From: Datisca glomerata
Taxonomy: Eukaryota > Streptophyta > Magnoliopsida > Cucurbitales > Datiscaceae
DNA length: 64,000 nt
Direction of reading: 5' to 3'
Assembly (NCBI GenBank): GCA_003255025.1
Contig: QANY01007217.1
Location: forward strand, 62,001-126,000
Both the position numbers and the translations under genes were made by a program. Position 1 is the first letter of the stretch. Each line of letters begins with the position of its first letter. Shown piece after piece: positions 1-64,000 of the stretch. Below the pieces are notes generated by a model that was not told where the DNA came from, did no database searches, and saw only the letters and a list, made by a program, of their open reading frames with translations.

Positions 1-92
1 CCAAATCATACATATAGTCTTAACTATTATTTGGGCCAAATACAAAGAATGTATATTCAATGTATTAGACCGGACAACAAACGATATCTACA
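1..92 (-). repeat. Terminus of a Tat/Ogre-type LTR (minus strand)
   Basis: Read on the minus strand from base 92, the sequence begins TGTAGATATC and then follows the start of the LTR at 56383, sharing CCGGTCTAATACAT, ATATACAT and AGACTATATGTAT in the same order. This is therefore the first part of an LTR of the same family in the opposite orientation; the rest lies left of the window. The TG terminus fixes the element boundary at base 92. Whether it is a 5' LTR, a 3' LTR or a solo LTR cannot be decided here. Confidence 0.75.
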
Positions 93-689
93 CCTAGGCA
101 TACCACTTTTAATATATTATAGATTATTTTTTATACACACACATGTGTGTGTGTGTACTATTTTTAGGAATGTCTATATAGGCCTTGTTTGGCAGCCAGT
201 ACTAGACAATACTAAAAGACTGGACAATACTATTTTAGTTGTATCTTGCATTTGGCTTGACAGTCTATCCGGATTAGCTAATACGGTGAGACTAAATAGT
301 ACTCCTATCACTATATTAACTGATACGGTCCTCATCACGGTGACTCGGCCACGCTAAGAGCCCCAAATGAAATTTTCTTTTGATGGACTCTTTTTTCACA
401 TATTTATATAATATTCATATTTTATTTCATAATTAAAAGTATCTATTAATATTTTGCTTTATATATTGTAAAGAATTTTTAATAATGGAATGTATTGTCT
501 ATTTGAAAATATGAAATTACTTCTATTATCGGAAGTGTAAAATAACATGTAGCTTCAGAAACAAGTTATGAAAGATAATTTTACAATCTAGTACTATCAT
601 GTTGCAAACAATGTACAAGTAGTATAGTCTTTAGGTGATATAGCAGCGCTAAACATTAGACTGCACAATTTAATCCAAGATAATACAGT
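93..689. other. Intergenic stretch without a supported gene
   Basis: AT-rich DNA between the LTR terminus and the outer copia fragment. It holds an (AC)n/(GT)n palindrome at about 134-157 and, at about 181, a GGCCTTGTTTGG motif of the kind that often starts small plant DNA elements, but I found no matching second end. The open frame at 31-357 crosses the LTR boundary and matches nothing I know, so I do not call it a gene. Confidence 0.5.
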
Positions 690-2785
690 ACAATACTCTC
701 TCCAATGGCTCTTTCCTATGTCGTTGGTTGCAAGACATCCAAGGAGGTCTATAACTCAATTGAGAAAATGTATTCTTCCATATCAAGATCTAATATTTTA
801 CAAATGAAATATGATATTCAGTCATTATCTAAGAAGACTAGTGAAAACATTGATTCTTATATACAAAGAATCAAGGAGATGAAGGATAAACTAGTAGTTT
901 TTTCTGTGAAACTTGAAGACGAGGGCATTTTGATTTTCACCCTGAATGGTTTACCTCGTGAGTACAATGCTGTGTGAACTTCCATCAAGACTTGGGCTGA
1001 GCCTATGGCTCTATAAGAACTTCATGTATTGCTTAAATCAAAGGAGTAGTTCTAGGAATCTCAACATAAGTTACATGAAAGTTTGTTTCAGAGCACTGCC
1101 TTGATGGCTGCTCAAAACTCCAATTTCAACAGAGGAGGCAATAGAAGAAGGTGATTCAGACCCTATAGAGGAGGAAGGCTCAACTCCACAAGGTTCAATT
1201 CTGGAAGGGGTAAGGGCCCTTTCAACAATACACCAAGTCAATCCTCCTTCATTCTTGGTTCACCTCCTTGGTAGAATTCTCAGACATCTTTCAAGAATGG
1301 TGTTAGCTTTAGTTCTAAAACTTCACAAGGTCAAAAATTCAGTGTCAAATTTTCCAGAAACCCGGGAACTCAGTAGTCGATTGCTATCATAAGATGAACT
1401 GCTCCTATCAAGGGAAGAATCCTCCATCATCTCTTGCAGCCATGGTCGTAATGGTCTCTCAATCTTCAAATCAATAACCTCATATATGGATTTCTGATAC
1501 TGGCTGCAACTCTCATCTTACACCCGACATAGGTAACATCATCTCATATTCTAAATATAATGGAGAGGACAATGTCGCCATATATTACCCATTACACATA
1601 TTAGATCAGGTATATAGCCCACTTCATCACACTCTTTTACTTTATCTAAGCTATTTTATGTGCCTAATATTTCTATGAATTTACATTCTACGTATAAATG
1701 TTGTAAAGACAATAATTGTGTCTTTCTCTTTGATGCATCTTATTTCCTGGTTCAGGACAAGTCCATAGGTCATGTCCTTTATAGAAGCCATACTAAAAAT
1801 AGACTTTATACCATCTCTTCTACTATTTCTGTTAGGGGTGTAAGCGGTTCGGTTCCGTGCGATTTAGGGTGTTTTAACAAACCAAACCGTAAATGTGGTT
1901 TATCAAAAATAGGAACCGAACTGAACCGGTCAGAATGAATAAACCGCACCGAACCGAACCATCAATTTTTTTCTAAACTGCGCCGAACTAGTTCAAACCG
2001 ATAAAATAAACAAAATAAGTTCTATTGAAAACAAACAAGTCTTAGTTTGAACAATTTCCTGAAAACTTAAATTTTCATGTGGAAACAAAGAAGAAAGAAT
2101 TGAGATCATTCTAATCTAAAGTTCTATTAATAGATTATAAATACAATCAGAAAACAATAAAATCCTCATAAACATCAGAAAATTCATAAGGCAAAAAAAT
2201 AAAATACAAACTAAAAAACAAAATACAAACGAGTATGAGAGAGAGAGAGAAAGTAAGGAAGTGGTGAAAATGTTTATGGATTAAGGTTAGGGTATTGTGA
2301 AAATCTCTTTATATATTGAATATGCGGTTCGGTTCAGTTCGGTGCAGTTTCTACATAAAAACCACAGACCGAACCGAACCGTGGACTTATCACATATCAG
2401 GGACCGAACCAAACCATCTAAAATGTTGACACCGGCCGACCTGCATCGGTTCGGTCCAGTTCCGTCAGTTTCAACGATTTCTCTTACACCCATAATTTAT
2501 GTTCTTCAAAGTCAAAATAATCTCCCTGCTTCTATTGCTTTACTTAGATCTAGGATAACAGAAAAGTGTGGCATAACAGACTTGGCCATGCTTCTAATTC
2601 TGTGATTAAGAACATATTGAATAAGCTGATCTGAATTGTAATTCTTCTTTCTCTAACTCTAATAATAGTATATGAGTAAAATGTCCAAGCTTCCTTTTCC
2701 TTTATCTCACTCTCTATCTTCTTCTCCTTTATATCTTGTCCACAGTGATGTCTGGAGACCTTTTCATGTTTCTTCTATTAAGGGA
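690..2785 (+). pseudogene. Outer Ty1/copia fragment: gag, protease and pre-integrase remnants
   Basis: About 690-977 encodes part of a copia gag (UBN2-type; residues YVVGCKTSKEVYNSIEKMY are seen). Around 1340-1400 is a decayed zinc knuckle (C-x2-F..N..C pattern). At 1487-1510 the reading WISDTGCNSHL gives a retropepsin site with its Asp-Thr-Gly (GAT at 1496). A gag-pre-integrase piece follows (LYTISSTIS to 1832), is broken by a MITE, and resumes with VWHNRLGHASNSV near 2560-2600. An integrase start (LVHSDVWRP) lies near 2735-2765, just before the inner copia insertion at 2791. Several stops and frameshifts; no LTR was found on this side. The other half lies at 12519-14290. Confidence 0.85.
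1833..2494. mobile_element. hAT-like MITE inserted in the outer copia
   Basis: A 662-bp element with 12-bp terminal inverted repeats TAGGGGTGTAAG and TATGGGTGTAAG (one mismatch), flanked by ATTTCTGT (1825-1832) and ATTTATGT (2495-2502), an 8-bp duplication with one mismatch. It is rich in CGGTTCGGTTC/GAACCGAACC motifs near both ends and carries no transposase. Removing it rejoins the copia gag-pre-integrase region. Eight-bp duplications and this terminus type fit non-autonomous hAT elements. Short open frames on both strands here are by-products of the repeats. Confidence 0.8.
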
Positions 2786-2790
2786 TATAG

Positions 2791-4835
2791 TATTGGGCAT
2801 AGTGCCCTCAAACATGTGTTTAGATATTTTTAATATGAAATTAATGAAATTACATTTTTCTTATAATTGTTCTTTTAAATTATTGTTAAAACATTTATGT
2901 AAATATCTAAAAATTTATATTCATTAATGAGACTATAATCTTGTATAAGTACGAGATGATTCAGGTCATATATAATGAATAAAATTTTCAGCAACATATT
3001 AAAATATGGAACCTTTTAGTGAATGGTTGCTAGTATGGTTCACTAAGCATTAAGAATGCATGTGATCTAGATCCGGATCATTGATGTGGATAGACATCTT
3101 AGTAAAGGTACTTTATAAAATAATATTTTATATATGACATGACTGATGTGGATTAATATCTTTATTAACTTATTATTTATTATAAAAATTTAATACAGAT
3201 CAATATGATGATCATATGTAGATCAGTCTGAATCTTGAGTAGTCATGAACTCCTATGCATGTCTACTAGATCTTTTGATTCACTCATTAATGTTTGTTTG
3301 TAAAACAGGCTAGTGACTTTTGTTTTGGAGATTCAGTGATATAGATGACTGGGAATATGATCTTACAAGATTTAGAATTCAAGCTTTCCTAACGGATCAT
3401 ATATTGGTTCCCTTAAGTGTTAGTTCTAAAACTGAATGGTTATTGAGCTCAAATTTATAATACGATTATAAATTAGTCATTCAGTAGTGAATAAATAGTA
3501 CTTAAGGATCAAAAGATAATTAGAATGGTAAAATGATAATTTTGACCAGCTCTAATTTACGAACCAATAATTAGAGGACAGAACTACATCAAATGATTAT
3601 ATCAATAGACTAAATGAAAATACTTTGTAAATACAGTATGTAATCTCTAAGAGTGTAATTCCATATTTATAGTGGAGTAATAAAAAATTAATAAATATGA
3701 TTATTTAAATAAAGAGTTTAATTAATAATATGATTTATTAGAGCTTAGGATTATGAGTCCATGCTCCCCAAGTTATCTCTGCATTACACGGTCTAGGGTG
3801 TGAATATTTCAGGATATGAGAAAATGACTGACTTGTAAAAATTATATAATTGTGAGATAATTATGTATGGTTAATTAATTAAGAATTGATTAAATTATTT
3901 AATGTAACTTTCAAAAATTATCATTAAATAATAATATCGATTAACTTTGTGTTAATTGATAAGTGAGATAAAATATATAATTTATAAAATTAGATCATGT
4001 TTAATTATTATGAGATAATAACCAACTAAATCTGTTATTTGAACTAACAGATAAACTAGTTGATAGAGATGATCAGATAAGTTAATTTTTGAATTAACTA
4101 ATACCTAGATATTTATCTGATTAAATAAATAATAATTTTACAAAAATTGTCATGTGACATGTTGAACTACCACATGTCAATCACTGATTTTGAAACAGAC
4201 ATTGGCATGGGCTACTGTAGTGCCACGAGACACTACAGTGGACTGCGACACACTGTAGTGCCTCACGAGACTACAGCGGTGTCGTCAAACTATAGTGTCG
4301 TGAGGCACTGTGACTCCTTATGGCACACTGTAGTGTCGTGCGGCACTGCAGTGTTGTACAATTGTAATGGTTCCTACTTCAACTGCACATTTATAATTAA
4401 TTTATTATTTTAAGTAAATCCCTAAAAAATCTGATATGACCTAATCTAAAAAATATATTGATATTATTCTATTGGCTTCACGGTGCTAACAAGACAATTG
4501 CAATTAGGGATGAATCTCTCCGAGATTAAAAGTTAATCAAAAAGCTCTATGAAGAACATTTAATTGTTTTTCGATTAGAGTTTTGTCTCTAAAATTAATC
4601 CTTCTCCACACACATCCTAGTGTGTTTGAGAATTGTCTTGGAAAATCTTGGTGTGGATCTCGTAGTCAATTGTTCATGAGATTATAAGTTCGTTGTTTGC
4701 ATGTACGCTTGATAGACTACACGAGATATAATTCATATCTTTGTATGTCTTACATTTGAGATCGTTTATTGTTTCATAAATTTCTTTTTAAAACACCACC
4801 ACGCCTTCTGCCGCACGTCACCACGGATTCCAATA
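2791..4835 (+). repeat. 5' LTR of the inner copia
   Basis: 2045 bp. It starts TATTGGGCATAGTGCC and ends GGATTCCAATA; the partner LTR has TG...CA at the same places, so both ends of this copy mutated to TA. It matches the 3' LTR along its length, with indels near 4600-4760. It contains a cluster of short inverted motifs at 4205-4362 (separate entry). Confidence 0.92.
4205..4362. repeat. Clustered CACTACAGTG / GTGCCNCG inverted motifs in the LTR
   Basis: Within an otherwise AT-rich LTR this block repeats variants of CACTGTAGTG, CACTACAGTG and CGTGAGGCACT in both orientations (for example TACTGTAGTGCCACGAGAC and CACTACAGTGGACTGCG), so it can fold into alternative hairpins. The equivalent block in the 3' LTR is at about 11825-11960. 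Function unknown; a regulatory or transcript-structure role is only inference. Confidence 0.7.
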
Positions 4836-4836
4836 A

Positions 4837-4852
4837 TTAGTATCAAAGCGGT
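4837..4852 (+). promoter_or_regulatory. Primer binding site of the inner copia
   Basis: TTAGTATCAAAGCGGT begins one base after the 5' LTR. It resembles the complement of the 3' end of initiator methionine tRNA (TGGTATCAGAGC type), the usual primer for plant copia elements, with substitutions expected of an old copy. Confidence 0.8.
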
Positions 4853-6752
4853 CTTTATATATGTTATACATTAAATAATGTGTGCGTTTCTTGCATTATT
4901 CATTATATATGTTGATATGTATGAATGAATGAATGGTTATATTTTTTGAATGCATGCATGATGATGAATCGTTAATTGTATGGTGACTTTTGGGTTAAGT
5001 TTTGTTCTTTATTATTTTTAGATCTTGTGTAAGCTGATTGGGGTGTAGGAATTTTTGTATTTTTTATTTTGAATATCATGATGTAAAAAACTATACGCGA
5101 GAAGATGAAGAACGCACGAGATGAACGTGGAGAAGAAAAGAGAAATAGGAATTAAGAATTATGGTGCCGGCACCGACAAAGTGGTTGCCGGCAGTGGCGC
5201 CGCCGCAACCGTCGGTAGAAGTAAGGCCGCAGCCCCCACCTGTGGTGATCATTGTAATTGCCAGAGTATGTTTCGCAGATCCCTGATACCGTGTTGCTCT
5301 ATCCCTGTGATGCTTCGCGAAAACCCTAATCCTATCCCTTATCTTTTAAATTTTGGATTTTGAAATTTTAAAATTTTAAAAGGAAAGTTATCCATTTTAT
5401 GTAATTTTTAAAATTAAAATTAATTAATTGATTGGGTTTGACCCAAGATTGATGAGTCATCAAATTATTTTTTGACTAATCAAATTCGATTAATTTTAAA
5501 AGAATTAATGAGATTATTTAATTAGGAAAAATAGTTTATCCTAATTAAAGGGTTTTAATCAAAGCTTAAAGATTATGAAGATGGACCTCTGATAGAGAAG
5601 GAGCTATTTTGGAAATATGTGTTCTTAGAGTCCTCTATGTAATTATTTTTAATTTTCAAAAGTTTTAATTCAGAAATACCCAATAGTCGTTCATCATTCT
5701 TTTATTTATTCATTTATTATATTTATTTAAATAAATGTTTATTGATTTGATTGATAACATGACCATGCATTAGTCGATCACATGTCATACACGAAACCCC
5801 ACATAACTTTATTTAATCATGCATCTCATTAGTAAAAACATGATTGATTTGGATTTTCCTAATATATATATATGAATTGTTTTGAGAAATCAATGGCATG
5901 TAAACTGGTAGGTTTTAATTAGTTAAAACTTGATAATCACACCACTCTAAAAGCTATATATACTTTTAGGATAACCAATCTTATTAAAAGAGTTTTATTA
6001 AAGTTTGATAAATGTAATTAATTAGTTATTCTAAGTTCACCTAATTTTGACTTAGGCTCTTTAGAAGGTTAAATGAATTTAGATCAATTAGATTAGATTA
6101 ATTGTTAATTTTACATTCATAGAGTTATTTTAACTAGTAATTAATTAGGAATTAATTGATTAGTTAAGATAGAAACACATTATCTTAAAATAGTGAGTGG
6201 GAGAAGATTGACATATCAATGTAACATATGGTCTTCATTATTAGTACAACACCGTGAGATACAGTGAGGGCCTCAAGATGACTTTGTTTTCATCCCCCTA
6301 AGGATGGTGTTGAGCTGTATCAATACCAAGGTTGAACTTCTTGAGAAGATAGGACTAAGTGATGTAGTTTAGTTTTGACCGACCTTAAGATGGCACATTC
6401 TAAATCAAGTCATGGAATCTGAAATAATGGGTTACACTCACAAAGTCATAATTAAACTTTGAGTGGATAATTGTGACTTGACCAAATAAGCGATACCTTA
6501 TTATTAAAAGAGAAAATATGAGATATTTTGAGCTTTAATTAGTAAGGATGAGAATGTCTCGTAGGCAGTCTAAAATTAATTTGACCGACCCTAAGACGGC
6601 ACATTAATTGTTAGGTTGTCTTATCGTGGATTAGTAAATGTTAAATTTATGTGTTTAATATGTTGCATTCATGCATCATGTTTACTTTTTGAATTCTGGA
6701 TATTTATTTCAATTATATTGAATTATGTATGTTTTATTTTTCATTTATTATT
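4853..6752 (+). other. Long untranslated leader of the inner copia
   Basis: About 1.9 kb separates the primer binding site from the gag start. No recognisable protein is encoded; the frame at 5121-5363 has no family features. A motif TTTGACCGACC-TAAGA-GGCACATT occurs twice (about 6374-6400 and 6580-6606). The leader is long for a copia element. Confidence 0.6.
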
Positions 6753-7600
6753 ATGTCTACCATGGACAACCCTATTACTGCTTTACTTGTACTTGAGAAA
6801 TTAAATGGTGATAATTTCATAAGATGGAAGTCAAATTTAAACTTGATGTTTATTAGTGAGAACCACAAATTTGTTCTTACTGAGGAATGTCATGAGGAGC
6901 CCGCTGTCAATGCCCCTACGAATGTTTGGGACAAGTTTGATGCTTGGATTCAATCCAACAACAAAGCAAGCGCTACATGCTTGTGAGGATGAATGATGTT
7001 CTGAGAACCAAGCATCAATGATGTTTTGAGAACCAAGCATGAAAGCATGGAAACTGCCTAATAAAAGTCGTCATGAGGCTACTAGGAGCTACACAATAAG
7101 CAAGATGAAGAAATGTACTTTTGTGTGTGAACATGTTTTGAACATGATCGATATAATGTATGAGGCAGAAGTACATGAGACTACCGTTGATGAGCGAACT
7201 CAAGTCAGCATTATACTTGAATTGCTCACTACTGCATTTTCTGTGTTCACCACCAACTATATTATGAACATGTTGAAATTCAACATGATCTGATTGTTGA
7301 ATAAACTGTAGACTTTTGACTCACTCAACAAGAGTATGACCAAAGAGGGCGAGGAAAATGTTGCTGGGCAAAAACATTCTCCAATGTTGTTAAGAACAAC
7401 AAGAAGAAGAAGAACAACAATGGTAAAGACAAGAATAAGAACAAAAGAGGAAGAAAACCAAAAATTCACCCAAGACCAAGAAGAATAATGGCAACATCAA
7501 ACCCTAGGGAAAGTGTTTCCACTGTGGAGTTGAAGGTCACTAGAAGAGAAATTGTAGGAAGTATCTCTCTGAGCTGAAAAAAAAGGTAAATGTGATTTAC
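6753..7600 (+). pseudogene. gag of the inner copia
   Basis: Starts MSTMDNPITALLVLEKLNGD at 6753, the N-terminal part of copia-type gag, then the core around 7100-7300 (EHVLNMIDIMYEAEVHETTVD, DERTQVSIILELL). A CCHC zinc knuckle lies at about 7514-7558, reading C-F-H-C-G-V-E-G-H-stop-K-R-N-C; the stop TAG at 7541-7543 replaces a codon that is probably Trp in active relatives. Frameshifts split the frame near 6985-7040 and after 7293. Gag would form the virus-like particle and bind RNA. Confidence 0.88.
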
Positions 7601-8097
7601 TTATACTTGAAGCTTGTTTAGTGGAATATGATTCATCATCATGGATATTCAATTCAGGAGCCACTAATCATGCATGTTCTTCTTTACAAATGCTTGATTC
7701 GGCAAGTAAGCTTGCTGATGGTGAGGTGATAATTAGAGTTGGCAGTTGTGCACTCGTGTCAGCGAAAGCATTGGGGACAGTTCGTTTTAATTTTGAAAAT
7801 AATTTTCTTGTTTTGAACAATGTTTATTTCATTCCTGAATTTTCGAGAAATTTGAATTTTCTTTCGCTACTACATGAACAATCTTTTGAAGTTTTTTTTA
7901 TTGATAATCAGTTTATTATTTCAAAGAATGCATTGAATATTTGTCATGCTAAAGTTTCAAACGGACAAAATATGCTTAAACCAACTGAACATGCATTAAA
8001 CAATTTTGAATTCTTTAAAGCAGCAAATCGTAAAAGTAACAAACGACAAAGATTTTTTCATGATGATGACGCGTATCTATGGCATCTTAAGTTGTGA
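7601..8097 (+). pseudogene. Aspartic protease region of the inner copia
   Basis: Encodes SSSWIFNSGATNHACSS near the N-terminus: the retropepsin motif D-S-G-A-T has become N-S-G-A-T, so the catalytic Asp is lost. A typical copia spacer follows and the region ends with a pre-integrase motif (YLWHLKL) just before a stop at 8096. In active elements the protease cleaves the Gag-Pol polyprotein. Confidence 0.85.
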
Positions 8098-8720
8098 TAT
8101 ATTAATCTAGATAGATTAAACAAGTTAAAAAAGCATGGTGTTTTGAGAGAACTAAAAGTTGAGACTCTTCCTATTTGCAAATTTTGTCTTGAGAGAAAAA
8201 TGACCAAGCGACCTTTCATAGGAAAGGGTCAAAGAGCCAAGGAACCACTTGAGCTAGTACGTAGTGATGTTTATAGACCGATCAATGTACAAGCTAGAGG
8301 TGGGTATGAGTAATTTTTCACTTTTATTGACAATTACTCTAGATATGGTTATACTTACCTAATACATAGAAAGTCAGAAACTTTTGGAAAGTTTAAGGAC
8401 TTCAAAGCGGAAGCTGAAAAGCAATTAGGTAAATCATTGAAAACACTTTGATCAGATCGAGATGGTGAATACATAGATTTAGAATTCAAGAATTACATGC
8501 TAGAGTATGACATTCTATCCCAACTTACAGCACCTAGAATGTCACGGCAAAATGGTGTTTCAGAAAGGAGAAACCGAACCCTATTGGATTTGGTTAGGTT
8601 AATATTAAGCTACTCATCACTACCACTCACATTATGGCGATATGCACTTCAAACTACAACCTACATTTTGAACGTAGTGCCTTCTAATTCTGTAAGCAAA
8701 ATACTTTTAGAGTTATGAAA
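8098..8720 (+). pseudogene. Integrase region of the inner copia
   Basis: Pre-integrase zinc-binding residues are seen (ICKFCLERK near 8172-8200), followed by an integrase core with first Asp in LELVRSDVYRP, second Asp in SDRDGEY (about 8455-8475) and the Glu in RQNGVSERRNRTLLDL (about 8545-8590), so all three DDE residues remain. Stops at about 8309 and 8449 and at 8716-8718 break it. Confidence 0.85.
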
Positions 8721-9099
8721 TGGTTCCAAACCTATTTTACGTCATTTCTGTATATGAGAGTGTCCAGCTCACGTTCTTAGATCCAAGATGAGAAAATTAG
8801 ACTCAATGTCTAAAGTGTGTATATTTATTGGCTATGCTCCAGAAACAAGAGGTGGGTAATTTTATAGTCACAATTATCAAAAGGTGTTTATATCGACAAA
8901 TACCACTTTCCTTGAACACGACTACATGAAAAACTACAACCTCGGAGCAAATTAGTTCTTGAAGAATTAGTGTTTGAAGAGATTAGACCACCTTCATCAC
9001 TGACCGATAAATGGCAAACCACTGAAACCAATGTTCCTGTTCAGGAAACCCCGGTGCAACATCCTAGTGGCACACGTCTTAGGGCCTGACATTGATAAT

Positions 9100-10395
9100 G
9101 ATGATCCATTTACCTTTAAAGAGGCGATGGATGGTCCTGAAAATGAGAAATGGTAAGATGCCATGAACTAAAAAATGGAATCGATGTATTTCAATTCAGT
9201 CTGGGAATTTGTAGATCCACCTAAAGATGTTAGGCTTATTGAATGTAAATAGATCTTCAAGAAGAAAAGATGTGCATATGGGAAAGTAGAGTCTTTCAAG
9301 GCACGGTTGGTAGCCAAAGGCTATGCACAAAGGGAATGAGTCGATTATGAAGAGACATTCTCTCTCGTTGCCATGCTAAAATCCATTCGCATCCTTCTAT
9401 CCATAGCCGCTAGTTTAGACTATGAAATGTGGCAAATGGATGTCAATACAGCTTTTTGAATGGCTCTGTTGAAGAAAGCATCTATATGATGCAACCAGAA
9501 GAGTTCGTGAAAAAATGGTAAGATCAGAAAGTATGCAAGTTGCTTAAATTCATTTATTGATTAAAGCAAGCATCTAGATCTTGGAATCTTACATTTGATG
9601 AGATTACTAAATCATATGGCTTCGAGCGAAATGTTGATGAAGCTTGTGTTTATAAATACATCAAAGTTAAGATAGTGGTTTTCTTAATTCTTTATGTAGA
9701 CGATATTCTACTCATTGAGAATGATGTAGAAACTTTGTCGAAAGTAAAGAAGTGGTTAGCTCAGAAATTTCAAATGAAGGATTTGGGAGAGGCGGGCTAT
9801 GTTCCAAGCCTCCAAATCCTACGGGATAGAAAAACAAGCTCTTGGTATTTTCTTAGACATCTTATATTGATAAAGTACTAGAGAGAATCTCTATGGAGAA
9901 TTTCAAGAAAGGTCAACTACCGACCAGACATAGAATTATCATCTCTAATGAGAAATGTCCAAAGACATCTCATGAGGAAGAGGATATGAGAACATTTCCT
10001 TATGATTCAGCTGTTGGTAGTCTCATGTATGTAATGTTGTGTACGAGACCAGACATCTATTATGCAGTAGGAATTACCAGTCATTATCAATCAAATCCTA
10101 GTTTAGACCATTGATTGCAGTAAAGCACATTCTCAAGTATCTTCAGAGAACGAAAAATTATATGCTTGTTTATTCAGGTGGAGACCTAAATTCCACTGGA
10201 TATACTGATTTTGAATCAGATAAGGATGATAGAAAGTAGACGTCTGGATCGTACTCTGAGGTGATCTGATTGTTATGGAAATAATGTTGGATCATAACCT
10301 GGCTGACCCATTTACCAAGATACTTCCTGCAAAGTCGTTGGAGGGTCATGTGCGAAATATGAGGTCAAGAGAGATGTCAAATTTACTTGAGGGCA
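9100..10395 (+). pseudogene. Reverse transcriptase / truncated RNase H of the inner copia
   Basis: Recognisable RT blocks are ARLVAKGYAQ (about 9302-9331), WQMDVNTAF (9430-9460) and LYVDDILLIE with YVDD at 9693-9704. RNase H begins with LMYVMLCTRPDIYYAVGI (about 10021-10075) and is internally shortened: the text jumps near 10250 to the C-terminal tail (LADPFTKILPAKSLEGHV, about 10300-10350). At least six stops. A purine-rich stretch (GAGGGCATGTGGAAAA) just before 10406 is the likely polypurine tract. Confidence 0.87.
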
Positions 10396-10405
10396 TGTGG
10401 AAAAT

Positions 10406-12513
10406 TGTTGGGCATAGTGCCCTCAAAGTATATATTTAGACATTTTTAATATGAAATTACATTTTCCTTATAATTTTTCTTTTAGATTATTGTTGAATAA
10501 TTAATGTAAATATCTAAAAATTACATATTCATTAATGATACTATGATCTTGTATAAATACGAGAGGATTAAGGTAATAGATAATGAATAAAATTATCAGT
10601 AACATATTAAAATATAGCATCTTTAATGAACGGTTGCTAGTATTGTTCATTAACCATTACGAATGCATTTGATCTAGATCCAGATCATTGATCTCGATAG
10701 ACATCTTAGTGAAGTTACTTTATATATTAAGATTATACATGACGGGACCGATGTGGATTAATATCTTTATTAACTTTCTGTTTATCATAAATATTTAATA
10801 CACATCAATCTGATGATCATATGTAGATCAATATAAATCCTGAGTAGTAATGAACTCCTATGTATGTCTAGTGGATCTTTAGATTTACTCGTTAAGGTTT
10901 GTTTGTAAAACATGCTAGTAACTTTTGTTTTGGAGATTGAGTGATATGGATGGGTGGAAACATGATCTTATAAGATTTGGAGTCCAAAATTTTCTAACAG
11001 ATCGTATATTGGTTCCCTTAAGTGTTGATTCTGGAACTAAATGGTTATGAACTAAAATTTATAATACGATTATAAATTAGTCATTCACTAGTGATTTGAT
11101 GGTACTTAAGGATCCATAGGTAATTAGAATGGTAAAACGGTAATTTTTACCAGCTCTAATTTACGAATAAATAATTGGAGGATAGAACTATATCAAATGA
11201 TTATACCAATGGACTACATAAGAATACTCTGTAAATACTTTATGTAATCTCTAAAAGTGCAATTCCATATTTATAGTGGAGTTATAATGGAATTAATAAA
11301 TAAGATTATTTAATTAAAGAGTTTAATTAATAATCTGATTTATTGGAGCTTAGGATTATAGATCCATGGTCCATAAGTCACCCATGTACTATAAAGTCTA
11401 GGGTGTGAATATTTCAGGACATGAGAAAATGACTAACTTGTAAAAGAAATTATGTTTCTGGTTCAAGTATACAATTATGAGATAATTATGTATTATTAAT
11501 TAATTCAATTAAATTAATTAATTTTCAAAAATTATCATAAAATAATAATATTGATTAAGTTTGTATTAATCGATAAATGAGATAAAATATCTAATTTATG
11601 AAATTAGATCATGTTTAATTATTATGAAATAATAATTCAAATTTTGAGCCAACTAAATCTGTTGTTTGAACTAAAAGATAAGCTAGTTGGTAGGGATGAT
11701 CATATAAGTTAAGTTTTGAATTAACGAGTATCTAGATATTTATCTTATTAAAATAAATAATAAATTCATAAAAACTGTCACGTGGCATGTTGGACTGTCA
11801 CATACCAATCATTGATTGAATCAGAGATTGACATGGACTACTATAGTGCCACATGGCACTACAGTGGGACGTGACATATTGTAGTGCCTCACGGCACTAC
11901 AGTGGTGTCGTGAGGCACTGTGACTCCTCACAACACGACACTGCAGTATTGTACAATTATAGTGGGTCCCACTTCAATTGCACATTTGTAATTAATTTAT
12001 CATCTTATATAAATTTTTAAAAAAATTTGATATGCCATTATCTAAAAAATATATTGATATGATTATTGACTTCAATGTGCTAACAATACAGTTGTAATCA
12101 TGGGTGAGATTTTTTTAGATTAAAAGTTAATAAAAAAGCTACGTAAAAATATTTTAATTATTTTTCTATCAGAGTTTTGTCACAAATTAATCATTCTCCA
12201 AAATCTTTAGATTTCATGTGCTGAGTACATCTAGAGACAGAAAAATATCTTTGATTTATTATATGTGCCAACACACGTCCTAGTGTGTTTGAAGATAACA
12301 AGTTCGTTGTTTGCAAGGACGCTTGTTAGACTACAAGAGTTATAATTCATATATTTATATATATATATATATATATAATGGATGATCCAAAAAAGTGTTT
12401 TTCAATTAAAAAGTTTTCAACTTTGGGATTTGTGTTGATACGATCGTTTATCTTTTAAAAAAAATATAAAACACCACCACGTCTTTCGCCGCGCGTCGCC
12501 ACGGATTCCAACA
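10406..12513 (+). repeat. 3' LTR of the inner copia
   Basis: 2108 bp, starting TGTTGGGCATAGTGCC and ending GGATTCCAACA with canonical TG...CA. It carries its own copy of the CACTACAGTG inverted-motif cluster (about 11825-11960), a short TA tract near 12357-12378 and about 100 bp of indel difference from the 5' LTR around 12200-12460. Followed by the target duplication TATAG at 12514. Confidence 0.92.
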
Positions 12514-12518
12514 TATAG

Positions 12519-14290
12519 GTTTTATATTTATTTTTTGGACGATATGTCTAGATATACATGGATTTTTCCTATGGTTCATAAGTTTGAAATCTTCTCTATT
12601 TTTCAGAAAACCCTTAGTTGAGAATTTGTTGTCTAGTAAGATTGAAATTTTAAGGACTGATGGGGGGTGGTGAGTACACTAACATAACTTTTGAATCTTT
12701 TCTTGCTAAGAATGGTATTTTTACCAAAAATCTTGTCACTATACACTTGAACAGAATCATGTGGCTGAAAGGAAACATAGACATCTTGTAGAAACAACTT
12801 TGGCTTTGCTTCATATTGTACCCTTCCTCTTGAGTTCTGGTTTAATGCCTTCTTTACAGCTGTTTACCTAATTAATCGTATGCCTACTACCATTCTCCAT
12901 GATAAATCACCTTTTGAAGTATTGTTTAGAAAGAAATCTGATTATAATTATCTTAAAGTTTTATGTTGTGCATGTTATCCATGCTTAAAGCCTTACATTT
13001 CATACAAACTTCAACCTAAATTATTCATTGTATCTTTGTTGGTTATGCTTTAGACTTTAAAGGTTACATCTGTTATGATCCCATTTGAAAGAGGTCTTAT
13101 ACCTTCAGACATGTTGTATTTGATGAGAATCTCTTTCCGTATGAAACATTGCTTGGTAAGTCAACTAATGGGAATGTTACCGCTACTTCTGCTCAAGGAA
13201 ATCAAGGTACCGCATTCATTGTTCCTTGTATAAATGATACTTTTGTCTCTACTTCCTTTGTTCAATCAGCTGCTATGAATATTATTCATGATATTTCTAA
13301 TAATGTTTTCAATGATCAAATTGGTATTAAGAATATTGTTTCCTCTAGATTGGTTAAGAATAGTACTAATATACCTACTTCTTCAGATCCTTCTAATGTG
13401 TAATCTGATTCTTCTCATTTGTTGTATGTTAGTTCTGATCAATATCCTGATATATGATTATAAACATTAATATTGAACCCGTTACATCTCATGCATCATC
13501 TGACTCAACTAATAATGAATCATCTTAAACTAATAAGCATCACATACAAATGAGATCTAAGTCTGACATCTTCAAGAGGAAAGCTTTAGCTGCCTCTCAC
13601 ATATCTAAGTCTATTGAGCCTACATCTTTTAATTCTTCATCTAAACTTCTTGACTGGGCTAATGCCATGCATGAAGAGTATAAAGCTCTGCAAGATCAAG
13701 GTACTTGGTCTTTAGTTCATTACCTGCACATAAGAACTTGGTTGGATGTAAATGAGTATACAAACTCAAATATCATCATGATGGAACTATTGCCAGGCAC
13801 AAGGCAAGACTTGTGGCCAAAGGGATTCATCAGGAAGGACTGGATTATACTGAAACTTTTAATCTTGTTGTTAAAAAACCAATCGTTAGAATAATTCTCT
13901 CTCTTACTGCTCATTATAAATGGCCTTTTTGGTAACTAGATGTTAAAAATACTTTCTTACATGGTGTGTTAAATGAGGAGGTCTATATGGATCAACCACC
14001 AGACTTTGTTAGTTCTACTTTTCCTAACTATGTTTGCGAGTTACATAAATCTCTCTATGGACTGAAGTAGACCCCTAGAGCCTGGTTTGACATGTTTACT
14101 TCTCATCTCCTTACTCTTGGTTTTATACCCTCTCAGGTTGATTCCTCTTTATTTATTAAAGCTGAAGCTAAGTCTTTTATGTATCTCCTTCTTTATGTTG
14201 ATGATATTATTCTTACTGGGGTTGATACTGACTATGTTAATAATCTTGTTCAAACTCTACAATTATTCTAATCATAAAAACTTTAAAATA
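12519..14290 (+). pseudogene. Outer Ty1/copia fragment: integrase and reverse transcriptase
   Basis: Continues the integrase interrupted at 2785. Seen are a conserved piece with YLINRMPTTILHDKSPFEVLF (about 12860-12930), the spacer, and RT blocks including ARLVAKGIHQEGLDYTETF (about 13805-13860), a region around [17 protein letters not shown] (about 13940-13990), SLYGLK-stop-TPRAWF and LYVDDIILTG with YVDD at 14194-14205. Similarity ends near 14290, before RNase H, and no 3' LTR is seen, so the element is truncated. Multiple frameshifts and stops. Confidence 0.87.
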
Positions 14291-14954
14291 ATGTTCTATT
14301 AGCTAAAGCAACATATTATTTTTATATGTTATCTCGTTCTAAATTTCTTTCAGATCAATGATCCTGAAAAATGCATAAAGTTATTTTATTTGTGGCTGAT
14401 CGAATTGGTTGGAGGAATCGATTTTTTTCACGAAGCCATTCATTCTGATGCTCTAAATATAATAACAAGTCTTATAAATAATATGCAAAAGTGAGAAATG
14501 AATGTAAACGATTCTAAGTTAGTATAAAGAAAAGTTTAATTCTCTCCTCTCCATTCTCTCTTCCTATATCTTCCAGTATGTTGCTGTTAACAGTAACATA
14601 GCACGACCTTTGAATTAGTAGTGTAATAGTATTAGTTCCTAGTCGAGTTCGCTTAACACAAATATGATTCATTTTACATGCCAATATAAATGTGCATGGC
14701 TTTGTTTAGGGAGGGGAAAATTATAATTAGTGTGTACAAATGGAGCATAAAGTTTGAATGTGAATAGTATGAATCCCTTGTTATCTGAAAAATATAATAA
14801 TCATCAAATAAGCTCGAGATTGGCAACATGTGAGGAAAGACAAACCAAGCTAAAAAAGGATAAATAATAAGTGCATGCACTTTGCAAGTGTTAGAAAAAG
14901 ATAGATAGGAAATCGTTAAACATAAGAACCTACACTCACCATGAGAAAATATGT
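14291..14954. other. Intergenic, no gene seen
   Basis: AT-rich sequence after the copia truncation. It contains a near-perfect palindrome ATGTTGCTGTTAACAGTAACAT at about 14579-14600 and nothing else I can support. Confidence 0.5.
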
Positions 14955-15140
14955 GATACTGAGCCAGGATGGTAATGTTGACGCACTTTAAATGTGTGTG
15001 AGGTATTTCTAATATGTATACTGAGTGTGTCTCAAATTATTGACAGTGTTACCTACAACACATTTACAGTAGCTCATTGTCAAAACACATTTGAGATACT
15101 CCACACATATTTAAAGTACCCACAATAAAATATCAGCCCA
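14955..15140. repeat. Imperfect long hairpin, MITE-like
   Basis: The left arm GCACTTTAAATGTGTGTGAG matches the reverse complement of CTCCACACATATTTAAAGTAC on the right, and inner parts (GAGTGTGTCTCAAATTATTGAC against GTCAAAACACATTTGAGATAC) also pair. The whole can fold into a hairpin of about 185 bp. I found no clear target duplication, so an assignment to a DNA-transposon family is not possible. Confidence 0.55.
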
Positions 15141-15773
15141 GTACCATAAAAACACTCACTATATGCTAGCTAGACATGACTTCTTGTGTCAGGTCGACCA
15201 CATTAAATAAATTAAATACCACCAAAAAATCCTCAAATAATATTAAGTTCAATAACTTGAATCAAATCAATTATGGACCGAAGCCATATAATTCATCCAT
15301 ATATGTCAAACTTGGTCTGAGTCACACCTTCCAAATTTGACTTTAATTATCAGAGTGCATCCCTTGTTTTTACATATAAAAATCCTCTATATCATTAAAC
15401 CAAATAGAGATAACACAAATACAAGAGGCATACCCCAAGATAGAAAAAGAACAAACTCATCATGGAGAAAGAACTCAGTAGATACAACAGGCGTCTCAGC
15501 TAGACTGCCACCTCCTTAGAACCCACAGTAGGTGCACCAGTGCATCACGTCTGGGCTAGCATCTCCAAAGCACCTACTGGCTGGCCTCATTAAAACCTTT
15601 ATTAGAAAAAATCTCAATGGAGAAAACTCAAAAAAGGAAAAATTGTACTAGCCAAAAGAAAGCAAAAGAAAAGCTAACCATTCAAAAGGACGATTCAACT
15701 CCCGTTCCACAAAAGGAGAATGATCCAGGAGACGACTACACAGAGTAACATATTCATAACTAAACCTCCCCTC

Positions 15774-16621
15774 TAGGGGTGGCAACCGGCTCGGCCTGGC
15801 CCGGTCTAGCCCGGCCATGCTTGGCCCTACCGGTTCAGGGGTCAGGCCGGGCTTTTCCGGGCGATTCGCAGGCCAATTCTAGGCTGGTCCCGGTTAATGT
15901 GATTTAATTCACAAAAATGTAGATGAGGAGAGTTGAACCTCAGTGAGAAACGGATAAGGTGTAGGGATTACCACTAAATTATATAGAAGTCATGTTACTG
16001 TTTTGTAATTATTTTATTTTATTACTTTAAACTCTCAATAGAAAAATTTATAATAATAAGTAAAATAATTATTTTATTTATTAAATTCATAAACTAGTGC
16101 TATTCATATTCACGTAAAATCTAAAAATATAATAAATAATTAATAACTAATTTGTAATTCATGTTCATTAACAGAACAAAAATTATAAAGAATATTAAAC
16201 CAATATTTTTTAAAATTTTTATGAATCCAATTTTTTATTTAATAAAATATTCATTTAAATGAAAAATATTATTGTATTTAATTAAATAGTTTATCTCAAA
16301 AGTATGTTATTTGAAATTTCGATAAAATATGTTAAAAGACAATAAGAATATATTTTAAACAATTAATTTAACAAAAAATGTCTTGGTCTATTAATAAAAA
16401 GTGTGATTTATAAGAGAGAGATGAATGGTTCAAACGTCACTCCATGCATAATTGTTCAATTTTTTAGACAAAAAATAGATTCACGGGCCAGGCCATGACC
16501 CTTGAAGACAAGGCCCGTGATGGCCCGGACTTGGCCCGCGAGCCTTAACCGGCCCGATACTGTTCAAGACCAGGGTGGTTCAACCGGTTTTATAGGTCGA
16601 ACCGGCCCGGTTGCCACTCTA
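15774..16621. mobile_element. hAT-like MITE inside LINE ORF2
   Basis: An 848-bp element with termini TAGGGGTGGCAACCGG and TAGAGTGGCAACCGG in inverted orientation, flanked by a perfect 8-bp duplication CTCCCCTC (15766-15773 and 16622-16629). GC-rich ends with GGCCCGG repeats surround an AT-rich centre. No transposase. Its removal restores the LINE sequence CCTCCCCTCTCTAGC and the RNase H tail. Confidence 0.92.
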
Positions 16622-17398
16622 CTCCCCTCTCTAGCACAAGCATGGGCTAGAACATTCAAAGATCTAGTGCAATAATCAAACGAAATACAAGGAAATAAAC
16701 TAGACAAAGAACAAATATTAGACAAGAGATCCTATGTCTGAATGAAGGAATTGTCTGTGTCTAACAGCTTCAATAAGGTTAGAAAAATATGAATGAAATC
16801 CTGTCAAGTTCAAACAGCAGAGTATTCTCCGAACCCCAAAATAATGCACTGCCTTCTGCATGAATGACCAAATTCGAGAAAGAAATTTTCTAGAAACCCA
16901 CCTTCTTCAATTGACCACCAGGCTCCCATCCTATACCACCTGCCCCTTCAGCCTCTCCGGCCACATCAGTACAAAGGAACCAAGAAGAATTCAGAACAAA
17001 CAATTGCATGGAAAAATTTGTAGCCCGGTGAATTCATTTTTCAATGAAACAACTCTATTAAATTCCTTGAAATTTTCTTGAGCCAAGAACAAAGTCTCCT
17101 CCATGTTAAAAGCCACCCCATTAAAAACCAAATTGTTCCGAGCTTTCCATAAATACCATGAGTGATAAACAAAACAAGACAACAAGTCTAAAGACTCCTC
17201 CTTAGCACATAAAAATTTGAAATACCAGTCCAAATATCCAAGACACTAGATCCGCAAAGCATAGATGTACGAACTCCGAACTAACTTTTAAACCAGAATA
17301 ACTCCACTTCACAGCAAATAAAGAATAAATGCATTAAACTCTCTTGCTCCGACTCACAAAAAGGACAATAAGGATCAGAAATCAAACCACGATGGATT

Positions 17399-17512
17399 AA
17401 ATTAATCCTGCATGCTAAGTTGTTTAAAAGTCTCCATGTGAAATCCTTGAGCTTCAAATTAATCCTGCATGCTAAGTTGTTTAAAAGTCTCCATGTGAAA
17501 TCCTTGAGCTTC
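17399..17512 (-). repeat. 57-bp in-frame tandem duplication in LINE ORF2
   Basis: Two adjacent identical 57-bp units (17399-17455 and 17456-17512) duplicate 19 codons, so the peptide KLKDFTWRLLNNLACRINL occurs twice in a row just before the zf-RVT cysteines. Being a multiple of three, it keeps the frame. Confidence 0.93.
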
Positions 17513-17732
17513 GGCGGAATATTCATCTTCCACATCCTCTTCCAACATTGATGAACAGATCTGGATCTACTAGGAGCAACTTCAATTTCATACCCCGAAT
17601 CACCAGGCCGATCACGCTGACTAGCCAAAAAGTATTCGAATTTAACAGAGTATAAACCTGACTTTTTGAAAAGCCATATCAGAGCGTCATTCCTTCCTCT
17701 ACGGCAAATCGGTATATTCTTGATAGCTTTAA

Positions 17733-17843
17733 CATCACACGGTAAAAAAATCGAGTTCAGCATCTCCATGTTCCATGATAATCCATCCATCACACGGTTA
17801 AAAGAATTGAGTTCAGCATCTCCATGTTCCATGATAATCCATC
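17733..17843 (-). repeat. 55/56-bp tandem duplication in LINE ORF2
   Basis: The unit CATCACACGG..GAGTTCAGCATCTCC..CCATGATAATCCATC occurs at 17733-17787 and again at 17788-17843 with a few differences. It lies 220 bp from the 57-bp duplication, an independent second event in the same gene. Confidence 0.88.
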
Positions 17844-20765
17844 AGAACTAAACAACTTCCTTACTTTGTTAACTGTTCGATTTTTGGGTGAGACAACTCT
17901 GAACAAAGACAGTCTAGGGATCTAAGGGTCATCCCAAATGTCAATTTTCTCACCGTTTCCTACTAACCATCTCAAACCACCCATTAGAAGCTTGTTCCCT
18001 TCCATTAGACTTCTCCAACCCATGATGGGTTTCTCCCTAACCCGGCGTACAAAAAATTTGAATTTGAAAAATACTTACTTTTCAGCACAGAATGGAGACG
18101 AAGGGATTGATCTTGGAGCAACCTCCAACACTGTTTGGCAAGGAGAGCTAAATTGAAAGCACTCAACTTGCGAAAGCCAATTCATCCCTATGCTTTGAGT
18201 CTAATAAGTTTTCTCCAAGCTCCCCAATGGATGCCCTGATTATCGAGAGAGTTTTGCAGCCAGAAATCAGCAATTTTACTACTTATCTTTTTGCAAATAG
18301 AAATGGGAATTTGAAACAGGACATCGCATAATTCAACATAGAAAACGCAACTGCTTTAATCAGAATCTCTCTTCCCACTTGGGATAAATAGCATTTAGAC
18401 CATCCTGTAATCTCAGAAATGATCTTATCATAAACACTATAAAAAACAACAGATTTAGCTAACCCAAAGTCAGTCTCTAGTCCCAAATGCGTTGATAATG
18501 AGGAAGCACAATTTAATCCAAAGAAAGCAGCAAGCTCAGTTCTCATTAAGCAAGGTGTATTTCCACTATACACAATCAAACTTTTTTGAATGTTTAACTC
18601 CTGTCCTGAAACTTTACCATATATTGTCAGAATCTCCATAATCACCTCCGAATTCTGTTCTATATGCTTCGCAAAAAAACAAAGAGTCATCTGTAAAAAA
18701 CATATGAGACACATTGTGGTCGAGCCTATTGAACTTGAATCCAGAGATACGTCTAGCCATAACACCATGAGACAACAAAGAAGACAAAGCCTCTGCATAA
18801 ATCAAAAACAAAAAATGGGACAAAGCATCACCCTGATGGAGACCTCTTGTAGGCTTAAAAGGCGGCACCTTACTACCATTAATCAGCACATTAACTCACA
18901 GAGGAAATACAAGCATATATCCAATTACACAATCTCGTAGAAAAGCTGAATTTTTTAAGCACCTCAATTAGGAAGCCCCATTCCACCCGATCATAAGCTT
19001 TCGACATATATATTTTAATGGCAGCTTCATAATTCTTAACGTTTTTCCTAGTTCAAAATGTAGGCATAATTTCATGGGCAATAATAATATTGTCCACTAT
19101 CTGCCTACCAGGAACAAAGGCGCTCTGAAAAGGGCTAATGATCTTCCTAATCATAGATCTAAATCTGTTCGATAAAATTTTAGCAATAATCTTATAAACC
19201 ACGTTACATAAGCTAATGAGGATAAACAGATTCAAGCAGCGAGCATTCTCAGATTTAGGAATCAGGACAATGGAAGACACATTAACAATCTCAGGCAAAA
19301 CACTATAACAGAAAAAATTCTGAACAAAATTGATAACGTCCTTACCCACAATCGACCAATTTTGCTGGAAAAAAGGTAGTGAAACCATCTGGACCTGGGG
19401 CTTTAGAAGGATTCATCCCTTTCAATCCATCAAAAATTTCTTCAGCCGAGACTTCTCGATCCAAACTGACAACTCTGAGGCGTCCGGACCACCATGGATA
19501 TGCTCCAACGCTTCTAAGTTATCATCGTTCGACGGATTAGAAGACTTAAAATGGATCGGCGAAAAAAACCTCAGTGATTGCGTGCATTTTATCTCTGTCA
19601 GTTTCCCATTGCCCCAATCCTCAAAACCCATAATCTTATTAATTCTCCTACGATGGCAAACAATCGAGTGAAAATACTTTGTATTTCTATCCCCTTCGTT
19701 CAGCCATTAGATGTGAGATTTGTCCCTCCAGTAAGCTTCTTCTTCAATAATCGCCAATTTAAGCTTCCTCTGAACCAATTTAATTTTCTCCCTGTCATGT
19801 TGATCTTGCGAGTAAGCTTTCTCCAGCTCATTATTAAGCTTAGCAATGAAAGATTTTGAATTTGCCATTGATGATTTTTTCCTCCAAGCAATAATATTGG
19901 ACCTAGAGGAGTCCAACTTTTCCAGCAGGCCAATCGGGCCAGAACGCCCAGTAAAGTTACAATCAGCCCAAGCTTCTTCAATAGATTTTCTACACTCGTT
20001 CCACTTCAACCAACGTCTATCAAAACGAAAAGCTTGGGGTACTTTCGGTTCTCTAACTTCTGTACTCAATAGCAACATGGTCAGATCTGGGAGCTGGAAT
20101 ATGACCAAGTTGAACATGAGGATGACTATTGACCCACTCCAATTTTGCAAAACAATGATCAATCCTTTCTTTGATTAAGTATGGAGGGTCTCTATTATTA
20201 ATCCATGTAAATTTTGGCCCATAGAAGCCTAAATCCACCAGACCCGAAGCTTGAGCAAAATTAACCAAAGAAACACAACTAGCCGCCGACTGTTGAACAC
20301 CACCCTACTTTTCCTTAGGATGCATGATATCATTAAATCTCCTAAGACAATACACATGTCTTGGCACCCTTCAATCCTTCTAGTTAAAATTGTCATTTGT
20401 TCCTTTCTAACATGAATAAGAGGACTAAGATAAATAAAGAAAATACGTCATACTAAGGTTCGACATCGGATCTACCGCCGTAATTTCAATAAGAAAAGAA
20501 CAAAATTTAATAACAATAACATTAATCCAGTCCTTCTAAAAATAAACTAGTCCACCACTTATATCTATCGGCTTAACATTAATAAAACTCATAGCACGAA
20601 GAGAATACGTAAATCTCTCAATAACTTTCTTCTTATTTTTTGTCTCACTAAGAAAAACCAACTCAGGGGAATGGGTATAAGATAAACCTCGTAAAAGAGA
20701 AAACTGTCAGGGGATTCCCCACACCCTAAAAATTTCACGCCAGAACCTTCATTAATCACTACGGG

Positions 20766-21013
20766 ACTGGTTCAGGTCGGCCACCACCACATCTTCATAA
20801 CTAGTCAAAACATCCTTCCCCTCTTTAATTCTCTTCCGGTTTGGTTCTCCATTCCCAATAAAAATTGAATTACCCCGTTCGACGCACGTCCCTTCCTTTT
20901 CTCACCCACATGATGGTACTTCCTAAACAAATGCCTTCCTTTTTTCAGAGCATCCCACATCTGACCGAATGTCTTTGCTAAAAAGTAATATAATATACAG
21001 GAATAAGCCAGCG
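20766..21013 (-). pseudogene. LINE ORF1, C-terminal part (left of the MULE)
   Basis: Encodes VPLAYSCILYYFLAKTFGQM and, further on, KYHHVGEKRKGRASNGVIQF before ending close upstream of ORF2. Read across the MULE, the codons AAC TTT at 45435-45442 continue in frame into GTA CCG CTG here, so this is the tail of the ORF1 whose main part is at 45443-46935. The tail matches no domain I recognise. Confidence 0.8.
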
Positions 21014-21844
21014 GTACAAAGTAAAATAAAAAATAGACCCGCCTGAAACTAATATAAAAATAGCCATTTAGGCGTTGGCCCACTGTTTTAATGAACTAAC
21101 TTTTACCATTTTACCTATATCTTTCTCAATCTTTGCGCGCAGCTCATCTTCGTCTCTTTCAGGAAGATAACTGAAAATCAGTTACAATTCTTGCTACTTT
21201 AGGAAACTTGCTATTTTTTGTCTGATTCTTTTTCACAGATTTCTTTTTCTATTTTATGTCTGCTCTGTTTAACGAAAAATTCGTTTGATTTATGGTGATT
21301 ATTCTGAGTTTTTAAATTTTCAGTGTTGGTTTTTGGATTCTGCTTTGGAGTTTCTGTCCATGGCTCATTCTCATTAATTTTACTGCGATCATCATCAATT
21401 CTTGTTGCATGTTCACTGTAAGTTTCCTATTTTGTTTTCTTTTTTTTTGTTTCGGTTAAGATTGCAATCTGATTCTTGTTGTTCATGGCTCATCCTCTAT
21501 TCTAATTTTGTCATTATTTTACACTTAATTTCATTCTCTGTATTGTTTTTATTTATGTACTATTTTGTTAAAGTTGCATTTTGATTCTTGTTGTTCTTTC
21601 CATGTTCACTGTAACTTTCCTTCTCTTTTTTTACAGATTTTTGTAGCACATATTTCATTATTCCTCTATTTAGTTTTGTTTGTTGTTGTTCGTTCTTATA
21701 TTTTGTTTCTCTGTTGTCATTTTTTTCTATAGTTGCTTTATATTCATTCATGCTTATATGTAATTTTTACTGTAGGTTATTTTATTTTCATTTAGTTCCA
21801 TGTCCCTTTTTGTTAATTGATGTTCATATTTTTTATTTTTTCAG

Positions 21845-24060
21845 ATGACTATGCTGCCAATTATAATCTTGTATAGCGGTAGATGGGATGAATCAAAGCA
21901 ATATATTGATTATAAGATGAAACCGATAATGGTACATAATGATTCCTCATTTGTTTCTTTATGCCAATCAATATCGTCTGAATTGCTTATTGACGTTTCA
22001 AACTGTCAATTAATGGTGAAGTTGGACTTCAGTGGATGATGTAAAGATATTTTAGATATTAAAGTTGATTCAGATGTGGAGTGGTACTTTTCGTTGCTGA
22101 ATATGGATAGAAGTTTGTTGCATCCACTTATTCTTTCGGATAGAATTGTTGATAGTTCATCAAGTGTTGTTCTTGGTAAAGAGTTAGCTATGTTAAGGGA
22201 AGATGCTTCTTCTTCCGTTGTAAATGTTGAGTCAACTCAACCACTTTTTGTCAATGACGTTGATATAGATAATTTATCTTCAACATTTGATATTCGTGAG
22301 AATGTATTGTTTGCAAGCAATAATGAATTGAAGAAAGCTTTAAGACTCATTCTGGTTCAGTCTAACTTTCAATTTAAGACTGATAGGTCTAGTAAGATAT
22401 GTGTGTCTTGTGTTGGTTCAAACTGTCAATGGTTTGTGCGTTCTTCTCGTTATAAAGGTGGTCAGATGTGGATGGTACGTCAATATGTTAAGGAGCATAC
22501 ATGTTCTTTAGATATCGTCCAGAATGATCACAGACAAGTCATTGTTGCTTTGGTTAGTGAATGTGTGAAACATAGATATGTGAATGATGTTGGTGATCAT
22601 ACTACACCTAGGGATATTATTGATTTTATGCGTACAAAATATGGTGTTTCAATTAGCTACAATAAAGCTTTGCGGGCCAAATATGGAGCTCTAGAAATGG
22701 TTCGAGGTTCACCTGAAGAGTCATATTCTATATTGCTGTCATATTGCTTTACTTTAAAAGAGGCAAATTCTGGTATGTATTTTTTCTAAATACTTTATGA
22801 TAGCGTTTTTACACTAGTTACAGTATATAATTTTGAATCATGTTTCCAGTACATGTTCGTTTGTGTGCTTGGGGGCATCAATCCATGGGAGTGCACATTG
22901 TAGACCAGTCATTGTCGTTGATGGAACCTTCTTGAAAAACAAATATAATGGTATTCTGAGAATGATTTATCATGGGAGTGGTTTCTAATGAAGTTGAGTA
23001 GTGTTATTGGTTTTCGGGAGGATTTGGTGGTTGTTTCCGATAGGCATGGTAGCATCGCTAAAGTAGTACATAAAGCGTTCCCACATGCTGATCATGGTAT
23101 ATGTATGCAACATTCATTGATGAACTTGCACAAGAAATTTAAAAATTACAGCATTGATTCCACATTCTACTCATGTGCAAAAGCGTTCCGGGTTGAAGAT
23201 TTTGAGAAGTATATGTGTCGTTTAGAAGCCTGAGTCTCATCTCTTCATTTTTATCTAAAGAAAGCTGGCTATTGTAGATGGGCATGTGCTTATTTTAAGA
23301 GGCGTCGATTTAATGTTATGTGTAATAACATTGCTGAAAGCTTTAATAATTTCATAGTTGATGCTAGATTTTACCTGGTTTATATGTTTATTGAGTTTGT
23401 GAGACAAAAGTTACAAAGTTGGTTTTATGGAAGGAGGACATTTGCTTCATGTTTGATTACTTGTTTAAGTTCAACGGTAGAGGTTGAACTTCGTAATACA
23501 ATGACTGAAGCAAGAACAATGCAAGTAAGTGTTTTATTTTATTTTTTATATGTACTGTATATAATAAATTGACAATGTTTTCCTTTTTGTAGGTTCATTT
23601 GGTTGATTTAAATAAGTTTCAAGTTGTTGACGGGAGTATGCATTATATTGTTGATCTACAACAAAAGATATGTAGTTGTAAAAAATTTCAGATGATTGAT
23701 TTTCCTTGTTCTCATGTCTGTGCGGTCCTTGTGAAGAGGAATATGTCTCCATAACCTTTTGCGTCATATTACTATACGAAGGCTGCATTGGAAGTGACAT
23801 ATAGAGATGCAATATTCTATGTTGGTAATGAGTGTGAATAGATTATTTCTGAAGATGTGCAGATTTTGAAGGTTTTTCCCCCTTTAGTTAAACGGAAGAC
23901 AGGTAGACCTAATAAGAGTAGATACGTTTATGCAGGTGAATTTAAACCACGCTTGAGGTGTAGCCATTGTGGTAAATTGAGACACAACCGAAGAACATGA
24001 GAGCATGTAAAGGACATTAGTTGCAATAGTTCTTCATTTTCATACACATGCATTGAGTAT
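21845..24060 (+). pseudogene. mudrA-like MULE transposase
   Basis: The N-terminal MuDR domain lies in 22076-22772 (CVSCVGSNCQWFVRSSRY..EHTC pattern). An intron follows (GT at 22773, acceptor AG at 22848). The catalytic triad can be placed: Asp in IVVDGTF (22920-22922), Asp in VVSDRHGS (23039-23041) and Glu in NNIAESFNNF (23336-23338). A second intron is about 23525-23591. A SWIM zinc finger (CSCKKFQMIDFPCSHVCAV) is at about 23670-23730, then a basic KRKTGRPNKSR and a partial zinc knuckle CSHCGKLRHN near 23960. Defects: TGA at 22037, an internal deletion near 22955 after the first Asp, TGA at 23231, and TAG/TGA codons near 23840 and 23998. Cuts and joins element ends in active relatives. Confidence 0.9.
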
Positions 24061-24740
24061 GTTTCTTTGAAGTTACATCTATCTTTTATTTTTTAATACT
24101 ATTCGAACACTGTTGCTTTTAGTAACCTTCACAATCTTTTGAATATAAGACTTTGAATGTTGTTCTTGTGAATTGTTAAATGTCTATTGGTTGTTTTTTG
24201 TTTCTAATATATTAGATATATATAAATATTTATATGTATTATACATTTTTACTGTATATTTTTATGTAGCATATTGTTGAGCAGTTTCTTAGCAGTGTTT
24301 TTTTACAGAACAAATATTTCATTGACTATCTTTTTTGGTGGAGTTTGAATGTTTATATTAGATTATACTCCTAAACATTCAAAACTTATAATAATGCTCT
24401 ACAAGTTGACTATCATTACCCTATAATACACTAAAAAATATTCAATACACAAAATAATATTAAACATAGTTAACCAACAAATATTCAATGTTAGTGTAAC
24501 CACTTAGAATTTAGTTAACTAAGAAATCTTCAATAACAGACATAGTATATAATACTAAAAATTTAGTTAACTAGTTATATTCATTTCCAACACACATTAA
24601 TCACAAGTTCATGTTTTTGCTTACCAATTGCATAATGTCAAATTATGCACCACAAAAAACCAACCTATAAGTTTGCACAAAAAACCAACATAGAAGTTTT
24701 AACAATCCAATAGAAACTTAACAGTATTTCAATCCATCAA
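24061..24740. other. Region between the two convergent MULE genes
   Basis: AT-rich 3' flanks of both genes. I looked here for the Ulp1-type cysteine protease domain expected C-terminal to DUF1985 proteins in related MULEs and saw none on the minus strand. Confidence 0.5.
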
Positions 24741-27028
24741 CTATTTCACTTCTTGAATAAATCGAAGCTCGGTATTTACACCTTTGTTTGACTTGTCATC
24801 TCGTTTACTATACCGCATTACGTACGGTGACACCAACGTTTGGGGACGTTTGATCTGCCTTTTTGGAAGCAGTACTATTCTCGGTGATGTTGGTAGAACT
24901 ATCCCTTTTACATTCTTCTTATTTCCATATGCTTTTCTTTGCATGAAAAAAAAATTAATAGCTAATGTAAATTTTATCTATTCTGTATATATAAAAAATT
25001 TTTACTCTGACATTTGGTTTGAATGGCTCTTCATTCTTTATAGTTCTTGTCACTTCATGAGATTGCACATCATTCTTATTCTATATATAAATGAATTATG
25101 TTATTAGATATATACCATAACATTATCTTAGTATTTCCAATATATTAAATCATATCATTTTATTTTAGACTAGAACATGAACTTTCTATCAAAAGCAAAT
25201 CCAAAACCAGATGTGAAATATACATCATTTATTCACAAAACTAGTACTAATTTATAAATACACAACAAATAACGATAAGGATGACAATTATCCAGCAAAT
25301 AAACTCAAATATATAACATTTTATACTTTTTGAAATCATCACCATATTCACACAATAATGTATATACAACGTTATCCAATAAATCATCACTATCATGCAT
25401 CAAATAAAGTATATTTAATCATCATTATCCAACAAATAATTACTATCATGTATACAATAAAATATATTTAACATCTAGCAAATATAGTATATACAGTATA
25501 TAATTAATGAAGTTTTGTTTATGTTACCTGTTTTTTAGTTGCAACATCATTAGCAGTCATTTGTTCTTCTTCTTGCTTATATGTTTCATCATTTCCATCT
25601 TCTTCTGAAACTTCATCTTCTTTTCCATCTGATTCATCATTATCTTCATCCCCATCCTCATTATCTCCATCTTCATTCCCAGCATCCTTTTCATCATTGT
25701 CTCCATCTCCAACATCATCTTCATCATTTGCATCACTATCATCAGATTCATCTTCTCTTGATTCATTATCACCAACATCTTTATCTTCTTCCTCTTGGTT
25801 GTTCTCCTTGTAATATTAGTAATCAGTCAATTTAGTAATCAAATTATAAAATAAGCATATATTTTGAATTTAAGGTGTTGTATTACCTCATCATTTTGCT
25901 ATTTTTTAGCTTAGCCACATCTTTGCATAAAGATATGATCATACTATGGATTTCATCATTTTTTGAACAAATTGTGTCCAATCTTGAAGTTTGTTGCTTG
26001 TTTCACCGTCAAGCATTGACGGTCTATTTTCCATGTCAAACTCGTTACTAGGTTCTAGCACATTCTTACCTCTGTTTGACTTAAAAAACCGATGCACGTA
26101 CAGTCTTTGCATCTCATCTGGTGAAACCTCAATTGGAACAATTTGTAGCTACAAAATAGAGCAGTATATTTTAAATATACAGTTAATACACAGTATATAT
26201 ATATATATATATTATTGAAGTCTTATAACATATTTACTTGCATTGTTGCATGTAAAAATAACATTTTCCAACTCTTTCCAATCCGGTTGCATTGTTAACT
26301 CCCAGTTGCAGATTCTTGGTAGTGAACTTTTCAATTTATTTGCATATTCACCAGTTGGGATTGTTTCATACGCCCAAATTATCAATGCTAATGGAAAGCC
26401 GCCAAAGCCACTACCTTTTGAATCTGGTTTTCTATGAAATCTAACTATGTAGTCCAATGTTATTTCATATGATAAACTACCCCCACGGGTAATTCTCAAA
26501 CAACTCAGCACTATCTAGCATCCTAACATGATATAGATCAATGTTAGTTCCATCTTATTTTCCTAAAATAAGATTCTTCAAACAATAAAGTTTTGCCAAT
26601 TTTAACTTTTTCTCATCTTCCACCATTTCCATTGCCTTATAAGTTATCCTTAAATCCTTGTATGTGATTGATATATCATCTTTAAAGCTAGAAGACAACA
26701 AGGACATGCTGGGTAGTTTTTCTCTTCTAATCAAGGGGTATAGATCACAATTTAGTCTGGTTATTGTACCAAATTCTCTCAACCCAAATTTTGGCAATTT
26801 CCGGTTAAAGTTGAAGCATAGTTCATCCTTTCTATCGTGCTTACACATTCTACAAATTATGTGTAAGCATAATTGCGAAGAGAATTTGGAAACCTTAATT
26901 TCTAGCATATGTCCCAAACACAATTCCTTAAACTCTTCGAGTTGGGATCCTAGAGTTTCTTTAAGAATGGGGATGATATCAATCTTAGAGTACTGCAAAA
27001 CTTTTTTAGCTGACTTCCAATATTTCTT
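24741..27028 (-). pseudogene. MULE second gene, 3' exons: DUF1985 domain and acidic region
   Basis: Exons inferred from splice sites: 27028-26230 (DUF1985; KYWKSAKKVLQYSKIDIIPI, then FGLREFGTITRLNCDLYPL, ELFENYPWGSLSYEITLDYI), 26148-25887 (LQIVPIEVSPDEMQRLYVH), 25806-25528 (about 90 residues almost entirely Asp/Glu with Asn, Ser, Gly), and about 24935-24741 (KRQIKRPQTLVSPYVMRYSK, ending EVK-stop). Stops inside: TAA at about 26556 within DUF1985 and TGA in the 26148-25887 exon. In related plant MULEs this arrangement precedes a Ulp1/C48 protease, which is missing here. The 5' exons lie right of the viral array at 44092-44450. Confidence 0.82.
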
Positions 27029-27723
27029 CTAGAGAAATAATGGTTCTCCTGTCAATATTGTATATGATAAATAAACAGCACACATTCTATAACTGAGATT
27101 GTAAATAAGTAGATTATTGAAAGTTTATATGATATATACATTTAAAAGACTCGTGTCAAATTTTTCTCTCTCATAAAAAGGACATAAAAGAATAAATGTA
27201 TCACAGTAACTATAAGGAACAAATCATAGATAGAATTCAATTAAACTAAACTATTTCATAACACATCCATTGTTTTTCATAATATATTATGTTAACAGTA
27301 TATAACATATACACCAACATCAATTTATATTAAGTTTTTTTATATACAAAGATAACATGGATATAGTTCCAATAGTGAACAACATAAACAGTGTAAGGCA
27401 GTACACACGATGCAAGATAAACATTTCATAGAACATTTTTAAGTGATTAATCTACTACTAATAGTATATAACATATAAACTAATATCAATTTATATTAAT
27501 TAATCAACGTGTTTAGAGAAGCATAATATCTTAGATATTACATACACACATTCATTATTTGATAATCAATATCCATAATCCAGAACATTTAGATTAATTA
27601 TTCTAACAATAATTAATTTTAAGACATTATTATACTAAATAAAAAATATGATCCTAACAGTTTATAAAATATATATATAAATATATATAAATTGCATAAT
27701 ATATATATATATAAATTGTATGC
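27029..27723 (-). other. MULE gene intron, left of the viral insertion
   Basis: AT-rich intron sequence ending in TA-dinucleotide tracts at about 27668-27715. The viral array starts just after these tracts, and the intron resumes near 44025. Confidence 0.65.
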
Positions 27724-28015
27724 ATGAAGGACTAGTTCCCACCAAGTACTTCAAGAAGAGGAGAAAATCTTTGTTTTCTGCCAATGGTACTCGAATGCAT
27801 ATTAATTATGAAATCCCCAAAGTTTATATTTTTCAAGATAATGTATGATTCAAAACATCATTTATCTTAGTAAAGAATATGATGGATAAAATACTTTTGT
27901 TACTATTCATTTCTTTGTTGTATCCTTTCACAGTAGAGTATGATAGGATAATTACTTATCCCATGGATGAACTTGTTAAATTCAAATTTCTTTCTTTTTC
28001 TCACAATGAGAAAGA
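27724..28015 (+). pseudogene. Inverted caulimovirid protease fragment
   Basis: On the plus strand, opposite to the rest of the array, this encodes the stretch after the protease active site (EGLVPTKYFKKRRKSLFSAN) and onward to a part equivalent to 39.9-40.2 kb of copy A. It lacks the Asp-Ser-Gly motif and contains a stop at about 27848. It then joins viral leader DNA. Confidence 0.85.
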
Positions 28016-28507
28016 TTTATAGAAGAGGGAGGAAGAAAGCTTTGTTCTCAAAAACTAGTTTTTCTCTCTAATAATTTAAGAGCTGAAAGTGATACCAAAA
28101 GATGCGGAATCAAGTCTAATTTAAAGCAATTGAAGTAGAAATAGTAATTATCTCCGTCAGGTTTGACTCTAATACTAAGAGATGCAGAATCAAGTATAAT
28201 TTAAAACAATTGGAGAGGGGGTATTAAGATGCAAAAATTAGAGAAGATAAACAGTAAAAGATGTTGTATTAAGGTGTAAGATTCAAGAAAATAGTAGATC
28301 TATATTAAAGTGTATGATTAAAAACTTACACAAATAGTAATTATTGGTAATGATTAATTAGTAATCCTGCTCACTAATTAATGTTGAAAGAAAAAAATAT
28401 TTACAGAAGAGGGAGGAAGAAAGCTTTGTTCTCAAAAACCAGTTTTTCTCTCAAATAGTTTAAGAGTTGAAAATAAGTTTTGAGGAACAAATGAGAGAGG
28501 GCTACCT
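28016..28507 (-). other. Viral leader / primer-site region at the left end
   Basis: Contains two degenerate primer-binding-like sequences (about 28088-28097 and 28165-28177) and a duplicated segment (AGAGGGAGGAAGAAAGCTTTG at about 28026 and 28407). It corresponds to the leaders at 36490-36800 and marks the downstream end of copy B. No protein is encoded. Confidence 0.65.
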
Positions 28508-28515
28508 ATTTATAG
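28508..28515 (-). promoter_or_regulatory. TATA box of the viral promoter (end of copy B)
   Basis: Minus strand reads GGCTATAAATAGGTAGCC; the same motif occurs at the end of copy A (36806-36813). It lies about 340 bp upstream of the next primer site, the expected place of the promoter that drives the terminally redundant transcript of a pararetrovirus. Confidence 0.75.
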
Positions 28516-28737
28516 CCAAGGAAAATGGAGTTCGCTGGAAACTCGTCACTTACATAAACTATTCTATTCTACAAAAGTAAAAACATTTTACATTTTTACT
28601 TTTGACTAAGAATAGTAAAAGCATGAATTAGTTGCTTAATCATTGGACATCCAGTACAATTATTACAGAAGAAGACAAAAATTTAAAGATTCCATGATAA
28701 TATTTATCTTGGTCTTCGTGTCTTCATAATTACTTTG

Positions 28738-30278
28738 TCATGATTGCTGTTGTTGAAATTTTATTGAGACTGTTGCACATTGGATTCCTTGATATTTGCC
28801 ATCTTGAATTCTTGTGTTTCGGTTGTTGATTTTGGAGAAATCATAATTATTGTCTACAAAGGTCACTATAACTAGTGGTATTGATAATTGCTTGCCTTGA
28901 AGATCATTAAGACCGTTGCATTGTGCTAAGGTTTCACCATAATATATCTTCAAATTTACCTTGATTCTTTGATTATGATTTTGTTCAAACATTGGCATTT
29001 TTCCAAGGATGAATTCTTCGATTCATTCATTGACTTATATGAATTTATTCATCATTATTGGTATTGATATTGTCAAATGGATCCTTCAATTGCTAAAGAG
29101 TAACCTTTCTGGATAATGACTCTTTGGATGATTTAGAGTCAGATTTGTCATTATCTTCCAAAAGGATAAGCATTTTTTAAGTAATTTTTTCTCCAATTTG
29201 GATTTTGGCTTCGTGGCTTTTGATTTACCCTTCGAAGAGAGATCTGATTTGGTTATGGATCCAGATTTGAATGAATTTGGACTGGATGGTTTGATTTATA
29301 GATCTAGGTGAATGAGTTCATTTATGTTTAATGGAGCTTGGATAAAAGGATTTGCGAGTCTCATGATAGGATGGACTTTTGCAAATTCATAATTGATGAA
29401 CGTAATTATTTTTTGAGAATTCAACTTATACCACCATTTAACATGATACTCTCTGGTGAGGATTATATTTCAATCGAGTATTGCCATTTCAAAATCCAAG
29501 GTATTTTGTAGTTTGTTGAAAAATAAAGTATTTGGGGAAAGGAAACCTCAATTAGTGAAACATTGTTGTAAATCAATTGAAAAAAGTTCTAAAGTAAGAC
29601 CATGAATAGACCATCATTTTAAGAACCAATTTGAAAAATTAATTTTAGAATTGTTATCAAAAAGTTTAAAAATCAAAAGTGAGAAAAAGCACCATCCTGA
29701 TGCAAGAAAATCTTATGTCATGCATAAATATAGTTAAAATAGTTGTATTATTTTTTATTCAAAAGTACTTTTAAACTTGAAGGATGGATTTTCCATTCTT
29801 CCATAGTTATGATCTCGAGGATAGTGAAAGAATGATAAATTATTCTTTCTTCAGAATTTCTGATTGGACTAATTTTTATAGATTCTGTTTCTAAGATAAT
29901 GTCTCTATAGAAACTGAGATTTTTGTTATTTTGTCCAAGAACATAATGGAATTTAGGATGAAATGGGCTTTGGCAATTTGACTAGGATCCTTCAAATGAG
30001 TGAATGGAGGCTCAATATAAAAAACTTTTTTGTTGGCCATTTTCTAAAAATCAAATGATGATTTCTTGTATTTTGAAAGTGATTGGGCACCAAATGATAT
30101 TGAGAATTGGTCAAATTGGTTGACTATGGTTGATTGGTTATTGGATCTGATTGACTCAAATATTGTTGATTGAGCTTGGTTTTGAGTAGAAGACTCCTCT
30201 TTGATTTAGGCCTTAAAGGCCAATTGTTGAGTCGAAGACTCTTCTATTATTGAACCATTTATCATTTTCACATGTTTT
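28738..30278 (-). pseudogene. Copy B: downstream protein of unknown function
   Basis: Follows the AlkB-like domain and aligns with copy A 37135-38400: shared text includes ESSTQQLAFKA (about 30190-30225), SFYRDIILE, MEEWKIHPSSLK (about 29770-29810), FLHQD and a Ser/Lys-rich tail. Many stops. The last segment, 28738-28998, is open but has no recognised domain. It resembles the second ORF downstream of the polyprotein in florendovirus-like genomes; function unknown. Confidence 0.7.
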
Positions 30279-30752
30279 TCTAAAAGTGATGTTGATTCTT
30301 CTGGTTAAGGATTCTACAACATGTCTATGACCTATTTGAAATCCATCAGGCATGACGAAGAAAGTTCATTCTAACATCACAAATTCTTTCATTGTTTTGT
30401 CTGAAAATTTTATTTTAAAAATTGTTTGTCCTAATAAGTTTACAGTTAAAATTTTACTGATATTATAACAGATTTCATTATCCTTGTGAAAACCTATTTT
30501 TTCACCTTTTCCATACCATTGAATTAATGATGCAATGAAGTCATGCTTCAACTCAACATCTTCTGAAATTTTATCCAATTCATTAATCCAATCATTTCTT
30601 GGATATTCAAATTCATTATGACCATAATCAATGAATGGAGATTTTGAACAAAAGGCGATTGCCCTGCCATTGAGCTTCTTGATTTTGAAAGAATTTTGAT
30701 TAAATATTCTAGGCTCTACCTTTCCATATTCTAGAAGGTCAAATTCATCCAT
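30279..30752 (-). pseudogene. Copy B: AlkB-like 2-oxoglutarate/Fe(II) dioxygenase domain
   Basis: One reading frame of 158 codons broken by a single TGA at 30366-30368. From the Met at 30752: residues 79-91 WYGKGEKIGFHKD give the HxD iron ligands (His89, Asp91; 30480-30488); ILTVNLLGQTIF is the expected beta strand; after the TGA come MPDGFQIGHRHVV with the distal His, and RINITFR (30279-30299), the R-x5-R pair that binds 2-oxoglutarate and substrate in AlkB proteins. AlkB enzymes remove alkyl groups from nucleic acid, and such domains are known in several plant RNA viruses. The frame follows directly on the RNase H tail and precedes the downstream protein, so it is a viral gene segment rather than a host insertion. 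Confidence 0.88.
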
Positions 30753-30769
30753 TGCAAAATCCTGAAATG

Positions 30770-31709
30770 ATTCGTTACAAAATATTACAAGTCAGGGAAT
30801 CAGACATTTAATCATTAATATATTGGATAAATTAAATATTTGAAATTAGAATTGCTAAGAATGGGTTATTACCTGGAAAAACTTTGTTTGGAATTAATTT
30901 CAAAACATGTTTTGTATATTTATTAATAAAAAATTGTATGATTTGATCAATTGTTTTAATAAGAAAATAACAAATTTCAAATTCTAGAAATCTATTCTTA
31001 AATTTTGTAGAGATAATTAAATTATTTTGTTTTATTATCTTAACAAACAATTTAGAGTATTTTTAGTATTGTTTAACATATTGGCTAATACAAACAATCA
31101 AGAAATGCAACCAGTATTGTCCAATAAGAATATTAGTAATGCAATCAATCAAAAAATCAGTAAATTGATTAAAAAGTTTAATCATTATATTCTGAAATTT
31201 ACTTAGAGCATATCTAAGATCAAATGGCATTATTTTTTATTTATAATGATCAAATATAATCTTGTATTTCTCAGTCTTATTTATCTAGATTTGCTAATAT
31301 TCAGATTTTATACTAAACTTAGAGGATACATCAACATTTCTAAGTCTGTTGATTTAATCTTTCTGTTTGATATTGAATATTTTATCCATTCCAAAATATC
31401 ATTATGGGGCTTGTGATCAATTACTAAACGAGGAAGTTCTCGTTCAATGATTTTATCTTGATTTTGAAAAGCATGCTCTTTAATTTTATCTTGTGAAAAA
31501 TATAATTGTTTTCTCTTACAAGAAATTAAGTTTATGGACTTAAAAACAGAATTTTGTTTCAAAGTCTTCAATTTCTCATTGTGAGAAAAAGAAATAAAAT
31601 TGAATTTTACAGGTTCATCCAAAGGATAAGTAATTATCTCATCATACTTTGTGATAAAAAGATACAACAGAGAAATGAATGATAAACCTAAAATAATTTT
31701 GTCAGTCAT
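30770..31709 (-). pseudogene. Copy B: reverse transcriptase / RNase H, internally deleted
   Basis: Starts with MTDKIILGLSFISLLYLF (the protease-RT linker, as in copy A at 40106), then jumps to RT at about 31448 (ERELPRLVIDHKP), missing the first RT block. The region equivalent to the catalytic YIDD reads C-I-S-Q (about 31095), so the polymerase site is lost. Another deletion removes most of RNase H; only its tail remains (KHVLK, then a frame with ILSNSNF, about 30780-30905). Confidence 0.8.
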
Positions 31710-31729
31710 ATTTTTACTAAGACAAACGA

Positions 31730-32140
31730 TATTTTAAAACATACATCGTCTTGGTAAATATGAATTTTGAGTATTTCATAATTGATATGCATATGAGTAC
31801 CATTGGCAGAGGATAAAAATTATTTTATCTTCTTGAAGTACTTGGTTGGAACTAGTCATTCAAGCATATAATTCAATTCAGCTCCTGAATCAACAAGAAT
31901 CATTGTCGTGAAAACAAAATCTTGAATAATTATTTTAACCATTATGTGCTATTTATTTTTTATTTTGATGTGATTAAGTATTTGGATGAAGTTATCATCG
32001 TATTGACTGTTAACAATATGTTCTTTAACCTTATTATTAGAAATTAGTAATTTACTAGGTTCACTAAATTCTTGTTTATTAATTAAATTCTCTATTTTTA
32101 AAAGGTTTAATACTTTTTTCATTTCAATGTTTGAATTTTT
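31730..32140 (-). pseudogene. Copy B: aspartic protease
   Basis: Reads LVDSGAELNYM, so the Asp-Ser-Gly active site is intact at 31878-31891, followed by LVPTKYFKKIK and NGTHMHINYEI. A stop at about 31861 follows the active site. In the virus this protease matures the polyprotein. Confidence 0.82.
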
Positions 32141-32597
32141 TAATTCTCTTATTTCAAGTTTAATTTTTTTTAAAGTTCATGTAAGGTAACTTCTTTTTCC
32201 TTTCTCTTATCCTTATTGAATTTTTCAAGGGTTTGTGAAAGGCTTGCTATTGTTATTATTTGACTTAGTATTTTCTTTCTTTAGAATTACTTTCCTAAGT
32301 CTTTCCAGATATTCCTGTTTTAATTCTAGATTTTCAATTTTGCTAACTAAGTCTAACAAGAGGTTTTATTGTTCCTCATTTTTGTTTAAAACATTATTTT
32401 TTTAGCAACAACTATCCCCTACACCACATAGTGATATTAGGATAATCACTATCAGAACTTGAAGAGTTAAATTCAGAGGATTAAGGTGATTCAAATTCTC
32501 CTAAATCTTCACTATCACTCTCATAATAATCTGTTGTTTCTAAGATTCTAAACAATTCTTGTTTATTTTCTTCAAAAAAAAATTTCTTCAAAAAATT

Positions 32598-33420
32598 TTA
32601 ATTGGTTAATTTTATTTTTAACTTGGCAAATATTTGAAAAATTACTACCCTTGCCACATTTAAAACATTTAAGTTTACTTTTATCAGTAAATTTTCTATT
32701 AAATTTTCTACTGGAATTATGATTTTTAGAGAAATGTTTGTTAACATTTTTATTCTTTGAGAAGTATTTATCAAATTTTTATTTTTATTTTTTGGGTAAT
32801 TTCTCCTATAGGGCTTATGAGACCTTATAGGGCTTAAGTGTGATTTTTTTCTATTTTTCCTGGAAGAGGCAATGGAGGGTAAACCATATTGCTCACAGAA
32901 ATTGCCTAATTCGTATTTGGTAGTTTTACTTTCTTTTTTAAGTTGTTTATTGATTATCATATCAACACACATTCTTAAACCATCTTTTTGTATTATAGTA
33001 ATTATTGTTCTATACGTTAGACTATTATAGTGTATATTACATAGGTCATTACTAAGGACTGTTCTTATCTTATGTGCGAACAAATTGGGTAATCCATTAA
33101 TAAATTTTACTCTCCAAAAGGGTTGATTACTATCATTCATTTACATAACTCTAGATAAAAATATATTTTTACATCAATTGAAATCACTTAGGATTAGACA
33201 CCTAAGATTAGTTAATTGATCATGAATACGCAACGTAATATTATTTGGCGTTCCAATGAAATGTTCAATTATTGTGTAAAGAAGTGTATTTATGGCATCA
33301 AGTGTTGTTTCCTGATATTCTCCAATAATTGGGGTTCCTTCAGCATCAATCTTTACTGCTGAAAGAATGATAATTTTGGATTCTTCTATGAGATGTTTTT
33401 CTCATCAGGAATGAAGCATT
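32598..33420 (-). pseudogene. Copy B: capsid protein region with zinc knuckle
   Basis: Contains FWRVKFINGLPNLFAHKIR and LGNFCEQYGLPSIASSRK, the conserved capsid core, then a Lys/Arg/His-rich stretch (SHKPYRRNYPKNKNKN) and a knuckle at 32626-32667 reading C-F-K-C-G-K-G-S-N-F-S-N-I-C: the zinc-binding His has become Asn (codon at 32641-32643). The N-terminal part upstream of 33140 is in another frame, with stops near 33132 and 33155. Confidence 0.85.
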
Positions 33421-34737
33421 CATGTGAATCCTATGATTAGGAGTTTGATTATCTCAGTATGAGGTAGATTGTGAGTGATGATATAGTTGTTAGCTACCAT
33501 TGTCATGTGTTGTAATTTATTCAGAACTTCCTGCTCAAAAAGTCCATCAATATTCCATTCATATAATTTCTTTGCAGATACAGAAAATTTATTAACAGAG
33601 GAATATTCAATAATTTGTATATCTGGTGCATAGGCTTCTTATGCCATTTACTTTCTAATTTATTAATTTCTAAATTTTTAAATGTATCTTCAATATTGTT
33701 GATTTTTGAAGATTCATGGATTCTGGATGACTCATAGGAGGATTCTGTCCTATGGCTATCTGACTCAAAACTATTGTCTTGGTTAATAACATTAACAGAA
33801 GAAGATGATTCTATAGATTTATCAATCTGTTTATTCACGCGAACAATATTCAAAGTAGTTTTATCTGAAAGATTTATTAAAAGTTTTTCTTTCAAAATTT
33901 CATTAGTTTTAAATTCATGTAGATCATCAACCTTATTCTCAATTTGTCTAATTGTTTACCTATTGTAATTAGACTCTGGTTGGTGTAATTGAGTTGTTAA
34001 ACTACCTTCTTATTTGGTTCTTCTTCCTTTGCAATCTTGAAAGGAGAATAAGTGATTAAAGAATTTTTAAGATTAATCATAATTTTCTCAAGAGGAGGAT
34101 GACTGACATACACTACACTAAAGTCTTCCTCGACCCATTTATATTTTGAAATTAGTTTGATATTTTCTCATAAATATCTTCAATATAATCAAGGAAAAAT
34201 ATATCAATTCTGAATTCTTGTATGAATGTCTTCCATTCAGCAAGTATGATTTTTTCTTTGATCCATATTATATGAATCTCTAAACCTATTACGACGATCT
34301 AGATTGGTTGGTCGTCATTATGTTGGGTTAGACCTTCCCAATCTGGTTTATATTCTTGACTCAGGGTTCTTATATTCAGATTTAAGAGTTGAGGATTAAC
34401 AGGATGAAGGTTTCCCTGAAAATCTGATTCAGTGGGTGCTCCAACTTTGTCAGATTGTGTAAGACTTTTTATCAAAGTCTGATTGACTAACTTAAGAACT
34501 TGTGGCTATACCTTTAAGTCTTAAATTTTTATTTTCTAAATTTTTTAATCCTTATTATAACTGTTGAATCTTAAGATCTTGATCATTATTAATGGATGAT
34601 CTAGAAAAGGAATTTCTAGGGGTACTAGACTGGCTATACTCCCTAATTTGTGGGCTAGAAATAGAAGATGATTAAAAGTTAATTTTAACGGTACCATCCA
34701 TATACTGTTGGATGTAATCTACATCTTCAATTGGTCT
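33421..34737 (-). pseudogene. Copy B: polyprotein segment between movement protein and capsid
   Basis: Broken frames that align with copy A 41447-42600: the open piece 33521-33895 is Ser-rich (SIESSSSVNVINQDNSFESD), and near 34200-34250 it reads ILAEWKTFIQEFRIDIFFLD. No domain with a known function is recognised; in the virus it belongs to the polyprotein between movement protein and capsid. Confidence 0.7.
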
Positions 34738-35516
34738 TTAAATTGGAGTATGTTGACTCTCATTAGTTAAAAGCCAATTTGAAGGCAAATTAATATCACA
34801 CCACCTAACTGTTTTAGGAACTCTAATATTGGCATTACTTTGGCTAGATTGGATCGATAGGGTTTGATTCTTTGGACTCTTATTAATGGCTTGAAAATTC
34901 ATATTTGGTTTGGTAACTTTGTAATGAATTCTGAAGATTAAAGGTACATGTTGGGTGCCTTCTAGGACTTGGTAACCACTAATTTTAATATTTAAAGTTA
35001 ATGATTTTAAAATATGAGGATCTGCTAAGCTAACAGACAGATCTAGAAAATAACCAAAATAGATTGGACCATTACAAAGTGAGGATTCAATCAATCCTAA
35101 AATACTATCATTAAAATTTGTAAATCTTGCATCTCGCAAGGCTAATAAGACAGAGGTATTTAGGCCTCTTCTTGTGAGTGACTTAACTCCAATCTGGACT
35201 AAACCAAAATGAAGGAATTTATATCCTTCTTAAATGTGTGTTTTATTGCATCTGAGGAAAGTAATTGGCAAGTTTCATGCTCTTTCCCAATAGCATATAT
35301 TTTTTCAATTATTTTTACATGATGCTGAGACTTAAAGGAAGCAACAGACCATGTTGATTTGTAAATATTTCTATTAAGGATTTTGGGTATATTACATACT
35401 ATATGATCTACTTGATCATATTCTAATTCAAAGTATTCCTCATTTATTACGTTTGGTATTGAAGTTATTGTAGACCTATTACTACTAGAAGAATTACTTC
35501 TAAATAATTTACTCAT
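34738..35516 (-). pseudogene. Copy B: movement protein
   Basis: The N-terminus starts MSKLFRSNSSSSNRSTITSI at 35516; after a frameshift near 35199 the core continues at 35139 with RDARFTNFNDSILGLIESSL and SVSLADPHILKSLTLNI, typical of caulimovirid movement proteins of the 30K superfamily. A C-terminal part with TVRWCDINLPSNW follows. These proteins move virus between cells through plasmodesmata. Frameshifted, so not functional. Confidence 0.85.
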
Positions 35517-35943
35517 GACTCAAATAACTAAATTATTCTTATGATTGAAAATTTCATATTGTATTTTGATTACTAATCTGTTGTGGTGACTTCTACAACC
35601 TCATATTTAGGGTCGCACTTCTCCAACATGTCCCTACAACCAAAATACCATCGGGATTTACGTCCTTAAGAGGTCTTACTGAGGTACCTAAAGCTAACCG
35701 AATAGAAGTTGATACGTCAACCTCTGATAAAATAGATTTATAGATTAGATAAACAAATAATACAGAGAAATAATCAATTCTAAGAATAACCAGTCACTTG
35801 GGCGGAGTGTGAGATTAGATATAAGTAATTATTCATGTAAGTAATGAAACAACAATAAAAGCAATAACCAACCATAATAGGCGGTGAACATTTTAATTAT
35901 GCAGAAATTGAAATAGAAACAGTAATTATCCTCACTGGGTTTG

Positions 35944-35955
35944 GCTCTGATACCA
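35944..35955 (-). promoter_or_regulatory. Primer binding site, start of copy B
   Basis: Minus strand reads TGGTATCAGAGC, complementary to the 3' end of initiator methionine tRNA, the primer used by caulimovirids for minus-strand DNA synthesis. It defines the origin of the copy B unit. Confidence 0.85.
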
Positions 35956-36484
35956 AATGATGCGGAATCAAGTATAAATTAAAGCGGTGAATCCTAAGAT
36001 CTTGAAGTAGAAACAATAATTCGTTCTAGACTTTTAATTTTAAATTTTTTTAATTCTTGCTCTATTCAAATCATAATATCTTGATCATTATTGATGGATG
36101 ATCTAGAAGAGGATTTTAAGTTTATATTTTTATTGGGGATTTTGGGTATATTCTGTTCCTCATGATCTACTTGATCATCTGTAAAATATTCAAAATGGTC
36201 TTCTTGATCATCTGGAAGGTGTTCAAAATATTTATGATCTACTTGATCATCTGCTAAATCAAAATGTTCTTCATCCATTACGTCGGATATTGTAGACCCA
36301 ATGCTACTAGAAGAACTACTTCTAGATAATCTACTCATGACTCAAATATCTAAATTATTCTTAGGATTGAGAATTTCATATTGTATATATATATACACAC
36401 ACATAATAGGCGGCAAACAATATAAATTATGCAGGTATTGAAGTAGAAACAGTTAATGAACAGTAATTATTCCCACCAGGTTTG
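35956..36484 (-). pseudogene. Deletion mini-unit of the virus between copies A and B
   Basis: Between two primer sites only 0.5 kb apart lies a leader, then the movement protein start (MSRLSRSSSSSSIGSTISD at 36338) with DDQVDH repeats, fused after NIPKIPNKNINLKS to SRSSINNDQD, which in copy B lies about 900 bp further downstream (near 34600), and then back to leader. Most of the genome has been removed. It looks like a recombinant or defective form integrated with the array. Confidence 0.75.
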
Positions 36485-36496
36485 GCTCTGATACCA
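36485..36496 (-). promoter_or_regulatory. Primer binding site, start of the mini-unit
   Basis: Minus strand TGGTATCAGAGC, identical to the site at 35944. It also marks where copy A ends, 7.47 kb after its own primer site. Confidence 0.85.
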
Positions 36497-36805
36497 AAAG
36501 GTGCGGAATTGAACAGTATTTAAGATGGGGTATTGAGAAGTAAGAAGATAAACAGTAAGTATTGTATTAAGAAACAGTAAAAATAGGTAATGTATTAAGG
36601 TGTAAGATTAAAAACTTACACAAATAGAGTTTATTGGCAACAATAAATTAGTACTCCCGCTCATTAATTTACGTTGAAGAAAAAAGAAGAAAAAATTTAC
36701 AAAAGAGGAGTAGAAGAAGAAAGTTTTGTTTCACAAAACAGGTTTTAGCTCTCAAATAGTAAGAGTTGTAAAACGAGTTCCGATTCACAAATGGGAGAGG
36801 CTACC

Positions 36806-36813
36806 TATTTATA
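36806..36813 (-). promoter_or_regulatory. TATA box of the viral promoter (end of copy A)
   Basis: Minus strand reads AGCTATAAATAGGTAGCC, matching the site at 28508-28515, about 310 bp before the next primer site. The conservation of this block between copies supports a promoter role. Confidence 0.75.
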
Positions 36814-36923
36814 GCTAAGAAAAGTGGAGTTCATCGGGAACTCATTACTTACCTGAACTATTCTATTCTACAAAAGTAAAAGAATTTTACATTTCTACTT
36901 TTGTCTACTTTTGACTAAGAATA

Positions 36924-38410
36924 TTAAAAAGTATAGTGATTACAAAGAGACAAATTACAAAGAATCTTTGGTAGGCGAAGTCCTTTGTAGTTGTCATGAT
37001 TGGTTGAGACTGTTGGTGGATAATTGTTATCCTGATCTTGTCCTTTGATTGTGTTGAAGAGCATGATGGTCATTGCATTGTGCTTTTTATCATGATCTCT
37101 TAAATATCTTATTGGCATTTTGACAACAAGGAAACTATTCATCTTCATCTTCACTGAGGTCCACATCCTCAAAAGGGTCTTGAGAATCTTGGAAGGGATC
37201 ATGGGCCCATCGGGGAAGAGACCGAACACGAGATTTTCCCTTTGATTTTTGAGCTGGAGATTGACTCTTTTTGTTCTTGATTGGGTGACTCGATTCTTCT
37301 GAGGAATCAGAGTTAGAACTAGAATTTTCAAGAAGAATGATCATTTTTTGTATTAACTCCTGCTTTTCTTTGGATTCTTGGACTTGTTTTTGCCTTTCGA
37401 AGAAGGTCTTGTGGTGGATTTTGAATTCTGGGAGGAATCTGATGATTGCTTAATTTGCAAAGTCTGATTATCTGGTTCCTTAATTTTTAAGGAGGCCATT
37501 GGAGGCTCGGGAGATTTTATCTGAGGGTGAGAGTTTGCTAATTCTTCATGTGTGGAGGCAGATATTTTTAGTGTACTGAATTTGTCCCACCATTTTACAT
37601 AGTATTGTCTGGTGAGGATTTCTCCTTCAATAGTGCATTGCCATTTAAGGATCCAAGAAATTTTGAACTTATTTATAAAATAAATTATTGGACGAAAAGA
37701 GGCCTCAACTGTTGAGGGTTTAAATAATTTTAAAAACAAACTGTAATTTTGTTGAAATTTTTGTCAAAATTTAAAAACCAGGAGTTGGTAAATTCACTAT
37801 TTTGGTGCAAGAAAATTGTTTGTCATACATCAATATAGTCAAAATAATTATATTATTTTTTATTTAAAATAGGTTTTAACCCTGAGGGATGGATTTTCCA
37901 TTCCTCTAAAGTTATTATTTTGAGGATATAGAAGGAATGATAAAGGATTTTCTCTTCTGCACTGTTTATAGATTTGATATTTATTGATTTCATTTCTAGG
38001 AGAATATCTCTGTAGAAACTAAGGGTTTTGTCCTTGTGTCTAGGGACAAAATGAGAATCAGGAAGGAAATGAGCCTTCACTATTTCTATTGGATTTTTAA
38101 AATTGGTGAATGGGTGTTCAATATAGAAGACATTTTTACTGGGGGTTTTTCTATAATAAGGAGAAGATTTTCTATAATTGGTGAATGGTTGGTTGATGAC
38201 CAATTGTGGGTCAAATGGTTTAGAAAAAGCAAAATGGTCAAATTGATTGACCAAAGTATTTTGGTAATTAGGTCTTGTGGACCCAAGAACCGTTAATTGG
38301 GTATTTCTTGGAGTAGAAAACTTCTCTTTGATTTGGGCCTTAAGGGCCAATTGATGTGTGGAGGATTCTCCTTTGGTCATTTTCGTGGAAGCTTGGGGCC
38401 TAGACCCCAT
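36924..38410 (-). pseudogene. Copy A: downstream protein of unknown function
   Basis: From about 38410 it reads ASTKMTKGESSTHQLALKAQ, continues open to 37853 with EEWKIHPSGLKPIL, then 37739-37353 (YYVKWWDKFSTLKISAS and a Ser/Lys-rich tail) and 37344-37135 (acidic end, DPFEDVDLSEDEDE). It matches the downstream protein of copy B. Here it follows RNase H almost directly, with no AlkB-like domain. Function unknown. Confidence 0.75.
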
Positions 38411-39720
38411 CCTTCTGTTGCCCCTATAGGAATTCATGTGGTAAAAAGTCAAGGACTGAATTATTAACTCCTTTAATAAATTCAATATTGAAATAAAAAA
38501 ATACTAAGTATAGATTGTCATCTAGCAAAGATCTGTTTGGAGGTTATATTTTTAATATCCTTTTCAAGAACATGCTTAGCAGATTTGCAATCAATTTTTA
38601 ACAAGAATTTTTTATTTAGTAAGTCATCTTGGAATTTTTGTATGCATAAAACAACAGATAAAATTTCTTTCTTAATAGTAATATAATTGACTTGTGATTG
38701 AGACCGCGTTCCAGATGTAAACCTGACAATTTGTTCAGGTGCTTCTGGGGAAATCTTTTGTAACAGGATACCTCCATATCCAATTTCAGAGGCATCAGTT
38801 TGGATAATTTTAAAAGAATTATTAGAGGGAATGCCAAGACAAGGAAGTGTTTTAACATGGGTTCAATTCTTTTGATTAATTTAGTATGGAAAATTGTCCA
38901 ATGAGGGGGATTCTTTTTAAATCTGTCAAAAAGAGGCTTACAATCAATTCTCATTTTATTGTAGAAATTAGATATGTAATTTAAAGATCCTAGAAATCTT
39001 TGCAATTGTGTCCTATCTAGAATTTCATTGGAGAATTTGTCAGCAAATTGTATTACTCTGTCAATTGGCTTGATTATAGAATATTGTATTTTGAATCCTA
39101 AGAACCTAATCTTATATTGAAATAATTTAATTTTGTTTGCAGAGATAACTAGACCATTTTTTTTATTATCTTAACTAATGATTCAAGGTGTTTCCAATGT
39201 TATTCTATTATTTTTGAAAAAATAAGTACATCATCAATGTAAACAATTGAGAAATCAGTAAATTGATTAAAGATTTCATTCATTATATTTTGAAATTCAC
39301 TTGGAGCATTTTTAAGGCCAAAAGGCATTACATTCCACTCATAATGGCCAAAAGGAGTTACAAATGTTGTTTTATATTTATCACTTTCATTTATCTAGAT
39401 TTGCCAAAATCCAGATTTCATATCAAATTTAAAGAATACCATTGCATCTCCGAGTCTATTTACTAAATCTCTTTTGTTTGGTATTGGATATCTTATCCAT
39501 TCTAAAACATTATTAAGAGGCTTATAATTGATTACTAAATGAGGAACTCCTCGTTTAATTTCACTGGCCTTCTGGACATAAAAGGCTGAGCAGGACCAGG
39601 AAGATTTGCTTCTTCTAATAATATTTTTATTGAGAAGTTTTGTAATTTCCTTTTTACAGAACTCAAGCATTTCTGAATTCATCTACATTGGCCTTGCCTT
39701 TGTTGGGATATTCTTTTCAT
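38411..39720 (-). pseudogene. Copy A: reverse transcriptase and RNase H
   Basis: RT begins with MNSEMLEFCKKEITKLLNKN (39682) and includes RGVPHLVINYKPLN and FFKFDMKSGFWQI; the catalytic motif IVYIDDVLIFS is intact at about 39231-39242. RNase H includes QTDASEIGYGGILLQ and QFQDDLLNKKFLL-type text down to about 38560, ending with EFIKGVNNSVLDFL near 38440-38470. Frameshifts and stops occur at several points. Synthesises viral DNA from RNA in the active virus. Confidence 0.88.
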
Positions 39721-39902
39721 CAAATCCCTTAATATAAGGAAGACTGACAGTATATTATTTTTTGTGCCAAAAAGCATGGAAATGTCAGAACATAATTCTT
39801 TACAGATTTTTATTCAAATATTTTAATTTTGTTTTGAAGAATAGAACTCTGAAGTTGTTCTTCAATTCTGTTAAATTTTAATTCATCTTGTAAAAAACAT
39901 AA

Positions 39903-40538
39903 TTATTTTTCTTTACAAGAAATGAGATTTATTGAGTTAGAGATAGCGTTTTCTTTTAGAGTTTTTAATTTTTCATTACTGGGAAAAGATAGGAATTTAG
40001 ATTTTATTGGTTTATTCATAACATAGGTAATTATTCCATCATACTCTGTTGAAAAAGGATATAGCAGAGAAATGAATGGTAGTCCTAGGATAATTTTTTC
40101 AGTCATATTTTTTACTAAGACAAATCATGTCTTAAAACACACATTGTCTTGACAAATAAAGACTGTGGGTATTTCATAATTGATATGCATACGAGTACCA
40201 TTAGTAGATGACAAAAATTCTTTTTTCTTTTTAAAGTACTTGGTAGGAACTAGTCCTTCTTGCATACAATTTAAATCTACTTCTGAATCTATAAGAGCCA
40301 TTGTTGTAACATCAAAATCTTGAATGATTATTCTAACCATTATGTGCCATTTTTTTATTTTTATGTGATTGGAGATTTGGATAAAATGTTCATCATTGTC
40401 TTGACAGTTTATGGGTTCTTCAATCTCATTATCAGAAATTAGTAATTTACTAGGTTCACCTATTTCTTGTTTATTAATTGGACTTTCTATTTTTAAAAGA
40501 TTTAATTCTTCTTTTATTTCAGTGTTTAAATTCTTCAA
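39903..40538 (-). pseudogene. Copy A: aspartic protease and linker to RT
   Basis: Reads ALIDSEVDLNCMQEGLVPTK: the active-site motif Asp-Ser-Gly has become Asp-Ser-Glu (40275-40289). It continues with NGTRMHINYEIPTVFICQDN, and after a stop at 40125 the linker MTEKIILGLPFISLLYPF follows. Copy B keeps the Gly at this site. Confidence 0.85.
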
Positions 40539-40628
40539 ATCTTTTATTTCAATCTTAATATCTTTATTTTTTTTTGAAGTTCCTGTAAGGTAACTTTCTT
40601 TTCTTTCCCTTTTATTTTATTGAATTTT

Positions 40629-40950
40629 TCAAGGGTCTGTGAAAGACTTAGTATTTTCTTTTTTTAGAATTATCTTCTTGAGTCTTTCAAGGTATTCTTG
40701 TTTTAATTCAGGATTTTCAATTTTACAAATTAGATCTAACAAGAGGGTTTCTTGTTCTTCATTTTTATTTAGGACATTGATTTTTTTACAACAACTATCC
40801 CTACACCCCATAGAGATGTTAGGAGAATCACTGTCAGAACTTGAGGATTCAGTTTCAAAGGATTCAGAGGTTTCATATTCTCCTAAATCATCACTATTAC
40901 TGTCATAATAATCTATTGTTTCTAAGATTCTAAATAATTCCTATTTATCT
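40629..40950 (-). pseudogene. Copy A: polyprotein spacer between capsid and protease
   Basis: The frame 40811-40629 reads GCRDSCCKKINVLNKNEEQE and then a charged helical stretch ending in KSFTDP. It aligns with copy B 32200-32420. A cysteine cluster is present but I know no defined function. Confidence 0.55.
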
Positions 40951-40963
40951 TCTTCAGAAATTT

Positions 40964-41417
40964 TTAATTGATTAATTTTATTCTTGACTTAACAAGTATT
41001 TGAAAGGTGACATTTCTGACCACATTTGAAACACGTAATATTAGTTTTATCAAAAATTTTATTAAATCTTTTTTTTTTGAATAATTTTTATTCCTACAGA
41101 AGTTTTTATTCTTAGAAAAGTTTTGATCAAAATTTTTATTTTTATGTTTGTGATAATTTTTCCTATAGGGCTTATGAGACCTTCTAGAGTTTAAATGAGA
41201 ATATATTCTTATACCAATTAAAATCACTTAATGTTGGACACCTAAGATTTGTTAATTGATCATGTATACGTGAAGTAATATTACTTGGCGTACCATCATG
41301 TATTGTTTCCTGCTTTTCTCTAATAATTGGGTTTCTCTCAGCATCAATCTTAACTGCTGAAATAATGACAATTTTGGATTCTTGTGTGAGATGTTTTTCC
41401 CACCAGGAATGAAGCAT
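40964..41417 (-). pseudogene. Copy A: capsid remnant with intact zinc knuckle
   Basis: The knuckle at 40992-41033 reads C-F-K-C-G-Q-K-C-H-L-S-N-T-C, with all four zinc ligands. Upstream the capsid core of copy B (FWRVKF to LGNFCEQYGL) is missing: the text goes from DQLTNLRCPTLSDFNWYKN (about 41230) directly to RSHKPYRKNYHKHKNKN. A deletion of roughly 0.35 kb therefore removed most of the capsid fold, and a smaller deletion removed a segment near 41300. Confidence 0.83.
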
Positions 41418-41446
41418 TCTTGTGAATCCTGTGACTACAAGATTTA

Positions 41447-42690
41447 TTACTTATTCATGAAGTAAATTGTGAGAGGTAATGTAGCTATTAGGTACCATTG
41501 CCATGTGTTGTAATCTATTAAGGACTTCCTGTTCAGAAAGACCATCAATATTCCATTCACATAACTTTTCTGTAGAAACATAAAATTGATTAACAAGAGA
41601 GGATTCAGTAATTTGAATATCAGGAGGCATGGGCTTCTTATGCCAACTAATTTATTAATTTTTAAAGTTTTAAATGTTTTTTCAATATTGTTAATATTAG
41701 AAAATTCATCTACTGTGGATGATTCGTAAGTTGATTCTGAGCTATGACTATCTGAGTCACTATTATCGTCTTGGTTAATCACTTTAACAGAGGAAGATGA
41801 CTCAAATTTATTTTTTAATTCCTGAATTATTTTATCAATTTTTTTATTAATTGGAATAATTTTTAAAGTGATTTTATTTGAAAAATTTATTAAAGGTTTT
41901 TCCTTCAGTGTTTCACTAGGCTTAGGTTCGTTGAGAACATCAACCTTAGTTTCAATTTTGTCTAACTACTTACCTATTGTGATTAGACTTTGGTTAATAT
42001 AGTTGAGTTGTTCAACTACTTTCTTGTTTGATTCTTCTTCCTTTGTAATTTTGAAAGGAGAAGCAGTGATTAAGAAATTTTTATGATTAATTATGATTTT
42101 CTCAGGAGGGGGATGACTAGTAAAAACTACACTAGAGTCTTCCTTAACCCATTTATACTTTGAAACTATTTTGATATTTCTTTCATAAATATCTTCAACA
42201 TAATCTAGGAAAAATATATCAATTTTAAATTCTTGCATAAATGTCTTCCATTCAGCAAGTATGATTTTTTTATCCATATCATATGAATCTTTAAATCTAT
42301 TACGTCTATCTAAATTATTTGTGTCATTATTGTGTTGGGCTAGACCTTCCCAATCTGGTTCATATTCTTGACTCGAGGCTCCTATATTCAGAACTAAGAG
42401 TTAATGGTTGACAGAATTAAGGCTTCCTTGAAAATCTGATCCAGTTGGTGCTTTAGTTTCATTAGATTGTTCAGACTTATTATCAAAACCTGGTTGGCTA
42501 ACTTGAGAACTTGTAGCTATGCCTTTAAGTTTTAAATTTGTAATTTCTTTAATTCTCGTTCTAAGTGTTGAATCCTAAAACTTTGATCATTACCAATGGA
42601 TGATCCAGAAAAAGAATTTCTAGGGCTACTAGACTGGCTATATTCCCTAATTTGTTGACTAGAAGATAATTGAAAGTTAATTTTTACAGT
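41447..42690 (-). pseudogene. Copy A: polyprotein segment between movement protein and capsid
   Basis: Open pieces 42277-41966 (ILAEWKTFMQEFKIDIFFLD, HPPPEKIIINHKNFLIT) and 41782-41447 (Ser-rich NQDDNSDSDSHSSESTYESS). They match the equivalent region of copy B in order and spacing. No functional domain is recognised. Confidence 0.72.
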
Positions 42691-43463
42691 AACATCCACG
42701 TACTGCTAGATGTAATCTACATCTTCAATTGGTCTTTGAATTTGGGTAGGTTGACTTTCATTAGTTAAAAGTCAATTTGTTGGTAAATTAATTTCAGTCC
42801 ACCTAATTATTTTAGGAACTCTAATATTTGCATTACTTTGACTAGATTGTATCAATAGGGTTTGATTTTTGGACTCATATTGATGTTTTGGTTACTTTGT
42901 AATGTATTCTAAAGATTAAAGCTAGGGGCTGTAATATTTAAAGTTAATGATTTTAAAATATGGGGATCTGCTAAACTAACAGACAGATAAGGAAAACAAT
43001 CAAAATGAATTGAACCATTACAAAGTGAAGATTCAATTAAACCTAAAATACTATCATTAAAATTTGTAAATCTTGCATCTCGTAAGGCTAGTAATACAAA
43101 GGTATTTAGGCCTCTTCTTGTAAGTGGTTTTACTCCAATCTAGACTAAACCAAAATCAAGAAAATTATATCCTTCTTGAATATGATGTTTTATTGCATCA
43201 GAGGAAAGTAATTGACATGTTTCATGCTCTTTTCTAAGAGCATATATTTTTTCAATTATTTTTACATGAAACTGAGGCTTGAAAGAAGCAACAGACCATG
43301 TTGATTTATAAATATTTTTATTGGAGATTTTAGGTATATTCCATACCTTGTGATCTACTTGATCATCTATTAATTCTATGTGTTCATCATTTATTATGTT
43401 TGGTATTGAGGTTATTGTTGACCTATTACTACTAGAAGAATTACTCCTAAATAATCTACTCAT
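42691..43463 (-). pseudogene. Copy A: movement protein
   Basis: The start MSRLFRSNSSSSNRSTITSI at 43463 runs open to 43140 (including STWSVASFKPQFHVKIIEKI). After a stop, the core follows at about 43100-42930 (DARFTNFNDSILGLIESSL, ADPHILKSLTLNI). Part of the segment after that core is shorter than in copy B. 30K-superfamily movement protein of caulimovirids, inactive here. Confidence 0.85.
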
Positions 43464-43561
43464 TGCTCAATTAACTAAATTATTCTTATTATTGAGAATT
43501 TCATATTGTATTGTTTGTTACTAACCTTGTGGTGACTTCTACAACCTCCTATTAGGCTTCA

Positions 43562-43765
43562 CTCTTCTCCCTTTCGCTCCTCCTTCCCCCCCTAAACTGA
43601 TTTGAAAAGAAAAAAGCCCCGCTTCCATTGGGGCCCCTCTCTGATAAGGAAATACATATTGGGTATCGTCAAATGATTCTATTCGTAGGAAAGCCTCGAA
43701 AATGGCCCTTATTCAATAATATATAATAATAAGAAAAAGGAATGGAACGAAGTTTTGGAAGAAAG
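43562..43765. other. Foreign filler segment in the copy A leader, organelle-like
   Basis: Copies A and B have matching leaders (GGTGACTTCTACAACCTC on one side, GAGAAATAAT and AGTCACTTG on the other), but between them copy A has about 200 bp unlike the 170 bp in copy B. It is richer in C and G (CCTTCCCCCCC, GCCCCGCTTCCATTGGGGC, a short hairpin). The composition and text remind me of plastid intergenic DNA, but I cannot name a locus, so the origin is inference. Confidence 0.5.
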
Positions 43766-43960
43766 AAAGAGAAATAATTAATTGTAAGAATAATCAGTCA
43801 CTTGAGCGGAGAGTAAGATTAGGTATAAGCAATTATTCAAAACAACAAATAAGTAAACATTGTTATCAATAACCAGCCATAATAGGCGGAAAACATTATA
43901 AATTATGCAGATATTTATATTGAAACATTTAATGAACAGTAATTATCCCCACCAGGTTTG

Positions 43961-43972
43961 GCTCTGATACCA
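43961..43972 (-). promoter_or_regulatory. Primer binding site, start of copy A
   Basis: Minus strand TGGTATCAGAGC, the same sequence as at 36485 and 35944. The array ends about 50 bp to the right, next to a TA tract. Confidence 0.85.
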
Positions 43973-44091
43973 AAAGACGCGAAATTGAACAGTATTTAAG
44001 AGGGGGTATTGAGAAGCTGAGATTATTGTTTATATATATATATATATATATATATTACAATATATAAACAAGAGTAACGGTACAATATTAC

Positions 44092-44450
44092 CTCATCTTC
44101 ATCAACAGATGTCTGAAACTTCTTGACAACCTTTACAGTAGATGTTGATGGAGTGACTAACTTTTTGTAGCTCTCAATACTGTATTCAGTATTTGTAGAA
44201 CTGCAAACCATATTCTGTAGTCTTTGACTTGTTCTTTTTGGTTTAGCCTGCATAAAATAGTAAAATTAATAAGTTGAATAACATATTAAACAAATTTATA
44301 TGTATATATCTATATATACATTTTCCGTAGCCTTTGTCAATGCATTACTGCCAGAAGAAACCTTCTCCTCCAAGTCATTGGCAGGTGTTCTTGGAGATTC
44401 TTTAGCCTTTACTATTACTGTATGTTTTGGCTTTAAGAGTCACTTTCTCT
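44092..44450 (-). pseudogene. MULE second gene, 5' exons
   Basis: Two exons with consistent splice signals: one ending at 44320 (LLKPKHTVIVKAKESPRTPA..TKATEN, GT donor at 44319) and one at 44247-44092 (AKPKRTSQRLQNMVCSSTNT..SVDEDE, acceptor AG at 44248, donor GT at 44091). Both junctions are in phase 0. The next exon is the DUF1985 exon at 27028, so the viral array sits in this intron. A possible short first exon (ATG at 44933, MKTKKNTGR) is uncertain because its phase does not fit cleanly. Confidence 0.65.
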
Positions 44451-45433
44451 TGACAGTAAACTTACAATAAAATAATTAATAATTCTCATAAACATTTATG
44501 TCGTATTGACAGTAAACTTACAATAAAAATATCTTAATTAAGTTCAACCTATGTCTATAATGTTTTAAAATCAGTAAACAAAAATAAAAAACTAAGCATA
44601 ATCATGATTATAAACTGTAAACTAAACAAAATCTGTAAACAATAAAGTTTGAACAAAACCTATTCATTATTTAATATAAAAATCAGTTTACAATACTAAT
44701 CATAAACAAAATCAGTTTTATAGAAAGTTGTATGTCCATTACTTAAACTAAACGAAATCAGTAAACTAAATAAAATCAGTAAACAGTAAACAACAAACAA
44801 AATCTATCAAAAAAAAGTAAACAGTAAATAAAAGCACAAAATCTTGCATGCATAATGTTTTTGCTAATTTAAATAGTAAACTAATTTAAAGAATTTATCA
44901 AAAATACCTTCCGGTGTTCTTCTTAGTCTTCATATTTGCTTTGTTCTCTACAAAATAGAGAAATCGTAAACACTAAGCGTTTGTATCCTAAAAAAATGAT
45001 GGTATTTTTTAAATATACCTGATATTCCGATGATCAATCTTCGTGAAAAATGGAAAGAACGTGCGGGCTTTGGTTTTCTGCATGCAAGAAAATCTATGGT
45101 TAGTTTATACAAACCGTAGATTTTGGTTTTATAGAAAGTTGTAGAAGCAAATTTTCTACATATCTCAACCGATTCTACTATTTCGAAATAGAAAAACGAG
45201 TTTAAGGAGGAATTTTCATGATGAATGTGCGGCTTTTTTGGGAAGAATAAAAGAATCCGCCGGGTTTGAAATTTTGAAGAAGAGGAATAATTGTTGCGTG
45301 TTTAAGAAGGAGTTGAGTGTGTTAAATGAAATTACAGTTTTAATGTTATTGCGCATTTTTAATGTTTTAAACGGTACTCTTTTTAGGTTATTTTTTATGA
45401 TAGTTTGAGAGTGGGTCATTTTTTATATTTTTT
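44451..45433. other. Right end of the MULE
   Basis: Upstream part of the second gene, with repeated AGTAAAC/ATCAGTAAAC motifs at about 44560-44830, then the right terminal inverted repeat at about 45385-45433. No other gene seen; the frame 45216-45419 lies mostly in the terminal repeat. Confidence 0.6.
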
Positions 45434-45442
45434 CTTGAAAGT

Positions 45443-46935
45443 TGCATGTTTCTGATGAAAACCCTTTGTTAAACTGTTTCTCATAAGTAGAGCCCATTAA
45501 GAAGAGTTTGTGATTCCCCCGATCCACTCGGCCCACCTGGATATCAATGTCAACCAAATTGCTTTTCATGGCATTAGCCGAGCTTACCATACCAACTTTA
45601 ACAAGTACTGGCCCATGCCCCAATATAGTCCCACTAGACGGGCCAGAGCAAACTATCTCTTTCGGCCCATCTGAAGCTAACGAGCCTCCTTCCAAACCAC
45701 ATTCTTTTGCCACCTCACTATCCTTGCTATCCAAAATAATTATGACAGCGGACTATCATCTCCCATTAAAGCTCCAATATATCTTCCATTACAACTCTTA
45801 GAGCACTCCACTCCTCCAGCCATATCCTCCCCTGTTTTCTCCTTTTCTATACCTACCAATTCCAATTTTTTCTCCAAAACTGCACCAGCGCAATTTTCTC
45901 TTAGAGCCAACACATCCCCAATTTTCTCCTTCCCTTTAACCACCTCTAAATTTTTGGTAACTGCTACGGAGGTAGAAGATACCTCTTCGGATTTTTCGCC
46001 AATTTCCCTAAAATTCCGCCAATCAGATCTGCCGTAGTTCATCTTCTCCGGCGACATACCTCTGCCACGACCTAAACCTCGACCATTGTTGCGATGAAAA
46101 TCATTCTTCCTTCACGATTAATTCCAATCCCTCGTCTGATTCCGATTCTGATTAGTTAGGAAACTACTGAATCTGGGGTAAGCTCTAATGGCCTCTGTGT
46201 ACTCTCCACCTACTTTTCGTTGTAAGGATCCAGTTTCAAACCAGAGTCATTGATGGAGTAAGCTTCCTTCAAATGGAGAATCCACCACAAAGGTTGCAAA
46301 TCCTCGACAACCTTTCATATTTGAAGGGACACCACAACTTCCTTCCTTCATAATTAATAAAGGAACCTCTCATCAGAGGATTTGAAATATTGAATTCCAC
46401 TTTTAGACAAATGTACTGCTCTTTCAATCCCAGCCATGGTAAACCCACCATCAACCTCAATAACCGTACCCACCTTATTACCAACTAAAACTCCAATTTT
46501 TTTTCCCCTACATTCTACGGGGAGTTCGAAAATCTGCATCCAGAATTTCTCCATCAAGAATTCTTCGATTTTTAACATAATTCCCTCTCTCCACCTCTTG
46601 ACAACAGATAGGTTTTCTTCAAAAAGCCATGGTCCATTGTTGAGAACGAAGAGTACTTTTACTTCCGAACTGTAAAAAACTTGAAACGTATCTTTTTCAA
46701 TTTCAACAAACTTGATCTCATCTCTTATAGCCCAAGCTTTAGACAAAGCTCTCTTCAAACCATGAATGTAATAATAATTTCCACTAGTAATAAGCTTCCC
46801 TGTGATACTGAGTTTACACGCCTCCAACTCATTATAAGCAGCCTCCCTAGTAATAACAATTTCATCAAGTTCAAGCTCGGTAAGATTACATCTATCAAAA
46901 CTATTAGCAAGCTCTACGTCCACTGTAGAATCCAT
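45443..46935 (-). pseudogene. LINE ORF1 (DUF4283 and zinc knuckle), main part
   Basis: Likely start MDSTVDVELANSFDRCNLTE at 46935. A DUF4283 domain covers about 46354-46860 (LSKAWAIRDEIKFVEIEKDT, NNGPWLFEENLSVVKRWREG, MQIFELPVECRGKKIG). After a frameshift the text WCPFKYERLSRICNLCGGF (about 46280-46340) gives the start of a CCHC knuckle. A low-complexity tail follows to GFSSETCNF, where the MULE interrupts at 45442. The encoded protein is an RNA-binding partner of ORF2 in plant L1 elements. Confidence 0.87.
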
Positions 46936-47145
46936 GAATAGAACAAACCCACACAACCCGAGAAAAAAGGAAAATATAAACTGCAATAACGCAAGAAGAA
47001 GACAAATCTCACGGCCTTAAGAGAAGAAGGCAGTGAGCACAAAGATCGCAAAGAAAGCTGACCGGTACTAGAAAACTCTTAGAGAGAAAAGGAAACCCTC
47101 CTAACCCTAGGAGACAACGTTTTCTCTCTGTTAAACTTCAACTTG
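46936..47145 (-). other. LINE 5' leader
   Basis: About 210 bp between the 5' end of the LINE, set by the target duplication, and the ORF1 start. It has CT-rich stretches on the minus strand (TTTCCTTTTCTCTCTAAG) like many plant L1 leaders. No gene. Confidence 0.65.
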
Positions 47146-47575
47146 CAGAGTGCATCCCCTTGACAAGCACCATCTCGAGTGTCTCTTCTCTTGTGGATTC
47201 CTTAAAAGTGTGCCCTCATCAAAACACAAAAGGCATAGTTAATAGCAGTAGATCTCTTTTGATAATGAAAGAAAGAAAGAAAGAAGAAATTCTGTGTATC
47301 ATATCAGGGCAAAAGTTGCATTCAATTAATCACGACGTACATTAAACGGTAAGCAGTACGTAGCTGTCTATGTCGGGTTTATTAACGTCACTAATTAATT
47401 AAGACGTGGATCAAGAGCCACATGGTGCAAAAAGAGGCACGTGGTTGATGATCATAATTCATATATTATTGTACCGTCTCCTAGATGGTGGTTTAGCCTC
47501 ATTCATCACTTATCTATTTTATATCACATTCAAATTATTATTTTAAGTGATGTATCATTCATGATCAAAATTTGG

Positions 47576-48162
47576 TAGGAATGTTAAAATCACACTTGTG
47601 AGTCACTGAACCTATGAGGATCCGTCTCTAATAGGTGAAGTTTTAGTGAATAAATGAGTGAAGCAGCGCGTATGAGGTCATCATAAAACTCACGCGGGTA
47701 CGAGATGAGAATAGATATAATAATAGTCTCCATTTCGTTAGCTGTTCTGTCTCCACCTAAATTGTTATATATATATATATATATTTAAAAATTGTATTCA
47801 ACTATAACATTATATCACAACCCAACTTTGACATTAAATTTTTAATTTCTCATTACACTTATTATTTTAATCCTCAAAATAAGATAATTCATATATTATT
47901 TTTCTCCCAAAATATCTTCATTACCGTTCTCTTTATTACAATTATTCGTTATCGTTCTCTTTGCGCTGTCACCGTCTCAGACCACACGTCTGAGAAGTTT
48001 TAAACATAATCTAGCTTAAAAAGAAAAATGAAACATGTTGATAACCGAATCTTAATGAAGAGTTCTCATCCCCATTGTATATCTTCATAAATGGAAAATG
48101 GGTCGGAATGAAGTTGACGTATCAAAGTGCGTCCGCTCCGTCCGCGGCATTTGACATCCCTA
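47576..48162. mobile_element. hAT-like MITE
   Basis: A 587-bp element with inverted termini TAGGAATGTTAAAA and TAGGGATGTCAAAT, flanked by AAATTTGG (47568-47575) and GAATTTGG (48163-48170), an 8-bp duplication with one mismatch. No transposase. The terminus differs from the other two MITEs of this window, so it is a separate family. Confidence 0.78.
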
Positions 48163-48430
48163 GAATTTGGTACCCAACTCTATCTCTATCTCCCTAGGAA
48201 ATGGAGGGGAAATAACATAATATATTAAGTTATTCTGCGCAAATTAGCTAGAACCAATTAGGATTTTTGTAACCAGCTAATATAATCAATTTGTGTCCGA
48301 GTTTCTCTATAATTAATTAAGAAATTATGTTTTCAAAATTAATTGTCTCATTCCTACGTCTACTCTGCAATTTTTCTTTTTCTGACAATCAAGCTATATC
48401 TCTTTTTCTGACAATCAAACCTGGAAAACT

Positions 48431-48584
48431 GAGTTGATGGTTCTGAAAGTGTGGAACATCTCTTTTATGGGCTATAATTTTTCAGTATTGTGGGTTGCTG
48501 GATTATTCAGATTTTGGCTGAGATCATTGGCTTCGGTGGCTTTGTGTGCAGATCAAACGGGGGAGCTTTAGACAAAAAAAAAAG
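48431..48584 (+). mobile_element. 5'-truncated LINE fragment with poly-A
   Basis: Flanked by the perfect 13-bp duplication AACCTGGAAAACT (48418-48430 and 48585-48597) and ending in a run of ten A. The insert encodes SESVEHLFYGL, like the end of the zf-RVT region of LINE ORF2. This is a classic short retrotransposed piece. It is inserted on the plus strand, opposite to the large LINE. Confidence 0.82.
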
Positions 48585-49189
48585 AACCTGGAAAACTTAC
48601 ATGATCAGTCAATTTTTACGGCCAGAGTGGCTAGCTAGTATCAAAATCTATATGTTTTGATTACTTCAACTCATTTGATTAGTTAAGACAAATCAAACAC
48701 ATGTTAATAATGCACAATAATACATACGTACACCAATAGATTACTGTTGCTAGGGGAAAAAAGGTGTAATTTTCAGGAAGAAAGACAAAATATATATCTA
48801 AAAACTCGAATCAATAATAATAGCCTATCCGTAATTGACAAATCATCATTCTATCGAATAATTTCTTGATAGTTATCCTTTTACTTACATATGTTGTCCC
48901 CCTTCCATTCTAACGACATAACCTCTTTGACAACTACTCTTATGAAAGATAATCCATAAGAATTTTCCACTGAGACCAAAGTAATTACGCAACAATTTTA
49001 TTAATTTAATTAATATTACCTGAAACGCTTATTATAAGGAGCTAGTTTCCATCATCCAATATTCAATTATAACATGGAGAGAGCTGATGCAGAGACCCCC
49101 GTATGATCATTCAGACAGTGCAGTGGTCAAGATGGGGAAGATGGGCACATGAAGAACTCACTCACTGATCACTCTTAACTGTACAAATT

Positions 49190-49192
<3 letters not shown>

Positions 49193-49230
<38 letters not shown>
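49193..49230. repeat. (GA)n microsatellite
   Basis: Uninterrupted GA dinucleotide run of about 19 units. Confidence 0.97.
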
Positions 49231-49234
<4 letters not shown>

Positions 49235-49415
49235 TCATGAAGAGGTTATGAGTAAGTAATGCACGTGCCCTGCTTCTCCATCCTGCTCATCGCGCACCCC
49301 TTATCGCTTCAGGCTGAGTTAGGTGTAGCTCATGCGCCAGTACTCATCTACCGAGTTAAGCTAGCCATGACCCAAGAGAGATCTAAGAGGGTTGAGAGAT
49401 GAGAAGTTGGGGAAG

Positions 49416-49447
<32 letters not shown>

Positions 49448-52400
49448 TCTGATATCTTAATTAATCCATGATTATAACAAATTAATTAAGCAAATGACGT
49501 GTAATTAAAAGAAATGAAAGGGGCAACTTATAATTAAGGTAAGATTATGGGATCATTTGTGAAATTGTAAACATAATACCTTGTCATTACAACTAGCACT
49601 AGGACCACGTGTACGTACGTAGGCCTCCATCACTTTGGTACCTAAATCGCCTTTGTCATCTTCTTCTCCTATGCTGATACCCATCTGATAGTATTTTTTT
49701 CGTCATGATCCGACTCAAGAGTGTAAGCTATATATAAATTACTAATTACCGTATGATCTTTTGTAATATATTCAACTAAGACAGACTTACATTTCTGTTT
49801 TGTACATGAACAAAAACAAAATCGACAATCTTAGGCTAATTTTTTTTATCAAGCAGGATGAGATATAATATGAGATTTGAACTCTTGATCTTAAAATTGA
49901 AAAACTCACGTGTAATAATTTGACCTAAAAATGATGGTAATGGTTACCTCTACTAGTTAGATGGAAGTAAAAAATTAGAAATAAATGATAAAACTGAAGA
50001 CATTATCGGGTTACTATCAGCAGTGATGTACATAGCAAAGCAGGAAAAACTTTAACCAATTAGACATGAAACTACTTTTAGGAGTGCTATTTACTGCCAT
50101 ATTTCGCGAACTCTATTCCCCCACCGACACTGTGTAGTACACGTGGGAGCTCTTTGTAGCTCAAACACAATATTTTCAATATTTATAGATTTCTATGCCC
50201 AATTTTCCAAATCGCCATAGTATATAGTTTTATATGTTGCTCCCTAATTGTCGACATTTATGTGTATTCAGGCATTTTTCTCATCTTGAAGAATGAAGAA
50301 ATTTACTGACAATTTGTTTTTTGTGATTTAGGGAAAATTGATGAATAGATAAATAAATGTATTTTTGAAGAAATATATAATTTCACATCAGTTAAGAATA
50401 TATCTTGGTCTAAGAATATTGTCTTATAACATAGTTTATGAGTTGAGGAATGTTTGAAGCTTATATTCTTAGTACACGACATGTTCTCAACCGATAGAAG
50501 ATTATAAATTTACAACCCTTCTCATGTGCACATCGATCCTTCTGATCCTTGTCACGTGAAAATATTATATGAGAACATCCATACTTGAGTTGGCTCAAAC
50601 TTTTGTGGTAACCGATAAATTCACATGACATTGAAATGAAAAATACTAAGTTCAAACTCTTATATCAATTAATCCTCTTCTCTATTTAAAAAATTAAACT
50701 TTTACGTATCAGGATCATTAAAAAATTAGACTGAGTGTTAAGAATTAATTTAAAATATAAGTTCACTGTAACTCAACCGTTATAAGGCAATTGAGTAAGA
50801 TTTTCCAAGAATTTTGTTTAATAATTTGCTCAAGCTAAAAAAAACACATTTGAGGGTTTTGTTATGGAGGAAAAATATGTTTTGGGGGCATAGTCCCTTG
50901 CAAAGACAAAAACTGTGGGGGCAAATATATTGAACTGGAGTGGCAAGGCTTGTATTATTAATGAACTTTTTGTTATTTGTTGGGATTTTTTCCCATTATG
51001 CATAGTTGAAGGAGAGTGACGTGTAGGGCTTAAAAACCCTTCATGATTGTACTGATTGTCGTTTTTACTAGGACTGCCTCCCTTTATTGACTCCCACTTC
51101 CCTTTCCATGTTTAGGTCGACGATGCTTCTCATGTCCAAGAAAAAAATTATAGAAGCGAAGAGATTGATCTTTTCCTTTACGTTTTCTTTTTTAATATTT
51201 TAATTCTAAACTTTGAGTTTTCAAAGGAGTAAAGTGTCTATATGGCTTTTCGATTAGACATCACTTTCTTTAACGTTTCATGACAAGATTCTCTATTATG
51301 ATTTTCAGTATTTCAGAAATTATATTATTTATATTTATAGTTTTATTCTCTTGTGACGGATGAGTTTAAAAGATAATAATAGAATAATATTTAAACGTGG
51401 TTATACTAATTTATTTATGTCTATGAGTATTTCATTATTCTCATCATATTATATATCAGTATTAATTTAACGTACTGAACATAAATCTTGTTACATTCAA
51501 ATTTAAATTCAACACATGTAAATCATACATTATCTTTGATAAAATACAATATTCTCGATCGAACTTAAACAATTCACTAGCGTAAAAATCATATTCAGCA
51601 CAAGTTAAATATTTTGATTAGCCTCTTAGATATCCTCTCATGAGATAGAGTCATCATCTTATGACTATCATCTATCTCTTAAGACAATGTCGCTCATCAC
51701 AAGATGTTCCTTTTAGGGTAGACCATAGAGCCACCATTCACTATTTATCAAAGAAGATCCTTAAACCCTACTCACTAACATCTCATATTTATAGAAATTC
51801 AAACTCTAATCTCTTTCATATTTAGAATAGAAATATCATTTTCACTTCAATTTCCTAAAATATCTCAATGAATCAAAATTTGAACTTTTGTAGAGTCTCT
51901 GGGATCAAAATCTTAAGATTTTGAAATTGTCTTGTATTTGAATATTTGTCTTTGACTCTCTAGGTTCTTCTAGTTATTTTGTATATAATACAAGAAGAAA
52001 TTCTGTGTGTTTGTTGATCAGTATCGACATCTTTACATTGTTTAAAATATCTTTACATAAATCTCACATACAATGATCTAATGTTAGATCTCTTGATGGT
52101 ATATCAAGACCAATCCTACCACAGATTTTTCGTGTTTGTATTTATATGAAAATTAGAATATATGTGAAAGAAAGATGGGTCAGGTGATTTGCTTGTGAGT
52201 AGATACGCACCCATGTTCCCCTTCAAAGGATTGTGGGAGATGATCTTCAGCTGCCCATGAGAAAGCAATAAATATTAAGTACATCTAATCTAGACTCTAG
52301 AGCAATGAATTCATGGCCCATGATATAATTAGTACCTATTTATATAATTAATTACGGTAATTTCAAAGATTAAAAACTTAAAATTAGACCCAGGCCCATC

Positions 52401-55384
52401 ATTTCCCTAGCTATCTAACTTATCCTTAATTATGTACATGAAATTATCATTTCAAACATATGTCTAATCATATGTCTAATCAGCCTATAATTAAACGGTC
52501 AAAATTTGAAAAAAAAAAAAACTCTTATCTCCAAATTTTAGAATTATTCTTTTATCACGTTCCTTTCTAATCCTAAAGAAATCTGATCTCATTTTTCGGT
52601 AAAAAAAAATTTATCATTCTGTTTTCTTTTATTTTTATAATAATTTTTTTTTCTACATCTAGATTTTGATCTATGATGATTTTTTTCATAGATCTAGATC
52701 TATGATATTTTCCTTCAATAACATTTATTTTATAAGACTGTCTTCGATAGATCTTGTCCAGATCTATAAGTTTTAATGATCGATTGTGTTAGATTTTTTA
52801 TTAAATCATGTCAGACAAATTTTTTGATTGACAAATGTACTAAGAACGAGTTAAGATGAAAAATTATATATTATACTCTATGTTTGTTCAGTAATTTTCT
52901 TATTTTATGACTAATTTATATATTTTGATTATTATATCTTTCTGTCCATGTTTGGAGAAAAAAAATGTCTACTCCATCTTGTGAAGAGTCAAAGGCTTGC
53001 TCCCACAAATTTCTAACCTCAATCTGACCAAAATCAAATGCAACGCGTGGCAATGCATGCGGATCAAAACTAGGCAAGTGAAATTAATTATATATATGGG
53101 ATTAATCAACAGTAAAATGTGGCAATAGCCGCTCATCAAATAAGATAACATTTGCTACTGTTATATGTTCATATCATGATCCTGATTAATGTGTATTATA
53201 TTTTAATCAAACCACATCTTACTTATGGCCTGGATTATATTGTTTGGGCGGTGCGTTTCATTGAACTGGCATTCCACTCACTAAGGCATATTGATGGAGC
53301 TAAGAGTATGTAGTAGCTGACAAATTAAGCAAGTTTTAGAATGACAAAGCCTAAGAAAAAGAAGGATGCAATTCAGGGAATGCCGTTTTGGAATTAGATT
53401 TATATTATCTTAGTAGTCATCTTAATCTTCTAATTTACATTGACATCATGTTCAAAAAAAAATAATTGTTAACTAAGAATTTAAGAGAGGGCTAGAACTA
53501 AGTTTGAGTGGAACCTGAGCTGGTTTTCAGGAAAATAGACGGACACAAGCCATGGAATTAGGTATAGGGCGTTCCATTAGAATTTTGTATAATTAATGGA
53601 CGTAGCACTTACAAACAGTGGGAGGAGATAGTTATAATTAATATGGCCAATATGTAATGTTAATTAATTTGATCAGTAATCAGGTTATCCATAACATATT
53701 TGAGGCGCGTCCTGTAATCTCTCGTTTACATGTAACCCACGATTCCAACTCGTATTTTCCACTAATCTTACACTTATATGCATAAAAAAAATTTAATGTC
53801 AAAGCATAATCTGGTTTTAGAAACATTGATTTTAGCATGCTTTGGCATTAGCTAACTAAGACGATATATCTTTGACAAAAAAAACTAACACGTTGTATAG
53901 AATATTTTTAATTATTTTTTACGTTACCCATCACCTAGAAATTTTTAGTGATAATGCTCTATTAGAAATGTTAGAAAAAATGAACGAAACGAGTAATAAG
54001 AAGTAAAACGACGCAGATACTTTCCAACTAAAAGTAAAGTTCTCACTGATGGTATAGTTAATTTAAACGAGCTCTAAGATCACATGTTTCGAAATAAAAT
54101 TAATTATTCAATTACAAAAGGAAATCCAATTAGAGATAAGTTGCCCATGAGCATCATGGCATAGGTAAAAGGGAATAAGGTGGCAAGCCTCCCCATCTTT
54201 CGCGCATCTTGTTCATCCAACATGACATGAATCATCGAATGGAGTTAGCATAGAATGAAGGGGACGACCCTAATATTATGTTGGCAAAACCAACTTCTTG
54301 GGTTGCGGGCATAATAGAGCGGACTCAGATCACGGCGCATTGTAACTAAGAGAACTATTCCATTTAGGGCGAGACAGAATGAGAGCGCATGAGCGATTTG
54401 GTGTCCGAGCCAATTGGTCACATGATGACTACTTCACTTTTCAGATTAGTATATATTAACTAGACAACCTTAGAACATATGGAGATAAAGAAAAGGATGA
54501 AGTGAAAGAGAAAGGAAAATCTGAGGCTTTTTTCAGGCAATCGAAAGATCGAAACAGAATGTGGTTGAATGCCTTGATTACACAAATATGCCTTCTCTAG
54601 TTTTCAACCGTATAAAAATTTTAGTTTCATTGTACATGCAAATAGTTCATAGAAAAAACTGTTCTCAAACTATACTGATAACTTAGCATTATTTGTCACA
54701 TTCTTTATTTGTTTACATGCTGTAATTGTATAAATAATACTGGAGAGAAGATGAATTCTTACAAAGAAGTACCAGTTATGAAGGTATTTTATAAAAAAAA
54801 TTGTATAAACTTATTTTTATGTAATTATGGAACTAATGTCATTGTAGGGTTTGAAACTATGGACATTGGTTCTCTCCTCGTCTTTTTCTCTATTTGCCCA
54901 TCCTTGACTTTTTATTACAATCGTCCATCACCGTTATAAAGATTCAACGATTATTTTGATTTCGTTTCATTAAAATTTCATCATCTCAATCTTATATGTC
55001 ATTAATTGTTTTCAAATTATTAACCTTAATATATTTATTATACATATTATCTTTCCACAATATATTTACACCATAATAAAAAAAGAAATTTTTGTATTTT
55101 AAGTCACTTCATTAGCATTTTTTCCTTCGAATTCTAAATTGGGAATCTATAATTTTAGAAGAGCTAGGTATGATTCTCTTTACGATAAAATGTTGGGATC
55201 GTAAGAATTAAAAGACAGGATGTAAATTATTTATACAACTACACTACAATAAGTTAAGGATAATTTTATCAAGAAAAAATTCACGGTATGGATGTTGATC
55301 TATTGTGGTCCTTAGATTACATTTGGAGCAATCTGAGCCACACAAAGCCCAGCATGTAGCATGTTTTAATATTTTTAGGTATGT

Positions 55385-56135
55385 TTAGTTCACCAAATAT
55401 ATATTGGGGTTCACCAAATATGTAATAGAGTTCACCAATTACATAGTGAGATTCACCAAATACGTACAAAAAATAATTCTTGAAGAGGTTTACCAATTAC
55501 GTACTCGAAGTCACCAACTACGTAGTGAGGTTCACCAATTATATACAAAAGAATAATTCTTGGAGGGTTCATCGATTACGTAGTGAAGTTCACCAATTAC
55601 GTAGTAGGGTTCACCAAATAGGTACACAAAAATAATTCTTAGATGGGTTCATCAATTACGTAGTGGGGTTCACCAATTACGTAATTGGGTTCACCAATTA
55701 CGTAATTGGGTTCACCAAATACGTACAACAGAATAATTTTTGGAGGGGTTCACCAATTACGTACTGGGGTTCAGCAATTACGTAGTGAAATTCACCAAAT
55801 ACATACAAAAGAATAATTCTTGGAATGGTTCACCAATTACGTACTGGGGTTCACTAATTACGTAGTGGGGTTCACCAATTAGGTAGTGAGGTTCACCAAA
55901 TACATATAAAATAATAATTCTTGGAGGGTTTCACCAATTACCTACTGGAGTTCACCAAATACGTAGTGGGGTTCATCAATTACGTAGTAGAATTCACCAA
56001 ATACATACAAAAGAATAATTCTTGGAGAGGTTCACCAATAACGTAGTGGGGTTCACCAAATATGTACAAAAGAATAATTCTTGGATGGGTTCACCAACTA
56101 CGTAGTGGGGTTCACCAATTATGTACTAGGGTTCC
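55385..56135. repeat. Two-level tandem repeat array, monomer about 21 bp
   Basis: The monomer TTCACCAATTACGTAGTGGGG, with variants TTCACCAAATACGTAC and TTCACCAATTACGTACTGG, is repeated throughout. The longer motif AGAATAATTCTTGGAGGGG recurs at irregular spacing (about 60-100 bp; starts near 55470, 55550, 55632, 55728, 55810, 55911, 56010, 56070), so several monomers form a higher-order unit. TACGTA within the monomer is palindromic. The array lies 250 bp upstream of the Tat/Ogre LTR. Confidence 0.9.
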
Positions 56136-56149
56136 TCAATCTATTCCGG

Positions 56150-56275
56150 CGGTTTCTCTAACCAATACCGACGATTTTGGGCCCAATACCAGCGATTTTG
56201 GTGCCCAAAACCGGCATTTTTTGGCCCAATGCCGATGGTTCTGGCACCAATATCGGCGGTTTTGGGGGTTCCTTG
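56150..56275. repeat. Short CCGRCGATTTTGG tandem repeat
   Basis: Five or so diverged repeats of about 24 bp (ACCGACGATTTTGGGCCCAAT, ACCAGCGATTTTGGTGCCC, and so on) directly follow the TTCACCAATTACG array but share no sequence with it. Open frames on both strands here are repeat artefacts. Confidence 0.75.
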
Positions 56276-56605
56276 CATTTTTCCCTTTTTTGGCGATTTT
56301 GTTGTTTTACGATGATTTTGCATCAATATAATAGTTTTTAGGACCTATTTATGACAGTTAAGAATGTATTATTGATAATTTTTGTAGATACCGTATTATA
56401 TCCGGTCTAATACATGAAATATACATGTTTTATATTTTGGCTCTTATAATAATCCAAGACTATATGTATTATTTGAAAATTAATCTAATACTAAAATAAG
56501 AAAAGTGGTCCAAAGACTAAAAAGTAAAAATTGAAAAAAAAAAGACTAAAAAAATAAAAATTGAAAAAAAGACTAAAAGTAAAAAAGGCAAACCCTAATT
56601 TTGCG

Positions 56606-56613
56606 TATAAATA
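56606..56613 (+). promoter_or_regulatory. TATA box in the Tat/Ogre LTR
   Basis: GCGTATAAATAGGAATGAAG, a good TATA box, about 220 bp into the LTR. Transcription would start some 30 bp downstream, so the R region would include the triplicated 21-bp motif at 56679. Confidence 0.75.
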
Positions 56614-56678
56614 GGAATGAAGTCTTCACTTAAGGAGATGTCTTTTGGGAGTAAAAAAAAGGAGGCAGTCATTTTTTA

Positions 56679-56737
56679 GAGTGAGAAAGAGAGGGGTTGG
56701 AGTGAGAAAGAGAGGGGTTGGAGTGAGAAAGAGAGGT
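56679..56737 (+). repeat. Triplicated 21-bp motif in the LTR
   Basis: GAGTGAGAAAGAGAGGGGTTG at 56679-56699 and 56700-56720 and a third partial copy at 56721-56737, just downstream of the TATA box. Purine-only except for the T bases; probably in the transcribed leader. Confidence 0.9.
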
Positions 56738-58166
56738 GATTTTAGATAGAGGAAGAGGTTCTACACTTCTATTATCTTCATCTTCTTCCATTTCTTCTTC
56801 TCAAGGTAGCTTAATTGTTTGGTACATTTGTTCATAGTATATTTTGTTCATCTCTCTTCTTTATATGAATGTAGTTGATATCTTTTGTATTTTTATACAT
56901 AAGTGGATTGTTCATTCTTTATCATTTCTCCTCATTTAAATCTTAACATTTTAATTTCATGTTTTGATAATTTCTTTACAAGTTGAATATTGAGATGTCT
57001 TTGTCATCAACTTAATTAATGAGGATGATAATAAAGCTTTTGAGGGGTGAAAAAATTAACCAAATGTGAATCAACCATTTTAAGGGGTTGAAAGTGTACA
57101 TTTGATGCAAAGATCCCCTAGGATAATTTTCTCACACATAACAATGCACAAAATAGAGAGTAAAACCTCTATACAAGATTATGCAAATATCTAAGTTGTG
57201 AAATTTTTAATTTTTCTACAAAGTCTTTTCTTTTTTTAAAATATTATGTTCATCATTTTGTGACACTTGTTTGAATTAATTATCATCCATGATCATCCCC
57301 TTTGCTATTTGATTAGCAATGACTAATGAGGGAATGAAAGAAAAATGACAATTAGTAGACTAAGTAGTCAAAAAACAGACATATTTATGTAAAAAAAATA
57401 TTATTTATTTTTCATCATTTTTTTTCAATTTATTTATTTATTTATTTAATAATATTATTAATNTACTTCCATTTTGTTGTAATTATTAACATTAATTTCC
57501 TTTACATGTTTATTTATTTAGAATTCTTGCATCGTCATGCTTATAATGTAATTCTTGCATTATTCCTTTATTATTATAATTAATGTTCATGTATGTGTGG
57601 ATTATAATTTTAATAATTAGATTTAGATTTTATTACTTCTTTTATTTAATTTTCACTAAAAAAGGCCGACGATAGACTTTGAGATTTTTGGGATACCAAA
57701 CTTCTCGAACTACTGATGTGAGAAGTGATTCTTGGGATACCGAGAATAACTCTAATAATGCTTTGATTTTAAAAAGATATAAGAATACAAAAAAAAAATA
57801 ATTTTTTTCAATGTTCTTTGAACCACCCATTAAAAGTAATTTATTTTGTTCATTTTTATGATACAAAATGCATCAAATGAGACATTCGAAAATGAATCTC
57901 TTTAACATTTGCCTTAAAATAAAAAATTGGATAGCATTTGATTAAATTTGGTAACCATTTTATAATGGGTGTTGTGGGGTGCTAATACCTTCCTCACACA
58001 CAAACGACTCCCGAACCAACTTTGAGTTTTCGTAGACCAAAAATTTTCATCTTAAAATTGGGTGACCAATCACACCCTAAAATGATTGGTGGCGACTCCA
58101 AATTTATTTTTCCTTAAAAATGAATTTTTTAATTGCCACTCCGCGTCGCACGCACGTTGCAACAGC

Positions 58167-58186
58167 TTGACGACTCCACTGGGGAC
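58167..58186 (+). promoter_or_regulatory. Primer binding site of the Tat/Ogre element
   Basis: TTGACGACTCCACTGGGGAC lies next to the proposed LTR end. GGCGACTCCACTGGGGAC-type sites are usual in Tat/Ogre elements; I recall an arginine tRNA primer for this lineage but cannot confirm it here. Confidence 0.65.
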
Positions 58187-58794
58187 CTTAACAATTGGTC
58201 TAACCATCTTTAGATCAATAAAGAGTCAAGCCAAAATTTCATCATATGCTATCCTTTTGTATTGGTTCTTGTTTCGTTTATATGATATATTAATTTTTTC
58301 GTGACTGTAATTGTACATAAGTTTTTTTTACGAAGTATATTTTTACATAATTTTTACTTTCACACATACACACTAGCCCTATACCAGGGCTTTCTCTTTA
58401 GGATTAGCGAGAATGAGTAGTGGAATGCCTTCGTAGAATTGAGGTTCCCGTGCAGGCTCATGAAAGTTCTCACTCAGGTTGACCCTTTAGGGATACCGTT
58501 TGGGGGGCCCTGTTACTCTATTCAGATAACAGTGTGGACAACCTAGGAGCCTATTAAGATATTTTAGATCCCAACCACACATGTATTATGTTTTCAGAGC
58601 CCACATCATGACCAACGTTAGATTTCTGCTAAAATCATGATCAATTTTGTGCATGTATATATGTCTTGTGTCATTTAAACATGTCTTCTCTTCATTGTTT
58701 TGCTTTTAACTTCATCTTTCTATTTTGCATACATGCATAATGCTGCGTAATGGGATTCTAAAAAAGTATTCAATTCATTCATATTTTAGAGACC
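58187..58794 (+). other. Leader of the Tat/Ogre element
   Basis: About 600 bp without a supported gene between primer site and ORF1. No features beyond AT-rich stretches. Confidence 0.55.
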
Positions 58795-60933
58795 ATGACT
58801 CCCACTTCGAGTGTGATAGAAAATCAAGTTAAGGTAGCCCAATGGTCAGAGAAATCGCAGAAACATAAGGGAGATTGTCTGAAAAAGGAAGACGTTGTTC
58901 TTCTACCATCAATCACTAAGATAAATTTCTCACGCATTGACTTACAGAGGTTGAAGAAGATATGGGAGGATTTTTCATCAGAGCAGAAAAGTTTATTTGT
59001 CGGAAAATATGGTCACATAGCTTATCTATTGTACATTGTAGTCAACGTTCCCGTCCTTGAAGCTTTAATGCATTTCTGGGACCCTCATCATAGATGTTTC
59101 ACCTTCGGAATAATTGATCTTACTCCCACAATTGAAGAATATCAAGCACTACTGAATGTCATGTTGCAAAATGCTGACAAAGTTTATAACTATGACAAAA
59201 AGCTCACGTTGAAGAGAGTTTTGTCTAAGCTCTTGGGTACTATCCATGCTTCTGAGATTGAGAAAAGTTTGAAAATTAAAGGGTGGAAATGAGTGTGTGT
59301 CGTTGGATTACCTCCTAGATCTCACCCAGAATTTCTTGAAGGAGGATAAAGGCATGACTCTTTATGCTCTGTGTATTTATGGTGCCGTGTTATTTCCAAA
59401 GATCCAAGGTTATATGGATGATAAAGTGATAAAAATGTTCCTTCAAGTCGAACATGGTGTTAACCCTGTTATCTCAATTCTCGCTGAGACTATCCGTTCT
59501 TTGAATCACATCCGAGTGTCTGGAAAAGGAAAGTTCATCGGCTCCTCAACTCTTTTGTGTATTTGGATTCTCAGCCATCTAAGATATTCGCTAGATTTCA
59601 AGTGTCCTCAAGTTAAGTTCTCAAGTCCATGGATGAAGACGAGGATCCCTATTGCAGAATTTGGAATGGCCAAATGGAATCCGCAGTTTCCCAAAAAAAG
59701 GGGGCTTGGCTCTCATACCTATCCAAGTTGAAAGATGAGGATGTTATTTGGAAAGCCCATTGGATGCCGTTAACACCAATGATCTACAGATGTGGTGATT
59801 TTCAATGGGTTCCGCTTCCGGGACCATGGGGTTGTACTAGTTATGCTCCGCTAATGGCACTCCGTCAATTATACATGAGACAATTTGTCCCCACCATGCA
59901 TGCATTGAAGGATATTGAGGTTAGTTACGATTCTAAAAAAATTGAACTAAAACTACAGCAGCTGATTGGAGCTTGGAAAAGAACAAGAAGGATGCGAAAT
60001 GAAAAGAATCGCATGAACTGCATAAAGGAGTATGAAGCATGGCTTGAGAGTAGAAACAAAATAATTATTGCCTTATCAATTGAGGATGTACCATCAGCCA
60101 AATCACTGGAAGTTCATCAAAATATTGCTAAAAAGGAAGAGCTAGATGAGTTATATGAGGAGCGTCAAAAAGTTCTAGCCCTTTTGGTACAAAACAGACG
60201 ACTAGCAGTCGAGGCGAATTTGTCTAAGAAACACAGAATCGAAGCTGAAGAACGACTCAAAGAGTTAAGAAATAAGGTTGAGAATCAGGCGTATCTAAAG
60301 AGGAAAAACTCAAAGTTGGGAACTGACACTCGCCAATTGGTCAACAAAATTAGAAAGATGGCGGAAGACAATAAGAACTTGTGAGGGGTAATCTACGAAC
60401 AAGAGGATCAAATTGTGAAGTTAGAGAGGGAAAATAAACTGGTACGAGAAATTCTAGAACAGGTGAAGGGAACTGTTGATAAGAAAAATGCGTACATCGT
60501 CGAGTTAGAAGAGCAATATGACGCCTTACGACGAATCGTTGATAATTTGCAAGTTGATTTAGAGAATCGGAAAGTTAAAAAGACTGAGTCAACAAATGAT
60601 TCTGAAGAATTATTGAAAGTCATCACAAGCCTTGAGCACCAAGTTAGAGCTTATCAGAACGTGGCAGAAAGTTTGGCAAGAAATAATGACGCTAATGTTG
60701 ATATACTGAGATATGATTATCAGTTGTTACAACAAGAGTACAACTCGATTCGACAACGATCTGGGCAGGCTGTGGAATGGCTTAAAGGCATGGCTGTGAG
60801 AGCGGGCAATTTGGTGGAACAAGCTTCATTTTTGAAGAAAAATGTCGTGCCCATCCATCCTAATGGGGAGAACTTGTCTAAATTTTTGGAAGAAGTCAGC
60901 CGGGATTTGGGTCATTTTGGTCGTTTTGTATGA
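58795..60933 (+). pseudogene. Tat/Ogre extra ORF1 (DUF7745-like, coiled coil)
   Basis: Starts MTPTSSVIENQVKVAQWSEK at 58795. The N-terminal half resembles the plant DUF7745 domain of Ogre ORF1 proteins (LMHFWDPHHRCFTFGIIDLT, PTIEEYQALL, LADTI-like AETIRSLNHIRVSGKGKFIG, WMPLTPMIYRCGDFQWVPL). From about 60080 on it is charged and heptad-like, a long coiled coil. The role is unknown. Three defects break it: a frameshift near 59288-59297 after a GTGTGTGT run, a frameshift at the A-run near 59690, and one in-frame TGA at 60382-60384. Repaired length would be about 710 residues. Confidence 0.85.
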
Positions 60934-61253
60934 ACTCATGTTATGAAGTAATGTAATTGACTTCTACATACTCAAATGTAGTGGATGGCTTTACTAATTG
61001 AATGAAATTGATTACTTTAGAACTTTCACTTTGCGCAGTATCATTTCTCATGCATAAGTTTACTCTCATTATTTCTTCTTTTTATTAGCAAAAATCTACA
61101 TCTCATGGCTTTATTTTAATTTTAAAGAAATTTTTCAAAGATAGCCCGACAACTTCGACATCCCTATCGAACTCGAGCTCAAGTTAGGGTCATGGACGAG
61201 CAAGAAAGAGAGCAATCATGAGAGGAAATGAAGGAAGAGATTAGGGAGCTTGA
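60934..61253 (+). other. Spacer between ORF1 and gag
   Basis: About 320 bp. The end near 61190-61250 (MDEQERE.., GNEGRD..) may be the start of gag in another frame (GKDEQERA-like text), so the gag N-terminus could begin before 61254. Confidence 0.5.
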
Positions 61254-64000
61254 TTGTTGCAAATGGCTAAAGTCCTCGAACTCCTGGCCGCAAGTAAGGG
61301 AAAAGCCTGTTTTGAAAATCCGCAAGAGGCTCAATCATCACAAAATCAACTGCCAAACGATACTCCACTTTACTCTCCTGGGTTCACTCCAACATATCAA
61401 CGTCATCAGGTTGACCAGTTTCAGCACGCTTCACCACCAATAAATATCCAGCATCATCCATTTCCAAATGTCCAGGAAACAATGCATACATGGGAAAATG
61501 GGTACAACCCATCCGCGATGGCATGTGGTCACAACCAAGATTTCACTCCACAAGGCGAACTCGTTAATGAGCCAATCATCATAACCGATGTTGATGACCC
61601 AAAAATGCATAAGCCTATTACCAAGCCAAGTGATGACCCACGATCGAAAGATAAATTGGACTTTCTGGAGGAGAGATTACGTGCTATTGAAGGATCTGAT
61701 GTATACGGTACCATTGATGCCACCCAATTATGTTTGGTCCCTGATGTGAACATCCCACATAAATTCAAACTACCTGAGTTTGAAAAATATGATGGTAGTA
61801 CGTGCCCCAGAAGTCACCTTATTATGTACTGCAGAAAAATGGTTGCTTGTGCAAATGATGATAAGCTGCTTATTCACTCGTTGGTATATCCAATTGGATA
61901 ACCAACATATTCAGAGGTGGAAAGATCTAGCAGATGCTTTTTTAAGACAATATAAGTACAACATAGACATAGCCCCTTATCGTTTGGACTTACAAAGGAT
62001 GGAGAAAAAACCTACGGAAGGCTTTAAAGAATATGCACAAAGGTGGAGGGAATTAACTGTTCAAGTACACCCCCCCATTGTCAGACAAGGAGATGGCTGG
62101 AATGTTTATTAACACCTTAAGACCTCCATTCTATGACAGAATGATTGGAAACGCTTCAAACAACTTCTTTGACATCATAGTGATCGGTGAAAGGATTGAG
62201 TATGGGATAAAGAATGGAAGAATTTTGGAAATTATATCAGATACATCGTCAGTAAAAAAAGGGCCTCCATTGAAGCGAAAAGAAGGGGATGTGCAGATGA
62301 TCAATTCCGGGTACCCATCACAAGCTGTGAAACCGGGATCAGGATTTTCAAAGTATGGGGAAGGACCCAAGTCTACGACATCATATGTGGCTAATACCTC
62401 ACAAATTCCGTACAATTATCACTCTCAACAATCAACATTTCAAAATAATCCAAGACTCGGTTTCAGACCACCGGCTCACCAGCAAAATATTGGTCAGGCT
62501 GATCAGCCGCTGAGGGGAAATAGAAATAATCAACGTTTTATCCAATATGAGCCAATCCCCATGTCATATACAGAACTCTTATCTCAATTGATACGGAATA
62601 ATCAATTGGTGACAATTCCTTATGAACCTCTACAACCACCATACCCAAGGTGGTATGATCCGACTGCTCGCTATGAGTATCATGCTGGGGCTGTGGGACA
62701 TTCGACTGAGAATTGCACGGCATTAAAAGGTAGAGTACAGGCATTGATCAAGGCTGGATGGTTGAATTTCAAAAAGGTAAATGAGAATCCAGATATCATT
62801 TCCGACCCTCTACCAAATCATGAGAATCCCGCCGTGAATGCAATTGAGGAATATTTTTCATATGAAAAGAGGGACGTGGAAGATGTGAGCACGTTAATGG
62901 AAACACTTTTCCATCTTCTTTCTATAACAGGGTACACCTACCCAACACGCTCAGAGGATGAGTGCGTTTCTAGGACGCCTATGCATGACTTCGATTGTTT
63001 ATTTCATAAGAAGGTGACGGGGCATACAATTAAGGAGTGTGCTGATTTTAAAAAGGAAGTGCAAAAGTTGTTGGATGCAAAGATACTTACAATAAGTCAT
63101 AAAGGAGAAAGGGAATACCAAGAAGATGACTCTTTAGTCCTCATGATAACTAAAGAATCATCTGAAGTTAATGTTGAAATGTCGTCTTATATCCCAAAAC
63201 CTCTCACAATATATTACGAGGAAAAGTCAACTCACACCACTACGTCTTATGCTCCGATGCCTATCACCATTCAAATACCGGGTGCGTTCACTTACGAAGA
63301 TTCAGAAGCAGTACCATGGATGTACGGATATGAGGTTATTACAAGCAGTAACGACAAAACTCAAGAGCTAAATCCGTCTGACCTCGATCTCCCCATAACT
63401 AATATTTTAAGAGTAGGTGGGATGACGAGGAGTGGCAGATGCTACACGCCAGAAGTTTTAAAAACGGATAAAAGCGATGTGTTTGAAAGGCAAAGGAAAG
63501 GGATGGCCAAAGAAGGCGACAATGGTCATGAATTCCAAGAAGAAATGCATGGCGGCCAAATGATAGACCCAGATATAATAAGAGGTACGGAGAAAGAAAG
63601 AGCAGTGTCTGAAAAAGAAGTATGTGAATTTTTGAAACTCATCAAGCAAAGCAAGTATAAGGTGATTGAACAACTTAATCATTTACCTGCTCGCATATCC
63701 TTACTGTCACTCTTTCTGAATTCTGAACCACATCGCCAAGCATTATTGAAGGTTTTGAATCAAGCATATGTCTGTCATGACATTACGGTGGAGAAGTTGA
63801 GTGGAATTGTGGAAAATATTGTTGCAAAAGTAGGGATTATATCCATAAAATGTAGGGATTATATTGTTGCAAAAGTATTGATTGATAACGGCTCATCTCT
63901 AAATGTAATGCCAAGATCCACACTAGCAAAGCTTCCAGTGGACGCGACACATATGCGGCCGAGCATGATGATAGTAAGAGCATTCGACGGCACCCGAAGA
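61254..64000 (+). pseudogene. Tat/Ogre gag and protease (runs off the window)
   Basis: Gag: IPHKFKLPEFEKYDGSTCPR (about 61750-61810), then KMVACANDDKLLIHS, where a short deletion and frameshift near 61880 shift the frame to WYIQLDNQHIQRWKDLADAF; a second shift falls in a run of seven C at 62070-62076. From 62090 (EMAGMFINTLRPPFYDRM) the frame stays open for more than 630 codons to the window end. The gag zinc-finger-like motif reads RYEYHAGAVGHSTENC, with a Tyr where related elements have Cys. The protease near 63880 has VLIDNGSSLNVMPRSTLAKL with the Asp-Asn-Gly motif. The pol domains follow outside the window. Confidence 0.88.

What the first reader, a model, noticed from the sequence alone, without database searches (positions are those of the whole stretch)
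30279..30752. AlkB-like dioxygenase domain encoded in an endogenous pararetrovirus
Seen: one frame with HKD (iron ligands), ILTVNLLG, MPDGFQIGHRHVV (distal His) and RINITFR (R-x5-R), directly after the RNase H tail and before the virus's downstream protein. A single TGA breaks it. Known: AlkB domains occur in plant RNA viruses such as flexiviruses and some potyviruses, where they are thought to repair methylated viral RNA. I do not know of one as a standard part of the described caulimovirid genera. Inference: a reverse-transcribing plant virus lineage carried a nucleic-acid demethylase.
Basis: partly seen in the sequence, partly recalled or inferred. Interest (0 to 1): 0.92.

Follow-up and report, generated by a model that had tools for sequence, protein, structure and literature searches.

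The report
AlkB domain in RT-dead plant pararetrovirus
A fossil plant DNA virus family in this genome comes in two forms, a complete-looking one and one whose copying enzyme looks dead but which carries an extra RNA-repair-type enzyme (AlkB), so a copying-defective virus partner seems to have spread while keeping a gene that may undo RNA methylation.

Summary
The AlkB domain is real, on the minus strand (30279-30752), broken by one TGA. It is one of many: the same host assembly (678 Mb plant) gave 3003 first-look candidates, and 150 of 150 scored match. In all 50 copies that I read it lies just before the caulimovirid downstream protein (ORF2), in 45 of 50 in ORF2's frame, 27 open across the join. 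An unbroken copy passes Pfam's AlkB cut-off (E 2.5e-10). None of the 50 AlkB copies ('type B') has an RNase H core, and 0 of 22 aligned RT stretches (21 loci) read YIDD. None of 36 copies picked by their RNase H ('type A') has AlkB. A and B form separate lineages; AlkB and protease of B look constrained while its RT palm looks relaxed. The window holds one A (36.4-44.0 kb) and one B (28.0-36.5 kb) side by side. The layout resembles 'component B' of putative bipartite florendoviruses, with AlkB as a new part. RNA demethylation for the virus is inferred; the source of the AlkB is untested. My searches of the held papers listed none on AlkB in a caulimovirid.

The parts
30279..30752 (-). AlkB / 2OG-Fe(II) dioxygenase domain of copy 2 (type B), broken by TGA
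   Evidence: PF13532 E 2.9e-5 on the stop-free piece 30366-30791, below the curated score; HxD, distal H, RxxxxxR align with phage AlkBs
30366..30368 (-). in-frame TGA that breaks this copy's AlkB frame
30213..30215 (-). TAA ending this copy's AlkB frame; here AlkB and ORF2 are out of frame, unlike 45 of 50 copies
29378..30265 (-). ORF2 (downstream protein) region of copy 2, decayed; an ATG at 30263-30265 overlaps the AlkB end
   Evidence: blastn to copy 1: 29649-30245 vs 37756-38372, 70%, and 29378-29551 vs 37534-37708, 72%; frames; ATG
30835..31448 (-). RT remnant of copy 2: YIDD position reads CITN; RNase H core absent between here and AlkB
   Evidence: L009
31311..31824 (-). aspartic protease / RT N-terminal remnant pieces of copy 2
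   Evidence: open pieces; DNA match to copy 1 (31479-32852 vs 39877-41209, 77%)
32575..33140 (-). coat protein region of copy 2 with CCHC zinc knuckle (knuckle read by eye)
   Evidence: PF22909 E 0.0036, 18.1 bits, below the cut-off of 27; frames
34741..35229 (-). 30K movement protein of copy 2
   Evidence: PF01107 E 8.4e-17; 28 database relatives
35938..35955 (-). TGGTATCAGAGCCAAACC, caulimovirid-type tRNA-Met primer binding site (identity of the motif recalled)
36479..36496 (-). same primer-binding-type motif, at the copy 1/copy 2 junction
36459..44016 (-). copy 1 (type A): neighbouring caulimovirid copy without AlkB
   Evidence: L059
39203..39682 (-). RT of copy 1 in two stop-free pieces, with YIDD
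   Evidence: PF00078 E 4.6e-14 (piece 39203-39394) and 0.016 (39398-39682); YIDD
38521..38862 (-). RNase H of copy 1
   Evidence: PF17917 E 7.2e-18, PF17919 E 9.9e-18
38427..38501 (-). RNase H tail / Pol end of copy 1, overlapping the start of ORF2 in another frame
37856..38503 (-). ORF2 of copy 1, N-terminal open piece; no AlkB
38623..39041 (-). stretch of copy 1 bounded by two AAATTC words 401 nt apart that corresponds roughly to what type B lacks
   Evidence: a suggested deletion, ends not mapped base by base
43955..43972 (-). primer-binding-type motif of copy 1
42912..43466 (-). movement protein region of copy 1 (two open pieces)
   Evidence: by likeness to copy 2; no Pfam run

Best explanation
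This is a fossil of a caulimovirid that existed as two genome forms. Type A appears to encode movement protein, coat protein, protease, RT, RNase H and ORF2. Type B lost the RNase H core and the RT's YIDD motif, but gained an AlkB dioxygenase fused to the front of ORF2, with little change in length, and in this window keeps promoter-like and primer-binding signals. SHOWN in the copies read: the domain, its linkage, the mutual exclusion of AlkB and RNase H core, the separate A and B lineages, and a contrast in dN/dS between AlkB/protease and the RT palm of B. INFERRED: B was copied in trans by A's RT; B supplied an AlkB-ORF2 protein that oxidatively demethylates RNA (m6A, or m1A/m3C that would stall reverse transcription) on the pregenomic RNA of the pair, protecting it from host RNA methylation. 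The near net-zero exchange suggests a packaging limit that put the new gene on a second, polymerase-less genome.
For: AlkB identity: Pfam; profile-profile match to phage AlkBs 96.7% over HxD...H...RxxxxxR. Linkage: 50 of 50 AlkB loci have ORF2, 43 of 50 protease, 0 of 50 RNase H core; AlkB in ORF2 frame 45 of 50, open 27. RT: YIDD in 0 of 22 aligned B stretches from 21 of 50 loci vs 28 of 30 A. A, picked by RNase H: ORF2 36 of 36, AlkB 0 of 36. Trees split A from B on ORF2 (25 A, 44 B) and on protease (27 A, 38 B), and on ORF2 with all 86 rows, one change, SH-aLRT 86. dN/dS at dS > 0.4: B AlkB 0.26, B protease 0.20-0.22, B RT palm 0.54, A RT palm 0.11, A RNase H 0.08-0.11. Size exchange: RT palm to ORF2 medians 901 nt in A, 933 in B, although about 432 nt are lost and about 478 gained. 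A and B adjacent: 16 A-B pairs within 10 kb, 0.66 expected by chance, and in this window.
Against: No enzyme activity, expression or virion data. Catalytic H, D, distal H, R are each kept in only 20-21 of 24 open copies, as expected of decaying copies but no proof of activity. A-A (7 vs 0.33) and B-B (4 vs 0.33) neighbours are enriched too, A-A about as much as A-B, so adjacency alone does not show partnership. A looks complete, so B was not needed by A for any standard function: parasite and partner are not told apart. 29 of 50 B loci gave no aligned YIDD position, 4 of the 22 aligned stretches are gapped or look misaligned, and one (L031, PISD), like L049 read by eye, keeps the second Asp. 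The RT N-terminal part is not well constrained in A either (dN/dS 0.49), and B's RT values also fall with depth (palm 1.22 to 0.54). B size medians hide a wide spread (palm to ORF2 531-1681 nt). The copies read are among the most similar to the window's, and some were chosen for long open frames; other AlkB copies may differ.
Confidence: 0.7

Rival explanations
1. Type B is a helper-dependent parasite (satellite or defective-interfering genome) of type A, and AlkB serves B alone, for instance protecting its own RNA.
For: A appears autonomous (protease, RT, RNase H, ORF2); no YIDD was found in the B stretches aligned.
Against: B keeps protease at low dN/dS (0.20-0.22) and in this window a movement protein, which a pure parasite could drop; Geering et al. 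(PMC4241990, passages) read a similar layout as a bipartite genome, while not excluding a helper virus.
Confidence: 0.4
2. Type B is a chromosomal repeat: one dead viral copy multiplied by segmental duplication or as a passenger of transposons.
For: Dead-looking RT; 3003 first-look candidates; the window also holds transposon remains.
Against: dN/dS of AlkB falls with depth to 0.18-0.26 (medians 0.45 to 0.18; pooled 0.49 to 0.26), protease to 0.20-0.22, ORF2 from 1.17 to 0.43; the RT parts of B fall too but stay at 0.53-0.54. AlkB and ORF2 frames stay joined in 45 of 50 copies. Flanking host DNA was not compared.
Confidence: 0.08
3. A host ALKBH gene piece lies here by chance and is not viral.
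For: A host source is possible; the search of the host's own ALKBH genes did not complete.
Against: 50 of 50 copies read are linked to viral ORF2, none of 36 type A copies has it, and 24 of 50 are open in one frame without an intron.
Confidence: 0.03
4. The AlkB fold has lost catalysis in the virus and acts as an RNA- or protein-binding part of ORF2.
For: No activity shown; ORF2 function is unknown.
Against: Metal and 2OG ligands kept in 20-21 of 24 open copies and dN/dS 0.26.
Confidence: 0.15

Closest known systems
Component B of putative bipartite florendoviruses (VvinBV, VvinDV, OsatBV, SbicV; Geering et al. 2014, PMC4241990; passages read; also PMC9719215 section 22)
   Same: There: MP, CP and protease kept; RT and N-terminal part of RNase H missing; C-terminal part homologous to ORF2 of component A; compound A+B insertions; TA repeats near insertions. 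Here: no RNase H core, ORF2 fused behind, protease kept, A and B neighbours, TA runs near the ends of the window's array.
   Different: Here an AlkB domain sits before ORF2, the RT is decayed rather than absent, and A seems complete. The main text of neither paper holds a word beginning with AlkB or oxygenase; supplements were not searched.
AlkB domains of flexiviruses and other plant (+)RNA viruses (Bratlie and Drablos 2005, PMC544882; passages)
   Same: AlkB domain in a viral polyprotein with HxD, H and RxxxxxR; likeness of the GFQ..HRH and ILTVNL stretches to flexivirus AlkBs is recalled, not tested.
   Different: Virus here is reverse-transcribing with a DNA genome; domain lies before ORF2, not in a replicase.
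AlkB-encoding Ty3/Gypsy elements of Phalaenopsis (PMC9289625; abstract and passages)
   Same: A reverse-transcribing element that gained an AlkB domain; there demethylase activity was shown in vitro (abstract).
   Different: 25-kb LTR retrotransposon with the domain in an extra ORF, close to plant m6A demethylases; here a caulimovirid, in an RT-dead partner genome, before ORF2. That survey also classed 423 of its consensuses as endogenous Caulimoviridae.
AlkBs of phages in IMG/VR (L001, L003-L008)
   Same: MPxGFQ..H.H and HxD, RxSLTxR motifs align.
   Different: 18-24% identity; stand-alone genes of large phage contigs.
Host ALKBH proteins
   Same: Same superfamily (recalled).
   Different: Not compared: search unanswered.

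Membership tests
AlkB (2OG-Fe(II) dioxygenase) | Profile match above curated cut-off | tested here: met
   met by the relative L037, 41.4 bits vs 31.2; 12 of 14 open copies match at E <= 0.01. The window piece alone scores 24.8, below the cut-off
AlkB (2OG-Fe(II) dioxygenase) | Fe ligands HxD and H, and first R of RxxxxxR (as listed in PMC544882) | tested here: met
   H 20, D 20, distal H 20-21, R 21 of 24 open copies; window residues
AlkB (2OG-Fe(II) dioxygenase) | Jelly-roll fold | tested here: inconclusive
   AlphaFold2 on the N-terminal piece: pLDDT 40.7, unusable
AlkB (2OG-Fe(II) dioxygenase) | Oxidative demethylase activity | not testable with these tools
   bench test
Caulimoviridae | 30K movement protein, CP-protease-RT-RNase H order, tRNA-Met primer site (features recalled) | tested here: met
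   for the two window copies together: PF01107, PF00078 and PF17917, primer-site motif; the coat protein match is weak
Florendovirus | RT phylogeny within the florendovirus clade | not tested
   no reference sequences held
Bipartite florendovirus component B | RT and N-terminal RNase H missing, MP/CP/AP kept, ORF2-homologous C-terminus | tested here: inconclusive
   RNase H core 0 of 50, ORF2 50 of 50, protease 43 of 50; RT is decayed rather than missing; MP and CP seen only in the window copy
Bipartite florendovirus component B | Complementary to an incomplete component A | tested here: not met
   type A keeps RT, RNase H, ORF2 in 30 of 30 and protease in 26-27 of 30 and, in the window, an MP region

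The most novel reading that the evidence does not exclude
Probability: 0.35. Interest if true: 0.95.

Novelty: new variant of a known kind. Interest (0 to 1): 0.86.

Why it matters
For viruses and retroelements of plants, the held papers that I saw report AlkB in RNA viruses and in one group of LTR retrotransposons; here it is in a reverse-transcribing virus, and its gain goes with loss of RNase H and of a working RT. So 'why would a virus divide its genome' and 'does RNA methylation restrain pararetroviruses' become questions that natural sequences and a simple enzyme assay can address. It also suggests that atypical component B sequences elsewhere deserve a profile search for AlkB.

Tried and rejected
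Looked for relatives outside this genome: the window's AlkB piece against 5.8 billion proteins (5 candidates, none at E <= 1e-3); an open L037 frame with only its AlkB part scored (275 candidates, none at E <= 0.1; only proteins of about 0.55-1.75 times its length are candidates); viral contigs by peptide patterns (0 confirmed) and by motif (one search gave 8 stretches, 7 of them AlkB-like phage genes and one, L002, not; one search gave 1, a chance match by eye). Viral contigs with this MP or RT palm: none confirmed. NCBIfam and PHROGs: nothing useful. AlphaFold2 on the N-terminal piece was unusable; no fold search was made. PDB sequence searches gave no AlkB (two weak CheA matches; none). A splice-like GT...AG before AlkB was considered and dropped, because open copies read through that stretch. 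'AlkB fused to Pol' was considered and rejected after frame counts. Host ALKBH genes: the search did not complete. Trees: 5 of 30 A and 6 of 50 B rows (ORF2), 3 of 30 A and 12 of 50 B rows (protease) did not pass the filters; all 86 rows went into, where the program flags several long branches and 48 of 82 inner branches as weak. Type A loci L065 and L069 overlap (same contig, 649 bp apart), so 30 loci are 29 places.

Full report
What is there. On the minus strand the window holds two caulimovirid copies head to tail, about 36.46-44.0 kb (copy 1) and about 28.0-36.5 kb (copy 2), 77-80% identical over the stretches from movement protein to protease. Copy 2 carries the reported AlkB motifs at 30279-30752, with a TGA at 30366-30368. 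The stop-free N-terminal piece hits PF13532 at E 2.9e-5, below the curated score. Copy 1 has RT with YIDD, RNase H (PF17917 E 7.2e-18) and then the downstream protein ORF2, with no AlkB between. A primer-binding-type motif TGGTATCAGAGCCAAACC stands before copy 1 (43955), at the junction (36479) and before copy 2's ORF1 (35938), and both intergenic regions hold a TATA-type word CTATAAATAGG (read by eye). TA runs of 12-24 bases lie at 27700, 36384 and 44031, near both ends and the junction.

The same domain genome-wide. The host assembly (678 Mb, 1358 contigs, unnamed) gave 3003 first-look candidates for the AlkB piece, of which 150 were scored and 150 matched (64-100% identity including the window itself). 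I read 50 of these 150: the 30 best and 20 that I picked lower in the list, about eight of them for their long open frames, so counts of open copies are biased upwards. All 50 have AlkB's two halves and ORF2; 43 protease, 40 RT N-terminal part, 30 RT palm, 22 the end of RNase H, 6 its tail, and 0 of 50 the RNase H core. AlkB is in one frame without stop in 24 of 50. It is in frame with ORF2 in 45 of 50 and open across the join in 27; in L037 a 902-aa open frame joins a decayed RT, AlkB and ORF2. This window's copy is one of the out-of-frame ones. The unbroken L037 domain scores 41.4 bits against PF13532 (cut-off 31.2), and 12 of 14 open copies match at E <= 0.01. Against six phage AlkBs a profile comparison gives 96.7% probability with HxD, distal H and RxxxxxR aligned. 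Among 24 open copies each ligand is kept in 20-21.

Two forms. The RNase H of copy 1 gave 4393 first-look candidates, 150 of 150 scored matching. I read 36 (the 30 best, two of which overlap, and 6 of lower identity). Picked by RNase H, they all have its core; ORF2 is there in 36 of 36, AlkB in 0 of 36, and YIDD is intact in 28 of 30. In the AlkB form the YIDD position could be aligned in 22 stretches from 21 of 50 loci: 0 read YIDD, 11 have N at both Asp positions, one (L031) keeps the second Asp, four are gapped or look misaligned, and 16 of 22 share a four-residue gap in the palm. From the RT palm to the RNase H end A has a median of 654 nt (n 30) and B 221.5 (n 32, range 124-1429); from the RNase H tail to ORF2 A has 133 (n 30) and B 611 (n 30, range 195-1925, weak short matches); from palm to ORF2 901 (n 30) and 933 (n 43, range 531-1681). 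So about 430 nt were lost and about 480 gained with little change in length. Two AAATTC words 401 nt apart in copy 1 bound a stretch that fits the loss, which suggests but does not prove a microhomology deletion.

Frames. In A the RNase H tail and ORF2 are in different frames (+1 in 29 of 30), and ORF2's frame reads back over the tail. In B, AlkB lies in that ORF2 frame: +1 to the tail in the 6 loci compared, in frame with ORF2 in 45 of 50 (by eye). So AlkB is a domain put in near the start of ORF2.

Lineages and selection. On ORF2 and on protease, modules outside the exchanged part, A and B fall into separate groups (ORF2: 25 of 30 A and 44 of 50 B kept, support 1.0 and 0.957; protease: 27 of 30 A and 38 of 50 B, support 0.183 for A and 1.0 for B, midpoint rooted). 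With all 86 rows including six divergent A copies, B is still one side of a branch (SH-aLRT 86; 1 change against 27.7 in shuffles). L049, L052 and L053 lie nearest to A; these too lack the RNase H core; L053 reads HINN, L052 is gapped there, and L049, read by eye, keeps the second Asp only. Pooled dN/dS for pairs with dS > 0.4: A RT palm 0.11 (16 pairs), RT connection 0.13 (6), RNase H core 0.11 (192), end 0.08 (170), ORF2 0.34 (91), but A RT N-terminal part 0.49 (42) and A PR2 0.52 (4), which are not low. B protease 0.22 and 0.20, AlkB 0.26 (763), RT N-terminal part 0.53, RT palm 0.54. B values are higher for young pairs (AlkB 0.49, protease 0.63-0.81, RT 0.92-1.22), as expected where decay after integration dominates. 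Another cut of B gives AlkB 0.42 to 0.26, RT remnant 0.50 to 0.54, ORF2 1.17 to 0.43. Pairs are not independent, stop codons were skipped, and copies were chosen by similarity, so these are contrasts and not tests.

Adjacency. Of 150 A and 150 B places, 16 A-B pairs lie within 10 kb (0.66 expected if uniform), against 7 A-A (0.33) and 4 B-B (0.33). A neighbours B about as readily as A neighbours A. This fits mixed concatemers but is also what general clustering would give.

Interpretation. The layout resembles what Geering et al. (PMC4241990, passages) called component B of bipartite florendoviruses: MP, CP and protease kept, RT and the front of RNase H gone, ORF2 fused to the end, compound insertions with A. 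New is the AlkB domain before ORF2. One trait is not met: here A seems complete rather than complementary. Whether this virus is a florendovirus by RT phylogeny was not tested, and MP and CP of B were seen only in this window. The best reading is an RT-dead partner copied in trans that kept AlkB because RNA demethylation helped the pair or itself; partner and parasite are not told apart. Source: the domain's GFQ..HRH and ILTVNL stretches remind me of flexivirus AlkBs (recalled, not tested); the host's own ALKBH genes could not be searched.

Novelty. Search listings: AlkB with Caulimoviridae (8 papers), with endogenous pararetrovirus (4), caulimovirid with 2OG-Fe (4), six terms with Caulimoviridae and dioxygenase (1), florendovirus with AlkB (0), pararetrovirus with AlkB anywhere in a word (12), AlkB with retrotransposon, domain and virus since 2014 (153, 15 listed). 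Of these I opened PMC9289625, PMC2714080 and PMC12786077 (passages); none of the passages reports AlkB in a caulimovirid; the other listed papers were not opened. The main texts of PMC13308828 (2026 survey), PMC10377300, PMC9719215 and PMC4241990 hold no word beginning with AlkB or oxygenase, and PMC5766536 none beginning with oxygenase. Supplements, subscription papers and preprints were not searched, so an unseen report is possible. The nearest precedent is the orchid Gypsy element with a working AlkB (PMC9289625, abstract).

Noticed in passing
22040-23572 (+): MULE (Mutator-like) transposase remains: PF03108 (just under its cut-off), PF10551, PF00872 in pieces 22040-22789 and 22949-23233.
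   Followed up: no
26555-27028 (-): DUF1985 (PF09331, E 4.1e-12), a domain often seen in plant MULE-type elements (association recalled).
   Followed up: no
27714-28013 vs 31572-31873: About 300 bp of the viral protease/RT-front region repeated in inverted orientation at the end of copy 2 (81.5% identity).
   Followed up: no
35402-36386: A partial extra unit between the two copies: a second ORF1 start and primer-site motif, so the junction is not a simple head-to-tail join.
   Followed up: partly
41187-41450 (-): DUF7746 (PF24925, E 3.3e-5, just under its cut-off) in the coat protein region of copy 1.
   Followed up: no
L053 1693-2005 (oriented with AlkB): RNase H tail matched twice before AlkB, a local duplication in a type B copy near the A side of the tree.
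   Followed up: no
45743-46484 (-): Open pieces resembling a LINE-type gag with a zinc knuckle (by eye).
   Followed up: no
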